Source of the DNA: Streptoalloteichus hindustanus
GTDB taxonomy: Bacteria; Actinomycetota; Actinomycetes; Mycobacteriales; Pseudonocardiaceae
Assembly: GCF_900129375.1 (NCBI RefSeq)
Contig: NZ_FQVN01000023.1
Location: 1 to 49,664 of the forward strand
Direction: 5' to 3'
Length of the DNA stretch: 49,664 bases
The notes beneath the pieces are model-generated. The model did no database searches. It saw nothing but the letters and a program-made list of their open reading frames with translations, and was not told where the DNA came from. Position numbers and translations under genes: made by a program. Of the stretch, positions 1-49,664 are shown piece by piece (the first letter of the stretch is position 1; every line of letters starts with the position of its first letter).

Positions 1-291
1 CTGTGCTGTGGTGCGGGTGGGGCGCGGATGTGGATGGAGGAACGGGTCGGCAAACGCATCAACCTGGAACGGGTGGACGAGGCGTTGGGCACCGGGCCGT
101 CCAAGATCGCCACGGGGTGTCCGTTCTGCCGGGTCATGATGACCGACGGACTCACCACACGACAGAACGAGAAGGCCGCACCGGAGAGCGTCGAGGTGCT
201 CGACGTCGCCCAGCTCCTCCTGACCGCCGTCAAGCGCGGCCAGGAGAGCCCGAAGCCGGCCGAGGTCGCCGAGGCGACCGCCGGCGACTGA
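1..291 (+). CDS. (Fe-S)-binding oxidoreductase of the CCG/heterodisulfide-reductase family, C-terminal end (5' truncated)
   Basis: Reading frame 1 is open from the first base and ends at TGA 289-291. The first residues read [14 protein letters not shown], the CCG cluster-binding motif. A second Cys pair follows in TGCPFC (about residues 39-44), as in the C-terminal CCG domain of glycolate-oxidase/heterodisulfide-reductase-like iron-sulfur proteins, where the cysteines hold a noncubane or [4Fe-4S] centre. The tail is Ala/Glu/Lys-rich and carries no further domain. Most of the protein lies outside the window, so the substrate cannot be given. In actinomycetes this arrangement is usual for the large membrane-associated Fe-S oxidoreductase next to ABC-F and aminotransferase genes, but that is family knowledge only. 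Confidence 0.8.
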
Positions 292-313
292 CGCCAGGGC
301 GAACGCGACCGTG

Positions 314-345
314 AGGGCCGCGGCCGGGACACCGGCCGCGGCCCT
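314..345 (+). terminator. Strong intrinsic-type stem-loop after the Fe-S oxidoreductase
   Basis: A perfect 14-bp GC-rich stem (314-327 with 332-345) closes a 4-nt GACA loop, 23 nt after the stop codon. There is no U-tract, which is common for actinobacterial terminators. Confidence 0.75.
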
Positions 346-426
346 TCGGCGTTCCGGGGAAAACGGGTTGACGGGCGTTGCTAGGGTTTTCCAACGTCAG
401 GCTGTAGCCGAATCTGGGAGCAGCAC

Positions 427-459
427 GTGCTCATCAGCGAGGACGACATCTCGGAGTGA
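427..459 (+). CDS. Possible 10-residue leader peptide upstream of the ABC-F gene
   Basis: GTG at 427 follows a GGGAG Shine-Dalgarno (416-420) with 6-nt spacing. It opens a 10-codon frame (VLISEDDISE) that stops at TGA 457-459. It ends 6 nt before a stem-loop and 255 nt before the ABC-F start. Short upstream ORFs with attenuator hairpins are known for antibiotic-resistance ABC-F genes, where a drug-stalled ribosome changes the mRNA fold. Here only the ORF, its ribosome site and the adjacent hairpin are visible, so function is inference. No other gene is seen between 346 and 714. Confidence 0.3.
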   Translation: MLISEDDISE

Positions 460-465
460 TTCCGG

Positions 466-487
466 GAGTTCCGCGGTCCTGGAACTC
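466..487 (+). promoter_or_regulatory. Stem-loop just after the leader ORF (candidate attenuator)
   Basis: GAGTTCC (466-472) pairs perfectly with GGAACTC (481-487) around an 8-nt loop, starting 6 nt after the stop of the short leader ORF. The rest of the leader to position 714 shows no convincing conserved element; the GAGGA ribosome site for the ABC-F gene is at 706-710. Confidence 0.35.
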
Positions 488-714
488 GTGACGCCCCGCG
501 CGTCCGCACCGAGAACGCGATCACGCGCCGGTGTTGGTTCCGGTCATCCGCGCACCGGTCGTCGCCGCTGCCCGTTCCGCCCCTGACCTCTGACGTCCGC
601 CACTCGTGACGTCCAGGCGCGCGCCGGTGCGGCGCTGTCGGCGATGGCCCCCCCCGTCCAGCCCCTCCCCCGCTGGCGCTGTCCACCCGCGCCTGCCCGC
701 ACTGCGAGGACGCC

Positions 715-2352
715 ATGCAAGATCCCGCCATCGTCTGCACCCACCTCACCTTCCACTGGCCCGACGACACCCCGCTGTTCACCGACCTGTCCTTCGCCGT
801 CGGCGTCGGCCGCACGGGTCTGATCGCGCCCAACGGCGCCGGCAAGAGCACATTGTTGCGGCTAGTGGCCGGCGAGCTCGCCCCGACCGCCGGCTCGGTC
901 GCCGTCCAGGGCGAGCTGGCCTACCTGCCGCAGACCCTGCCGCTGGTCATGGACCGGACCGTGGCGGAGGTCCTGGAGATCGCCCCCGTCCTCGCGGCGC
1001 TGCGCGCGATCGAGTCCGGCGACACCGCCGAGGAGCACTTCTCCATCGTCGGCTCGGACTGGGACATCGAGGACCGCGCGCACGCCGCGCTGGCCAGGCT
1101 CGGCATGGCCGACGTCGACCTGGACCGTCCACTGGGGACACTCAGTGGCGGCCAGGCGGTTTCGCTCGGCCTTGCGGCGCAACTGCTCCGGCAGCCCGAC
1201 GTGCTCCTCCTCGACGAGCCCACCAACAACCTCGACCTCGACGCCCGCGAGCGGCTGTACGCGGTGGTGGAGGAGTGGCGGGGCTGCCTGCTGGTCGTCA
1301 GCCACGACCGGGCGCTGCTCGACCGGATGGACCGGGTGGCCGAGCTCGGCCCGGACTCCGTCCAGCTCCACGGCGGGAACTTCACCGCCTACCAGGAGGC
1401 GGTCCAGCGGGAGCAGGAGGCCGCCGAGCAGGCCGTGCGCACCGCGCAGGCCGACCTGCGGCGCCAGCGCAGGGAGGAGCGCGAGGCCAGGGAGCGCGCC
1501 GAGCGCCGGGCGGGCAACGCGCGGCGGAACCAGGCGTCGATGGGCCTGCCGAAGATCGTCGCGGGCACGTTGCAGCGCAGGGCGCAGGAGTCCGCCGGGC
1601 GCTCGGCGGACGTGCACGCCCAGCGGGTGGCCGAGGCCAGGACCCGGTTGGCCAGCGCCAGCCAGCGGATCAGGGACGAGGACCGCATCACCGTCGCCCT
1701 GCCCGCCACCAGGGTTCCCGCGGGCAGCACCGTGCTGACCTGCGAGGCGGTCAACGTCGGTCTTGGCGCTGTGCCCCGCGTGTTCGGTCAGGACGGCTTC
1801 GACCTGTCCGTTCGCGGTCCCGAGCGCGTCGCCCTGGTCGGCCCCAACGGCGCCGGCAAGTCCACGCTGCTCCGGCTCGTCCACGGGACGCTCACGCCGG
1901 ACTCGGGCACGATCCGCAGGGCGGAGGGCCGGGTGGCGCACCTGTCGCAGCGGCTGGACCTGTTGCGTCCGGAGTGGACGGTGCACGAGAGCCTGCGCCG
2001 GTTCGCCCCGGAGCTGTCGGAGACCCAGCTCCGGCACCGGCTCGCCCAGTTCCTCTTCACCGGCGACCGGGTGCGGCTCCCGGTGGCGGCGTTGTCCGGC
2101 GGGGAACGCCTGCGGGCAACGCTGGCCTGCGTCCTGAACGCCGAGCCCGCCCCGCGCCTCCTCCTGCTGGACGAGCCGACCAACAACCTCGACCTGGTCA
2201 GCGTCGAGCAGTTGGAGAGCGCCCTCAACGCCTACGAGGGGGCGTTCCTCGTGGTCAGCCACGACCGCGCGTTCCTGTCGGCGATCGGCGTCACCCGCTG
2301 GCTGGAGCTGCGGGACGGCGCGCTCCGCGAGATCGATCCCCCGGACGCCTGA
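715..2352 (+). CDS. ABC-F family ATPase (ribosome-acting, possible antibiotic resistance factor)
   Basis: A 545-residue protein with two ABC ATPase domains and no membrane segment, the ABC-F layout. Domain 1 has Walker A APNGAGKST (about 39-47), signature LSGGQ and Walker B DEPTNNLD. A charged Arg/Glu-rich linker (about 225-310) follows. Domain 2 has GPNGAGKST, LSGGER and DEPTNNLD. Family members bind the ribosomal E site to rescue stalled ribosomes or dislodge antibiotics. The length and short linker fit the actinobacterial ARE-like or EttA-like groups; which drug, if any, cannot be read. ATG 715 is chosen because GAGGA precedes it by 4 nt. The long leader with a small ORF and hairpin suggests translation-coupled attenuation. 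Confidence 0.9.
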   Translation: MQDPAIVCTHLTFHWPDDTPLFTDLSFAVGVGRTGLIAPNGAGKSTLLRLVAGELAPTAGSVAVQGELAYLPQTLPLVMDRTVAEVLEIAPVLAALRAIESGDTAEEHFSIVGSDWDIEDRAHAALARLGMADVDLDRPLGTLSGGQAVSLGLAAQLLRQPDVLLLDEPTNNLDLDARERLYAVVEEWRGCLLVVSHDRALLDRMDRVAELGPDSVQLHGGNFTAYQEAVQREQEAAEQAVRTAQADLRRQRREEREARERAERRAGNARRNQASMGLPKIVAGTLQRRAQESAGRSADVHAQRVAEARTRLASASQRIRDEDRITVALPATRVPAGSTVLTCEAVNVGLGAVPRVFGQDGFDLSVRGPERVALVGPNGAGKSTLLRLVHGTLTPDSGTIRRAEGRVAHLSQRLDLLRPEWTVHESLRRFAPELSETQLRHRLAQFLFTGDRVRLPVAALSGGERLRATLACVLNAEPAPRLLLLDEPTNNLDLVSVEQLESALNAYEGAFLVVSHDRAFLSAIGVTRWLELRDGALREIDPPDA

Positions 2353-2437
2353 ACCGCCGGCGGTGGCGGGTGGTCCTGGCGACGCGGCGGCGGAGCCGGG
2401 GCCACCCCCAGCCCTCAGTCCACAGTCCACTGTAGAC
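2353..2437. terminator. Palindromes between convergent genes
   Basis: The perfect palindrome ACCGCCGGCGGT (2353-2364) begins within the stop codon region of the ABC-F gene. A second dyad, GTCCACAGT-CC-ACTGTAGAC (2418-2437, 8 of 9 pairs), is a degenerate member of the dispersed GTCCA/TGGAC palindrome seen elsewhere. Either could end transcription from both sides. Confidence 0.4.
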
Positions 2438-2455
2438 AGATGGGCGACGGAGCGG

Positions 2456-3244
2456 TCAGTCGCCGGACTCGATCTCGTCGAGGAGTTCCCGGATCTGGGT
2501 GACGAGCCGGCGGTGCCCGGCCGGCGCCACGGTCAGCCGGGCGCCATCCCGGTGGAGCCGGCGGACCTGGGCGTAGCGCCCCCTGGCCGTGTCGTGGAAC
2601 CCGACCACCCGGGGGGCGCGGCGCGACGGCCCGTAGGCGTCGTCCACGCTCGCGCCGAACTGCCCGAACCAGCCGACCCCCTCCAGCATGCGCACCAGGG
2701 CCCGCGCGGTGGTCACGGACTCGCCCCGCTCGGCGAGTTTCTCCGCGAGCGCGCGGGGATCGTCCGCGCAGGCGTCGACGGCCGCGTCGAAGACCTCCGC
2801 CCGCACCGACAGCGCGTCGCCGGGGCCGGCCGGAACCGGTCCGGCCAACGCGACGAGCTCGTCCACCACGCGGTAGTCCCGCAGGATGGTCAGGCGCACG
2901 TCGTTCCCGACGCGCACGGCCAGCGCCCCGACCTCGCCCCGCACGGCCGCGACCGCCCGCACGAGCTGGTCGAGCCACAGGTGGGCGTCGACCGACCAGT
3001 GCCAGTGGGCCAGCAGGTCGAGGGCGTGGTCCAGGTCGGTGACCGGGCCCCGGTGGTCGGCGAGCCCCCGCTCCCGCAGGGCGGTCAGGGCGTGGGTGCT
3101 GACCCGCTGTCGCTCCTCCCAGGTCCGGCCGGGGCTGGGCAGGTCGAGCTGGGGCGGGGACTCGCCGAGCCGGAGGTACTCCCAGCACACGTCCATCTCG
3201 GCGGCCGTCAGCACCATCGACGCGGCGCCGCCGACGCCGGTCAC
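2456..3244 (-). CDS. EspG-like ESX secretion-associated chaperone
   Basis: A 262-residue soluble protein. The opening VLTAAEMDVCWEYL, the central Trp-rich stretch and the closing LVTQIRELLDEI match the EspG family (pfam14011), cytosolic chaperones that bind the tips of PE-PPE heterodimers and take them to the type VII secretion ATPase. The start is GTG at 3244-3242, overlapping the stop of the preceding gene as GTGA, so the two are translationally coupled. It is the last gene of a three-gene run with a PE-like and a PPE-like protein. No ESX core component (EccA-E, MycP) is in the window. Assignment to EspG is by recognition of overall sequence, not by a short signature. Confidence 0.75.
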   Translation of the reverse strand: MTGVGGAASMVLTAAEMDVCWEYLRLGESPPQLDLPSPGRTWEERQRVSTHALTALRERGLADHRGPVTDLDHALDLLAHWHWSVDAHLWLDQLVRAVAAVRGEVGALAVRVGNDVRLTILRDYRVVDELVALAGPVPAGPGDALSVRAEVFDAAVDACADDPRALAEKLAERGESVTTARALVRMLEGVGWFGQFGASVDDAYGPSRRAPRVVGFHDTARGRYAQVRRLHRDGARLTVAPAGHRRLVTQIRELLDEIESGD

Positions 3245-4149
3245 GGCCGGGCCACCCGGCGGGGTCGGCCCGAGGTCGTCGGGGTGACGGCGGGCGCCGG
3301 CTCCCCGGGGCCCGGTTCGCCGGGTGCGGCGCCCCGCCGGCCGCCGCCCGAGACCGGGGTCGGGGTCGGGATCGCGCCGCGGTCTGCCTGGTCGCGGTGG
3401 CGCACGACCCGACGATCCGGGAGGCCGGGACGGGACGGCGCGTCATCCTCCTCGGGCGGCTGGATCACCTCGCGGAGCGCGGCGGAGCGCCGAACGGGAC
3501 AGTCGCCCCGGTCCGGCGTCGCGCCCTGGTCACCGAGGTCGTGGGACTGGTCGTCGGGTACGGCCACCACGACCAGCGGTGGCGCCGCCGGCGCCGAGGG
3601 GATGGCCTTGAGATCGGAACGAACCGCGTTCTCGTACGTCTGCAGGGCCAGGTTCGCCGCGCTGTCGCGGGCGCGGTTCCGCCGCGCCGCCTCCCCCAGG
3701 TCGGTGCGTCCGCTGGCCACGGCGGCGAACCCCCGCAGACCCGCCGCGCCGTTCTCGCCGAGGAGGCAGGCGGCCGTCTCGACGGGCTCCACGCCGCCGG
3801 TCACCTCGTCGAACCGGTCAGCGAGATCGCGAAGCCTGGCCCGGGAGGCCCCGCTCGCGTCCCCGCTCCCGACGCCGGCCCCGGCGTCCGCCAGGTCCCT
3901 CGCCCACGCCGGGTCCCCGGACAGCGCGGACGCCAGGACGCCGGCCACCGGTGCCGGCCACTCCGAGCCGATCTCCCGGAACGCGGCCCGCAGCACGGCG
4001 TCCGACGCGGCCATCCGCCGGCCGATCTCCCGTAACGCGAGATCGGCCGCGCGCAGAGCTCCCGCTCCCGGCCCCGAGCGGAACCAGTCGTGCTTCTCCC
4101 GCAACGAGAAGCCCTCGAACCGGTGGAACCGAATCTCCGGCCCGTCCAC
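3241..4149 (-). CDS. PPE/WXG100-superfamily-like protein with disordered tail (ESX substrate candidate)
   Basis: 302 residues from GTG 4149, which has AGGGGG 4 nt upstream and lies 8 nt after the stop of the PE-like gene. The frame is open further upstream (to 4326), but that part overlaps the upstream gene and reads as Arg-rich noise. Residues 1-200 are predicted mostly helical, with a Trp-containing helical hairpin (SEWPAPVAGVL) recalling the W-containing turn of WXG100/PPE proteins. The last 100 residues are Pro/Gly/Arg-rich and probably disordered. Position between a PE-like protein and an EspG-like chaperone is the main argument for a PPE role. No recognisable enzymatic domain is present. 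Confidence 0.55.
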   Translation of the reverse strand: MDGPEIRFHRFEGFSLREKHDWFRSGPGAGALRAADLALREIGRRMAASDAVLRAAFREIGSEWPAPVAGVLASALSGDPAWARDLADAGAGVGSGDASGASRARLRDLADRFDEVTGGVEPVETAACLLGENGAAGLRGFAAVASGRTDLGEAARRNRARDSAANLALQTYENAVRSDLKAIPSAPAAPPLVVVAVPDDQSHDLGDQGATPDRGDCPVRRSAALREVIQPPEEDDAPSRPGLPDRRVVRHRDQADRGAIPTPTPVSGGGRRGAAPGEPGPGEPAPAVTPTTSGRPRRVARP

Positions 4150-4157
4150 GAGACCCC

Positions 4158-4592
4158 CTACTCCACGACGGTCGCCGCGAGGAACGCCTCGGCGCCGTCG
4201 TCCGCGGACCGCCCGGCGAACAGCGGGGACGACGCGGCGATCTCCGCCTCCGTGTAGCCGTACTTCCGCGCGACGGTGGCGAGTTCGGCCGCCGCGGCGA
4301 GGAGGTTGTCCGTGTACTGCCAACATCGCATGAAGTACGAGTCGTCGGCGTCCCGCAGCCGGTGCGTGAAGGCGGCCGCGGCGTCGCGGGACACCAGGTC
4401 GTCGGCCAGCGGCGGGATCTCCAGGCCACGGGCCATGACGGTCAGGAACGCCCGGAGCTCGTTCGCCTCTCGGAGCAGGACCGCCCGGGCGTGCAGGACG
4501 TTGTCGCGGCGCACGCAGAGCGTCCGCCCCGGACCCGGCGGGGAGTCCGAGTCGTTCTGGCCGTTCCGGTCACCGGATTCGAGGCACGTCAC
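4158..4592 (-). CDS. Small helical PE/WXG100-like protein with a YxxxE secretion motif
   Basis: 144 residues from GTG 4592, chosen because AAGGGGGAAG sits 5 nt upstream; the longer frame to 4877 has no ribosome site. After a disordered Ser/Asp/Pro/Gly-rich head there are two or three long helices (about 35-115), ending in YGYTEAEI. That fits the general type VII signal YxxxD/E after a helix-turn-helix. It is first in the operon with the PPE-like and EspG-like genes, as PE proteins usually are. Alternative: an unrelated helical protein, since the N-terminal PE signature itself is not visible. Confidence 0.55.
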   Translation of the reverse strand: MTCLESGDRNGQNDSDSPPGPGRTLCVRRDNVLHARAVLLREANELRAFLTVMARGLEIPPLADDLVSRDAAAAFTHRLRDADDSYFMRCWQYTDNLLAAAAELATVARKYGYTEAEIAASSPLFAGRSADDGAEAFLAATVVE

Positions 4593-4636
4593 GCGTACTT
4601 CCCCCTTGATGTCGACGCGGGACGACAACACTGACC

Positions 4637-4667
4637 GTATCAAGCTCCTCACTGCAAGTGTTCGCAA
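4637..4667 (-). promoter_or_regulatory. Tentative promoter of the PE/PPE/EspG-like operon
   Basis: On the minus strand, TTGCGA (4667-4662) and TGATAC (4642-4637) are separated by 19 bp and would start RNA about 40 nt before the PE-like gene. The match is modest. The rest of 4593-5041 shows no gene; it holds the operator-like 13-mer at 4839-4851. Confidence 0.3.
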
Positions 4668-4838
4668 CGGGGGTGCCTCCCCACGATCACCCGATTGGAC
4701 GGAATGCGATGGGCAAACCCGGCCGGCGGCGGCGAAACCGCTGGCCTGACCGGGTCTGGCGCGCACATCGCCCCCGTCGCTCCGATCCACCGCTGGTGCC
4801 CAGTGAACGACTGGGATGACGAAGTCGACGCGGTGGAC

Positions 4839-4851
4839 GAACACTCTCTTC
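4839..4851. promoter_or_regulatory. Operator-like 13-mer GAACACTCTCTTC
   Basis: Differs at one base from the perfect dyad GAACA-CTC-TGTTC found (reverse strand) at 18170-18182 before the nitrilase gene, and at two from the copy at 20060-20072. It lies 247 nt upstream of the PE-like gene and 190 nt downstream of the permease gene. Confidence 0.35.
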
Positions 4852-5041
4852 GCAAAAACGTCCCGATTGCTGCACACGTACGAAAAGAGATGTGACAGTA
4901 GGAGCAGTTTTCCCGCCCACCGACAGGGCTACTCGTGATTGGGGGGCGAGGGGCGGGCTCGGCGCTCCTCTCCTCCCGGCGGCGCCGCATTCCGCCGCGG
5001 CCCCTCGCCTGGCTTCGGGGTGAAGGCGCGCACCCGAGGCG

Positions 5042-6454
5042 TCACGCCCGTTCCGGCGCCGTTTCCGGCTGTGCCGAATCGATGCCGGGCACCGGCTTCC
5101 CGCGCATCGCGAGCCAGTACGCGAACCCCGAGACGCCGAGCCCGAGGAGCCACGCCACGTCGGCTCCGCCCAGCGCTGGCGCGACGAAACCGGTGAAAAC
5201 CCCGGGGACGTTGGCGAACGGGATCTGGACGAGCACGCCCAACGCGTAGGCCGCCAACGCCGGCACGCACCACCGGCCGTAGACGCCGTCCGGGTCGTAG
5301 ATCGCCGCGAAGTCGTACCGCTCCTTGCGGACCGCGTAGAAGTCCACGAGGTTGATGGCGCTCCACGGGGTGAGGAAGTAGAGCAGGAACTCCAGGAACA
5401 ACACGAAGTTCCGCAGGAAGTCGCCGCGCCCGAGAATCGCCACCGCGCAGCCGAGGACGGCGACGAACACGATGTAGGAGATCCGCGCCGGCCGCGAGAG
5501 CGCGGCCCGGCGGGTGAACGCCGTGAGGGTCGTGGCCACCGACATCGAGCCGCCGTAGATGTTGAGCACGTTGACGGTGAACTTGCCCAGGGCGACGGCC
5601 AGCAACAACGGCACGACCAGCGCCTCCGGCCCGAGGCCGACGATGTAGGCGACCTCGTTCCCCTTGAACGCGCTGCCCGCCACGGCGTAGGCGAGGGCGC
5701 CGAACGACATCGCCCATCCGGCGCCCAGCACGGTTCCGCCGTAGGTCCACCAGAACGCCGCCCGCACCGAGGTCGACGACGGCAGGTACCGGGAGGTGTC
5801 GGCGACGTACGGGCCGAAGGTCAGCTGCCAGGAGGCGGTCAGGGACACCGCGAGCAGGAAGGCGGGGAAGTCCAGGTGCGGCGCGGCGAGCACCGCGCCG
5901 ACGTCCCTGGTCGTCACCAGCCGCACGGACAGGTAGACGAACACGACGACCGACAGGGCCGAGGCCACCCAGCCGAAGCGGTGGATCAACCGGTAGCCGA
6001 CGATCGCGATCAGCGCGGAGAGCCCGGCGTAGAGCACGATGCTCAGGTCGACCGGCAGCCGGGTGACGCCGGCGACCGCCTGCCCGCCCAGCACGCTGCC
6101 GCTGGCGAAGAAGCCCAGGTACATCAGGACGACCAGGACCAGCGGCAGCGCCGCCCCGAAGACGCCGAACTGCGCCCGGCTCTGGATCATCTGCGGCACG
6201 CCCAGCCGGGGGCCCTGCGCGGCGTGCAACGCCATCGGGACGCCACCGGCCGCGTTGCCCAGCACCACCGCCACGATCGCCCACAGCGGGTGCAGCCCGA
6301 CCACGACGGTCAACGCCCCGGTGACCGCGGAGGTGATCTGCATGTTCGCCGCGAACCACAGGCTGAACAGACTGCTGGGGTGTCCGTGTCGCTCCGACTC
6401 CGGAACCGGGTCGATGGACCGCCGCTCGACCTCCCACGCCACGTCACCGGCCAT
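5042..6454 (-). CDS. NCS1 family cytosine/purine/uracil or hydantoin permease
   Basis: A 470-residue polytopic membrane protein of about 12 hydrophobic segments. Its N terminus, IDPVPESERHGHPSSLFSLW followed by FAANMQITS, is the hallmark of the actinobacterial branch of the nucleobase:cation symporter-1 family (cytosine permease/purine transporter). It would import a nucleobase or related ring compound by symport with H+ or Na+. ATG 6454 is preceded by GGGAGG at 7-nt spacing. It stands alone between the ESX-like genes and a two-component system, but a complete pyrimidine/hydantoin degradation locus begins 8 kb away, so its substrate may be uracil, thymine or a hydantoin. That link is inference. 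Confidence 0.85.
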   Translation of the reverse strand: MAGDVAWEVERRSIDPVPESERHGHPSSLFSLWFAANMQITSAVTGALTVVVGLHPLWAIVAVVLGNAAGGVPMALHAAQGPRLGVPQMIQSRAQFGVFGAALPLVLVVLMYLGFFASGSVLGGQAVAGVTRLPVDLSIVLYAGLSALIAIVGYRLIHRFGWVASALSVVVFVYLSVRLVTTRDVGAVLAAPHLDFPAFLLAVSLTASWQLTFGPYVADTSRYLPSSTSVRAAFWWTYGGTVLGAGWAMSFGALAYAVAGSAFKGNEVAYIVGLGPEALVVPLLLAVALGKFTVNVLNIYGGSMSVATTLTAFTRRAALSRPARISYIVFVAVLGCAVAILGRGDFLRNFVLFLEFLLYFLTPWSAINLVDFYAVRKERYDFAAIYDPDGVYGRWCVPALAAYALGVLVQIPFANVPGVFTGFVAPALGGADVAWLLGLGVSGFAYWLAMRGKPVPGIDSAQPETAPERA

Positions 6455-6483
6455 GACGCACCTCCCTCACTCGGATGAAGGTC

Positions 6484-6572
6484 CATTCCGGACCAAGCGA
6501 CACCCGAACGGAAGTGGCGTGGCTCACTTGCCGTCTCGCATCCCAGACCCGGACCAGGGACGGTCCGGAATG
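6484..6572. promoter_or_regulatory. Spaced inverted repeat upstream of the permease
   Basis: CATTCCGGACC (6484-6494) and its exact reverse complement (6562-6572) flank 67 nt in the leader of the permease gene. Spacing suits a looped repressor or two half-sites better than a hairpin. A second short dyad, ACCGGC/GCCGGT, overlaps the end of the response regulator gene near 6592-6607. Confidence 0.4.
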
Positions 6573-6606
6573 TCGGCTACGGGCGGCGAGGACCGGCCGA
6601 CGCCGG

Positions 6607-7251
6607 TCAGGACCGGAGGTAGCGCAGGACGGCGAGCACCCGGCGGTGGTCGTCCTCGGACGGCGGCAGGCCCAGCTTCGCGAAGATGTTGGTGACGTGC
6701 TTCTCCACCGACCCGCCGCTGAGCGACAGCTCCCTGGCGATCGCCGCGTTGGACCGCCCCTCGGCCATCAGGGCCAGCACGTCCCGCTCCCGCGCGGTCA
6801 GCGTCTCGACCGTCGACGACCGCGCGCTGGCGCGCAGCAGCCGGGTCACCACCTCGGGGTCGAGCACGGTCTCCCCCGCCGCGATCCTGGTCAGCGCGTC
6901 GACGAAGTCCCGCACGTCGGCCACCCGGTCCTTGAGCAGGTACCCCACGCCCTCGGACCGCGCGGAGAGCAGCTCGGCGGCGTACCGGGTCTCCACGTAC
7001 TGGGAGAAGACGAGCACGCCGAGGCCGGGGTGCTCGGCGCGCAGCGCGATCGCCGCCCGCAGTCCCTCGTCGGTGTGGGTGGGCGGCATCCGGACGTCGA
7101 CCACGACCACGTCGGGGCGGTGCTCGGCCACCGCCTCGCGCAGCGCGTCGCCGTCGCTGACCGAGGCGGCCACCTCGTGCCCCCGCCGGGTGAGCAGCTC
7201 GACGAGCCCGTCCCGCAGCACCACGGAGTCCTCCGCGATCACGATGCGCAT
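6607..7251 (-). CDS. NarL/LuxR-type two-component response regulator
   Basis: 214 residues. The N-terminal receiver domain has an acidic pair near residues 7-8, phospho-acceptor Asp52 in VVVVDVRMP, and a conserved Lys in YLLKDRV. A C-terminal LuxR helix-turn-helix (about 150-205) contains LTARERDVLALMAEGRSN and a GSVEKHVTNIF recognition helix. Start ATG 7251 is 17 nt after the stop of the histidine kinase gene, so kinase and regulator form one transcript and one signalling pair. Phosphorylation would promote dimerisation and DNA binding. Targets are unknown; the YceI and permease genes on either side are candidates by proximity only. Confidence 0.93.
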   Translation of the reverse strand: MRIVIAEDSVVLRDGLVELLTRRGHEVAASVSDGDALREAVAEHRPDVVVVDVRMPPTHTDEGLRAAIALRAEHPGLGVLVFSQYVETRYAAELLSARSEGVGYLLKDRVADVRDFVDALTRIAAGETVLDPEVVTRLLRASARSSTVETLTARERDVLALMAEGRSNAAIARELSLSGGSVEKHVTNIFAKLGLPPSEDDHRRVLAVLRYLRS

Positions 7252-7268
7252 GGTCTGCCGGTCCTCCC

Positions 7269-8717
7269 TCAGGTGTGCGAGGGCAGCTCCACGGTGACCA
7301 CCGTGGGGCCGCCCACCGGGCTGTCGACCTGGATTCGCCCGTCCACCGTACGGGCCCGGTCGGCCAGCCCCGCGAGCCCGCTGCCCGAGCCGCCCGGGGC
7401 CGCGCCGCCGACCCCGTCGTCCTCGACCCGCACCCGGAGCAGCCCGTCGCGCTGCGCCACGTCCACCGCCGCCCGGCGGGCTCCGCTGTGCTTGGCCACG
7501 TTGGTGAGCAGCTCGGCGACGCAGAAGTAGGCGATGGTCTCGATCGCGGCCGAGGGGCGGTCCGGCACTTCGACGCGGAGCTGGACCGGGAGGGCGCTGT
7601 CGGCCGCCAACGTGGCCAGCGCGACGTCCAGACCGCTGTCGAGCACCGGGGGGTGGATGCCCCGCACCAGGTCGCGCAGCTCGGTGAGGGCGTCCTTGAG
7701 GCCCCGGTGGGCGTGGTCGACCAGCAGTCGGGCCTGGGCCAGGTCGGTCCGCCCGCCCTCGGTGCCTGGCGCCGCGGTGCCCAGTGCCTCCGTGTCCGGT
7801 GCCGCGGTGTCCAGCGCCGCGGTGTCCGAGGCCGCGCTGTCCAGCGCCTCCTTGGCCATGCCCAGTTTCATCGCCAGCGCCACCAGCCGAGCCTGCGTCC
7901 CGTCGTGCAGGTCGCGTTCGATGCGCCGCAGCTTCGCCGCGGCGTCCTCGACCGCGTGCGACCGCGCTTCCTCCAGGTCGCGGACCCGCTCGCTGAGCGT
8001 TGTCGGGCCGAGCAGACCGCGCAGCGGCACCCGGTCCAGCACCAGCACCCCGCGCGTGACCCAGGGCGCGGCCAGGAGCAGGACCGCCCCGACGCCGGCG
8101 AGCGCCAGCGCCTTGGGCCAGCTGTCGACCTCCGTGCTCGCCCAGGGCAGCCCGAGCCGCTGTCCGTCGGGCAGCAGCCACCACCAGCCCAGGTAGCTGG
8201 TGAAGAACAGGCCGTAGCCCCAGAAGACGACCGACAGGGCGATCATCACCAGCGCCACCGGCAGCTTGACCGCCAGGTAGGCCATCGCGCGCCAGCCAGC
8301 GGTGTCCCGCAGCCCGGCCCCCACCCAGCCCAGGAAGCCCCGGCCGCCGACGAGCGGCCGGGGCGGCGCGACCGAGACCCCCAGCAACCTGCGGGCCAGT
8401 CCACGGTGGACACCGCCGAGGCGGCGGGCGCCCCGCACGCCCGCCGAGAGCAACGGCATCCCGAGCGAGGTGATCCCGGTGACCAAGCCCAGCCCGACGG
8501 TGAGGAGCGCGTAGCCGAACCCGAGCACCGCGAGCGGGACGCCGATCACCAGGTAGAGGAACTCGGCGCCCGCCCGGCGGTGGAACGGGGCCCGCAGCAG
8601 ACGCGCTCCCGCGCCGGCGAGCCAGCGGCCGATGTCGACGACGAGTGGCTGGGGCGGCGCCGACGACCCCGACGACGCTGTGGGCGCCGTCGACTGGGTG
8701 GGCAGGGCCGCGCTCAT
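7269..8717 (-). CDS. Membrane sensor histidine kinase (HisKA_3, NarL partner)
   Basis: 482 residues from ATG 8717 (GGAG 8 nt upstream). The N terminus is the actinobacterial membrane sensor domain (pfam13796-like) with four or more hydrophobic segments in residues 40-240. The DHp domain has ERDLHDGTQARL with phospho-His271. The ATPase domain has the N box (ELLTNVAKHS) and G box (DDGVGG, GSGLAGLADR). Between the two DHp helices lies an unusual run of six pentapeptides (293-322) rich in Asp, Thr and Ala. The gene precedes its response regulator by 17 nt. Signal unknown. The 170-nt leader (8718-8887) holds GGAAAAC/GTTTTCC and CCCG/CGGG dyads that may be operators. Confidence 0.93.
   Translation of the reverse strand: MSAALPTQSTAPTASSGSSAPPQPLVVDIGRWLAGAGARLLRAPFHRRAGAEFLYLVIGVPLAVLGFGYALLTVGLGLVTGITSLGMPLLSAGVRGARRLGGVHRGLARRLLGVSVAPPRPLVGGRGFLGWVGAGLRDTAGWRAMAYLAVKLPVALVMIALSVVFWGYGLFFTSYLGWWWLLPDGQRLGLPWASTEVDSWPKALALAGVGAVLLLAAPWVTRGVLVLDRVPLRGLLGPTTLSERVRDLEEARSHAVEDAAAKLRRIERDLHDGTQARLVALAMKLGMAKEALDSAASDTAALDTAAPDTEALGTAAPGTEGGRTDLAQARLLVDHAHRGLKDALTELRDLVRGIHPPVLDSGLDVALATLAADSALPVQLRVEVPDRPSAAIETIAYFCVAELLTNVAKHSGARRAAVDVAQRDGLLRVRVEDDGVGGAAPGGSGSGLAGLADRARTVDGRIQVDSPVGGPTVVTVELPSHT
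7752..7841 (-). repeat. Six degenerate 15-bp tandem repeats inside the histidine kinase gene
   Basis: Encodes DSAAS-DTAAL-DTAAP-DTEAL-GTAAP-GTEGG, residues 293-322, in the loop between DHp helices 1 and 2. The 15-bp unit keeps the reading frame, so copy number could vary without frameshift. Confidence 0.75.
8399..8411. repeat. Dispersed palindrome GTCCAC-G-GTGGAC
   Basis: Perfect 6+1+6 dyad inside the sensor kinase gene (about codons 103-107). Confidence 0.6.
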
Positions 8718-8887
8718 CGTCGTCTCCAGGCTGGCTAGTGGTGTTCGCCTGCTCAGCCTGCCGGAGCGCCGGCGGGTTGCCCATCCGGAAAACACCCTTT
8801 CCGACCCGGGGTTTTCCCCGACCCGAATTTCCGGGTTTCCGCAGGATGGCTGGTCACGACGGCCGCGAGCGGGGGACGACGCGGGGC

Positions 8888-9454
8888 TCAGGCCTCCTGG
8901 GTCAGCTCCACGTTCAGCTCGATCCGGACCGTGCGCCCGACCAGCAGCCCACCAGCCGGCAGCGGGCTGTTGCCGCTGACGCCGAACTCCTCCCGGTCGA
9001 TCTCGGTGTACGCGGACAGGCACGCCTTCGTGCCGCCCCACGGGTCGCCGGCGGTGCCCAGGTGCTCGACGGTCAGGGTCACGGTCCTGGTCACGCCGCG
9101 GATCTCCAGCTCGCCGTCGATCTCGCCGCGGTCATCGCCGGTCAGCCGCACCCCCGTGCTCCGGAACCGCATCTCCGGGAACTGGTCGGCCTGGAGGAAC
9201 TCCTCCCCGCGCAGGTGCTCGTCGCGCGCGGCGATCGCGGTGTCGACCGAGCCGGTCCGGACGACCGCCTCGACCGTGGACCGGCTCGGGTCCTCGTCGA
9301 TCACGACGACGCCCTCGTAGTCGTTGAACCGTCCCCGCATGCGGCTGAACAGGTGCCGCACCACGAACTCCACGCTGGAGTGCGTCGGGTCGACCACCCA
9401 CCGGCCGGGGGCGGGCGTGGTGGAGGCGGTGGTGGGAAGCGAATCGGTGGTCAC
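8888..9454 (-). CDS. YceI-like lipocalin-fold protein
   Basis: 188 residues with the YceI signatures WVVDPTHSSVEFVVRHLFSRMRG at the start of the domain and LEIRGVTRTVTL in the middle. This beta-barrel family binds amphiphilic or polyisoprenoid lipids in the periplasm of Gram-negatives; in actinobacteria it usually lacks a signal peptide, as here, and its role is unknown. GTG 9454 is chosen because GAGGAGA precedes it at 6-nt spacing. It is monocistronic, 170 nt upstream of the sensor kinase on the same strand. Length is normal for the family. Confidence 0.9.
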   Translation of the reverse strand: MTTDSLPTTASTTPAPGRWVVDPTHSSVEFVVRHLFSRMRGRFNDYEGVVVIDEDPSRSTVEAVVRTGSVDTAIAARDEHLRGEEFLQADQFPEMRFRSTGVRLTGDDRGEIDGELEIRGVTRTVTLTVEHLGTAGDPWGGTKACLSAYTEIDREEFGVSGNSPLPAGGLLVGRTVRIELNVELTQEA

Positions 9455-9695
9455 TCGGGCTCTCCTCAGTGGTTCACACAGTCAGTTCACGTCTTGCACC
9501 GGGAGTGGCGCCCGGCCGGCCGGTGTCGGTTCGGAGTCCGGACCGGGGTCGGACCCGCCGCGCTCCGGGCGATCCTCGGCCCGTTCGCCGGCCGCCGCCC
9601 TGCCGCCCGGCCGGCCAGCTCCTGATCGTCGATCAAGGGCGGGACCAGCGCGTTCACCGCGCCCGGCCGCGCGTGCGCCACGGGAACGAAAATAA

Positions 9696-9712
9696 CGGAG
9701 CGAAGCGCTCCG
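9696..9712. promoter_or_regulatory. Inverted repeat CGGAGCG-AAG-CGCTCCG in a divergent intergenic region
   Basis: The 368-nt stretch 9455-9822 between the divergent YceI and peptidase genes has no gene. Its one clear element is this perfect 7-bp dyad in a locally AT-rich patch (CGAAAATAA just before it), 111 nt before the peptidase start: a likely operator or promoter-proximal hairpin. Confidence 0.4.
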
Positions 9713-9822
9713 CAAAAGAGTCCGCGGCCGGAGAGACTTCTTCGTCACGTTCGTCCCGGCTCCGCGCGATGATCCTGACGACGGCCGGCGCCCGGCCGCG
9801 CGTCGAGCTCGGAGGTGTTCAC

Positions 9823-11427
9823 GTGCCTGTTCCTCCCCATCCGCCGGCCCGGCGCGGGCGGATCGCCGCGCGCGTCGGCGCGGTCCTCGCCGCTGTCAGT
9901 TGCGCGCTCGGGCTCGCCCCCGGCGTCGTCGCGGGCTCCACGGAGGCGGTGGACGCGCTCGCCGACGCCGCGCCGACACCGGCGTTGTCGTGGTCCGACT
10001 GCGGCGACGGCTTCCAGTGCTCGCGGGCAAAGGTCCCGCTGGACTACCGGCGACCGGCCGCCGAGCACGTCGAGCTGGCCGTGATCCGGCTGCCCGCCAC
10101 CGACCCCGGGCGGCGGGTGGGCTCGTTGTTCGTCAACTTCGGCGGCCCGGGAGCGTCCGGTGTGGACCGTCTGCGCGGCCGGGCGCGCTGGCCCTGGCTG
10201 TTCTCCGAGGAGCTGCGGGCGCGGTTCGACCTCGTGTCGTGGGACCCCCGCGCGGTGAGCCGCAGCTCGCCCGTGCGCTGCTTCGCCACCAGCGCCGAGC
10301 AGCAGGCGTTCTTCGCCTCGTTCCCGGAGATGCCCGGCGACCCCGCCGGCGAGCCGGCGTTCTACGCGCGGTCCCGCGAGCTCGTCGACCGGTGCCAGCA
10401 ACGGGCGGAGCGCCTGCTGCCCCACATGACGACTGTCAACACCGCGCGCGACCTCGACCTGCTCCGCCGCGCGGTCGGCGAACGGCAGCTGACCTACCAC
10501 GGCATCTCGTACGGGACCTACGTCGGCGCCGTCTACGCGAACCTGTTCCCCGGTCGCGTTCGGGCGTTGGTCTTCGACGGGTCGATGGACTTCCGGGGCA
10601 ACGCGACCGGGCACGGGACCGACGGCGCCACCAAGCCGGTGGACGCGCGCCAGGACGTGGCGACCGGCATCGCCGAGACCTTCGACGCCTTCCTCCGCGA
10701 GTGCGCCAAGGCCGGCCCCCGCTGCGCTTTCTCCGCCGGGGACGTCCACGCGAAGTGGCGGACGCTGGCCGACCGCGCCCGACGCGCCCCGATCACCATC
10801 ACGGAGCCGGACGGCACCGCGACGACCTACACGTACTCGCGGCTGGTCAACCTGGCGGCCGACCTCTCCGCACCGGACGACTGGCCGGGCATCGCCACCA
10901 CGCTGCAACGGCTCCACGACGCCCCTGACCAGCCCACCGCTCCGCCGAAGGCGCCGGCCGGCGGCGACGAGCCGTACCTGAACAACCGCACCGAGGCGTT
11001 CCACGCGATCCAGTGCGCCGACAGCGTCGTGCCCAGGGACGAGGCGACCTACAGCCGACTCGCGGAGACCGAGGACGCCCGCGTCCCCCGCTTCGGTCGG
11101 ATCGCCGTGTTCAACATGATGAGCTGCGCGTCCTGGCCGGCCCACGCCGTGCGGCCCTACCCCGGACCGTGGAAGCGGCACACCGCCAACCCGATCCTGG
11201 TCGTCAACAGCAGGTTCGACCCCGCCACCCCGCTCAAGGGCGCGCGGGACGGGCTCCACCAGCTCGCGCGAGCGCGGCTGCTCGTCGTCGAGGGCTCCGG
11301 GCACAGCACGATGCTCGTGCCGAGCACCTGCTCGGAACGGGTCCGGCGCGACTACCTCGTCAGCGGGACCCTGCCCCCACCGGACGCCACCTGCGGCGTC
11401 GACCGGGGCCCGTTCGACCCGAGGTGA
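9823..11427 (+). CDS. Secreted S33-family alpha/beta-hydrolase (tripeptidyl aminopeptidase-like)
   Basis: 534 residues from GTG 9823 (GGAGG 7 nt upstream); the upstream extension of the frame to 9469 lacks a ribosome site. A Sec-type signal peptide is visible: ARRGR, then a hydrophobic core to about residue 38 (GVVAGS). The mature enzyme has an oxyanion-loop motif NFGGPGASG, nucleophile Ser229 in GISYGT, Asp466 in NSRFDPATP and His494 in GSGHS, a complete catalytic triad, plus the C-terminal TAP-like domain. Related enzymes (SlpD/SlpE, Tap of Streptomyces) release N-terminal tri- or dipeptides outside the cell. The usual DPRGxGxS motif reads DPRAVSRS, a family variant. It is alone, convergent with the following ABC-F gene. 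Confidence 0.92.
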   Translation: MPVPPHPPARRGRIAARVGAVLAAVSCALGLAPGVVAGSTEAVDALADAAPTPALSWSDCGDGFQCSRAKVPLDYRRPAAEHVELAVIRLPATDPGRRVGSLFVNFGGPGASGVDRLRGRARWPWLFSEELRARFDLVSWDPRAVSRSSPVRCFATSAEQQAFFASFPEMPGDPAGEPAFYARSRELVDRCQQRAERLLPHMTTVNTARDLDLLRRAVGERQLTYHGISYGTYVGAVYANLFPGRVRALVFDGSMDFRGNATGHGTDGATKPVDARQDVATGIAETFDAFLRECAKAGPRCAFSAGDVHAKWRTLADRARRAPITITEPDGTATTYTYSRLVNLAADLSAPDDWPGIATTLQRLHDAPDQPTAPPKAPAGGDEPYLNNRTEAFHAIQCADSVVPRDEATYSRLAETEDARVPRFGRIAVFNMMSCASWPAHAVRPYPGPWKRHTANPILVVNSRFDPATPLKGARDGLHQLARARLLVVEGSGHSTMLVPSTCSERVRRDYLVSGTLPPPDATCGVDRGPFDPR

Positions 11428-11428
11428 G

Positions 11429-11445
11429 CCGGCGCGGCGCGCCGG
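11429..11445. terminator. GC-rich palindrome between convergent genes
   Basis: CCGGCGCG-G-CGCGCCGG is an 8+1+8 perfect dyad in the 28-nt gap between the peptidase and ABC-F stop codons. Confidence 0.5.
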
Positions 11446-11455
11446 GCGGCCCGGG

Positions 11456-13135
11456 TCACCGGCGCTCGGCGCGCTCCTCGTTCCACACCGGGCCGTCGCT
11501 CTCCCGCACGCGCGCGTCCGCGCCGAAGACGAGGAACCGGTCGAACGACCGGGCGAACCACCGGTCGTGCGTCACGGCCAGCACGGTGCCCTGGAACGCG
11601 GCGAGGCCGTCCTCCAGCGCCTGCGCGGAGACGAGGTCCAGGTTGTCGGTGGGCTCGTCGAGCAGCAACAGGTTCGCGCCGGCCAGTTCGAGCAGCAGGA
11701 TCTGGAACCGCGCCTGCTGTCCCCCGGAGAGGCTGTCGAACACCTGCTGGGCCGCGCCCACGAGCTCGTAGCGGGCCAGCGCACGGCTGGCCTCCTCGCG
11801 CGGCATGCCGGCGCGGCGCTCGTCGCCGTGGAACAGGATGTCCAGCAGGGTGCGACCGGCGTACTCGGGGTGCTCGTGGGTCTGGGCGAACCAGCCCGGC
11901 CGGACCCTGGCCCCGAGCCGGGCCGAGCCCGCGTGCGCCACCGGGGCGATCTCGATCCCGCCCACCGGCCGGTGCTCCGGCTCCGGGTCGCTGCCGCCGG
12001 CCGCGAGCAGCCGCAGGAAGTGCGACTTGCCCGAGCCGTTGGCCCCGAGCACGGCGACCCGCTCGCCGTACCAGACCTCCAGGTCGAACGGCGCGACCAG
12101 GCCGGTCAGCTCCAGGTCCGCGCACACGACCGCGCGTTTGGCGGTGCGCCCGCCGCGCAGGCGCATGCGCACCTGCTGCTCCCTGGGCACCTCCTCCGGC
12201 GGCCCCGCCTCCTCGAACCGGCGCAGCCGGGTGAGCGCGGCCTGGTACCGACTGGCCATGCCGTCGTTGTAGGCCGCCTTCTGCTTGAGCGTCATGACCA
12301 GCGTCCTGATCTTGTCGTGCTCCTCGTCCCAGCGTCGGCGCAGCTCCCCGAGCCGGTCGAACCGGTCCCGCCGCGCCTGCTCGTAGCTGGCGAAGCCGCC
12401 GCCGTGGACCCAGACCCGGTTGCCCGCCGCGCCCAGCTCCAGGGTGGCGACCCGGTTCGCGGCGCGCGCCAGCAGCTCGCGGTCGTGCGAGACGAACAGC
12501 ACCGTCTTGGGGGTCTCGCGGATCCGCTCCTCCAGCCACTGCTTGCCCGGCACGTCGAGGTAGTTGTCCGGCTCGTCGAGCAGCAGCACCTCGTCCGGGC
12601 CCCGCAGCAACGCCTCCAGCACCAGGCGTTTCTGCTCACCGCCGGACAACGTCCGCACCTCGCGGAACCGGGCCCGGTCGAACGGCGCGTGCAGCGCGGC
12701 GGTCGTGCACTGGTCCCAGAGCACCTCCGCCTCGTACGCGCCGGCGTCGGCGTAGTCGGCCAGCGCCTGCGCGTAGCGGAGCTGGGTCGCCTCGTCATCC
12801 CGCTCGATCATGGCCAGCTCGGCGTCGTCGAGCGCGGCGACCGCGACGCGCACCCGGGGCGGCGCGACCGAGACGAGCAGGTCGCGCACGGTCGAGTCGT
12901 CCCGGAAGTGGCCGACGAACTGCCGCATGACGCCCAGCCCGCCGGAGCGGGTCACCGCGCCCTCGTGCGGTTCCACATCTCCGGCGACGATCCGCAGCAG
13001 CGTGGTCTTGCCCGCGCCGTTGGGGCCGATGAGAGCCGTCTTGGCGCCCTCGCCCACCCGGAGCGAGACGTCGTCGAGCAGCGGTCTGCCGTCGGGTAGC
13101 GCGAAGCCAACGCGCTGGAGCTCGACATGGCCCAT
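11456..13135 (-). CDS. ABC-F family ATPase, Uup/actinobacterial subgroup
   Basis: 559 residues with two ABC domains and no membrane segment. Domain 1: GPNGAGKTT (about 39-47), LSGGEQKR, and the subgroup-typical Walker B extension DEPDNYLD. Domain 2: GANGSGKSH, LSGGQQARF, DEPTDNLD. His in place of the usual second Thr/Ser after the Walker A Lys-Ser is seen in this subgroup. The linker (about 255-335) is Arg-rich and long, suitable for probing the ribosome. Start ATG 13135 is the first codon that gives the canonical N terminus (MGHVELQRVGF). No Shine-Dalgarno precedes it, so the mRNA may be leaderless. It is divergent from the SDR gene. Role: ribosome-associated translation factor; not evidently a drug resistance type. 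Confidence 0.9.
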   Translation of the reverse strand: MGHVELQRVGFALPDGRPLLDDVSLRVGEGAKTALIGPNGAGKTTLLRIVAGDVEPHEGAVTRSGGLGVMRQFVGHFRDDSTVRDLLVSVAPPRVRVAVAALDDAELAMIERDDEATQLRYAQALADYADAGAYEAEVLWDQCTTAALHAPFDRARFREVRTLSGGEQKRLVLEALLRGPDEVLLLDEPDNYLDVPGKQWLEERIRETPKTVLFVSHDRELLARAANRVATLELGAAGNRVWVHGGGFASYEQARRDRFDRLGELRRRWDEEHDKIRTLVMTLKQKAAYNDGMASRYQAALTRLRRFEEAGPPEEVPREQQVRMRLRGGRTAKRAVVCADLELTGLVAPFDLEVWYGERVAVLGANGSGKSHFLRLLAAGGSDPEPEHRPVGGIEIAPVAHAGSARLGARVRPGWFAQTHEHPEYAGRTLLDILFHGDERRAGMPREEASRALARYELVGAAQQVFDSLSGGQQARFQILLLELAGANLLLLDEPTDNLDLVSAQALEDGLAAFQGTVLAVTHDRWFARSFDRFLVFGADARVRESDGPVWNEERAERR

Positions 13136-13195
13136 GAGTCCAGTCCAGCACTCGGGACAAACCGAATATCGCGTCGCCCACACCCCGCCAACTCC

Positions 13196-13212
13196 ATGCG
13201 CACGCATAAGTT
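13196..13212. promoter_or_regulatory. Dyad ATGCG-CA-CGCAT overlapping a TAAGTT hexamer
   Basis: In the 122-nt divergent region between the ABC-F and SDR genes. ATGCGCACGCAT (13196-13207) abuts TAAGTT (13207-13212), a possible -10 for the SDR gene. Weak evidence; no clear -35. Confidence 0.25.
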
Positions 13213-13257
13213 ACCGTCGCGAACGAAATTGTGGAGACACACGACGGGGAGGACAGG

Positions 13258-13857
13258 ATGCGGATTCTGCTGGTCGGCGCCTCCGGCACGCTCGGCAGCG
13301 CCGTGCACGCCGCGCTGCGGGACCGCCACGAGGTCGTCACCGCGTCCCGCACGGGCGCGGACCACTCGGTCGACATCACCGACGTCGCGTCGATCGACGC
13401 GCTCTACCGCGCGGTGGGCCGGGTCGACGCGGTCGTGAGCACCGCGGGCGCGGTGCCGTTCCGCCCGCTCACCGAGCTGACGCACGAGGACTTCCGCGCC
13501 GGCACGGCCGACAAGCTGCTCGGACAGGTCGAGCTGGTGCGCAGGGGCGTCGCCGCCGTGACGCCCGGCGGGTCCTTCACGCTGGTCAGCGGCGTGCTCG
13601 CGCACGACCCGATCCGCACCGGCGCGGTGGCCTCCCTGGTCAACGGGGCGCTGGACGCCTTCGTCGTGGCCGCCGCGATCGAGCTGCCGGAGGGACGGCG
13701 GATCAACGCCGTCAGCCCCACGGTGCTCACCGAGTCGGTCGAGAGGTACGGGGACTTCTTCCCCGGCTTCGAGCCGGTGCCCGCGCGCCGCGCGGCCCTG
13801 GCCTACGTCAAGTCCGTCGAGGGCGCCCAGACCGGCCAGGTCTACCGCGTCGGCTGA
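13258..13857 (+). CDS. Short-chain dehydrogenase/reductase-like protein lacking the catalytic Tyr
   Basis: 199 residues from ATG 13258 (GGGGAGGACAGG just upstream). The Rossmann N terminus MRILLVGASGTLGSAV holds the GxxGxxG nucleotide-binding loop, and an Asp follows beta-3 (VDITD). The catalytic Ser is kept in LVSGVLA, but the YxxxK pair expected 13 residues later is absent: the site reads GAVASLVNGAL. This compact, Tyr-less SDR form is common in bacteria next to regulators and may bind nucleotide without classical carbonyl reduction. It is monocistronic, upstream of the MerR gene. Confidence 0.85.
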   Translation: MRILLVGASGTLGSAVHAALRDRHEVVTASRTGADHSVDITDVASIDALYRAVGRVDAVVSTAGAVPFRPLTELTHEDFRAGTADKLLGQVELVRRGVAAVTPGGSFTLVSGVLAHDPIRTGAVASLVNGALDAFVVAAAIELPEGRRINAVSPTVLTESVERYGDFFPGFEPVPARRAALAYVKSVEGAQTGQVYRVG

Positions 13858-13879
13858 CCACCCGGACCCGCGTCGGGAC

Positions 13880-13909
13880 GTCTGGTGTCGAGGCGTCTGG
13901 TGTCGAGGC
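13880..13909 (+). repeat. Perfect tandem duplication of a 15-mer
   Basis: GTCTGGTGTCGAGGC occurs twice head-to-tail between the SDR gene and the MerR promoter. It is outside any gene. Confidence 0.8.
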
Positions 13910-13932
13910 GGCGCCCCGGCCGGCCGATCCAC

Positions 13933-13963
13933 TTGCCCCTGCCCCTGGGGCAGGGTCCACAGT
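13933..13963 (+). promoter_or_regulatory. MerR-type promoter with operator dyad between -35 and -10
   Basis: TTGCCC (13933-13938) and CACAGT (13958-13963) are 19 bp apart, the over-long spacing typical of MerR-controlled promoters. The spacer holds the perfect dyad CCCTGCCCC-T-GGGGCAGGG (13937-13955). RNA would start near 13969-13970, at or next to the GTG start codon, so the transcript would be leaderless. The -10 overlaps a GTCCAC-A-GTGGAC palindrome (13955-13967). Confidence 0.75.
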
Positions 13964-13969
13964 GGACCT

Positions 13970-14806
13970 GTGGACGACGTGATCGGCATCGGCGACCTCG
14001 CGACCCGGTCGGGGCTCAGCCACAAGGCGTTGCGCCTCTACGACGCCCGGGGGTTGTTGGTCCCCGCGTCCGTCGACCCGACCAGCGGGTCCCGGCGCTA
14101 CGGGCCGGAGCAGGTGGAGCGGGCGCGGCGGATCGGGCTGCTCCGCGGCCTCGGCATGCCGCTCACCGAGATCGCCGCGGTGCTGGCGCTCGACGGCGAG
14201 GCCGCCGCCCGCGCGGTCACCGCCTACTGGGACCGCGCCGAGGCCGACCACGCCGCCCGCCGCGCGCTCGTGCCGTACGCCCGGCACGTCCTGTCCGGAC
14301 ATGAGGACACGACCTACGAGGTCCACCAGCGGGACGTGCCGGAGCAGAAGGTGCTCCACCTCCAACGCCACGTCACCGCCAGCGAACTGCCGGCGTTCCT
14401 GGCCGAGGCGACCCAGTCGCTGTTCGCGCACCTGACGGCCGCCCACGCCACACTCTCCGGTCCTCTGTTCGCCGTCCACCACGGCATGGTCAGCGAGGAC
14501 GCCGACGCGGTCGTCGAGGTCTGCGCGCCCACAACCGATCCGGTGGAGCCCGCCGGAAGCGTCGGAGTGCGGTGGGAGCCCGCGCACCGGGAGGCCTACA
14601 CGGAGTTGACCAGGCGGCAGTGCGGCTATCCGGCCGTGGTGTTCGCCTTCGACGCGGTGGCGTCCTATTTGGACGGACAGGGGCTCGCCCTCAGCGCGTC
14701 CGCGAGGGAGATCTACTACCCCAACTGGGAAAGCGCCGCCGACGACGACCACGTCCTCGACGTCGCGTACCCGTTCCGCCCCTCGGCCAGCACATCCACC
14801 CGGTAG
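13970..14806 (+). CDS. MerR family regulator with GyrI-like effector domain
   Basis: 278 residues. The winged helix-turn-helix is at residues 4-75 (IGDLATRSGLSHKALRLYDARGLL, then RRYGPEQVERARRI), followed by a dimerisation helix to about 115. The C-terminal half (about 125-272) resembles the BmrR/GyrI-like effector-binding fold that accommodates hydrophobic drugs. It lacks the Cys cluster of metal sensors, so a small organic inducer is likely. GTG 13970 has no ribosome site and lies at the predicted +1 of its own promoter, which implies autoregulation and leaderless translation. The next gene is convergent and 21 nt away, so any regulated target is either itself or distant. Confidence 0.88.
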   Translation: MDDVIGIGDLATRSGLSHKALRLYDARGLLVPASVDPTSGSRRYGPEQVERARRIGLLRGLGMPLTEIAAVLALDGEAAARAVTAYWDRAEADHAARRALVPYARHVLSGHEDTTYEVHQRDVPEQKVLHLQRHVTASELPAFLAEATQSLFAHLTAAHATLSGPLFAVHHGMVSEDADAVVEVCAPTTDPVEPAGSVGVRWEPAHREAYTELTRRQCGYPAVVFAFDAVASYLDGQGLALSASAREIYYPNWESAADDDHVLDVAYPFRPSASTSTR

Positions 14807-14827
14807 GTCGCCGATCCCCGGAGAGCG

Positions 14828-15826
14828 TCAGGCGCGGAAGCGCCCGATGATCTGGTCCGAGTAGCTGGCGAGCGTCCGGTCGGCCTGGTCGTGCATCAGG
14901 TACAGCGCGAACTGGTCGACGCCGATCTCGGCCAGCTCGGCGAGCCGGTCGACGTGGGCGGCGGCCGGCCCGAGCAGGCAGAACCTGTCCACAACGGAGT
15001 CGGGGACGAAGTCGGTCGACGGGTTGCCGGCCCGGCCGTGGTGGGCGTAGTCGTAGCCCTGTCGACCCTCGACGTAGTCGGTCAACGCCCTGGGCACCGG
15101 GCCCTCCGCCCCGTACCGCGCCACGAGGTCGGCCACGTGGTTGCCGACCATCCCGCCGAACCACCGCAACTGGTCGCGTTGGCGCGCCAGGTCATTGCCG
15201 ACGTAGGCCGGAGCCGCCACGCACATGGTGATCTCCGAGGGGTCCCTGCCCGCCGCGCGGGCGGCCTCGCGCACCGAACCGATCGTCCACCGGGCGATGT
15301 CCGGGTCGGCGGTCTGCAGGATGAACCCGTCGGCCTGCTCTCCCACCAGCCGCAACGCCTTCGGCCCGTAGGCCGCCATCCACATCTCCAGTTTTCCGCC
15401 CCGCACCCAGGGAATGCGCACGGCCGTCCCGTGGTGCGCGACCTCCCGACCCTCGGCCAGCTCCTTGATGACCCGCATCGCCTCGGCGAGGGTGGCCAGC
15501 GACGCGGGGCGCTGCCCGATGACCCGCCGCGCCGAGTCCCCGCGCCCGATGCCGCACACCGTGCGGTTGCCGAACATGTCGTTGAGCGTGGCGAACAGCG
15601 ACGCGGTCACCGACCAGTCCCGCGTGCTGGGGTTGGTGACCATCGGCCCGACGACCAACGACGACGTGTTCGCCAGGATCTGCGAGTAGATGACGAAGGG
15701 CTCCTGCCAGAGGACGCAGGAGTCGAACGTCCACCCGTAGCCGAAACCCCCGGCCTCGGCCACCCTCATCCGCTCCACGACCGCGCGCGCCGGCGGATCG
15801 GTCTGGAGCACGACACCGAACTCCAC
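14828..15826 (-). CDS. LLM-class flavin/F420-dependent oxidoreductase of the pyrimidine/hydantoin locus
   Basis: 332 residues with the luciferase-like monooxygenase TIM barrel: MEFGVVLQTDPP at strand 1, GYGWTFDS after helix 1, VVGPMVTNPSTRDW, and the cofactor-loop region GIGRGDSARR. The last is typical of F420-dependent reductases (methylene-H4MPT reductase/Mer-like) and of a subfamily found beside dihydropyrimidinases. It is third in a tight operon after beta-ureidopropionase and dihydropyrimidinase, with a 12-nt gap to the latter. No dihydropyrimidine dehydrogenase is present in the window, so this enzyme may make or oxidise the pyrimidine ring substrate. The cofactor (F420 or FMN) cannot be decided by eye. 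Confidence 0.85.
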   Translation of the reverse strand: MEFGVVLQTDPPARAVVERMRVAEAGGFGYGWTFDSCVLWQEPFVIYSQILANTSSLVVGPMVTNPSTRDWSVTASLFATLNDMFGNRTVCGIGRGDSARRVIGQRPASLATLAEAMRVIKELAEGREVAHHGTAVRIPWVRGGKLEMWMAAYGPKALRLVGEQADGFILQTADPDIARWTIGSVREAARAAGRDPSEITMCVAAPAYVGNDLARQRDQLRWFGGMVGNHVADLVARYGAEGPVPRALTDYVEGRQGYDYAHHGRAGNPSTDFVPDSVVDRFCLLGPAAAHVDRLAELAEIGVDQFALYLMHDQADRTLASYSDQIIGRFRA

Positions 15827-15838
15827 GGCCCCTCCCCC

Positions 15839-17239
15839 TCAGTTCAGGTACTGGCACAACGCCCGGTCGAGGAACCGACCGTGCCCCGGACTCCCGTGGT
15901 ACGAACCGCGATCCACGACCACGCGCCCGCGCGAGAGCACCGTCTCCACGCGGCCGGTGATCTCCATGCCCTCGTACACCGAGTAGTCCACGTTCATGTG
16001 GTGCGTGCTCGCCGACAGGGTCTGCCGCGCGGTCGGGTCGTAGACGACGATGTCGGCGTCCGCGCCGGGCGCGATCACGCCCTTCCTGGGGTACAGCCCG
16101 AACATCCTGGCCGGCGTCGTGGACGTCACCTCCACCCACCGCGCCAACGACAGCTCGCCGGCCACCACGCCCTGGTGGATCAGGTCCATCCGGTGCTCGA
16201 CCCCCGGCAGGCCGTTCGGGATCCGGGAGAAGTCCCCGCGCCCCAACTCCTTCTGCTCGGCGAAGCAGAACGGGCAGTGGTCGGTGGAGACCAGCGACAG
16301 GTCGTTGGTGCGCAGTCCCCTCCACAGTGGAGCCTGGTGCTCGACGGGCCGCAACGGCGGTGAGCACACGTACTTCGCGCCCTCGAATCCCGGCCGGGCC
16401 AGGTCGTCCAACGACAGGTACAGGTACTGCGGGCAGGTCTCGGCGAAGACGTTCTGCCCGGTGTCGCGGGCCGCCGTCACGGCGTCCAGCGCGGGAGCCG
16501 AGGACAGGTGCACGACGTAGAGCGGCGCCCTGGTCACCCTGGCGAGGGTGACCGCGCGGTGCACGGCCTCCGCCTCCAGCTCCGGGGGCCGGGTGAGGCC
16601 GTGCTGCACGGGATCGGCGCGCCCCTCGGCCAGGGCGCGCGCGACCAGTTCGTCGATCGCGATGCCGTTCTCCGCGTGCATCATGACCAGCGCCCCGTTG
16701 TCGGCCGCCCTGTCCATCGCACGCACGATCTCGCCGTCGGTGACGTAGAAGGCCCCGGGATAGGCCATGAACATCTTGAAGCTGGTCACCCCGGCCGCGA
16801 CACAGGCGTCCATCTCCTTCAGCGTCGCGTCGTTGACGTCCGAGACGATCAGGTGGAACCCGTAGTCCACCGCGCAGTTCCCGTCGGCCTTCGCCCGCCA
16901 CTTGTCCAAAGTGGACTGAAGCGACTCGCCTCGGGCCTGCACCGCGAAGTCGACGATCGTCGTGGTGCCGCCCCACGCCGCCGCGCGGGTCCCGGTCTCG
17001 AAGGTGTCGCTGGACTCCGTGCCCCCGAAGGGCATCTCCATGTGCGTGTGGGCGTCGACCCCGCCGGGCAGCACGTACCTGCCCCCGGCCTCGATCACAC
17101 GGTCCGCGCCGGCCAGCCAGGACTCGGCCAGCCCGCCCGGAACGGCGAGCGCCGCGACGCGCTCGCCCTCGACGAGCACGTCGGCGTCCACCGCCCCGGT
17201 GGACGACAGCACGGTTCCACCACGGATCACGATGCGCAC
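15839..17239 (-). CDS. hydA: Dihydropyrimidinase (hydantoinase)
   Basis: 466 residues, a metal-dependent amidohydrolase that opens 5,6-dihydropyrimidine or hydantoin rings to N-carbamoyl amino acids. Metal ligands are visible: His64 and His66 in VDAHTHME, carbamylated Lys155 in TSFKMFMAY, His188 in MMHAEN, His244 in VVHLSS, and Asp320 in STDHCPF. The C-terminal YSVYEGMEITGR is typical of the family. Start at 17239 (GTG/ATG-type, MRIVIRGGTVL) is 13 nt after the nitrilase stop, within one operon. The product would be substrate for the upstream-encoded beta-ureidopropionase. Length is normal. Stereochemistry and ring preference cannot be read. Confidence 0.95.
   Translation of the reverse strand: MRIVIRGGTVLSSTGAVDADVLVEGERVAALAVPGGLAESWLAGADRVIEAGGRYVLPGGVDAHTHMEMPFGGTESSDTFETGTRAAAWGGTTTIVDFAVQARGESLQSTLDKWRAKADGNCAVDYGFHLIVSDVNDATLKEMDACVAAGVTSFKMFMAYPGAFYVTDGEIVRAMDRAADNGALVMMHAENGIAIDELVARALAEGRADPVQHGLTRPPELEAEAVHRAVTLARVTRAPLYVVHLSSAPALDAVTAARDTGQNVFAETCPQYLYLSLDDLARPGFEGAKYVCSPPLRPVEHQAPLWRGLRTNDLSLVSTDHCPFCFAEQKELGRGDFSRIPNGLPGVEHRMDLIHQGVVAGELSLARWVEVTSTTPARMFGLYPRKGVIAPGADADIVVYDPTARQTLSASTHHMNVDYSVYEGMEITGRVETVLSRGRVVVDRGSYHGSPGHGRFLDRALCQYLN
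16904..16916. repeat. Dispersed palindrome GTCCA-AAG-TGGAC
   Basis: Inside the dihydropyrimidinase gene; a shorter relative, CTCCACAGTGGAG, is at 16320-16332 in the same gene. Confidence 0.5.
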
Positions 17240-17252
17240 GGCGGGCCTCCGT

Positions 17253-18101
17253 TCAGGGTCGGGCCAACGGCTCGTAGCTGTCCGGTCGGCGGTCCCGGTA
17301 GAACGCCCACACGTCGCGCACCTCGGTGAGCAGTCCCATGTCCAGGTCCCGGACGGCGACCTCCTCCTCGGTGTCGGACGCGGCCGGGCCGACGAGCTGG
17401 CCGCGCGGGTCGACGAAGTAGGACTGCCCGTAGAACTCGTTGTCCCCCAACGGTTCCACCCCGACCCGGTTGATCGCGCCGACGAAGAACTGGTTGGCCA
17501 CCGCCGCCGCGGGCTGCTCCAGCCGCCACAGGTGCTCGGACAGGCTGCGGCTGGTGGCCGAGGGGTTGAAGACGATGCGCGCGCCGGCGAGGCCGAGGGC
17601 GCGCCAGCCCTCGGGGAAGTGCCGCTCGTAGCAGATGTAGACGCCGATGCGCCCCACCGCGGTGTCGAACACGGGATAGCCGAGGTTTCCGGGCCGGAAG
17701 TAGAACTTCTCCCAGAAGCCGCTCAGGTGCGGGATGTGGTTCTTCCGGTACTTGCCGAGGTAGGAGCCGTCGGCGTCGATCACGGCGGCGGTGTTGTAGT
17801 AGACGCCCGGCTGCTCCTCCTCGTACAGGGGAACGACCAGCACGACGCCGTGCCGCTCGGCCACCTCGCGCATGAGCCGCGTCGTCGGCCCGTCGGGGAC
17901 CCGCTCGGTGGCGGAGTAGTGGTCGATGTCCTGGACCTGGCAGAAGTACGGGCCGGAGAACAGCTCCTGCAGGCACACCACCCGCGCGCCCGCCGAGGCG
18001 GCCGCCCCGATCGCCGCGACCGCGTTGTCGACCATCGAATCCCTGTCGCCGGTCCACCGCTGCTGCACGAGACCGGCGCGGACGATCTCTCCCTCGGTCA
18101 T
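17253..18101 (-). CDS. Nitrilase-superfamily beta-ureidopropionase/N-carbamoyl amidohydrolase
   Basis: 282 residues with the carbon-nitrogen hydrolase triad: Glu46 in CLQELF, Lys120 in KYRKNHIPH and Cys157 in VYICYERHFPEGWR. The segment ending RHFPEGWR is typical of beta-ureidopropionases and N-carbamoylputrescine amidases. It would hydrolyse N-carbamoyl-beta-alanine (or the beta-aminoisobutyrate equivalent) to the beta-amino acid, CO2 and NH3. It is the first gene of the nitrilase-hydA-LLM operon. Its leader holds the GAACA-GAG-TGTTC dyad 69 nt upstream of the start, also present before the divergent transaminase gene. Start ATG 18101 follows a weak Shine-Dalgarno. Confidence 0.92.
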   Translation of the reverse strand: MTEGEIVRAGLVQQRWTGDRDSMVDNAVAAIGAAASAGARVVCLQELFSGPYFCQVQDIDHYSATERVPDGPTTRLMREVAERHGVVLVVPLYEEEQPGVYYNTAAVIDADGSYLGKYRKNHIPHLSGFWEKFYFRPGNLGYPVFDTAVGRIGVYICYERHFPEGWRALGLAGARIVFNPSATSRSLSEHLWRLEQPAAAVANQFFVGAINRVGVEPLGDNEFYGQSYFVDPRGQLVGPAASDTEEEVAVRDLDMGLLTEVRDVWAFYRDRRPDSYEPLARP

Positions 18102-18169
18102 TGGCGAATCCTGGTCACGCCAAGGTCGGGACCGGCAGTGGCAGGGTGTGCGCGTTTCGGCCGGCGACC

Positions 18170-18182
18170 GAACAGAGTGTTC
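18170..18182. promoter_or_regulatory. Operator dyad GAACA-GAG-TGTTC upstream of the catabolic operon
   Basis: Perfect 5+3+5 inverted repeat in the 121-nt gap between the PucR and nitrilase genes. Read on the other strand it is GAACACTCTGTTC, matching 12 of 13 bases at 20060-20072. Probable binding site of the PucR regulator. Confidence 0.6.
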
Positions 18183-18196
18183 AGCCCCGCCCGGCT

Positions 18197-18221
18197 CTGG
18201 CCGCCGGGAGGGCGGGGCCAG
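18197..18221 (-). terminator. Stem-loop directly after the PucR gene
   Basis: CTGGCCGCC (18197-18205) pairs with GGC-GG-GGCCAG (18211-18221) with a 2-nt bulge and 5-nt loop, beginning 1 nt past the PucR stop codon. Confidence 0.55.
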
Positions 18222-18222
18222 C

Positions 18223-19854
18223 CTACGGCGGACCCGCCGCCACCTCCGCCGCCAGGAGCGCCACGTAGAGGGACAGCATCGACTCCGGGTCGTCGAGCGA
18301 GACGCCCAGGAGCCGCTCGACGCGGTCCAACCGCTGGTAGTACGCGGTGCGGGAGAGGTGCACGGCGGCGGCCGCCGCCGACTTGTTGCCCCCGTGCTCG
18401 CAGTAGGCGCGCAGGACGTCGACCCACCGCGCGCCCTGGTCGTCCTCCCGCGCGAACAACGCCCCCAGCTCCCGGTCGACGAACGCGGAGATCCGCTCGT
18501 CGTCGCGCAGCAGGTGCAGCAGGCCGCGCAGCCGCACGTCGTCCAGCCGGTGGTACGGCCGGGTCCGGGGCGACCGCGACGCGGCGTCGGCCACGTGCGC
18601 CGCCTCGCCGAGGGCGCGGCGCGCGTCCGGCCAGGAGTCCACGGCGGTGCCCACGCCGACGACCACGGGAAGCGCTCGCGGCGTTCCCGCCGCCGCCCGG
18701 TGCACCTCCTGCGCGAACCGGTCGAGCGCCGGCTCCACGTCGGCCCGCGCCGCCGGGGCCAGCAGGACGTGCACGGTGCTGTCGTCGACCACGCCGACCA
18801 GCGCGGGCACCCTCGCCCGGCGGGCCGCCAGGGCGGTGGCCTCGGCGAGGTCCCGCACCACCTCCTGGGTGGCCAGCGCGGCGGCCGGCGTGGTGGGCAC
18901 GGTGCTGCGGGGCCGCACCGCCGCCCCGACCAGCCGCCGGCCCTCCAGCGGCACGCCCAGCGCGGCGGCGCGCGTCGGCAGGTCGGCGGAGCGGGGCCCC
19001 TCGGCGACCAGCTCCGCGAGCAGCGCGCGGTGCGTCTGCCGCTCCAGCGTGTCCCGGTCCCGGGTGACCAGGCGGTGCAACGCCAACGCGGACGCCGCCC
19101 GCTCGGCCACCACGACGTGCCGGTGCGGCGGGTCCTCCTGGCAGACCAGCACGAGCCGGCCCCAGTCGTCGCCCCTGGCCCCGACCACCGTGACCAGCCA
19201 GCCGGCGTCCGGGTCGTAGCCGGTCCGGCCGGCCGGGGTGACCGCGCGGGAGCGCTCCGTCCAGTCGGCGAGCAGCTCCGCCGGGTCCGTCCCGGCCGCG
19301 TCGTAGGCGAGCACGTGGTGGTGGAAGGTCTCCAGGACCACCGGCAGGCCGGCCAGCCGGGCGATCTCCCGCAGGATCTCGGTGGGTCCGGCGCCGGAGA
19401 CGGTCAGGGCCGTGAAGATCTCGTGCACCTGCTCGGCCGCGCGCAGCTCGGCCACCTGGCGGTCCACCACCAGCCCGATGACCGCCTCGGTCACCGCCAC
19501 GAACCGCGTCTCCCTGGCCAGGGTCACCAGGGGCAGCCCGTGCCGTTCGGCGCTGGCCAGCAACGCCCGCGGCGGCTCCGCGCGCCAGCGGCGGACCAGC
19601 TCGACGACCAGCCCGGCCGCGCCCACGCGCACCAGGTCCGCGACGTACCGGGACAGACCCTCGTCATCACCGGGCAGCGCGATGCCGGTGGTCAGGACCA
19701 GCTCTCCGCCCCGCAGCAGGTGGGCGATGTCCGCGACCTCGGCCACGTGCGCCCACCGGACCCGGTTTCCCAGCCCCGCCGAACCCGCGGCCACGCGCGG
19801 CCCGCCACGCCGCACGACGGGCAGGGCCAGGATCTCGCCCACCGTGGGGTACAC
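18223..19854 (-). CDS. PucR family transcriptional regulator
   Basis: 543 residues from GTG 19854 (GGGAGGGGG upstream). The N-terminal PucR domain (about 3-125; VYPTVGEILALPVV then GELVLTTG) is followed by a degenerate GGDEF-like/CdaR middle region. The C-terminal HTH (about 475-540) reads LRAYCEHGGNKSAAAAAVHLSRTAYYQRLDRVERLLG, the PucR_C HTH_30 signature. Such regulators control purine or pyrimidine and amine catabolism in actinomycetes in response to pathway metabolites. It sits between the ring-opening operon and the divergent transaminase-dehydrogenase operon, and is the likely regulator of both. Its upstream region holds the 16-bp repeat array. Confidence 0.92.
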   Translation of the reverse strand: MYPTVGEILALPVVRRGGPRVAAGSAGLGNRVRWAHVAEVADIAHLLRGGELVLTTGIALPGDDEGLSRYVADLVRVGAAGLVVELVRRWRAEPPRALLASAERHGLPLVTLARETRFVAVTEAVIGLVVDRQVAELRAAEQVHEIFTALTVSGAGPTEILREIARLAGLPVVLETFHHHVLAYDAAGTDPAELLADWTERSRAVTPAGRTGYDPDAGWLVTVVGARGDDWGRLVLVCQEDPPHRHVVVAERAASALALHRLVTRDRDTLERQTHRALLAELVAEGPRSADLPTRAAALGVPLEGRRLVGAAVRPRSTVPTTPAAALATQEVVRDLAEATALAARRARVPALVGVVDDSTVHVLLAPAARADVEPALDRFAQEVHRAAAGTPRALPVVVGVGTAVDSWPDARRALGEAAHVADAASRSPRTRPYHRLDDVRLRGLLHLLRDDERISAFVDRELGALFAREDDQGARWVDVLRAYCEHGGNKSAAAAAVHLSRTAYYQRLDRVERLLGVSLDDPESMLSLYVALLAAEVAAGPP

Positions 19855-19911
19855 CGGCCACCCCCTCCCGGTCCGCGCCAGTCGGCCCGCCGCACCGATC
19901 GCATGCCCTAC

Positions 19912-20043
19912 CAACCGAACGCCACACCGATCGAGCACCGCGCTGATCGAACGCCGCGCTGATCGAACGCCGCGCCAGCCGGAGTCCGCCCCTGCCGAAC
20001 AGCGGGCCAGTCGAACACTGCGCCGACCGAACACAACGTATCG
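19912..20043. repeat. Array of eight 16-bp direct repeats with CGAAC core (candidate regulator-binding array)
   Basis: The pentamer CGAAC or a variant starts at 19916, 19932 (CGAGC), 19948, 19964, 19980 (CGGAG), 19996, 20012 and 20028, an exact 16-bp period. The two central units, GATCGAACGCCGCGCT and its neighbour, differ at one base. Further CGAAC sites at 20046 and 20059 fall out of register. Because 16 is not a multiple of three, this is not a peptide repeat. It fills the divergent region between the PucR gene (ends its leader at 19855) and the transaminase gene. Confidence 0.75.
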
Positions 20044-20059
20044 CCCGAACCGGTATCAC

Positions 20060-20072
20060 GAACACTCTGTCC
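20060..20072. promoter_or_regulatory. Second copy of the GAACACTCTGTTC-type operator
   Basis: GAACACTCTGTCC differs at one base from the perfect dyad before the nitrilase gene. It lies at the downstream end of the 16-bp repeat array, 233 nt before the transaminase start. Confidence 0.5.
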
Positions 20073-20107
20073 ATAGCCGCGAGCGGCCTCGAAGCCCGAC
20101 ACTCGGC

Positions 20108-20135
20108 GCTGACCCCGCGTTGTCGCGGGGAGCAC
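20108..20135. repeat. Hairpin resembling a lone type I-E CRISPR repeat
   Basis: CCCCGCG-TTGT-CGCGGGG (20113-20130) followed by AGCAC gives the stem and 3' end typical of actinobacterial I-E repeats (ending GCGGGGAGCAC). There is no second copy at repeat-spacer distance and no cas gene, so it is recorded as a hairpin only. The remainder of 20136-20304 holds the GGGGAGG ribosome site of the transaminase and nothing else recognisable. Confidence 0.35.
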
Positions 20136-20304
20136 ACGGACCGGTGGCTGTGCGCGACGCCCCCTTTCGCGCACGGCCGCCGTCCCGCCCCGGATGCCCC
20201 CGCCGTCCCCACAACGCGGGCGCCACGACCACCGGCACCACGGCAGGGCCGCGACAGCGCCCCATCACCGGACACCCACCACAGCGCTCAGCAGGGGAGG
20301 ACCG

Positions 20305-21609
20305 ATGGCACACGCCGAGCTGCTGGCCCGGCACCGGGCGGTCATGCCGGCCTGGCTCACCCTGTACTACGACGAGCCGATCGAGATCACGCGCGGCTCC
20401 GGACGCCGGGTCGAGGACGCCGAGGGGCGGAGCTACCTGGACTTCTTCGCCGGCATCCTGACCAACGCGATCGGCTACGACATCGCGGAGATCAACGAGG
20501 CGATCACCGCGCAGGTCGCCAAGGGCGTCCTGCACACCTCCACGCTGTACCTGATCCGGAGCCAGGTCGAGCTGGCCGAGCGCATCGCCCGGCTGTCCGG
20601 CATCCCGGACGCCAAGGTCTTCTTCACCAACTCCGGCACCGAGGCCAACGAGACGGCGCTGATGCTGGCCACCCAGCACCGCCGCAGCAACCAGGTGTTG
20701 GCGCTGCGCAACTCGTACCACGGGCGCGCGTTCGGCACGGTGGCGATCACCGGCAACCGGGGGTGGTCGGCGACCTCGTTGAGCCCGCTCCAGGTCAGCC
20801 ACGTGCACGGCGGCTACCGCTACCGCAGCCCGTTCCGCCACCTCTCGGACGCCGACTACGTCGACGCCTGCGTCGCCGACCTGCGGGACGTGCTGGCCAC
20901 CGCCACGGCCGGCGACGTGGCGTGCATGGTCGTCGAGCCGGTCCAGGGCGTCGGCGGGTTCGCCATCCCGCCCAGGGGGCTGTTCGCGGCCTTCCGCGAG
21001 GTCCTCGACGAGCACGGCATCCTGCTCGTCTCGGACGAGGTGCAGACCGGCTGGGGCCGCACCGGCGACCACTTCTGGGGCATCCAGGCCCACGGCGTCG
21101 TGCCGGACGCGATGACCTTCGCCAAGGGGCTGGGCAACGGACTGGCGATCGGCGGGGTGGTGGCCAGGGGCGAGCTGATGGACGCCATCACCGCCCACTC
21201 GCTCTCGACCTTCGGCGGCAACCCGCTCGCCACCGCGGGCGCCGTCGCGATGCTGGACTACCTGGAGAACCACGACCTCCAGGCGAACGCGGCCAAGCAG
21301 GGCACCCGCCTGCTCGCCGGGCTGCGGGCCGCCACCGAGCGCAACGAGATCGTCGGCGAGGTCAGGGGCGTCGGCCTGATGATCGGCGTCGAGCTGGTCG
21401 AGCCCGGCGGCGACGCGCCGAGCCCGCGCGCGGCCGCCAGGGTGCTGGAGGAGACCCGGGCCAGGGGCCTGCTGGTAGGCAGGGGCGGGTTGCACGGCAA
21501 CGTGGTCCGGTTGGCCCCGCCGATGACGCTCACCGACGACGAGACCGAGGAGGGCCTGGCCGCGCTGACCGCCGCCCTGGAGAGCACGCGACAGGAGATG
21601 ACCCGGTGA
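20305..21609 (+). CDS. Class III (omega) aminotransferase, probable beta-alanine/beta-aminoisobutyrate transaminase
   Basis: 434 residues from ATG 20305 (GGGGAGG 4 nt upstream). PLP-binding features: TNSGTEANETALM (about 108-120), Asp244 in LVSDEVQTGWGR and the Schiff-base Lys274 in MTFAKGLGNG. The fold-type I class III family includes GABA, ornithine and beta-alanine:pyruvate transaminases. Context picks the last: it lies between the ureidopropionase operon and a CoA-acylating semialdehyde dehydrogenase, whose GTG overlaps its TGA by 4 nt. It would convert beta-alanine to malonate semialdehyde. The amino acceptor cannot be told. Confidence 0.92.
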   Translation: MAHAELLARHRAVMPAWLTLYYDEPIEITRGSGRRVEDAEGRSYLDFFAGILTNAIGYDIAEINEAITAQVAKGVLHTSTLYLIRSQVELAERIARLSGIPDAKVFFTNSGTEANETALMLATQHRRSNQVLALRNSYHGRAFGTVAITGNRGWSATSLSPLQVSHVHGGYRYRSPFRHLSDADYVDACVADLRDVLATATAGDVACMVVEPVQGVGGFAIPPRGLFAAFREVLDEHGILLVSDEVQTGWGRTGDHFWGIQAHGVVPDAMTFAKGLGNGLAIGGVVARGELMDAITAHSLSTFGGNPLATAGAVAMLDYLENHDLQANAAKQGTRLLAGLRAATERNEIVGEVRGVGLMIGVELVEPGGDAPSPRAAARVLEETRARGLLVGRGGLHGNVVRLAPPMTLTDDETEEGLAALTAALESTRQEMTR

Positions 21610-23099
21610 ACCGCGTCCCGCACTGGATCGACGGCAAGCCCTGGGAGGGCGTGGCCGAGCGGGTCGGCGAGGTGTTCGACCCGGCCACCGGCGCGGTGAG
21701 CGCGCAAGTGGACTTCGCCGGACCCGCCGAGGTCGACCTCGCGGTCGCCGCGGCGGCGCGGGCCTTCCCCGCGTGGCGGGACGCCTCGCTGGCCAGGCGG
21801 GCCAGCGTGCTGTTCGCCTTCCGCGAGCTGCTCAACGCCCGGCGCCGCGAGCTGGCCGAGGTGGTCACCGCCGAGCACGGCAAGGTGCTCGCCGACGCCG
21901 AGGGCGAGGTGCACCGCGCCCTGGAGGTCGTGGAGTTCGCCTGCGGCGTCCCGCACCTGCTCAGGGGTGGGTTCAGCGAGAACGCCTCGACCAGGGTCGA
22001 CGTGTACTCGATCCGGCAGCCGCTCGGCGTCGTCGCGGTGGTCTCCCCCTTCAACTTCCCGGCCATGGTGCCGTTGTGGTTCGCCCCGCTCGCCGTCGCG
22101 TGCGGAGACACGGTCGTGCTCAAGCCCAGCGAGAAGGACCCGTCGGCGGCGAACCTGCTGGCCGCGTGGTGGGCCGAGGCCGGGTTGCCCGAGGGCGTGT
22201 TCAACGTGGTGCACGGCGACCGGGTCGCCGTGGAGCGGCTGCTGGAGCACCCGGACGTGCGGGCGGTGTCGTTCGTGGGGTCAACCCCGGTCGCCCGGCA
22301 CGTGTACGAGACGGGCACCCGGCACGGCAAGCGCGTGCAGGCGCTCGGCGGGGCGAAGAACCACATGGTCGTGCTGCCCGACGCCGACCTGGAGCTGGCG
22401 GCCGACGCGGCGGTGTCGGCCGGGTTCGGCTCGGCGGGGGAGCGGTGCATGGCGGTCTCCGTCGTGGTCGCGGTGGACCCGGTCGGCGACGAGCTGGTGG
22501 AGCGGATCCGCCGCCGGGTGGCCGAGGTGCGGGTGGGCGACGGGCGGCGCCCCGGCTGCGAGATGGGCCCCCTCGTCACGCGCGCGCACCGCGACCGGGT
22601 GGCCGGCTACCTCGACGCCGGGGTGGCCGAGGGGGCGACGTTGGCGGTCGACGGGCGCGCGCACCCCGTCGACGGCGACGAGCGGGGCTTCTGGCTCGGC
22701 CCGACGGTCTTCGACCACGTGCGGCCGGAGATGTCGGTCTACACCGACGAGATCTTCGGCCCGGTGCTGTCGGTGGTGCGGGCGCCGTCGTACGAGGAGG
22801 CGTTGCGCCTGGTCAACGACAACCCGTACGGCAACGGCGCCGCGATCTTCACCAACGACGGGGGCGCGGCCCGGCGCTTCCAGAACGAGGTGGAGGTCGG
22901 CATGGTCGGGGTGAACGTGCCGATCCCGGTGCCAGTGGCCCACTACTCGTTCGGCGGGTGGAAGGCGTCGTTGTTCGGGGACACCCACGCCTACGGCCCC
23001 GAGGGCGTCCAGTTCTTCACGCGCGGCAAGGTGGTCACGAGCCGCTGGCTCGACCCGTCGCACGGTGGGGTCAACCTCGGGTTTCCCCGGAATCACTGA
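21606..23099 (+). CDS. mmsA: CoA-acylating (methyl)malonate-semialdehyde dehydrogenase
   Basis: 497 residues from GTG 21606, overlapping the transaminase stop as GTGA. Aldehyde dehydrogenase superfamily: SPFNFPAMVPLW at about 147-158, FVGSTPVARHVY in the NAD site, the family-specific LGGAKNHMVVLPDAD, and catalytic Cys281 in GSAGERCMA. GGAKNH in place of GGKN/ELGGKSP and the C-terminal FGGWKASLFGD...FFTRGKVVTSRW are diagnostic of MmsA/IolA, which use CoA and release CO2. With the transaminase it would finish pyrimidine breakdown, giving acetyl-CoA from malonate semialdehyde and propionyl-CoA from the methyl form. Confidence 0.95.
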   Translation: MNRVPHWIDGKPWEGVAERVGEVFDPATGAVSAQVDFAGPAEVDLAVAAAARAFPAWRDASLARRASVLFAFRELLNARRRELAEVVTAEHGKVLADAEGEVHRALEVVEFACGVPHLLRGGFSENASTRVDVYSIRQPLGVVAVVSPFNFPAMVPLWFAPLAVACGDTVVLKPSEKDPSAANLLAAWWAEAGLPEGVFNVVHGDRVAVERLLEHPDVRAVSFVGSTPVARHVYETGTRHGKRVQALGGAKNHMVVLPDADLELAADAAVSAGFGSAGERCMAVSVVVAVDPVGDELVERIRRRVAEVRVGDGRRPGCEMGPLVTRAHRDRVAGYLDAGVAEGATLAVDGRAHPVDGDERGFWLGPTVFDHVRPEMSVYTDEIFGPVLSVVRAPSYEEALRLVNDNPYGNGAAIFTNDGGAARRFQNEVEVGMVGVNVPIPVPVAHYSFGGWKASLFGDTHAYGPEGVQFFTRGKVVTSRWLDPSHGGVNLGFPRNH

Positions 23100-23222
23100 G
23101 GTTTTCCTCGCGGAATCCCTGAGGGCGTCGAGAAGGGGTGGTTCCGCCGGCGCGGCCCATCGCCCTCCTGCTCGGGCGGCGGACCCGGCGGTGATCGCCC
23201 CGGGGGAGCCGGGGTCGACGCG

Positions 23223-23262
23223 CCACCCCGGCCGGGGCGGTGGTGGAGTCGGGGCCACCACC
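23223..23262 (+). terminator. Overlapping GC-rich stem-loops downstream of mmsA
   Basis: CCACCCCGG/CCGGGG-C-GGTGG (23223-23243) overlaps GGTGGTGG (23239-23246) paired with CCACCACC (23255-23262). They cannot both form; either could end the mmsA transcript. Confidence 0.45.
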
Positions 23263-23406
23263 GCCCTCTCCTCCCGGGTTCCCGCTCTTGGGCATTGGCG
23301 AAACTCGACCCGCGATTGGTCGTGTCTTCGACCAAGCGACCGAACTTCTTCCTCGCGGCTACCGAAAAACTCTCCTGGGTCAGCGCACCCCAATCGTCCC
23401 CCAAAT

Positions 23407-23534
23407 GTCCTCTATGGACACTTCGGCCTCGCGCGCGCGACTCCAGCCCTAAGTATGGGGGAACCCCCTTTCTCAGCATCGCAGGGAGCACTGACAGTTC
23501 CGCCGTCGGACAGCCTCCCCAACCGAGTGAATTC
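23407..23534. repeat. Long intergenic direct repeat, copy 1
   Basis: About 128 bp, from a GTCC-TCTAT-GGAC dyad to GTGAATTC. Roughly four in five bases match copy 2 (23562-23686). Includes the shared block GCGCGCGACTCCAGCCCT, a GGGGGAACCCCC micro-hairpin followed by TTT, and CACTGACA. Non-coding, between convergent mmsA and the GGDEF-EAL gene. Confidence 0.85.
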
Positions 23535-23561
23535 TCCGGGGCCAGGCAAGTGCCCCTGACT

Positions 23562-23686
23562 GTCCTTTGTGGACGAGCCACTCTCGCGCGCGACTCCAGC
23601 CCTGAGTAAGGGGAACCCCCTTTTTCAGCGTCTCAGGGGACACTGACAATTCGGCTGCCGGGCAGCCTCTCCAGCTGAGTGAATTC
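23562..23686. repeat. Long intergenic direct repeat, copy 2
   Basis: About 125 bp, starting with GTCC-TTTGT-GGAC and ending GTGAATTC, 27 nt after copy 1. Here the central hairpin is longer: CTGA...AAGGGG-AA-CCCC...TCAG (about 23602-23628), with a T5 tract, so it could act as a terminator. The remaining part of 23100-23723 shows no gene. Confidence 0.85.
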
Positions 23687-23723
23687 GACGGGACGACGCG
23701 GCGGCACGGTCAGCGGTCACCGG

Positions 23724-25838
23724 TCACCGGGCGTCCACTCCCTGCGGAAGGCCCCGCGCCGCGAAGTGCGCGCCCCACGCGCCGTCGGCTCCCGCCGACC
23801 GCCACCAGTCGGCGTCCTCCGCGCTCTCCACCCCACCCGCGATCACGGTCACGCCCAGTCCACCGAGGACGGACACGGCGTCGACGGTGATCCGGGCCAG
23901 TGCCGAGTCCGGCCGCCGGGCCACCCGCGCGCCCAGCTCCGGCGTGAACTCGACGACCGGTTGCGGCAGCTCCTCCACGCAGGCCAGGTCGACCGCGCCG
24001 AGCCCGAACCCGTGCGCGTAGGTGCGCACGCCCAGCCCGGTCAGCACGCGCAGGTTGTCCCACGCGTCGTCGTTCTCCTCCCGCAGCACCGACGTGGGGA
24101 AGCCCAGCCGCAGCCGCTCCGGTGCCAGCCCGAACTCGGCCAGCACGCCGCGCACCTCCCCGACCAGGTCGGGATCGGTCGCCTGGTGGACGTCCAGCGC
24201 CACCCCGACGGCGGGCGCCAGCTCACCCCAGGCCCGCGCCTGCTCGCCCGCCTCGCGCAACAGCCACTTCGCGATCGGCGGGCCGAGCCCCACCGACTCC
24301 GCCATGGCGAGGCAGCGCTCGTGCGACACCTCGCCCACGTCCGGGTGTTCCCAGCGCAGCACCGCCTCGACCGCCAGCACCTCGCCGTCGGCCCGCAACG
24401 ACACGACCGGCTGGTGGTCGACCCGGATCTCGCCGTTCTCCCACGCGCCCGACATGCCGGCGGCCAGCGCCGAGCACGCCCGGTCCCGCGCGTCCCGCTC
24501 GGGGTCGAACAGGCCCCACTGGCGCTTGCCCTGCCCCTTGACCCGGCGCAGCGTGTTGTCCGCCGCCCGCAGCAGCTCGCCGGCGCTCGCTCCCCGGGTC
24601 TCCCGCTGCACGACGCCGACGCTCACCGACGCCGCGACCCCGTGCTCCCCGTGGTAGACCGGCTCAGCCAACTCCTCGTTGATCCGGCCGACCAGCGCCG
24701 CCACGTCCGGGCGGCCCGCCGAGTGGTCGACCGCGACCACGAACTGGTCGCCGCCCAACCTGGCCACCAGCGCGGCCCGGTCGGCGGGGAACAACGCGCC
24801 GAGCTGCCGGGCCACCCGTCGCAACACCTCGTCGCCCACGCCGTGCCCGAGCCCCTCGTTCACGACGCCGAGGCCGTCCACGTCGAGCTGGAGCACGGTG
24901 ATCCCGTCGCTCCCGGCCACCATCCGCTCCAGCCCCGGCACCAGGGCCTGCCGGTTCGGCAGCCCGGTCAGCGCGTCGTGCAACGCCTGCTTGCGCAGCT
25001 CGCGTTGCAGCAGGTGCAGGTCGGTGATGTCCTCGACCATCGTCACCAGGTAGGCCGGCTCCTCCTCGGCGTCCCGCAGCAGGCAGACCGCGAGGTAGGA
25101 CCAGACCGTGTCGCCGTCCTTGCGCAGCAGCCGCCACTGCTCGCGCACCCGCTCCGACTTCCCGTCGCGCAGCCGCCGGTAGATCTCCGTCAGCGCGCCG
25201 GCGTCGTCGGGGTGGAAGAGGTCGGCCAGCCGGCGGTCGGTCAGCTCGGCGCCGGTGTACCCGACGATCTCCTTGAGCGACCGGTTGACCTCGACGAACC
25301 CGCCGTCGAGGTCGGTGACCGCGACGCCAACCGCCGAGGTGCCGAAGACCTCGCGGAACCGCGCCTCGCTCAGCCACAGGTCGCGTTCGGCCTGCTCCTT
25401 GGCCCGCAGCAGGGCGCGCTTGACCCCCTCCTGCTGCTCGAAGACGAGCTCCCTGGTCGCCTGCACGTAGCCGGTCACCAGACAGCCCAGCACCGCGTGG
25501 ACCCGCGCGTCGGTTTCGGGCGACGTCGGCCCCGCGAGGTCGGGCAGGGAGTCGGCCAGCAGGTCCAGGGTGCGGGAGAGGCTCGTCTGCCCGCTGAAGC
25601 CGGCGCGGACCAGGTCGCCACCGGTCCGCGCGGCCGCGTCCGGGACGAACGGCTCGGCCCGCAGCACCCCGACCAACGCGTCGACCAGCTCGGCGATCCG
25701 GCGCTCGATCTCCTCGTGCGGCACGGGCACGAAGACGCTCGTGGCCATCGCGACCGACCAGTCCCGCACGAGCCGGTCGCGGACGGCGCTCTCCGGCTGC
25801 CGCTGTCCGTCCGGCCCGCCTGTCGGAGGCCTCCTCAT
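23724..25838 (-). CDS. PAS-GGDEF-EAL protein with degenerate catalytic motifs
   Basis: 704 residues from ATG 25838 (weak AGACAGG upstream; the frame is open earlier but without a ribosome site). Residues 40-155 form a helical actinobacterial N-terminal domain; PAS about 158-280; GGDEF about 285-445; EAL about 455-700. The GGDEF site reads LGGDQF (362-366). In the EAL domain the usual ExL reads VEAVLRW, the metal-binding DDFGTGYSS-type loop reads HGFGLGAVD, and VAEGVE reads IAGGVE. Most acidic ligands are thus missing and c-di-GMP hydrolysis is unlikely; cyclase activity is doubtful. A c-di-GMP- or GTP-sensing scaffold in developmental control is plausible. No membrane segment. Confidence 0.9.
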   Translation of the reverse strand: MRRPPTGGPDGQRQPESAVRDRLVRDWSVAMATSVFVPVPHEEIERRIAELVDALVGVLRAEPFVPDAAARTGGDLVRAGFSGQTSLSRTLDLLADSLPDLAGPTSPETDARVHAVLGCLVTGYVQATRELVFEQQEGVKRALLRAKEQAERDLWLSEARFREVFGTSAVGVAVTDLDGGFVEVNRSLKEIVGYTGAELTDRRLADLFHPDDAGALTEIYRRLRDGKSERVREQWRLLRKDGDTVWSYLAVCLLRDAEEEPAYLVTMVEDITDLHLLQRELRKQALHDALTGLPNRQALVPGLERMVAGSDGITVLQLDVDGLGVVNEGLGHGVGDEVLRRVARQLGALFPADRAALVARLGGDQFVVAVDHSAGRPDVAALVGRINEELAEPVYHGEHGVAASVSVGVVQRETRGASAGELLRAADNTLRRVKGQGKRQWGLFDPERDARDRACSALAAGMSGAWENGEIRVDHQPVVSLRADGEVLAVEAVLRWEHPDVGEVSHERCLAMAESVGLGPPIAKWLLREAGEQARAWGELAPAVGVALDVHQATDPDLVGEVRGVLAEFGLAPERLRLGFPTSVLREENDDAWDNLRVLTGLGVRTYAHGFGLGAVDLACVEELPQPVVEFTPELGARVARRPDSALARITVDAVSVLGGLGVTVIAGGVESAEDADWWRSAGADGAWGAHFAARGLPQGVDAR

Positions 25839-25869
25839 GCCTGTCTCAACCACCCACGTCCGCGGGGCG

Positions 25870-25893
25870 CCCGCGCCCGACGACGGGCGCGGG
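25870..25893 (-). terminator. Stem-loop after the methyltransferase gene
   Basis: Perfect 10-bp stem CCCGCGCCCG/CGGGCGCGGG with a 4-nt loop, 105 nt past the methyltransferase stop and 32 nt before the GGDEF-EAL gene starts. Confidence 0.55.
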
Positions 25894-25998
25894 TGGGCGG
25901 GAAACCGGTGCGGGACAACGCGTTCTCGTCGGCACGGGTCACCTCGTCCCACAGGTCGGGCAGGCGGAGGGCAGGCTGGTCCACGGTTGTCCACCCGG

Positions 25999-26808
25999 TC
26001 AGGGAAGGCGGGCGACGCCCGCGTAGATCTGGTCGCGCTCCGGTCCGGCGGCGCCGTCGCCGGGCGCGCGGGGCCGCCAGTCGGCGGTGCTCACCACGCC
26101 GGGCTCGACGAGCTCGAACCCGGTGAACAACGCCTCGATCTCGGCGCGCGTCCGCGGGTGGATGGGGTCCTTGCTCCGGCTCATCACCTCGACCATCGCG
26201 GCCATCTCCACGGGCCGGCTGTCGGCGGTGAAGTGGGACAGCGCCAGGTAGCTGCCGGAGGCGAGCCGCGAGCGGTACCGGTCGACGAGGGCGCGCGGCC
26301 CCCAGTCCTCCGGCACGAAGTGGAACACCCCGACCATCAGCAGCCCGACGGGGCGGTCGAGGTCCAGCAGCCCCCTGGTGACCGCGTGGTCCAGGATCTC
26401 CTCGGGGTTGCGCAGGTCCTCCTGGAGCGCGCCGGCCCGGTCGTTGCCGTCCAGGATGAGCTGGCTGTGCGCCACGGCGACCGGTTCGTTGTCCACGTAC
26501 ACCACGCGGGCCTCCGGGTTGGCCGCCTGCGCGATCTCGTGCACGTTGCCCACGGTGGGGATGCCGGAGCCGACGTCCAGGAACTGGTCGACGCCGCGCT
26601 CGACCATGAACAACACCGCGCGGCGGAGGAAGGCCCGGTTCAGCCGGGCGATGTCCCGCGATCCCGGCAACGCCGTCGCGAACCGCTCCGCGAGCTGCCG
26701 GTCCGCCGCGAAGTTGTGGCCTCCGCCCAACAGGTAGTCGTAGACGCGAGCGGCGCTGGGCAGCTCGACGTTCACACCCTGGGGAACCCAGCTCGACCGT
26801 TCGTTCAC
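25999..26808 (-). CDS. SAM-dependent methyltransferase of the actinobacterial DUF574/Methyltransf_19 family
   Basis: 269 residues from GTG 26808 (GAGG 6 nt upstream on the minus strand). The family hallmarks are SAARVYDYLLGGGHNFAADR at the N terminus and FLDVGSGIPTVGNVHE for the SAM-binding glycine motif. VVYVDNEPVAVAH (motif II acidic residue) and MVGVFHFVPED follow. This family is greatly expanded in Streptomyces and Pseudonocardiales; substrates are unknown for nearly all members. It is monocistronic, divergent from the His-rich protein gene. A promoter must lie in 26809-27141, where I see no strong motif. Confidence 0.9.
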   Translation of the reverse strand: MNERSSWVPQGVNVELPSAARVYDYLLGGGHNFAADRQLAERFATALPGSRDIARLNRAFLRRAVLFMVERGVDQFLDVGSGIPTVGNVHEIAQAANPEARVVYVDNEPVAVAHSQLILDGNDRAGALQEDLRNPEEILDHAVTRGLLDLDRPVGLLMVGVFHFVPEDWGPRALVDRYRSRLASGSYLALSHFTADSRPVEMAAMVEVMSRSKDPIHPRTRAEIEALFTGFELVEPGVVSTADWRPRAPGDGAAGPERDQIYAGVARLP

Positions 26809-27141
26809 CACGCACCTCACACTCCCGATCGGTAGCCAACACACTACCCAGAGTGGGCAGTCAGTCCAGCGCTGGTCCGCCCGACCGGACGCGGCCGAAC
26901 GGGCTAACCGGGCACGGTGCGCGACCGACTCCGGCTCCGGGCCGGTGCGGCGGGCCCACCCGTCGCCGCCCGATCGGGGCGCTCCCGCCCTGGCCACGAC
27001 GTTCCCCCTCGGCACAACGGCCGAGCGCGGGGCTTCCTTGATCAGCCGTTCGGCCCCCTGCCCCGGCCAGGCAGCCGATGCCCGGCCGCCGCGCTCCGGG
27101 ACAGGCTCTGCGGGAGGACACCCGACAGCCGAGGGAGAACC
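26809..27141. other. Divergent intergenic region without a recognised gene
   Basis: 333 nt between the methyltransferase (minus) and the His-rich protein gene (plus). Contains the ribosome sites of both genes (GAGG on the minus strand; GAGGGAG at 27131-27137 on the plus strand) and presumably both promoters. No convincing operator, repeat or RNA was seen. Confidence 0.4.
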
Positions 27142-27648
27142 ATGTCGCACCCCTACCCCAGCCCGGCGACCGGCCAGGCCAGCGACCCCGTCGTGGAGCG
27201 GTACCGGACCCTGCTCAGCCGCACGCCGGTCGAGCGGCTGGAGCAGGTGCACAACGACACGTTCGCGTTGCTGGCCCCGGAGCAGCGGACCGCCGTGCTC
27301 CTGGAGTTCGCGCGCGGCGGCCACGCGGCCCAGCCTGCCCCGGCGGCTCCCGCCGCTCCGGCGGCCCCAGCGGCCCCGGCCGCGGCGCCCCAGGCCGCCA
27401 ACCCGGCTCAGCCGCACGCCGCCCCGGCGCAGCACGCGAACCCGACGCCGTCGCACTACGACCAGCAGCACCACCACCAACAGCACCCCCACCAGCAGCA
27501 GCACCAGCACCCCCACCACCACGAGCAGCACCGCCAGTCGTCGGGGATGGGCAGCATGCTGGGCGCGGCGGCCCTCGGCGTCGCCGGAGGTGTGGCCGGC
27601 TACGCGATCGTCGACGCGATGACCGACGACGAGGACGGTTGGCTCTGA
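27142..27648 (+). CDS. His/Gln-rich protein with C-terminal glycine-zipper helix
   Basis: 168 residues, not a recognised family. Residues 1-62 are a compact helical segment (VVERYRTLLSRTPVERLEQVHNDTFALL). Residues 63-98 are Ala/Pro repeats (PAAPAAPAAPAAP). Residues 99-132 are a His/Gln tract with about 17 His (HYDQQHHHQQHPHQQQ and on). Residues 135-160 form a hydrophobic glycine-zipper helix (GMGSMLGAAALGVAGGVAGYAIV), ending acidic (DDEDGWL). There is no signal peptide and no Cys. The His tract would bind Ni, Cu or Zn; the zipper suggests membrane association or oligomerisation. ATG 27142 has a strong GAGGGAG. It is convergent with the DUF2063/DUF692 genes. Confidence 0.85.
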   Translation: MSHPYPSPATGQASDPVVERYRTLLSRTPVERLEQVHNDTFALLAPEQRTAVLLEFARGGHAAQPAPAAPAAPAAPAAPAAAPQAANPAQPHAAPAQHANPTPSHYDQQHHHQQHPHQQQHQHPHHHEQHRQSSGMGSMLGAAALGVAGGVAGYAIVDAMTDDEDGWL

Positions 27649-27661
27649 GTCCCGTTCCGCC

Positions 27662-27677
27662 AGCGCCCGCGGGCGCT
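27662..27677. terminator. Perfect 16-bp palindrome between convergent genes
   Basis: AGCGCCCG-CGGGCGCT lies 13 nt after the His-rich protein stop and 11 nt before the DUF2063 stop; it could serve both strands. Confidence 0.5.
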
Positions 27678-27688
27678 CAGGACGGCGC

Positions 27689-28537
27689 TCAGGACGACTC
27701 CGACACGGCGACGGCCCGGGGTCTGGGGGCGGGGTCACCCGCGGCGGCGACCAGGAAGCCGTGCTCGCCCCAGTCCCGGAGCCAGGTCCTGGCCAGGTCC
27801 CGGTCCACGTCGCGGAGCGCCTCGCCCAGCGGCGCGCGGCGCAGCAGCGACGTGAGCACGCGGTGGGCGTCGGCGGTCAGCTCGTGCACCCGCACCTGGA
27901 GGCCGTGCCGGGTCAGGGCGAGGAACACCGGCCGGGCCCTCGGCGGCACCTGCCCCCCGCCCTGACGCACCGCGGCCAGGTACTCGTGCACGGTGAACCC
28001 CGCCCGGAACAGGCGCAGGCAGGGGGCGGGGCCGAGCCGCGCCGACGGCCAGTCCTCCTCGGGCAGGTCGGCGAGCTCGGTGGCGGGCAGATCGTCCTCG
28101 CGGCCCGGTCCGTCGAGCACCTGGTTGTACAGCCGCTCGAACCGGGCGAGGTCGAGCACCATGTCGACGGTGGGATCGCGCCGCTCCGGCGGGAGCTGGG
28201 CGTCGGGGCGCGTGCGGGCGAGGTGGTCGACGAACTCCGCGTCGAACCGGCTCAACCGGTGCGACCGCGCGGGGTTGGCCTTCACGTGGTCGAGGACGAA
28301 CGCGTCGAAGACCTCCCTGCCGAGCAGCTGGATCAGCGCGGGGTGCAGCTCGCGCATCCGGGCCGCGAGGCGTCGCTGGTGGTTCCTGCGCAGGACCGCG
28401 AACCGCTGGCGCGGGGTGAGCGCGGCCGAGCCGGTGAGCAGCGAGTTGATCTCGGGTCCGGGTCCGTCCTGGGCCAGCAGCGCCCGCTGCAACCACCGCT
28501 GCGTCGCGAGCAGGTCCGGCTCGGGCGCCGCGGACAT
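27689..28537 (-). CDS. DUF2063 (HvfC/BufC-like) partner protein of DUF692
   Basis: 282 residues. The N-terminal half (about 8-100) has the DUF2063 pattern: LLATQRWLQRALL, then TPRQRFAVLRRNHQRRLAARM and HPALIQLLGREVFDAFVLDHV. The C-terminal half is a second helical/winged domain. In bufferin and methanobactin-like systems this protein is the RiPP-recognition partner of the multinuclear iron oxidase, presenting the precursor peptide. The ATG is 1 nt after the stop of the DUF692 gene (TGA-G-ATG), so the pair is translationally coupled. No BufA-type (DUF2282) precursor gene is nearby. Its last gene position ends the operon at a bidirectional palindrome. Confidence 0.85.
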   Translation of the reverse strand: MSAAPEPDLLATQRWLQRALLAQDGPGPEINSLLTGSAALTPRQRFAVLRRNHQRRLAARMRELHPALIQLLGREVFDAFVLDHVKANPARSHRLSRFDAEFVDHLARTRPDAQLPPERRDPTVDMVLDLARFERLYNQVLDGPGREDDLPATELADLPEEDWPSARLGPAPCLRLFRAGFTVHEYLAAVRQGGGQVPPRARPVFLALTRHGLQVRVHELTADAHRVLTSLLRRAPLGEALRDVDRDLARTWLRDWGEHGFLVAAAGDPAPRPRAVAVSESS

Positions 28538-28538
28538 C

Positions 28539-29399
28539 TCAGACCCCCGCCCACAACGCGGTCGCCGCGTGCCGGCGCGCCTTGTCCAGCTCGGCCAGCA
28601 GCACCGGGAACGCCGGGAGCTGGTCGTCCCACTCGACCACGGTGGGAGCGCCGCCGGTGAGCACGACCGCCAGCCGGTAGAGCTCCCACACGGCGTCGGA
28701 GATGGGGGTGTCCCGGCTGGCGACGGCGTGCGTGCCGTGGTGGGTGTGCCCGGACAGGTGCATCTCCACCACCCGGTGGTGGGGCAGCGCGCGCAGGTAC
28801 TCCACCGGGTCGAAGTCGTGATTCACCGCCGAGACGTGCACGTTGCTCACGTCGAGCAGCAGCCCGCAGTCGGCCTCGTCCGCCATCCGGGCCAGGAACT
28901 CCCACTCGGACAGCGTGGAGGCGGCGAACTCGAAGGCGCTGCTGGTGTTCTTCAGCACCAGCGGCCGTTCCAGCGCGTCCTGCACGGTGCGGATGCGCCG
29001 CACGAGGTGGCGCAACGACTCCTCGGTGCGGGGCATCGGCAGCACGGCGTGGGTGTTGACGCCGTCCACGCCGGTCCACCCGACGTGGTCGGACACCCAC
29101 TCGGCGCGGACCTCGTCGGCGAGCTCGCGCAGCCGGCCGAGGTAGCGGTAGTCGAGCCGGTCGCAGCCGCCGACGGACAGCGCCAGCCCGTGCAGGACGA
29201 CCGGGTACCGCTCGGCGATCTCGGCCAGCGCCCGGCGCCGGGCGCCGTGGGAGTCCATGAAGTCCTCCGTGACGACCTCGAAGAAGCCGAGCGCCGGCCA
29301 TCGCTGCCGGACGTAGTCCAGATGCGGCAGGCGCAGTCCCACGCCGAACCCGAGCCAGCGGGTGCCGAGCCGGCGGCGTGTGGGGGTTCCGGTCCTCAT
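28539..29399 (-). CDS. DUF692 (MNIO/HvfB/BufB-like) protein with altered metal-ligand motifs
   Basis: 286 residues, TIM-barrel DUF692 family: FGVGLRLPHLDYV at the start, VVLHGLALSVGG with His70, EWVSDHVGW with Asp104-His105, THAVLPMP with His117, LLLDVSNVHVSA with Asp183, EMHLSGH with His214/218, and VVEWD with Glu256. Active members are two- or three-iron oxidases that modify Cys, Asp or Asn in ribosomal peptides. Here the usual ENP(S/T) motif reads LKNTSS (Lys150 for Glu) and the usual D-x-H near residue 227-229 reads ASR. By hand alignment several iron ligands are therefore lost. ATG 29399 is set by GGAGGG 9 nt upstream; the frame extends to 29492 without one. Confidence 0.85.
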   Translation of the reverse strand: MRTGTPTRRRLGTRWLGFGVGLRLPHLDYVRQRWPALGFFEVVTEDFMDSHGARRRALAEIAERYPVVLHGLALSVGGCDRLDYRYLGRLRELADEVRAEWVSDHVGWTGVDGVNTHAVLPMPRTEESLRHLVRRIRTVQDALERPLVLKNTSSAFEFAASTLSEWEFLARMADEADCGLLLDVSNVHVSAVNHDFDPVEYLRALPHHRVVEMHLSGHTHHGTHAVASRDTPISDAVWELYRLAVVLTGGAPTVVEWDDQLPAFPVLLAELDKARRHAATALWAGV

Positions 29400-29470
29400 C
29401 AGCCAGATCCCTCCGCCGAGTGGTCGCCCCCGTTCGTAAGTAGCCCGGATGTCCGGCCGTTGCCAGCCAT
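29399..29470 (-). CDS. Possible 23-residue ORF coupled to the DUF692 gene
   Basis: ATG 29470 opens a 23-codon frame whose TGA shares its last base with the DUF692 ATG (TGATG). The peptide is Gly/Ser/Asn-rich with Asp15 and His... residues near its C-terminal half (NGGDHSAEG) and no Cys. A purine-rich GGGGGAG lies directly against the ATG, which is too close for good initiation. It may be a coupled leader, a peptide substrate, or chance read-through of the frame used in this non-coding gap. Confidence 0.2.
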   Translation of the reverse strand: MAGNGRTSGLLTNGGDHSAEGSG

Positions 29471-29484
29471 CTCCCCCGCCCGGA

Positions 29485-29526
29485 CCCGACATTCCGCTGT
29501 TCGAGGGAGTGTCGGGCCAGGCGGGC
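29485..29526 (-). terminator. Stem-loop between the MFS and DUF692 genes
   Basis: CCCGACA (29485-29491) and TGTCGGG (29520-29526) pair across 28 nt, just after the MFS gene stop. It may attenuate or end the MFS transcript ahead of DUF692. Confidence 0.35.
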
Positions 29527-29547
29527 GCTCCGTCCCGGCCCGGGTGA

Positions 29548-31185
29548 TCAGGACGGCTCGGCCGGCCGACGGGCCGGGTACCAGACGACCACCAGCACGG
29601 TCGCGACCGCGACGAGCGCCGCGACGAGCCGCAGCGCGAACCCCGCCGCGTCCGAGAAGGCCACCCGCACCGCGTGGTCCACGGCGGCCGCTTCCGGCCC
29701 GCCCCGCTCGTGGACGAGCGCCAGCGCCGAGCCGACCGCCCTGCGCGCGGCCTCGCCCGCCTCGCCCGGCAACTCGCGCAGCGACGCGGGAAGCGCCGGC
29801 CCGAACGCCCCGTTGAGGAGGGTTCCGAACAACGCGAAGCCCAGCGCGCCGCCGAACTCCCGGCTGAAGCTGTTGATCCCCGAGCCCACGCCCGCCCGGC
29901 TGGCCGGCAGCGCGGACAGGATCGCCGTGGAGAGCAACGGGTTCGACAGGCCGCTTCCGGCGCCGACCAGGAGCACGCAGAGCGCGTAGAGCGGGTACGG
30001 CGTGTCCGGCCCGCACAGCGAGTAGAGGGCGAGCCCGGCGGCCACGCCCAGGAGGCCGCCGACCACCACCGCCCTGGCGCCGATCCGCTCGGCGAGGCCG
30101 GCGGCCCGTCGCGAGGCGACGAACATCATCACCGCCATCGGCAACGTGCCGAACCCGGCGAGCACCGCGGGATAACCCTTGACGCTCATCAGGTACTGGC
30201 CGTTGAGGGCGAAGACCGAGTACATCGCGACGAACGAGACCACGATGCCGAGCGCCCCGGAGCGCAGTCCCGGTCGCAGGAACGCGCGCGGGTCGATCAG
30301 CGGGTGTTCCCTCCGCAGCTCGACGAGCACGAACACCGTCAGCAGGACCGCCGCGGCGCCGAACGCGAGGAGCACGACCGGCGCCAGCCACCCGTCCCGC
30401 TGGCCCTCGATGATCCCGAACAGCAGCGCGAGCACACCGCCGACGAGGACCAGCACGCCGACCGGGTCGAGCGGTCGCTCGTGCCGGGGCACGCGGGGCG
30501 CGGTCGCCGCCACGAGCGCCATCCCCACGACGGCCAGCGGCGCGGCGGCGGCGAACAGCATCTGCCAGTCGAAGTACTGCAGGACCAGTCCGCCGAGGAC
30601 GTTGCCGGCCACACCGCCGACGCTGCTCATCGCGGTCCACGTCGCGATCGCCCGTCCGCGCTGGTCGGCGGGGAACACCTGCGTCAGCAGCGGAAGGCTG
30701 CTCGGCAGCACCAGGGCGGCGCCGGCGCCGGTGACCGCGCGGGCGACCAGCAGGAGCGGCACGGTGGGTGCGAGCGCCGACCCCACCGAGCCGACCGTGA
30801 GGACCGCGAGCCCGGTGAGCATCGCGCCCTTGCGGCCGAAGCGGTCGCCGACCGAGCCGGCCGGGATCAGCAGACACCCGAACACCACCAGGTAGGTGTC
30901 GACGATCCAGAGCACCTGCGTGGCGGACGGGTGCAGGGCGCTGGTCGACAGCCGGCCGACCGCGAGGTTCACCGCCGCCCCGAGGCCGAACACCATGGCC
31001 ACGCACAGGCCGACCGCGAAGGTGAAGAGCCCGCGACGCCCGCCCCCGGCTTCGGCGCCCGGTGCGTCCCCGCCCACCGGCTCCGCGCCCCGTTCCCCGG
31101 TCCGCGGCTCCCGGGTCCGCGGCTCCCGGGTCCGCGGCTCCCGGATCTGGGGCGCGCGGGTCTGGGGCTCCTGAGCTCGGGTCAC
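29548..31185 (-). CDS. MFS drug:H+ antiporter-2 (DHA2, 14-TM) exporter
   Basis: 545 residues with about 14 hydrophobic segments. Signatures: GSVGDRFGRKGAMLTG in the TM2-TM3 loop, LLLVARAVTGAGAALVLPSSLPLL (motif C region), and RGRAIATWTAMSSVGGVAGNVLGGLV. GTG 31185 overlaps the upstream methyltransferase stop as GTGA. The first 45 residues are a hydrophilic extension containing REPRT repeats, absent from ordinary members. Such exporters expel cationic drugs or self-made metabolites. Its coupling to a methyltransferase and, 149 nt on, to DUF692/DUF2063 genes hints at export of a modified product. Substrate unknown. Confidence 0.9.
   Translation of the reverse strand: MTRAQEPQTRAPQIREPRTREPRTREPRTGERGAEPVGGDAPGAEAGGGRRGLFTFAVGLCVAMVFGLGAAVNLAVGRLSTSALHPSATQVLWIVDTYLVVFGCLLIPAGSVGDRFGRKGAMLTGLAVLTVGSVGSALAPTVPLLLVARAVTGAGAALVLPSSLPLLTQVFPADQRGRAIATWTAMSSVGGVAGNVLGGLVLQYFDWQMLFAAAAPLAVVGMALVAATAPRVPRHERPLDPVGVLVLVGGVLALLFGIIEGQRDGWLAPVVLLAFGAAAVLLTVFVLVELRREHPLIDPRAFLRPGLRSGALGIVVSFVAMYSVFALNGQYLMSVKGYPAVLAGFGTLPMAVMMFVASRRAAGLAERIGARAVVVGGLLGVAAGLALYSLCGPDTPYPLYALCVLLVGAGSGLSNPLLSTAILSALPASRAGVGSGINSFSREFGGALGFALFGTLLNGAFGPALPASLRELPGEAGEAARRAVGSALALVHERGGPEAAAVDHAVRVAFSDAAGFALRLVAALVAVATVLVVVWYPARRPAEPS
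31101..31145 (-). repeat. Three tandem 15-bp repeats at the 5' end of the MFS gene
   Basis: TCCGCGGCTCCCGGG (plus-strand sense) is repeated three times, the last copy with one change. It encodes repeated REPRT pentapeptides in the cytoplasmic N-terminal extension. Confidence 0.85.
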
Positions 31186-31871
31186 GACGCCCCCAGGTAA
31201 CTCGACAGCTCCAGGCCCTGCCCGTCGGCGATCGCCACGGACACGTACCCGTTGGCCGGATCGCGCACGTGGTCCAGGTACCTCCGCGCGCCGGCGGCGA
31301 ACTTCACCGTGTCGTCGGCGTGCACGAGCGCTCCCGGCCGCAGCTTCGGCTCGACCGCCCGGAGCACGTCGAGGTAGAACTCCGTCCAGCCGTCCAGGTA
31401 CAGGAAGTCCACCGGGCCGGGCACGGCGGCCAGGGTCCGGCTCGCCTCGCCCACCAGCACGCCGACGTGGTCGGCGACGCCGGCGCGCTGGATGTTGCGC
31501 CACGCCGCGTCGGCCTTCCCCTCGTGCAGCTCGGTGGTGATCACCCGGCCGGCCCCGTTGTCCCGCAGGGCGGCCGCGATGTGGATCGTCGAGAAGCCGT
31601 ACGAGGTGCCGAACTCCACGACCGTGGTCGGCCGCATCGCCCGCACGGTGGCGTAGAGCATGCGACCGATGGCCGCCGGCGCGGCGTAGTAGCCGCTGGC
31701 GCAGGCGTCGGCCAGCTCCTCCGGCGTCCACGGCGTGGTCCGGGCCCGCACCACCTCCAACAACTTCGGCTGCTCCACCGCGTCCACGCGGTCCTGCTCG
31801 GCCGCGATCTCGTCAAGCACGGCGCGCACACGGGGATCGGAAAGTCCCAACATCTTCTTCCTCTCACGCAT
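31182..31871 (-). CDS. Class I SAM-dependent O-methyltransferase (CmcI/catechol OMT-like)
   Basis: 229 residues from ATG 31871, preceded by GGTGGGTGG. A TTG start at 31925, directly after the stop of the upstream gene, is possible but less likely. SAM motif I is VVEFGTSYGFSTIHIAAAL, motif II an acidic TTELHEGK, and DFLYLDGWTEFYLDVL plus GALVHADD resemble the metal-linked Asp residues of the catechol O-methyltransferase group. It lies between the YczE-like membrane protein gene and the MFS gene, overlapping the latter by 4 nt. Substrate unknown; a small phenolic or a modified peptide are possible. Confidence 0.85.
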   Translation of the reverse strand: MRERKKMLGLSDPRVRAVLDEIAAEQDRVDAVEQPKLLEVVRARTTPWTPEELADACASGYYAAPAAIGRMLYATVRAMRPTTVVEFGTSYGFSTIHIAAALRDNGAGRVITTELHEGKADAAWRNIQRAGVADHVGVLVGEASRTLAAVPGPVDFLYLDGWTEFYLDVLRAVEPKLRPGALVHADDTVKFAAGARRYLDHVRDPANGYVSVAIADGQGLELSSYLGAS

Positions 31872-31925
31872 CGCACCACCCACCGTAGAAATGGGCGGAG
31901 AAGAAATCCATTGCCCGTTCGTCAA

Positions 31926-32591
31926 CTAATGGTTGCGCCCGGCGCAATCCACGCCGGAGCGGTCGACCATCCCGGCGCGGACCTGAATTCGGACCAACGG
32001 CTGGATCAGCAGGTCCACACCCGCCAGGAAGCACACGGTGCCAATGCCGATCGGTCCGCCGAGCGCCCAGCCGGCGAGCAGCAGCAGGGTCTCCAGCGCG
32101 CCCTTGGCCGCCCAGAACGGCCACCGCCGGCGCGCGGCGACCTCCAGGGCCAGCAGGTCCATCGCCCGGACGCCGAAGCCGCTCATGATGATCAGCGCCG
32201 AGCCCTCGGCGCACAGCGCGACCCCGAGCGCCAACGCCGGCCACGCGCCCAGCCCCCGGGCCGGATCAGCCCAGATCAGCAGGTCGATGAGGCTGCCGCA
32301 GGCGAAGAAGGTGAGCAGTGGGGACAGCGCGGGCCGACGGCGGGTCCACAGCGCGACGACCGCGAGGCAGACCACCGCGACCCCGGCCTGCACGACGCCG
32401 ACCGTCAGCGGCACGTGCCGCAGCAGGCCCAGGGTGAACACGTCGAGCGGGTCGGTGCCGAGCCGGGAGTGGACGAACAAATAGGCGCCAACGGCGAAGA
32501 CCACGCACCCGCCGAGGTAGGTGAACGACCTCGTCAACCGGGCGCGGACGTCGGACTGCGGGCGGACGGGCGAAACCGCGGCGTCGACCAC
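31926..32591 (-). CDS. YczE/YyaS-type integral membrane protein
   Basis: 221 residues, five or six hydrophobic segments. SFTYLGGCVVFAVGAYLFVHSRLGTDPLDVFTLGL is the family-typical first segment and loop with the G-x-DP motif. GTG 32591 has GGAGG 4 nt upstream. In Bacillus, YczE is needed for surfactin production by an unknown mechanism; other members lie next to GntR or LysR regulators. It is the first gene of the run leading to the methyltransferase, MFS and DUF692 genes. An inverted repeat stands 12-37 nt before its start and the LysR gene just upstream is the likely regulator. Confidence 0.8.
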   Translation of the reverse strand: MVDAAVSPVRPQSDVRARLTRSFTYLGGCVVFAVGAYLFVHSRLGTDPLDVFTLGLLRHVPLTVGVVQAGVAVVCLAVVALWTRRRPALSPLLTFFACGSLIDLLIWADPARGLGAWPALALGVALCAEGSALIIMSGFGVRAMDLLALEVAARRRWPFWAAKGALETLLLLAGWALGGPIGIGTVCFLAGVDLLIQPLVRIQVRAGMVDRSGVDCAGRNH

Positions 32592-32602
32592 GGGTCCTCC
32601 AG

Positions 32603-32628
32603 GAATTCGGAATCAGGAAACCGAATTC
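32603..32628. promoter_or_regulatory. Inverted repeat GAATTCGG-N10-CCGAATTC (probable operator)
   Basis: Perfect 8-bp arms, 12 nt before the YczE-like start and 86 nt after the LysR gene stop. AT-rich for this genome. Size and the embedded T-N11-A patterns fit a LysR-type site. Next to it (32693-32724) the phrase TCAACCGTCC is repeated, degenerating into the LysR stop region. Confidence 0.55.
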
Positions 32629-32713
32629 GACGTTAGGCGGAGTTCCCCGTCCGAACCAGTTCCTTTTCCGCAATGATTCCTTGCGCCCGCCTCAACCGTC
32701 CGTCAACCGTCCC

Positions 32714-33622
32714 TCAACCCTCGGCCCCGGCCTCCCGGCACACCGCGACAACCTGTTCCCGCAACCACCGGTGCGCCGGGTCTGCGTCCATCCGGGGATG
32801 CCACGACTGACCGATCACGAGCGGAGTCGACGCGACCGGCAGCGGCCGCACGGCGAAGCGCTCCGGGGCGAGGCTCCACGTCGCGATCCGCGCGAGCATC
32901 GTGGCCACCAGGTCCGACTCCGCGACGACGGCCAGCGCCGTGGAGAAGGCGGGCACCACCAGCGACACCGTCCTGGACAACCCGAGCTCGTGCAGCGCGT
33001 CGTCCAGCGGGCCGCGCGCCCGCCCCCGACGGGAGACGCTGACGTGCGGGAACTCGACCAGCCGCTGTGCGGTCACCGGCCCGTCGGCGAGCGGGTGGTC
33101 CGCGCGCACCACGACGGCGAACTCGTCGACGTACAACTTCTCGCTGCACACCTCCGGGCCCAGCGGCTCCAACAGGCCGACGTCCAGGTCGATCCGCCCG
33201 TCCCGCAGCGCGGCCACGTCCTCCTCGCCCTCGGCCGCGAACCCCAGGGTGACCAGGGGCGCCTGGTCGCGGACGCGCCGGGCCAGCGGCAGGGCGAGCG
33301 CGTTCGCCATCGCGTCGTTGGAGCGGATCACGAAGGTGCGCCGCACCGTCTCCATGCCGGCCTCGCCGGCGGGGCGCAGGACCGCCCGCGCCTCCTGGAG
33401 CGCGGACCGCACCTGCTGGCGGATGGCGAGGGCGCGGGGCGTCGGCACCAACCGCCGGCCGGCCCGCACGAGGATCGGATCGCCCAGCGCCGCCCTGATC
33501 CTGGCCAGGGTCCGGCTCATCGCCGGCGCGCTGAGGTGCAACCGCTCGGCCGCGCCGGTGACGCTCTCCTCCTCCAGCAGCGCGTCCAGGGCCACCAGCA
33601 GGTTCAGATCCACGGATTGCAC
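32714..33622 (-). CDS. LysR-type transcriptional regulator
   Basis: 302 residues from GTG 33622; no ribosome site precedes it, so leaderless translation is possible. Winged HTH at residues 4-62 (VDLNLLVALDALLEEESVTGAAERLHLSAPAMSRTLARIRAALGDPILVR), NodD-like subgroup with the LVR-GRRLVPTPRA continuation. Effector domain about 90-295 (FVIRSNDAMANAL, DLDVGLLEPLG, PHVSVSRRGR). Transcribed toward the YczE-like gene on the same strand, 122 nt away, where a dyad lies. The inducer is unknown. Confidence 0.92.
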   Translation of the reverse strand: MQSVDLNLLVALDALLEEESVTGAAERLHLSAPAMSRTLARIRAALGDPILVRAGRRLVPTPRALAIRQQVRSALQEARAVLRPAGEAGMETVRRTFVIRSNDAMANALALPLARRVRDQAPLVTLGFAAEGEEDVAALRDGRIDLDVGLLEPLGPEVCSEKLYVDEFAVVVRADHPLADGPVTAQRLVEFPHVSVSRRGRARGPLDDALHELGLSRTVSLVVPAFSTALAVVAESDLVATMLARIATWSLAPERFAVRPLPVASTPLVIGQSWHPRMDADPAHRWLREQVVAVCREAGAEG

Positions 33623-33739
33623 GAACCGCAATCGTAGTCGCCAGTGGTTTCGTCGCGGGAAAGAACAGATGTCGGGCAGGACGGACAGGAACACCCGCTT
33701 CGCCGTTGACCCCGGATCTCCCGGTCGGCGAGCATGGGC

Positions 33740-33860
33740 GGGCTGGACAACTGAACACGCGCCGCACGGGGGAAGACCGGTCGAAGTCCGGCGCTGACCC
33801 GCAACGGTGGGTCGCGCGCCCGGGAGGCGCGCGGCGAGCCCGACCACCCGTGGCGGCGCG
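33740..33860 (+). promoter_or_regulatory. Cobalamin riboswitch
   Basis: The conserved core is readable: GGGGGAAGACCGGT at 33769-33781 region, CGAAGTCCGG, GCTGACCCGCAACGGT (33793-33808), a variable GC hairpin (GCGCGCCCGGGAGGCGCGC), and the B12-box-like CGAGCCCGACCACCCGTG (33835-33852). This matches actinobacterial AdoCbl riboswitches (RF00174). Ends are approximate. It sits 220 nt upstream of the first gene of the ECF operon and would turn the operon off when cobalamin is plentiful. Confidence 0.85.
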
Positions 33861-33941
33861 AACGGCTCCAACCACCGTCGAGGTCTGCGGGACGGAGCCT
33901 GGTGGGCGCCGTGCCCTCCTCCCGCCACGCGCACCGCCGGG

Positions 33942-33979
33942 GCCAGCGTTCCCTGGCAGCGTTTCCCGGGCGTTGCCAG
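33942..33979 (+). promoter_or_regulatory. Mutually exclusive hairpins in the riboswitch expression platform
   Basis: GCCAG (33942-33946), CTGGC (33953-33957) and GCCAG (33975-33979) can pair 1:2 or 2:3. The second option extends to CTGGCAGCG with CGTTGCCAG (8 of 9 pairs). This is the arrangement expected of a switch between alternative folds. The rest of 33861-34080 has no gene; the GAGGAGAA ribosome site is at 34069-34076. Confidence 0.4.
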
Positions 33980-34080
33980 GAGAGCGGGAAGGCGGGCGCG
34001 ACGCGTCGGCGGGCCGGTGGCGGCCGTGGACGCGGCTCGTCGGGCGGTCCGGGCGTGGACAGCGCACCGAGGAGAACGTC

Positions 34081-35448
34081 ATGGCCCCATCACGCCATCG
34101 CGGCCGCCGTGCCGCGTCCTTACTCGTCGTGCTCCTGGCCGCACTGGCGCTGGCGCTCCCGTCCACCCAGGGCGTCGCGCTGGCCGGGAGCACCCTCGAC
34201 CCCGCGGCGGCAGCGGCGGGCTGGGCCGGCCGCCAGCTGAAGGACGGCGAGCGGGTGGAGAGCCCGGCCGGAGCGGACTACGGCCTCACCGCCGACGTCG
34301 TGCTCGGCCTCGCCGCCACCGGCGTCGGCCGCGACGCGGCCGACAGGGCCACGACCTGGTTGTCCCGCAACGTCGACGCCTACTTCCGGGGCGGGAGCGG
34401 CAAGGACATCAACACCGGCGGTCTCGCCAAGCTGGCGCTCCTCGCCCAGGTCCAGCACCGCGACCCGAACGACTTCGGCGGCCAGGACCTCCTGTTGGCG
34501 CTGCACGAGCAGATGCGGGACGACGGCCAGTTCTTCCAGCTCCTCTACGGCAAGCCCGCCGCCACCACGTTCACCCAGTCCCTCGCCCTGCTGGCGCTGT
34601 ACCGCCAGGGCCGCGACGCGGTGCCCGCCAAGGCGGTCGACTTCCTCGTCCGCACCCGGTGCGCCGACGGCGGGTTCCCGGTCTTCTACTGGACCGAGCA
34701 GAGCGAGTGCCGCAGCGACACCGACGGGACGGGCATCGTCGTCCAGGCCCTGCTCGCGGTCGGCCGGGCCGACGCCGCTGCCCCGGCCCTGGACTGGTTG
34801 CAGGGCCGGCAGAACGCCGAAGGCGGCTTCGGCGGCGCCGGGCCGACCGCGCAGGCCAACTCCAACTCGACGGCGTTGGCGGTGCAGGCGCTGCGCGCGG
34901 GTGGTCGCGCCGAGGCCGCCGACCGGGGGCTCGCCTGGCTGCTGGGTCGCCAGGTCGGCTGCTCCGGGCCGGCGGTCGACCGGGGCGCGGTGGGCCACCA
35001 ACACCCCGTCGTGACGGGGTCGACGCTGCGCAGCACCGCTCAGGTCATCCCGGCGCTGGCCGGCAAGTCCCTCGCCGAGATCGACGGCGCGACCGGACGG
35101 CCGGACCTGCCCACCCTGATCTGCCCGCCCACGTCCAGCACCACCCCGTCGCCCACCTCCCCGACCGCGCCCCCGACGACCACGGCGGGCAACACGCCGA
35201 CGAGCAGCACGGCGCCGACCACCGCGGTGCCGGCTCCTGTCGCACCACCTGTCACGAAAATCCCCGCGGCACAGGGAAATCTCGGCGGCGGCCACAAGCC
35301 TCGCCCGCGGGCGGCGCGGACCAGTACCGAGTCCCTCGCCCGGACCGGAGCCGACGTCGGGGACCTCGTCGTGCTCGGCACTGTCCTGGTGTTCGCCGGA
35401 CTCACCCTGGTGGTGCTCGCCAGGACGCGGCGGAGGGCCGCCCGGTGA
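34081..35448 (+). CDS. Wall-anchored alpha/alpha-barrel protein (prenyltransferase/squalene-cyclase-repeat fold; intrinsic-factor alpha-domain-like)
   Basis: 455 residues. Signal peptide 1-36 (RRAASLLVVLLAALALALPSTQGVALAG). Residues 40-335 hold repeated helix-pair units with QW-like phrases: DGGFPVFYW, NAEGGFGG, NSNSTALAVQALRAGGR, STAQVIPALAG. These form the alpha6/alpha6 toroid of terpene cyclases and of the N-terminal domain of intrinsic factor/transcobalamin. No DxDD or DDxxD cyclase motif is seen, so it is a binder rather than an enzyme. A Thr/Pro-rich stalk (about 355-410) leads to a sorting signal LARTG (419-423), a hydrophobic segment and RTRRR, the LAxTG type used by sortase E. Downstream of a B12 riboswitch and overlapping the next gene by GTGA: probable extracellular cobalamin capture. 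Confidence 0.85.
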   Translation: MAPSRHRGRRAASLLVVLLAALALALPSTQGVALAGSTLDPAAAAAGWAGRQLKDGERVESPAGADYGLTADVVLGLAATGVGRDAADRATTWLSRNVDAYFRGGSGKDINTGGLAKLALLAQVQHRDPNDFGGQDLLLALHEQMRDDGQFFQLLYGKPAATTFTQSLALLALYRQGRDAVPAKAVDFLVRTRCADGGFPVFYWTEQSECRSDTDGTGIVVQALLAVGRADAAAPALDWLQGRQNAEGGFGGAGPTAQANSNSTALAVQALRAGGRAEAADRGLAWLLGRQVGCSGPAVDRGAVGHQHPVVTGSTLRSTAQVIPALAGKSLAEIDGATGRPDLPTLICPPTSSTTPSPTSPTAPPTTTAGNTPTSSTAPTTAVPAPVAPPVTKIPAAQGNLGGGHKPRPRAARTSTESLARTGADVGDLVVLGTVLVFAGLTLVVLARTRRRAAR

Positions 35449-36353
35449 TCTGCTCACCGCGCGCTTTCCCCACCGTCACCGCACTTCTGGCGTCCGCGCT
35501 GCTCTTACCAGCGCTGACGCGGATTCCGCAGGCGGAGGCGGCGGAAGGCTGTGGCGGAGTTCTGGTCGTCGTCGAAACACGTGCCGTGCCGGACAACCCG
35601 GGGTACGGCACCAGAACCGGTTGCGCGAACGACCCCCGGGACGGATTCGACGCCCTGCGCCAGGCAGGTTTCGACGTCACGCTGGGCACCGGCGCCTACG
35701 CGGGCGGTTTCGCCTGCGCGATCGACCGCTCGCCCCGCGCGGGCTGCGGCGTCGTCGACCGGGACACCTACTGGTCCTACTGGTACATGCTCCCGGACAC
35801 GGACACCTGGGTGTACAGCAACAGCGGCGCGAGTTACCGCACGCCGCCGAAAGGCAGCATCGAGGCCTGGGTGTGGCAGGACGAGGGAGACAACGAGCCA
35901 CCACAGCCCAGGAGCGCGGTGAAACCTCCCGCTCCCCCGCCCCACCAGGGCGGCACGCCGGTCAACCCTCCGCCCGGCGGTGGCCCACCGGACCGGAACC
36001 CCGGCGGCGACGGGCCGAATCCCGCCCCGCGCCATCCCGACGGGCAGCACCCGAACGATCCCGCGCCGCAGAACGAGGAGCGACCACCCCAGGAGCCGAG
36101 CGGGACCCCAACGGAAACGCCGTCCCCATCCTCCTCTGCGCCAGCCTCCGCCACCTCGACCCCAACAGGAACACCCACCACGTCGGCGGGCCCGGGGAGC
36201 GGCGCTCCGAAACCCCCATCTCCCGACCACACCACCCATATGTCCAAAGAGGACACTTCGCGCGGCTTCCCGTGGCCGTTGGCCATCGGGATCGTCGCGG
36301 CGCTCGTCCTGGCCGGCGGCGTCTCCTGGCAGATCCGCAGGAGACGTTCTTGA
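35445..36353 (+). CDS. Membrane-anchored DUF4430 (transcobalamin beta-domain-like) protein
   Basis: 302 residues from GTG 35445 (GTGA overlap). Signal peptide 1-32 (TVTALLASALLLPALTRIPQAEA). Residues 38-150 are a DUF4430-type beta domain: GCANDPRDGFDALRQAGFDV, four Cys that could form two disulfides, and TYWSYWYMLPDTDTWVYSNSGASYRTPPKGSIEAWVW, whose WxxW-rich strand resembles the C-terminal cobalamin-contacting domain of intrinsic factor. A long Pro/Asn/Ser-rich stalk (about 155-270) and a C-terminal TM helix with RRRRS (277-302) follow; no sortase motif. It would hold the second half of a B12-binding pair at the cell surface. Confidence 0.82.
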   Translation: MICSPRAFPTVTALLASALLLPALTRIPQAEAAEGCGGVLVVVETRAVPDNPGYGTRTGCANDPRDGFDALRQAGFDVTLGTGAYAGGFACAIDRSPRAGCGVVDRDTYWSYWYMLPDTDTWVYSNSGASYRTPPKGSIEAWVWQDEGDNEPPQPRSAVKPPAPPPHQGGTPVNPPPGGGPPDRNPGGDGPNPAPRHPDGQHPNDPAPQNEERPPQEPSGTPTETPSPSSSAPASATSTPTGTPTTSAGPGSGAPKPPSPDHTTHMSKEDTSRGFPWPLAIGIVAALVLAGGVSWQIRRRRS

Positions 36354-36400
36354 CCAACCCTGACCACCAGCCCCGCACTGCCATCGAGCGCAGGCTCACA

Positions 36401-36413
36401 GTCCACAGTGGAC
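36401..36413. repeat. Dispersed palindrome GTCCAC-A-GTGGAC before ecfT
   Basis: In the 97-nt gap between the DUF4430 gene and ecfT, 38 nt before the ecfT start. A relative, GTCC-AAAGA-GGAC, is at 36242-36254 within the DUF4430 gene; with the ACACTTCG that follows it, it matches the head of long repeat copy 1 at 23407. Confidence 0.55.
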
Positions 36414-36450
36414 ACCCAGGGTCGGAAGCGGTCGCGTCGGGAGTCGCGGG

Positions 36451-37581
36451 GTGAGCGGCTCGCCCCGCACGCTGCACCCCGTCGCGTGGTGGGGATGGGC
36501 GGCCGGTGTCGCGGTCGCGGCGAGCCGCACCACCAACCTCGTGCTGCTGCTCCTGCTCGCGATCGCCGCCGGCTACGTCGTCGCGGCGCGGCGGACGGAG
36601 GCCCCCTGGGCGTCCGCCTACCGCGTCTTCCTGCGGATCGCCCTCGTGATCGTGGCGATCCGGGTGGCGCTCCAGGCGTTGGTGGTCGGCTCGGGCGGGG
36701 CCACCGTGCTGGTCGTCCTGCCGCAGCTCCCCCTGCCCGCGTGGCTGACCGGCGTCCGGGTCGGTGGACCGGTGACGGCGGAGGCGGTGCTCGCGGCGTT
36801 GGGCGACGGCGGTCGGCTGGCCGCGGTCATGGTCTGCTTCGGCGCGGCGAACGCCCTGGCCAGCCCGTCCCGCCTGCTGCGCACCCTGCCGAGGGCGCTG
36901 CACGAGCTGGGGGTCGCGGTGGTCGTGGCGTTGTCGGCGGCGCCCCAGCTCGTGACCGCGGTCGGCCGGGTCCGCCGAGCCCGCCGGCTGCGCGCCCTGC
37001 CACACCGCGGGGTCCGGGGCGCGCTGACGATCATCGGCCCGGTGTTGGAGGAGGCGTTGGACCGGGCGATGACCACGGCCGCCGCCCTCGACGCCCGGGG
37101 GTACGGCCGGCGGGCCATCGTGCCCGTCGGACGCCGCAGGGCCACGGCCACCGCGCTGCTCGGCGGGCTGCTCAGCGTGGTGCTCGGGCTGTACGGACTG
37201 CTCGACGGCTCGACGACCCTCCACATCGGACCGCTCGGCGCGGTCACGACCGGCACGCTCGGCCCCGTACTGGTGTTGGCGGGCGCGGTCGGGTGCGTCG
37301 TCGGCCTGCGGATGGGTGGGCGGGCAGTGGTCCGCACGCGCTACCGACCCGACCGGTTCCTGCTCCCCGAGTGGCTCGCGCTGGCGTCCGGGACCGCCTG
37401 CGCGGGGCTCTTCGTCGCCACGGCCGCGCTCGGCGGCGTCGACTCGGGCCTCGCGCCCGACCCGTGGTCGCTGCAACCACCCGGGCTCCCGCCCCTGGCC
37501 GCGCTGGGCGTGCTCTGCGCCCTGCTCCCGGCGCACCTGACTCCACCCCCACCACCCGCCGGAACCCCGGAGGACACATGA
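36451..37581 (+). CDS. ecfT: ECF transporter transmembrane T component
   Basis: 376 residues, about eight hydrophobic segments. The CbiQ/EcfT coupling helices show the two Ala-Arg-Gly-like motifs: RRARRLRALPHRG (about 173-185) and AAALDARGYGRR (about 210-221). EcfT couples the ATPases to the substrate-binding S component. GTG 36451 has GGGAG 7 nt upstream, and the stop overlaps the ATPase gene (ATGA). It belongs to a complete ECF set behind a cobalamin riboswitch, so the substrate is very likely cobalamin or a precursor. The C-terminal third with three more hydrophobic segments is longer than in typical EcfT proteins. Confidence 0.88.
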   Translation: MSGSPRTLHPVAWWGWAAGVAVAASRTTNLVLLLLLAIAAGYVVAARRTEAPWASAYRVFLRIALVIVAIRVALQALVVGSGGATVLVVLPQLPLPAWLTGVRVGGPVTAEAVLAALGDGGRLAAVMVCFGAANALASPSRLLRTLPRALHELGVAVVVALSAAPQLVTAVGRVRRARRLRALPHRGVRGALTIIGPVLEEALDRAMTTAAALDARGYGRRAIVPVGRRRATATALLGGLLSVVLGLYGLLDGSTTLHIGPLGAVTTGTLGPVLVLAGAVGCVVGLRMGGRAVVRTRYRPDRFLLPEWLALASGTACAGLFVATAALGGVDSGLAPDPWSLQPPGLPPLAALGVLCALLPAHLTPPPPPAGTPEDT

Positions 37582-39197
37582 ATCCCGTCGTCCACTGGGA
37601 GTCCGTGTCGTTCCACTACCCGGGAGCGACCCGCCCGACACTGTCCACTGTGGACATGGCGGTGCCCGAGGGCGAGCTGTGCCTGGTGATCGGCAGCACG
37701 GGCAGCGGGAAGTCCACGTTGTTGCGCACGGTCAACGGCTCCGTCCCGCACGCGACCGGCGGAACGCTGCGCGGCCGGGTCCGCACGGCCGGGCGGGACA
37801 CGGCGGCGCACCGGCCCCGGGACCTGGCCGACGTCGTCGGCGTGGTGCCCCAGCAACCGGCCGACGCCTTCGTCGCGGACACGGTCGAGGAGGAGATCGC
37901 CTACGGGATGGAGTGCCTCGGCGTCGCCCCCGAGGTGATGCGCCGCCGCGTCGAGGAGACGCTCGACCTGCTCGGCATGGCCGAGCTCCGCGCCCGCCCG
38001 CTGACCGCGCTCTCCGCCGGCCAGCAGCAACGCGTCGCGCTGGCCGCCGCGTTCGCCGCCCAGCCCGCGCTCCTCGTCCTCGACGAGCCGACCAGCGCGC
38101 TCGACCCGCCGGCCGCCGAGGAGGTCCTCGGGGCCGTGCAACGCCTCGTGCACGACCTCGGCACCACGGTCCTCCTCGCCGAGCACCGCCTCGAACGGGT
38201 CGCGCAGTACGCCGACAGCGCGCTGCTCGTCCCGGGAGCCGGTCGGCCCCCGACCCTCGGCGCGACGGCAGACGTCCTGGCGGAGGCGCCCGTGGCGCCC
38301 CCGGTGGTCGAGCTGTCCCGGCTCCTGGACTGGAACCCGGTCGCGCTCAGCGTCCGGGACGCGCGCCGCCGCGCGGCCCGGCTGCCCGTGCCGGTCTCCG
38401 CACCGCCCCTCGCGACAGCGCGAGAACGAGGCGACGTGGTCGCGAGCGCACGCGGGCTCACCGCTCGGCACGGTCCCGTTCCAGCGCTGCGCGGAGTGGA
38501 TCTCGACCTGCACGCCGGGGAGGTCGTGGCCCTGATGGGCCGCAACGGCGCCGGCAAGTCCACGTTGCTCTCCTGCCTGGCGGGCCTGCACCGGCCCCGG
38601 TCCGGCCGCGTCACCGTGAACGGCGGCGACCCGGCCCGCCAGCGCCGCCGCGACGTCGCGCGGTCGGTCGGCCTCGTCCCCGCCGAACCGGCCGACCTGC
38701 TCCTGGCCGACCGGGTGGACCGGGAGTGCGCGGCGGCGGACCGCGAGGCCGGCGTCCCGGCCGGCCGCACCGCCGCCCTCCTCGCCGAACTCGTCCCCGA
38801 CGTGCCCGGCGCCGCGCATCCCCGGGACCTGTCCTGCGGGCAACGCCTCGCCATGGCCCTCGCCGTGCTCCTGGCCCGCGCGCCCCGCCTCCTGCTGCTC
38901 GACGAGCCGACGCGCGGCCTGGACTACCCCGCCAAGCACCGCGCCGCCGGTGTGCTGCGGCGACTGGCGGCGGCGGACCGCTGCGTCCTGCTCGTGACGC
39001 ACGACGTCGAGCTCGCCGCCCAGGTGGCCGACCGGGTCGTGGTCCTCGCGGAGGGCGAGGTGATCACCGACGCCCCCGCCGCGGCCGCGCTGTCCGCGTC
39101 ACCCGCGTTCGCGCCCCAGGTGGCGAAGGTGTTCGCGCCCGCCCCGCTGCTGACCGTTGACGACGTGCGGCGCTCGCTCCTGGGCGGCGGCGCGTGA
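37578..39197 (+). CDS. ecfA: Fused dual ATPase of the ECF transporter (EcfA1-EcfA2)
   Basis: 539 residues with two ABC ATPase domains on one chain. Domain 1 (about 5-230): GSTGSGKST, LSAGQQQRVALAAA, LLVLDEPTSALD, and LAEHRLERV as switch His. Domain 2 (about 290-520): GRNGAGKST, LSCGQRLAMALA, LLLLDEPTRGLD, VTHDVE. Both sites look competent, although the signature Gly-Gly reads AG and CG. Fused EcfAA proteins are common in actinobacterial ECF systems. ATG 37578 has GGAGGACAC upstream and overlaps ecfT; its stop overlaps the S component gene (GTGA). It powers import by ATP hydrolysis at the cytoplasmic face. Confidence 0.93.
   Translation: MNPVVHWESVSFHYPGATRPTLSTVDMAVPEGELCLVIGSTGSGKSTLLRTVNGSVPHATGGTLRGRVRTAGRDTAAHRPRDLADVVGVVPQQPADAFVADTVEEEIAYGMECLGVAPEVMRRRVEETLDLLGMAELRARPLTALSAGQQQRVALAAAFAAQPALLVLDEPTSALDPPAAEEVLGAVQRLVHDLGTTVLLAEHRLERVAQYADSALLVPGAGRPPTLGATADVLAEAPVAPPVVELSRLLDWNPVALSVRDARRRAARLPVPVSAPPLATARERGDVVASARGLTARHGPVPALRGVDLDLHAGEVVALMGRNGAGKSTLLSCLAGLHRPRSGRVTVNGGDPARQRRRDVARSVGLVPAEPADLLLADRVDRECAAADREAGVPAGRTAALLAELVPDVPGAAHPRDLSCGQRLAMALAVLLARAPRLLLLDEPTRGLDYPAKHRAAGVLRRLAAADRCVLLVTHDVELAAQVADRVVVLAEGEVITDAPAAAALSASPAFAPQVAKVFAPAPLLTVDDVRRSLLGGGA
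37643..37655. repeat. Dispersed palindrome GTCCAC-T-GTGGAC in ecfA
   Basis: Codons 22-26 of the ATPase gene; extends to 15 bp as T...A. Confidence 0.55.
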
Positions 39198-40033
39198 CCG
39201 GGGACTTCATCGTCCACAGTGGACGTACACCGAGCCTGCCCAGGATCGGCCCGCGGGCCGCGGTCGCCCTCGTGCTGGCCTCGGTCGTCGGGGTGGTCGG
39301 TTTCGGCTGGCCGTTCGTGGCCCGCTCCGACTCCCCGGTCGCGCACGAGCGGGACGCCCCGTGGCTGTTCGCGGTGCTCACCGTGCTCGTCCTCGCCGTG
39401 GTGCTCGCCGCCCTGCTCGACGGCGCGGCCGACGCCAAGACGGTGGCCCTGCTCGGCGTGCTGTCGGCCGTGGGGGCGGCGTTGCGCCCCTTCGGCGCGG
39501 GGGCGGCCGGGATCGAGCCGATGTTCGTCGTGTTCGTCCTCGGCGGCCGGGTGCTCGGGCCGGCGGCCGGGTTCGCACTCGGCAGCACCGCGATGTTCGC
39601 CTCGGCGCTGCTGACCGCCGGCGTCGGCCCGTGGTTGCCGTTCCAGATGCTCACCGCGTCCTGGATCGGGCTGGGCGCGGGACTCCTGCCCCGCCGACCC
39701 GCCGGCGGCCGGCTGGAGGTGCTCGCGCTCGCGGGCTACGCGGTCGTCGCCGGCCTCGGCTACGGCCTCGTGATGAACCTCTGGTTCTGGCCGCTCACCG
39801 TGGACCACGCCTCGCCGCTGGGCTTCGCCGCCGGCGAGGGCGCGCTGGCCAACCTGCGCCGCTACGCCGCGTTCTACCTGGCGACCTCGCTGGGCTGGGA
39901 CGTGCCGCGCGCCCTGCTCAACGCGGGCCTGGTGGCACTGGCCGGCTCCCGGGTGCTCACCGCGCTGCGCAGGGCGGTCCACCGGGCCGCTTTCGACACG
40001 CCGGTGACGATCGTCCGGCCGCCTACGAGCTGA
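39194..40033 (+). CDS. ECF transporter S component, probably cobalamin-specific
   Basis: 279 residues with six or seven hydrophobic segments. GIEPMFVVFVLGGRVLGPAAGFALGSTAMFASALLTAGVGPWLPFQMLTASWIGLGAGLLP is the S-component core, with the small-residue-rich first helices that contact EcfT (AVALVLASVVGVVGF). The QxxxA and G-rich GSTAMF pattern is as in the ECF S family used by actinobacteria for cobalamin/CblT-like uptake. Start GTG 39194 overlaps the ATPase stop. The B12 riboswitch and the two surface proteins make cobalamin the likely ligand. It overlaps the convergent small secreted protein gene by 11 nt. Confidence 0.85.
   Translation: MTGDFIVHSGRTPSLPRIGPRAAVALVLASVVGVVGFGWPFVARSDSPVAHERDAPWLFAVLTVLVLAVVLAALLDGAADAKTVALLGVLSAVGAALRPFGAGAAGIEPMFVVFVLGGRVLGPAAGFALGSTAMFASALLTAGVGPWLPFQMLTASWIGLGAGLLPRRPAGGRLEVLALAGYAVVAGLGYGLVMNLWFWPLTVDHASPLGFAAGEGALANLRRYAAFYLATSLGWDVPRALLNAGLVALAGSRVLTALRRAVHRAAFDTPVTIVRPPTS
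39212..39224. repeat. Dispersed palindrome GTCCAC-A-GTGGAC at the start of the S component gene
   Basis: Codons 7-11; extends to a 15-bp perfect dyad C...G. Confidence 0.55.
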
Positions 40034-40532
40034 AGTCGGCTGAGCCGTAGATCCCCAGCGCCGTGATCCCCCGGGACTTCGCGCAGTCCGCGGGGTCGGC
40101 GCCGTCGACCGCCTCGATCCGCACCTCCACCGCGCGGCCCTCCATCGCGCCGCGCGCCACCTTCCCCCGGAAGGTCGGCGGCAGGTCGTCGACCTTGTCG
40201 GCGGTCAGGTCGACCACGCTGTTGTTCCGCCCGTCCCAGGTGATCTCGATGGCGCCCTTGGCGTCCCCACCGCCGCAGCTCAGCTTCCCGGTCGTGGCGC
40301 CGCGGAACTCCGCGCCCGCGTGCGGCGTGCTGCCCTGGCACTCGAAGAGCGAGCCGGTGACGGTCATCTCCACGTGCTGCGGGTCGCCGGTGACGCCGGG
40401 CGAGAACCGGACGTCGCCCCGCATCAGGCAGCCCATCTCGACCGCGCGGGCCTCCGCGACCGGCGCACTCCACAACGCGGCCAGGCCCGCCATGACCAGG
40501 GCGGGCGCTACCGGTGTCCTCCGTCCAGCCAT
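40023..40532 (-). CDS. Small secreted beta-rich protein of unknown function
   Basis: 169 residues from ATG 40532; a GTG at 40586 would add 18 residues but its purine run touches the codon. Signal peptide 1-28 (RRTPVAPALVMAGLAALWSAPVAEA). The mature part has five Cys (GCLMRGD, FECQG, LSCGGG, DCAKSRG) and alternating polar/hydrophobic strands with WDGRNNSVVDL. This is a pattern seen in short actinobacterial exported proteins without known role. It is convergent with and overlaps the ECF S gene by 11 nt. It is not evidently part of the B12 operon. Confidence 0.75.
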   Translation of the reverse strand: MAGRRTPVAPALVMAGLAALWSAPVAEARAVEMGCLMRGDVRFSPGVTGDPQHVEMTVTGSLFECQGSTPHAGAEFRGATTGKLSCGGGDAKGAIEITWDGRNNSVVDLTADKVDDLPPTFRGKVARGAMEGRAVEVRIEAVDGADPADCAKSRGITALGIYGSADFSS

Positions 40533-40591
40533 GACCCGAGTGTCCGGCGATGTTCCGGGCGGAGCCGGGCGAGTCCGTAGATTCACTCCCT

Positions 40592-41473
40592 ATGGGTGCC
40601 GACCTCTTCCCGCTGCGCTACGACGTCGTCGACGTCTTCACCGACCGGCCGTTCGCCGGGAACCCGTTGGCCGTGGTGCACGGCGCGGACGGGCTTCCCG
40701 ACGAGGCGCTGCGGGCCGTCGCGCGGGAGTTCAACCTGTCGGAGACCGTCTTCCCGATGCGGCCGACCAGTCCCGACGCGCACTACCGGCTGCGGATCTT
40801 CACTCCCCGGGTGGAGATGCCGTTCGCGGGGCACCCCAGCGTGGGCGCGGCGTGGGTCCTGGCCAGGGACGGCATAATCCCGCAGGGCCCGGTCCGCCAG
40901 GAGTGCGGCATCGGCCTCGTGGACGTGACCGTCGACGAGCGGGGCGCGGAGGTGGCCGGCGGCAACCCCGTCGTCGGTCCCGCGCTGTCCGCCCGGGCGC
41001 TGGCCGCCGCGGCGGGCCTCGGGGAGTCCGATGTGGACGCGGGGGTGCCGGCCGGGGTGGCCGGCGCTGGGGTCGACTTCTCGTTCCTGCTGGTGCGCCC
41101 GGACGCCGTCGCCAGGGCGGTGCCGGACCAGGCCGCGTTGCGGGCGGCGGTGACCGGCCGGGGTTTGGTGGTCGTCGGGCGGCGGGGCGCGGACGACTTC
41201 GTGGTGCGGATGTTCCGGGCGACGGCCGAGGGCGGCGAGGACGCGGCGACCGGCAGCGCCGCGCTGGCGCTCGGGGCCTGGCTCGTCGACCGCGGTCTCC
41301 TCCCGGCCGAGGGCGGGGCGCGGTACGCGGTCCACCAGGGGGCCGAGGTGGGCCGTCCGTCCACTTTGGTCGGTCGGGTGCGGGCGTCGGCCGGACGGGC
41401 GGAGCGGGTGTGGGTGCGGGGCGGGGTGGTCCCGGTGGCCGCCGGCGCGCTCCGGGTTCCGCCTGCCCGGTAA
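40592..41473 (+). CDS. PhzF family isomerase/epimerase
   Basis: 293 residues, two similar halves as in the DapF/PhzF fold. YDVVDVFTDRPFAGNPLAVV opens the first half; Glu in REFNLSETVF is the catalytic acid; FTPRVEMPFAGHPSVGAAW and EDAATGSAALALGAWL complete the signature. PhzF isomerises dihydro-hydroxyanthranilate, but most family members have unknown substrates. ATG 40592 lacks a Shine-Dalgarno. A TAGATT hexamer at 40578-40583 would place +1 close to the ATG, suggesting a leaderless mRNA. It is divergent from the small secreted protein gene and ends at a strong bidirectional terminator. Confidence 0.92.
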   Translation: MGADLFPLRYDVVDVFTDRPFAGNPLAVVHGADGLPDEALRAVAREFNLSETVFPMRPTSPDAHYRLRIFTPRVEMPFAGHPSVGAAWVLARDGIIPQGPVRQECGIGLVDVTVDERGAEVAGGNPVVGPALSARALAAAAGLGESDVDAGVPAGVAGAGVDFSFLLVRPDAVARAVPDQAALRAAVTGRGLVVVGRRGADDFVVRMFRATAEGGEDAATGSAALALGAWLVDRGLLPAEGGARYAVHQGAEVGRPSTLVGRVRASAGRAERVWVRGGVVPVAAGALRVPPAR

Positions 41474-41478
41474 CGGGA

Positions 41479-41513
41479 CGTGTCCGCCCCTCGTGCGAGG
41501 AGGGGCGGACACG
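41479..41513. terminator. Bidirectional terminator hairpin
   Basis: Perfect 14-bp stem (41479-41492 with 41500-41513) and 7-nt loop, 6 nt after the PhzF stop and 28 nt before the convergent cold-shock gene stop. Confidence 0.8.
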
Positions 41514-41541
41514 GGTCGGCGCGACGCCGACGACGGGACCC

Positions 41542-41745
41542 TCAGAGCGGACGGACCATCCGCGCCTGCCGGCCGACCGGGCCGTGCGACACCTCGAACT
41601 CGACCAGCTGGCCGATCGTCAGGATCCGCCTGCCCTCCACCTGGATCTGGGAACAGTGGACATACACGTCGCCCGAGCCGTCCGTGAGTGCGATGTATCC
41701 CCAGCCCTTGTCGGGGTTGTACTCCTTGACCGTTGCCGTCGCCAC
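41542..41745 (-). CDS. Divergent cold-shock domain protein
   Basis: 67 residues, single cold-shock domain. RNP1 reads KGWGYIAL (canonical KGFGFI) and RNP2 VYVHCSQI (canonical VFVHYSEI); the aromatic RNA-binding face is kept with Trp and Tyr. Binds single-stranded RNA/DNA as a chaperone or antiterminator. GTG 41745 gives the canonical VATATVKEYN start; ribosome binding is weak (GACGAGC). It is much less like CspA than the second copy at 43566-43772, so a specialised role is likely. Confidence 0.88.
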   Translation of the reverse strand: MATATVKEYNPDKGWGYIALTDGSGDVYVHCSQIQVEGRRILTIGQLVEFEVSHGPVGRQARMVRPL

Positions 41746-41848
41746 GCTCGTCGTCCATTCTTCTCGACACGGCGGCCGTCCCGCCGCCGCAACTACGGCA
41801 CGTAATGCTTGCTTGCAGCCAGTAGCCCCTCAAGAGCGACGCAACAAA

Positions 41849-41867
41849 GCACCCCCGATCGGGGTGC
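41849..41867. promoter_or_regulatory. Inverted repeat in the divergent region upstream of the cold-shock and mannosyltransferase genes
   Basis: GCACCCC-CGATC-GGGGTGC, a 7-bp perfect dyad 104 nt before the cold-shock start and 160 nt before the mannosyltransferase start. Could be an operator or a 5'-UTR hairpin. Nothing else was recognised in 41746-42026. Confidence 0.35.
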
Positions 41868-42026
41868 ACGATCATCCGGTCTACCCCACCCCCGGGTGAC
41901 ACGGTCACCGACGCGTCACGTTTTCCCCGTGCCGGAACCGGATTTCCGCCGCCCCGCGCGTGGGACGCCGAGGGGCCAGGAGTACACATGGCGCGCAACC
42001 GCCGTCGACGACGATCGAGGTGACGA

Positions 42027-43283
42027 GTGCTCGGCCAGCTCCCGTCGCGGTTCCCCCCGGCTCGGCCCTGGCCCCTGCTGGCGCCCGCGATCACGGCGAC
42101 GGTCCTCGCCTGGAGCCTGGCGGAGCTGCCGGCCGCGCTCCCCTTCGTCGACGCCAGGGTCTACGCCGGCGGCGTGCGGGCCTGGCTCGCGGGCGAGGCG
42201 CTGTACCGGGTGCCGATCCCCGCCCTGCCGGGCACGGACTTCACCCTGCCGTTCACCTACCCGCCCTTCGCCCTGCTGCCCTTCGTCGCCCTCTTCTCCT
42301 CGTCGGTGCTGCTCGGCGTGGTGCTGCTGACGGCGGCCGGCCTGCTGGCGCTCTGGGGCACGCTCCTGCTCGTGGCGCGGCGGACGACGCCCGACGAGCC
42401 CACGGCCAGGGGCCTGGCCGCCGCCCTCGTCGGCGCGTCCCTGCTCTTCGAGCCGGTGAGCGAGACCCTGCTGTTCGGCCAGGTGAACCTGCTGCTCCTG
42501 GGCGTGGTGGCCGCCGACTGCCTCGCCAGGTCCCCGCGCTGGCCCCGGGGCGCGCTGGTCGGCGTGGCGGCGGCGGTCAAGCTGACCCCGGCGGTGTTCG
42601 TGGTGTTCTTCCTCGCCCACCGGCAGTGGCGGGCCGCCGCCACGGCCGGGCTGGCCTTCCTCGGGTGCACCCTGGTCGGGTGGGTGATGGCGCCGGCCAG
42701 CTCGCTCGACTACTGGACACGGGCGGTGCTCGACCCGTCCCGGGTCGGCACCGTCGCGTACGTGGGCAACCAGTCGATCAGGGGAGTCCTCGAACGGCTC
42801 GGCCTGTCGGCCGCGACGGCGACACCCGTCTGGCTCCTGCTCTCGCTCGCGGTCGGCCTGGTCGCGCTGCGCGTGGTGCGACGCGCCCGCGCCGCGGGTG
42901 ACGACGTGACGGCCTTCCTGACCCTGTGCGCCACCACCGTGCTCGTCTCGCCGATCTCCTGGTCGCACCACTGGGTCTGGACGGCGCCGTTGGCGCTCGT
43001 CCTGCTCCGGCACGCCCTCCGGACGCGCGACATCGCGTCGTGGTGGACGGCCGCGGGCGTCCTGGTGATCGTCACGACCAGCCCGCACTGGGAGACGCTG
43101 GCCGCCCAGGACCGGGGCTCGCTGTCCTGGTGGCAACAGCCCCTCGCCGCCAGCTACGTGCTCATGGCCCTCGCGCTGTTGGCCCTCGCCGCCCGATCAC
43201 GCGGTGCGCTCGTGCCCGACACCTCCGTCGGCCCGGCGACGCCGGGACCACACCGAGCGAGCACCGCGACCGTGCCGGCGTGA
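42027..43283 (+). CDS. GT87 polyprenol-phosphate-mannose alpha-1,2-mannosyltransferase-like membrane protein
   Basis: 418 residues, about ten TM segments. The GT-C pattern is an Asp-containing first extracytoplasmic loop (LPFVDARVYAGGVRAWLAGEALY) followed by FTYPPFALLPF. GQVNLLLLGVVAAD and AAAVKLTPAVFVVFFLAHRQW are typical of the DUF2029/GT87 family (PimE, MptC-like). PVSWSHHWVW reads PISWSHHWVW here. Such enzymes add mannose from decaprenyl-phospho-mannose to cell-envelope glycolipids on the outer face. GTG 42027 has GAGGTGA 4 nt upstream. Single-gene unit; acceptor unknown. Confidence 0.88.
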   Translation: MLGQLPSRFPPARPWPLLAPAITATVLAWSLAELPAALPFVDARVYAGGVRAWLAGEALYRVPIPALPGTDFTLPFTYPPFALLPFVALFSSSVLLGVVLLTAAGLLALWGTLLLVARRTTPDEPTARGLAAALVGASLLFEPVSETLLFGQVNLLLLGVVAADCLARSPRWPRGALVGVAAAVKLTPAVFVVFFLAHRQWRAAATAGLAFLGCTLVGWVMAPASSLDYWTRAVLDPSRVGTVAYVGNQSIRGVLERLGLSAATATPVWLLLSLAVGLVALRVVRRARAAGDDVTAFLTLCATTVLVSPISWSHHWVWTAPLALVLLRHALRTRDIASWWTAAGVLVIVTTSPHWETLAAQDRGSLSWWQQPLAASYVLMALALLALAARSRGALVPDTSVGPATPGPHRASTATVPA

Positions 43284-43295
43284 CAGCGGAACACC

Positions 43296-43335
43296 CCGGC
43301 GCTCGTGGCCGACATCACAGGGGATGTGGCGCCGG
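43296..43335 (+). terminator. Interrupted hairpin after the mannosyltransferase gene
   Basis: Outer arms CCGGCGC (43296-43302) and GCGCCGG (43329-43335), inner arms ACATC (43312-43316) and GATGT (43323-43327). It ends in a GTTT run. Between it and 43505 nothing else is seen except a dyad GATCACC-N13-GGTGATC (43445-43471). Confidence 0.45.
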
Positions 43336-43505
43336 TTTCCAACACCTCGCCGCGCCCCTCGCCCACTCCGGGGAGAGCCGGCGCCGACCTCTCCAGTCGT
43401 CGAGGTCGTTCCGCCGGGCGATCAATGCGGGGTTCCTGTTCGAAGATCACCCGATTGGCCGAGCGGTGATCCCACCGTGATTCGGCGCGGAGGACAGAAA
43501 GGCGA

Positions 43506-43536
43506 AAGGACCCCCGCGGTGATCGCGGGGGTCCTT
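43506..43536. terminator. Strong terminator of the cold-shock gene
   Basis: Perfect 13-bp stem AAGGACCCCCGCG/CGCGGGGGTCCTT with GTGAT loop, 30 nt past the cspA stop. Its AA/TT ends make it a good intrinsic terminator in either direction. Confidence 0.85.
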
Positions 43537-43565
43537 CCGGTTGCCTGAGTGGATCAGGCAGGGCG

Positions 43566-43772
43566 TCAGATCACGCGGACGCCCTGGGCCTGCGGGCCCT
43601 TGGCGCCCTGGCCGATCTCGAACTCCACCCGCTGACCCTCCTCAAGGGTGCGGAACCCACGGGCGTCAATCTCCGAGTAGTGCACGAAGACGTCCTTCTG
43701 CCCGCCGTCCGGCGTGATGAAGCCGAAGCCCTTCTCCGAGTTGAACCACTTGACAGTGCCCTGAGTAGCCAT
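43566..43772 (-). CDS. cspA: Cold-shock protein CspA
   Basis: 68 residues, canonical: [22 protein letters not shown]1 [11 protein letters not shown]2 VFVHYSEI, ending [13 protein letters not shown] chaperone, abundant in growing actinomycetes. ATG 43772 has AGGAGACGCC just upstream. A good promoter 43-71 nt upstream gives a short 5' leader of roughly 36 nt, so the long thermosensing leader of E. coli cspA is not evident. It ends at a strong terminator. Confidence 0.97.
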
Positions 43773-43814
43773 TGGCGTCTCCTCTACAGGTGCCGGGGTC
43801 GGAATCCGCGGTTG

Positions 43815-43843
43815 CGTATCCCGGGTCCGGTGTCAGACCGCAA
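43815..43843 (-). promoter_or_regulatory. Promoter of cspA
   Basis: On the minus strand TTGCGG (43843-43838) and GATACG (43820-43815) are 17 bp apart, placing +1 near 43808. The remainder of 43844-44085 holds no recognised element. Confidence 0.5.
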
Positions 43844-44085
43844 CTTCTCCGGCAGAACCTGGAGGAAAGCAACGAACCGCACAACCTCGCCCCGCTCACG
43901 CGGAACGTTTCGACCGTCGCCAGTCAACCACGAAACGGCGCGGCTCGCACGTCCAGCGTGATCCAGACCACGACTCTCGCCCGATCGGTTCACCCGAGGC
44001 GCAGGATCGGTCCAGGAGGACCCCCGCGCCGACCGCCCCGGCCGCCCGCACGACGCCCGTCACATCCCCAGGTGGGCCGTTCTTC

Positions 44086-44104
44086 TTTGGTTAGACTTAC
44101 CTAA
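44086..44104 (+). promoter_or_regulatory. Iron box (DmdR1/IdeR-type operator)
   Basis: TTTGGTTAGACTTACCTAA matches 16 of 19 positions of the actinobacterial iron box TTAGGTTAGGCTAACCTAA. It overlaps a TAGACT -10-like hexamer, 37 nt before the DUF2218 gene. Iron-loaded repressor would shut the gene off. Confidence 0.8.
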
Positions 44105-44140
44105 GTTCGCCAGGGCGGACGGAACAACTGGGAGGACACC

Positions 44141-44428
44141 ATGCCGAACTCCGAGGCCCGGGTCGCCACCGAGCGCGCGTCCCGTTACCTGGTCCAGCTC
44201 TGCAAGCACCTCGGCCACAAGGTCACCGCCGAGTGGACCGAGGAGCGCGGCCACGTCGACTTCGGCTTCGGCACGTGCGCGATGGAGGCCGGGGACGACG
44301 CGCTGGTGATGCGCAGCGCCGGCGAGGACGACGCGGCGCTGGAGCGGGTCGAGCACGTGGTCGGCGTCCACCTGGAGCGCTTCGCGGCCAGGGACGAGCT
44401 CAAGGTCACCTGGAACCGCGCCAACTGA
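44141..44428 (+). CDS. DUF2218 small protein, iron-regulated
   Basis: 95 residues. ATG 44141 with GGGAGG upstream. The family features are a short alpha/beta fold, SEARVATERASRYLVQLCKHLGHK, and HVDFGFGTCAME. DUF2218 genes are regularly found by siderophore or heme loci in actinobacteria and are controlled by the iron repressor, as here. Two Cys (21 and about 46) could bind metal. The function is unknown; an iron-starvation role is inferred from the operator and from the convergent siderophore genes. It shares a 14-bp bidirectional terminator with the NRPS gene. Confidence 0.85.
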   Translation: MPNSEARVATERASRYLVQLCKHLGHKVTAEWTEERGHVDFGFGTCAMEAGDDALVMRSAGEDDAALERVEHVVGVHLERFAARDELKVTWNRAN

Positions 44429-44453
44429 CCGCCAACTGACACCGCTCCACCCT

Positions 44454-44485
44454 GGCGAAACGCCCCCGGTCGGGGGCGTTTCGCC
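44454..44485. terminator. Bidirectional terminator between DUF2218 and the NRPS gene
   Basis: Perfect 14-bp stem (44454-44467 with 44472-44485) with a GGTC loop, followed by TTTCC on the plus strand. Confidence 0.85.
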
Positions 44486-44518
44486 TTTCCGGAGCGGTCT
44501 TCGGCGCGCTCGGACCCG

Positions 44519-47500
44519 TCACACCCTGCTGGGTCGGGGCGCGGGCAGCAGCCCGGTCTCCACGCAGTGGTCGAGGTACCGGTGCAGCAGCGCGCGGTCG
44601 GCCGCCGGGCACTCGATCCCCGTGCCCGCCAGTCCCCGCCGCAGGTTCTCGGACCTCACGGCGCCGAGCCGGAAAGCGGGCGCGTCCTCGGCCTGGAGGT
44701 CGAAGAACACCAGGGTGGCCGTGCTCTCGGCGTCCGATCCCCCGGTGTCCGCGGCGACCCTCGCGCACCACTCCGGGACGTCCAGGTGGTCCACCGGATA
44801 GCCGTAGTCGCGCACCCACCCCGCGAGGTCGGTCAGCCGCACGGCCGGCACCGGCGCGACGTTGACCACCCGTCCCGCCTCGCCGGGTCGCGGCGGCGTC
44901 GACGAGAGCCGGACCACGGCGCGGGCGACGTAGTCGACCGGCGTCCAGGTCTCGGCCACGGCGAGCGCCGGCAGCGCGCCGGCCCGGATGCCGGGCAGCA
45001 GCAGCCGCCAGACCAGGTCCTGCTCGTTGACCACGCCGGTGTCCGGCGCGCCCACGACCCGGCCGAGCCGGTAGACGGTCACCGGCAGGCCGCGCTCGCC
45101 GGCCTGCTCCACCAGCCGCTCGGCGACCCACTTGCTCTGCTGGTAGCCGTCCCGGAGCCCGGCGTGGGCGGGCACGAACGCCTCCGGCACCTCGGGGCTC
45201 ACCGCGTCCGGCGGTCCGACCGCCAGCGTCGAGACGTGGTGGACCGGCACCGGCCGCTCCGCCGCGGCGAGCCGGAGCACCTCGCGGGTGCCGACGACGT
45301 TCGCGGCCCGCAGGCTCCGGTACTCGCGGACCACGCTCACCACGGCCGCGTTGTGGTAGATCACGTCGCAGGTGCGCGCGAGCTCGGCGAACCGGTCGGG
45401 GTCGAGTCCGAGCCGGGGCCGGGCCAGGTCGGCGGGCAGCGCGACGACCCGGTCGGCGACCGCGGCGACCGGCAGGCGCTGCCGGGTCAGCGCGTCCCGC
45501 ACCCGGCGGGTCGCGCCCGCCGCGTCCTCGGCACGGACGAGGCAGACGACCTGCGCGTCGGTGCTGGTCAGGAGCTCGTTGAGCAGGTGGGCGCCGACGA
45601 ATCCGGTGGCCCCGGTGAGCAGCACCCGACGCGGGCGCTCCGCGAGGACGGGCACGAGACCGCTCGGCACGACGTCCTCGCCGAGCACGGCGTCGGCCGC
45701 GGCGAGCGGCGGCAGGCCCTCGTCGGCCCGCCCCGCCCCGTGCTCCTGGTCCAGCGCCTCGGCCAGGGCGGCGGCCGTGGGGTGCCGGAACAGCGTCGCC
45801 ACCGGCACGGTGCGCCCCAGCTCGACCCCGAGCCGGTTGGCCACCTGGATCGCCTGCAGCGACTGGCCGCCCAGCTCGAAGAAATCGTCCTGTGTGGACA
45901 GACCGGGCACGCCGAGGACCTCGTGCCACACCCGGAGCACGGCCCGCTCGGCGTCAGTGGTGGCCGTCGACTCGGCAGGGCCCTCCTCGGGCCGGAAACC
46001 CCTGGCGCGCAACGCCTTTCGGTCGATCTTGCCCGAGCTGGTCCTCGGCAGGCGGTCGGTCACGACCACGGAGGCCGGGACCACGGCCGCCGGCAGCGAC
46101 GCGCGCAGGTGCGCGCGCAGCTCGGCGGTGGTCGGCACACCAGTGCCGTTGGCGCTGTTGGTGTCAGCGGTGCCGATGTCAGCCGGCACGACGTGCGCGG
46201 ACAGCCGCTTCACGCCGCCGTCCAGCACGTGGCCGACGACGGCCGCCTCCCGCACCCCGGGGTGCGCCAGCAGCACCGTCTCGATCTCGGTCGGGTCGAC
46301 CCGATGCCCGCTGATCTTGAACTCGTCGTCCACCCGGCCCACGAACACCAGCGCGCCGTCCGCCCGGCACCGGGCCAGGTCGCCGGTCCGGTACGCGCGG
46401 GGACGCCCCGGCATCGCCGACAGCACGACGAACCGGGCCTCGTTCAGCTCGGGCCGGCCCAGATAGCCGTTGGCGAGACCGCCGCCGAGCAGGCACAGCT
46501 CCCCCGTCTCCCCCATGGGCACGGGCCGCCGGTTCCGGCCGACCACGACGGCGGTGACACCCGGCAGCGGCCGGCCGATCGGCACCTCGTCGACGACGTG
46601 GCCGGCCGCTCCGTCGCCGCTGAGCGTCGCGACGGTCGCCACGACCGTGGCCTCGGTCGGCCCGTAGGTGTTGAGCAGCCGGACGTCGGGGCTGACGCTC
46701 GCGCGCCACCGCGCCACCCGCTCGGGCAACGCGGCCTCCCCGCCGATGACGACCGCCCGCACCGAGGCGGGGAGCGCGGCGGCCCCGGTCGACACGCCGT
46801 AGGCGACCTCGTGCCAGAAGGCGGTCGGCAGGTCGAGCACGGTGATGCCGAGTTCCGCGCAGGCATTGAGGAAGCCGGGCACCGAGTCCAGCATCTCCTC
46901 GGTGCGCACGACGAGCGTGGCGCCGGCGCACAGGGTCAGGAAGATCTCCTCGACGCTGGCGTCGAAGTGCAGGGGCGCGAACTGGAGCACGCGGTCGTCG
47001 CCCCGGAACTCGTACCGGTGGGTCGCACCGGCCACGAAGTTCGCGAGCGCGCCCCGGCCGACGGCCACGCCGTTGGGCTGCCCGGTGGAACCGGAGGTGT
47101 AGATGACGTAGGCCGGGTGTTCCGGCCGTGGCGTCGGCGGTTCCGCCTGGATCTCCGCCCCGGTTCCCGCCCGCTCGTCGAGCAGGACGGTCCGGCCGGG
47201 GAAGTCCTGCGGGACCGCGTCGACGTGTTCGGCGGTGGTGACCAGCAGGCGCGGCCCGGCGTCCGCCAGCACCGCCGACGTGCGGTTGCGCGGGCCGTGC
47301 GGATCGAGCGGCAGGTAGCCGGCGCCGGCGAACAGGACACCGAGGAACGCGACGACCGCGTCGACTCCTCTCGGGAGCACGACCGCGACCGGCAGGTCGG
47401 GTCCCGCGCCCAGCTCCCCGAGGCGCGCGGCCAGATCCCGCGCCCGTGCCACGAGATCGCCGTAGGTGATCCGCACGTCCCCGTGCTCCACGGCCACCGC

Positions 47501-48922
47501 GTCCGGCTGGCGGGCCGCCTGCTCGCCGACCAGGTCGGTCACGTCGCGCGCCGGTGTCGGCAGCGGGCCACCGTCGAGTACGGAAGGTGTTGCCCCGGAC
47601 GAGGCAACAGGAAGCGAAACGTCCATTTCGGACAGTGGAGCGTCGGGTGTCGCGATTGCACTGTCCAACAGGGACAGGAAGGACCGCTGGTGCGCGGCGA
47701 GGTCCTCCGCGGTGTAGAGCGCGGGGTTGGCGTCGAAGTCGAGTCGGGGACTCATGCCGTCCGACCGGTGGTAGACCGCGATCGACAGGTCCTCGACCGG
47801 ACCGGCGGAGACGTTGTGCACCGTTCCCCGGTGTCCGGCGAACCGCAGGTCGTAGTCGAACGGCATGATGTTGACCACCGGGCCGAACAGCCGCCGGTCG
47901 CCGCCGATCAGCCTGAGCTCCCGCTTGAGGTCCTCGTAGCGGTAACGCTGGTGCGGCCGGACGCGCCGCAGCTCGGCGGTCACCACGGCGACGAGGTCGA
48001 GCAGGCTGGCGTCAGGGGCGACCGGCACCCGAAGCGGCACGATGTTCATCGCCATGCAGGGCACCCGCAGCGAGGCGGACCCCATCCGGCCCATCACCGG
48101 CAGGCCGAGGACGACCTCCCCCGCCCCCGTCGCCCTGGCCAGGTAGCCCGCGACGGCCGCCAGCAGAACCTCGGGCCAGGACGTCTTCCCCTGGCGGGCC
48201 ACCGCGCCGACAGCGTCCATTGTGGACGCGTCGATCGCGGTGGTCTCGCGCAGGGACTCCCAGGACATCGGGGCGACGCGCTCGGCGAGCCCGACGACCT
48301 CCGGCCGGTCGGCGAGCCGCTCCAACCAGAACTCGCGGTCCCGGCGGAACCGGTCGGAGGACCGGTACTCGACGTCCTCCGCCACCACGGCTTCCAGCGA
48401 GCCGAAGGATGCGGCGGGCGCCTCCGCGCCGGCGGCCGTGGCGGTGTAGAGCTCCGCCACCCTGCGCGCCAGCAGTGAGTGCCCGAACCCGTCCAGCGCG
48501 ATGTGGTGGACCCGCTGGTACCAGCGGAACCGGTCCGACCCCGTGCGCAGCAACGCCTGCGTGAACAGCGGGCCCCGGGCGAGGTCCACGACGCGGGCGA
48601 GGTCCGCCCGCATCCACGCGTCGGCCGCCGCGTCCGGGTCGGGCTCGCCGCTCACGTCGACGTGCGGGAAGTCCCAGTCCGCGACCGGGTCCGGCGTCTG
48701 CCACACCCCCTCGGCGTCCGCGTCGAACCGGACGTGCAGGGTCTCGGCCTCCGCGACCGCCGCGCGGACGGCCGCCTCGAACACGGCGGGATCCACCGGG
48801 CCGGAGATCTCGACGTACTCGGCCGCGTTGTAGACGGGGCTGTCCTCGTCGATCCGCTGGCCGGACCAGATCCCGGCCTGGGCGGCCGTCACCGGCCGAC
48901 GCGCGCCACTGGGGAGGGGCAT
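44519..48922 (-). CDS. Single-module siderophore NRPS, C-A-PCP-reductase (MxcG/myxochelin synthetase-like)
   Basis: 1467 residues from ATG 48922. Condensation domain about 8-450, EntF-like, with HHIALDG at 139-145. Adenylation about 475-995: YTSGSTGQPNGV, FDASVEEIF, NTYGPTE, YRTGDL, KISGHRVDPTEIE, RTSSGKIDRKAL. By hand alignment to GrsA the pocket reads Asp-Ala-Glu-Asp-Val-Gly-Thr-Val-Val-Lys; the two acidic residues suit a basic side chain such as lysine. PCP Ser1021 in LGGQSLQAI. Thioester reductase about 1095-1465 with GATGFVG and YQQSK (Tyr/Lys near 1255), so the product leaves as aldehyde or alcohol. With isochorismatase and a free aryl carrier protein upstream, it would join 2,3-dihydroxybenzoate to lysine amines. 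Confidence 0.92.
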   Translation of the reverse strand: MPLPSGARRPVTAAQAGIWSGQRIDEDSPVYNAAEYVEISGPVDPAVFEAAVRAAVAEAETLHVRFDADAEGVWQTPDPVADWDFPHVDVSGEPDPDAAADAWMRADLARVVDLARGPLFTQALLRTGSDRFRWYQRVHHIALDGFGHSLLARRVAELYTATAAGAEAPAASFGSLEAVVAEDVEYRSSDRFRRDREFWLERLADRPEVVGLAERVAPMSWESLRETTAIDASTMDAVGAVARQGKTSWPEVLLAAVAGYLARATGAGEVVLGLPVMGRMGSASLRVPCMAMNIVPLRVPVAPDASLLDLVAVVTAELRRVRPHQRYRYEDLKRELRLIGGDRRLFGPVVNIMPFDYDLRFAGHRGTVHNVSAGPVEDLSIAVYHRSDGMSPRLDFDANPALYTAEDLAAHQRSFLSLLDSAIATPDAPLSEMDVSLPVASSGATPSVLDGGPLPTPARDVTDLVGEQAARQPDAVAVEHGDVRITYGDLVARARDLAARLGELGAGPDLPVAVVLPRGVDAVVAFLGVLFAGAGYLPLDPHGPRNRTSAVLADAGPRLLVTTAEHVDAVPQDFPGRTVLLDERAGTGAEIQAEPPTPRPEHPAYVIYTSGSTGQPNGVAVGRGALANFVAGATHRYEFRGDDRVLQFAPLHFDASVEEIFLTLCAGATLVVRTEEMLDSVPGFLNACAELGITVLDLPTAFWHEVAYGVSTGAAALPASVRAVVIGGEAALPERVARWRASVSPDVRLLNTYGPTEATVVATVATLSGDGAAGHVVDEVPIGRPLPGVTAVVVGRNRRPVPMGETGELCLLGGGLANGYLGRPELNEARFVVLSAMPGRPRAYRTGDLARCRADGALVFVGRVDDEFKISGHRVDPTEIETVLLAHPGVREAAVVGHVLDGGVKRLSAHVVPADIGTADTNSANGTGVPTTAELRAHLRASLPAAVVPASVVVTDRLPRTSSGKIDRKALRARGFRPEEGPAESTATTDAERAVLRVWHEVLGVPGLSTQDDFFELGGQSLQAIQVANRLGVELGRTVPVATLFRHPTAAALAEALDQEHGAGRADEGLPPLAAADAVLGEDVVPSGLVPVLAERPRRVLLTGATGFVGAHLLNELLTSTDAQVVCLVRAEDAAGATRRVRDALTRQRLPVAAVADRVVALPADLARPRLGLDPDRFAELARTCDVIYHNAAVVSVVREYRSLRAANVVGTREVLRLAAAERPVPVHHVSTLAVGPPDAVSPEVPEAFVPAHAGLRDGYQQSKWVAERLVEQAGERGLPVTVYRLGRVVGAPDTGVVNEQDLVWRLLLPGIRAGALPALAVAETWTPVDYVARAVVRLSSTPPRPGEAGRVVNVAPVPAVRLTDLAGWVRDYGYPVDHLDVPEWCARVAADTGGSDAESTATLVFFDLQAEDAPAFRLGAVRSENLRRGLAGTGIECPAADRALLHRYLDHCVETGLLPAPRPSRV
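48215..48227. repeat. Dispersed palindrome GTCCA-TTG-TGGAC in the NRPS gene
   Basis: Within the condensation-domain region; extends to a 17-bp perfect dyad GC...GC. Confidence 0.5.
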
Positions 48923-48948
48923 GGGTCTTTCCGTTCCGCCGGGGCCGC

Positions 48949-49191
48949 TCAGCGCGGCAGTCGGGTGGACAGCAGCTCCCACCAGGCGGCCAGGGACGGC
49001 CGCTCGGCCAGCTCGACGAAGGTGACCTCGACGCCGGCGGCCCGCCACCGCTCGACGAGGCTCATGATGCGCACCGAGTCCAGGCCGGTGTCGACGAGCT
49101 CGTCGTCCACGGCGATGTCCGCCGGCTCCAGGTAGAGGACCTCGGCGAGGTCCGCGCGCACGCTGTCGAGGGTCATGGTCTGGTCGGGCAT
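48949..49191 (-). CDS. Free-standing aryl carrier protein
   Basis: 80 residues. The phosphopantetheine site is LVDTGLDSVRIMSLVERW, with Ser38 in GLDS; GLDSxR is typical of aryl carrier proteins for 2,3-dihydroxybenzoate or salicylate (the ArCP domain of EntB/DhbB). ATG 49191 follows AGGAG at 6-nt spacing. The next gene (NRPS) starts 26 nt on, and isochorismatase ends 134 nt before. In most catechol clusters this domain is fused to the isochorismatase; here it is separate. A DHB-AMP ligase, outside the window, would load it. Confidence 0.9.
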   Translation of the reverse strand: MPDQTMTLDSVRADLAEVLYLEPADIAVDDELVDTGLDSVRIMSLVERWRAAGVEVTFVELAERPSLAAWWELLSTRLPR

Positions 49192-49325
49192 GGTGTTCTC
49201 CTGGTTCCCTTCGGGGATGGCGTGGTCCGCTGGGGGTGCCGCCGCCCCGTCACCGGTTCCCGCGCGACGACGCGGAAACCGCGTTCGTCCACAATGGAGG
49301 GTGACGGGGCGGCGGTGGATACGTC

Positions 49326-49664
49326 TCAGCCGCTGGTGGTCACCGGGGTCGCGGCGAGCTGCTGGGTGACGCGCTCGGTGACCAGCGTGACGGCGCAGCG
49401 TTGGGCGGCGTACTCCACCGCCATCCGGTGCCGCTCCACCGAGAAGTCCCCGATCGCGTCCGCCACCACGAACGACTGACAGTCGTTCATGAACGCGTCC
49501 GCCGCCGTCATCAACACCCCGATGTGACCGTAGATCCCGGTCACCACCAACTGGTCACGCCCCCACTGACGCATCCGCTCCCGCAGATCGGTCCGCACGA
49601 ACGCCGAGTACCGCCACTTCGTCAACACCACATCGCCCGCACCCGGCGCCAACTCGTCGACGAT
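49326..49664 (-). CDS. dhbB: Isochorismatase (2,3-dihydro-2,3-dihydroxybenzoate synthase), C-terminal part (5' end outside window)
   Basis: 112 codons to the window edge. [42 protein letters not shown] and [24 protein letters not shown] match the isochorismatase domain of EntB/DhbB. Gly in the IYGHIG loop, where other hydrolases of the superfamily have the nucleophilic Cys, is normal for isochorismatases. The protein stops directly after the hydrolase domain, with no carrier domain attached. It hydrolyses isochorismate to the DHB precursor and pyruvate. Same strand as the carrier protein and NRPS genes; the 134-nt gap 49192-49325 holds only the carrier's ribosome site. Confidence 0.92.

Follow-up and report, generated by a model that had tools for sequence, protein, structure and literature searches.

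A riboswitch-led set of five genes in Streptoalloteichus hindustanus probably constituted a B12-regulated operon for corrinoid uptake, in which two half-proteins at the cell surface would capture the ligand for an ECF importer. The operon lay in the window, by which we mean the whole 49,664-nt stretch of DNA that was analysed. In the window's ORF list, all five ORFs were on the + strand, spanning 34081-40033 downstream of a cobalamin riboswitch. They were linked by three 4-nt overlaps (35445-35448, 37578-37581, and 39194-39197) and one 97-nt gap between the beta gene and the EcfT gene (36354-36450), as the original prediction had described.

Riboswitch and importer genes

The riboswitch aptamer occupied 33744-33871 (+ strand), with its core at 33771-33828 and a B12-box-like stretch, GAGCCCGACCACCC, at 33836-33849. 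A permissive search matched 33771-33828 to RF00174 at 20.3 bits (E 0.0075), and there was no match in the window at the Rfam gathering score, which required 31.5 bits. The element was found again in relatives, with compensatory changes in its helices; in the alignment of 52 elements used for conservation and covariation, 110 both-side changes were counted versus 31.2 +/- 4.2 in shuffles, a level that none of 500 shuffles reached. Because the element recurred in relatives and its helices covaried, the sub-threshold copy in the window was taken as more than a chance match, supporting the riboswitch that had been predicted ahead of the genes. The conserved core, the B12 box, the helices kept by compensatory change, and the position ahead of a B12-type operon were those of an RF00174 member, and homologous elements scoring above the RF00174 cut-off stood ahead of whichever toroid, beta, or fused gene came first in loci L025-L030 and L033. 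A hairpin 3' of the aptamer (33875-33895, + strand), carrying a GTCGAGG-like conserved motif, was perhaps a kissing-loop or expression-platform arm. The hairpin pattern [GC]TCG[ATC]GG stood downstream of the aptamer in 88 of 89 distinct elements, and for the base following it a pairing partner in the core was available in 62 of the 88, versus 47 expected, and lacking in 26. This hairpin took the place of a TGCGG motif 3' of the riboswitch, which was dropped after being found in 27/97 against a background of 0.17.

The last three genes encoded an ECF module, as had been proposed. Protein 3 (36451-37581, + strand) was assigned as an EcfT/CbiQ-type transmembrane protein from a CbiQ match of 21.3 bits (E 2.4e-4), below the Pfam cut-off of 25, together with its conserved place in the operon. 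Protein 4 (37578-39197, + strand) was a fused EcfA-EcfA' ATPase with two ABC domains, ABC_tran scoring 185.5 bits over two stretches, and protein 5 (39194-40033, + strand), the ECF S component and presumed substrate-binding membrane subunit, matched ECF_trnsprt at 38.9 bits (cut-off 30.7). The operon thus held its own ECF transporter, with EcfT, two ATPase domains, and an S component together. The S component had no match at E<=1 among PDB sequences and none to a CbrT-type family in NCBIfam, and no cobalt-type CbiM or CbiN subunit was found by Pfam among the five operon proteins.

The two surface proteins

The second gene (35445-36353, + strand) encoded a secreted beta protein of 302 aa, in which a signal peptide was followed by a transcobalamin-like beta-grasp domain (35541-35903), a Pro-rich linker, and a hydrophobic C-terminus, bearing out the expected membrane anchor. 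By a simple hydropathy cut-off, 53 of 100 beta ORFs had a hydrophobic C-terminus, and 5 had L[AP]xTG. The AlphaFold model of the domain (pLDDT 85.5, pTM 0.82) showed the strand and helix order of a beta-grasp with a beta-hairpin insert after the helix (SLBB/DUF4430 type). Foldseek placed transcobalamin, intrinsic factor, and haptocorrin at ranks 1-16 and 3u7z at rank 17, with probabilities of 0.96-1.00 and every E-value at or above 0.001. The domain had been called DUF4430, a label that held for the fold, as the model and its B12-carrier neighbours indicated, and was rejected by sequence. Pfam DUF4430 (PF14478) had no match in the window protein at E<=1 or in any of 73 beta-family members, window included, at E<=0.1, and the profile-profile link between the families was weak (E 0.0003, probability 40). 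The NCBIfam model for the SCO2322 family protein (NF040672) matched 16 of 16 beta domains at E<=0.1, window included, with the window protein at 18.8 bits against a cut-off of 85.

The first gene (34081-35448, + strand) encoded a secreted protein of 455 aa with a signal peptide, an alpha/alpha toroid (approximately 34204-35124), and a C-terminal LARTG followed by a hydrophobic stretch and RRR. Pfam toroid families scored over their cut-offs (Prenyltrans, 32.1 bits against 26.5; SQHop_cyclase_C, 27.3 against 26.1), in agreement with the prediction of an alpha/alpha-barrel protein with a sorting signal; L[AP]xTG with a C-terminal hydrophobic stretch was present in 52 of 102 complete toroid ORFs, by a simple hydropathy cut-off. 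The protein scored 112 bits against the SCO2321 family membrane protein model (NF053823; cut-off 300), which matched 64 of 64 toroids, window included, at E<=0.001.

These Pfam matches, along with helical repeats in a fused homologue, indicated an alpha/alpha toroid module, a kind that intrinsic factor and transcobalamin also contain, although by sequence the toroid was closer to squalene cyclases than to intrinsic factor. With the full profile, neither intrinsic factor nor transcobalamin was among the best 60 of 76 or the best 60 of 95 PDB matches; a C-terminal sub-profile gave three PDB matches, all squalene-hopene cyclase. Neither profile thus gave a convincing direct sequence link to the animal proteins in PDB, and an alignment with a human intrinsic-factor stretch (17 columns, E 0.0079, probability 5) was counted as no evidence. 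When the fused chain was submitted to Foldseek, the first 28 ranks were nearly all terpene or squalene cyclases by title, transcobalamin first appearing at rank 29. Of the separate intrinsic-factor-like halves originally predicted to serve the importer, two secreted, anchored proteins and the beta fold stood, along with the riboswitch and ECF importer, while the toroid was supported as an alpha/alpha fold that may or may not be specifically akin to the intrinsic-factor alpha domain.

Pairing, proposed capture mechanism, and alternatives

The co-occurrence of the pair with the B12 riboswitch and ECF genes, which had been suggested as a check, was surveyed in 64 loci, and that of the two halves with each other in 100 related genomes, the host's own included. 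The beta family was present in 27 of the genomes. A strong toroid match, defined as E<=1e-19 by a cut-off chosen after seeing a gap in the list (the next match being 5.5e-13), was found in 26, all among the 27 beta carriers (Fisher p 4e-23). At a looser E<=0.001, the toroid search matched 69 of the 100 genomes; the matches weaker than 1e-19 looked like terpene-cyclase-type ORFs, judging by their partial, repeat-region alignments. Across 64 loci, a riboswitch core lay no more than 500 nt 5' of the query toroid in 53 and was not found ahead of it in 11, a beta gene was present in 56 and not found in 8, and ECF T, A, and S genes were present in 49. The numbers of toroid and beta domains were equal in 41 of those 49 loci. 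One-chain beta-toroid-toroid proteins occurred in 5 of the 64 loci, and L029 and L035, two additional loci, had beta-toroid chains. Carriers of the system included Streptomyces, Micromonospora, and Saccharothrix together with their relatives. That the two halves occurred together, were naturally fused in some species, and mostly had equal copy numbers supported the pairing of toroid and beta protein.

The computed parts were the riboswitch, the five-gene operon, the transcobalamin/intrinsic-factor-type beta domain, the alpha/alpha toroid, and the ECF module, from which we inferred the rest of the mechanism. When B12 is scarce, the riboswitch would permit expression of the operon. The toroid anchored to the wall and the beta protein anchored to the membrane would then hold a corrinoid between them, in the manner of transcobalamin's two domains. 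The S component would receive the corrinoid from the loaded pair, and EcfT/EcfA, driven by ATP, would move it into the cell. The separately expressed alpha and beta domains of human transcobalamin were described as associating only with cobalamin present (PMC5599065), which makes a two-chain version mechanistically reasonable. We also considered, as a tentative and rather doubtful extension, that cobalamin might act as glue between surface layers, joining a sortase-fixed toroid in the wall to a membrane beta half beside the importer, so that wall capture and delivery to the S component would be one ligand-driven step, and that the actinobacterial split pair might form its own branch of the lineage behind animal intrinsic factor. 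If so, it would represent a two-part receptor in the absence of an outer membrane.

A corrinoid importer could also function without a joint clamp, if the beta protein alone, or each protein alone, bound the ligand, or if one merely positioned the other near the membrane. Crystals containing cobalamin were obtained from the transcobalamin beta domain on its own (PMC5599065), one genome (G083) had beta and ECF genes with the strong toroid match absent, and a structure model of a fused homologue gave no firm arrangement of the domains (pTM 0.54). However, both halves were together in 26 of 27 carriers, the counts of the two domains agreed in 41 of 49 loci, and natural fusions existed; clampless import was judged distinctly unlikely.

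Also unlikely was a cargo related to B12 but other than B12, for instance a corrinoid precursor such as cobinamide, a lower-ligand base, or cobalt. Riboswitch control would speak only for regulation of the genes by B12, and cbiC, a B12 synthesis gene, was present in 20 of the 27 beta carriers. CbiQ/CbiO-type subunits serve cobalt too, but the top 16 structural neighbours of the beta domain were animal cobalamin carriers, and the Pfam search of the five proteins had yielded no CbiM or CbiN. The squalene-hopene cyclase matches in Pfam and PDB, and the first 28 Foldseek ranks of the fused chain, would also fit an exported type II terpene cyclase-like enzyme whose gene neighbourhood is incidental. 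The catalytic motif of such cyclases, DxDD, was kept in just one of the 64 toroids, window included; this, the signal peptide and sortase-type anchor, and the fact that in several families the toroid gene sat with a riboswitch, a beta gene, and ECF genes made an enzyme highly improbable.

The host genome encoded CobN and CbiC, and the host therefore probably makes B12 as well, so that the predicted scavenging required qualification. Since the host additionally had a FecCD-like permease and binding protein behind a riboswitch, the need for a second uptake route was not obvious. B12 auxotrophy as the cause of the system was unsupported, as cbiC was missing in 7 of 27 carriers versus 10 of 73 other genomes (p 0.23). 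These findings suggested that B12-producing bacteria also salvage B12.

Relation to known B12 systems

Burroughs et al. in 2007 proposed B12 scavenging for bacterial toroid and transcobalamin-like (SLBB) proteins encoded with CbiO/CbiQ (PMC1796856). B12 grabbers of this kind are thus already known as a prediction, and the present finding is less new than had been implied. That clade (PF14478) shares with ours the secreted beta-grasp whose helix is followed by a hairpin insert, the alpha/alpha toroid partner, and CbiO/CbiQ operons. Low-GC Gram-positives, planctomycetes, and some euryarchaea were named there as hosts, usually lacking key B12 synthesis enzymes, and a single chain was described as a common architecture (PMC1796856). 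In contrast, the present pair was actinobacterial, encoded by two genes in the window, and outside PF14478. The word riboswitch is absent from the main text of PMC1796856, whereas the present operon was riboswitch-led. New are the actinobacterial branch with its separate halves, the riboswitch ahead of it, and the finding that most genomes carrying it also have genes for B12 synthesis. The branch also bears on the 2007 proposal, as given in PMC1796856, that animals acquired intrinsic factor and transcobalamin from bacteria. Animal intrinsic factor, transcobalamin, and haptocorrin likewise combine an alpha/alpha toroid with a beta domain, and provided the nearest solved fold to the window beta domain; however, they carry both modules in one chain, whereas the window encoded two separate surface-anchored chains, predicted binders, whose toroid had no convincing sequence link to the animal alpha domain.

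No relevant paper on SCO2321-2325 was found in an open-access library, and present family models gave the split branch no named function. NF053823 and NF040672 matched whole family groups, the window proteins falling far below both cut-offs, and their names carry no function. Behind labels like "SCO2321 family membrane protein" lies a simple, testable candidate for an intrinsic-factor analogue made of two proteins and controlled by B12. External capture of so large a vitamin by Gram-positive B12 importers is little explored. Like the present system, ECF-CbrT (PMC5997447) has EcfT, ATPases, and an S component, which there serves cobalamin, the cargo here being predicted; the present S component had no PDB sequence match, and the present EcfA was one fused chain. 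The available text of PMC5997447 mentions no extracellular capture protein, whereas the present operon encoded two candidate ones.

Riboswitch and operon

The five linked genes that the original prediction had placed behind a cobalamin riboswitch core were found on the + strand at 34081 to 40033, with three overlaps of 4 nt and a single 97-nt gap between them; GAGGAG lay upstream of the first gene's ATG (34081). The window took up the whole of contig C5 (49,664 bases) in a genome of 7.28 Mb, and the operon was also present in the nearest relative within the genome set, which belongs to the same genus (G001).

At Rfam's own cut-off, no match was found in the window; a permissive scan placed RF00174 at 33771-33828 with 20.3 bits (E 0.0075). 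Though below cut-off in the window, the element is genuine, because Rfam-level elements or pattern cores recurred in relatives and paired positions changed on both sides. Cobalamin elements above the Rfam cut-off occurred at 10 places across 9 relatives' loci; seven preceded the system's first toroid, beta or fused gene (loci L025, L026, L027, L028, L029, L030 and L033), and the remaining three were other elements in L030. When the window and 80 loci were scanned by pattern, 103 cores preceded by a GGAA-like box were recovered, and in 97 of these a B12-box-like GAGYM followed; a few cores belonged to other contexts than the operon type, such as L030 at 2287, L049 at 7487 and L068 at 19976.

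Covariation was assessed on 52 aligned elements, out of 88 distinct ones extracted, in which RNAalifold identified 18 pairs, 8 of them changing on both sides. Paired cells made up 97.6%, against 84.4 in shuffled alignments, and both-side changes numbered 110 against 31.2 +/- 4.2, a value reached by 0 of 500 shuffles, which ignore relatedness. The number of pairs with a both-side change was 8 against 6.7, reached by 26 of 500 shuffles, relatedness again being ignored. Slid structures were at most 60.1% paired, a control partly favoured by deriving the structure from the same alignment. One pair was G-C in 34 sequences and C-G in 18.

The two putative halves of the carrier

Protein 2 had been predicted to carry a DUF4430 domain. 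By Pfam, none was detected in it or in the beta family (0/16 and 0/73 members, the window being counted in both sets), and the label did not stand. The fold implied by the label fared better. AlphaFold modelled the beta domain from 73 rows with pLDDT 85.5 and pTM 0.82, and the modelled order E-E-H-E-E-E-E corresponds to a beta-grasp in which a hairpin follows the helix, as Burroughs et al. describe for the transcobalamin-like clade (PMC1796856). When this model was compared with the PDB by Foldseek, ranks 1 to 16 were all transcobalamin, intrinsic factor (2pmv) or haptocorrin (4kki), with probabilities of 0.98 to 1.00, E-values of 0.009 to 0.1 and TM of about 0.5 to 0.6; rank 17 was 3u7z, and probability fell to 0.25 at rank 18. 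No E-value was below 0.001, so that the fold assignment depends on how consistently the ranked matches agree. Profile-profile comparison of the beta family with 22 DUF4430 domains taken from further genomes in the phylum gave E 0.0003 with a probability of only 40.

The alpha/alpha toroid of protein 1 was firmly assigned, but sequence did not establish the predicted kinship with the intrinsic-factor alpha domain. Pfam returned Prenyltrans and SQHop_cyclase_C, both narrowly above cut-off; among the PDB matches listed, squalene-hopene cyclase was nearest and neither intrinsic factor nor transcobalamin appeared. A C-terminal toroid sub-profile matched squalene-hopene cyclase alone, weakly. DxDD, the motif of terpene/squalene-type cyclases, was kept in 1 of 64 toroid family members, the window included.

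To probe domain arrangement, the natural beta-toroid-toroid chain of locus L101 was folded with 43 other rows, the alignment pairing its second toroid with free toroids and its beta part with free beta domains. Mean pLDDT was 85.8 and pTM 0.54, too low to fix domain placement or the pocket. Foldseek ranked terpene and squalene cyclases first for the whole chain, with transcobalamin from rank 29.

Distribution, stoichiometry and anchoring

Co-occurrence of the components was surveyed, as the original prediction had proposed. Among 100 relatives including the window's own genome, the beta family occurred in 27; strong toroid matches were confined to 26 of those 27, and the lone exception, G083, had beta and ECF genes. 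Scanning named genomes with a 9-toroid alignment gave 64 loci which, as record titles suggest, span Pseudonocardiaceae, Micromonosporaceae, Streptomycetaceae and a Kribbella, as well as binned Geodermatophilaceae, Corynebacteriales and Nitriliruptoraceae. Since contig ends cut some loci, the counts are lower bounds: a beta gene in at least 56 of the 64, EcfT in at least 51, EcfT, EcfA and S component together in at least 49, and a riboswitch core within 500 nt upstream of the query toroid in at least 53.

In the 49 loci with all three ECF components, the toroid:beta ratio was 2:2 in 29, 1:1 in 10 and 3:3 in 2; the 8 unequal loci were 1:2 (4), 3:2 (3) and 4:3 (1, with one toroid broken by a run of N). 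Beta-toroid-toroid occurred as a single ORF in 5/64 loci (L061, L072, L073, L090 and L101), and further relatives' loci encoded a beta-toroid-toroid chain (L029) and a beta-toroid chain (L035). Tandem double toroids in one chain were observed in L061, L063, L064, L072, L073, L081, L090, L097 and L101; inspection by eye suggested that the conserved Asn-rich motif was lost from the first toroid of L101 and its relatives, as though a ring had turned structural.

L[AP]xTG with a C-terminal hydrophobic stretch was found in 52 of 102 complete toroid ORFs. Among 100 complete beta ORFs, 53 had a C-terminal hydrophobic stretch and 5 had L[AP]xTG. The window followed this split: at the end of protein 1, LARTG was followed by a hydrophobic stretch and then RRRAAR, and the beta protein had a plain hydrophobic C-terminus.

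Proposed mechanism and genomic setting

Only the genes, folds and RNA were established, by computation; from family knowledge of binding, hand-over and direction of regulation, low B12 would open the riboswitch so that the operon is made, the wall-tied toroid and membrane-tied beta protein would close on cobalamin, the S component would take it over, and EcfT and the fused EcfA would drive import. A two-chain carrier is plausible, because the alpha and beta domains of transcobalamin, made separately, were reported to join only upon cobalamin addition, as reported earlier for intrinsic factor (PMC5599065). Surface proteins combining toroid and SLBB domains, with CbiO/CbiQ, were predicted as B12 scavengers by Burroughs et al. 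in 2007; the available text places the transcobalamin-like clade in low-GC Gram-positives, planctomycetes and some euryarchaea (PMC1796856), whereas the pair described here is actinobacterial. No description of the actinobacterial pair was found in the open-access literature searched.

The window's genome has CobN directly behind a cobalamin riboswitch, and CbiC; therefore, its host probably makes B12. CbiC was present in 20 of 27 beta-family carriers and 63 of 73 non-carriers, a difference that was not significant (p 0.23). In contrast to these carriers, hosts of such proteins usually lack key B12 enzymes according to the available text of Burroughs et al. (PMC1796856). Elsewhere in the genome, locus L112 (C28, about 6360-9640) had a riboswitch scoring 42.5 bits ahead of a FecCD-like permease and, farther on, a binding-protein-like gene; judged from the translations, these probably form another B12 import route, of the BtuCDF kind.

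In the same genome, a second toroid-beta pair lay at 6266-8619 on the - strand of L037 (C12:78000-92000), near which no ECF genes and no riboswitch core were found; its beta protein had a C-terminal extension instead of a hydrophobic anchor. A beta gene in G001 (L039) resembled the one in this pair, with no adjoining toroid found. The genome's sole PF14478 (DUF4430) match (29.1 bits) was outside the operon, at C24:55737-55892 on the - strand (L001, L038).

Near the window's edge, an NRPS with condensation, adenylation, carrier and thioester-reductase domains (44519-49048, - strand) scored 2259 bits against the myxochelin synthetase MxcG (cut-off 2300) and is probably a catecholate siderophore gene. 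An MbnB/TglH/ChrH-type RiPP modification enzyme adjoining a DUF2063 protein (27689-29492, - strand) may mark a RiPP cluster. One stretch at 5042-21609, with an NCS1-type symporter, a dihydropyrimidinase above its cut-off, an aminotransferase and a weak PmfR-like match, looks like pyrimidine catabolism.
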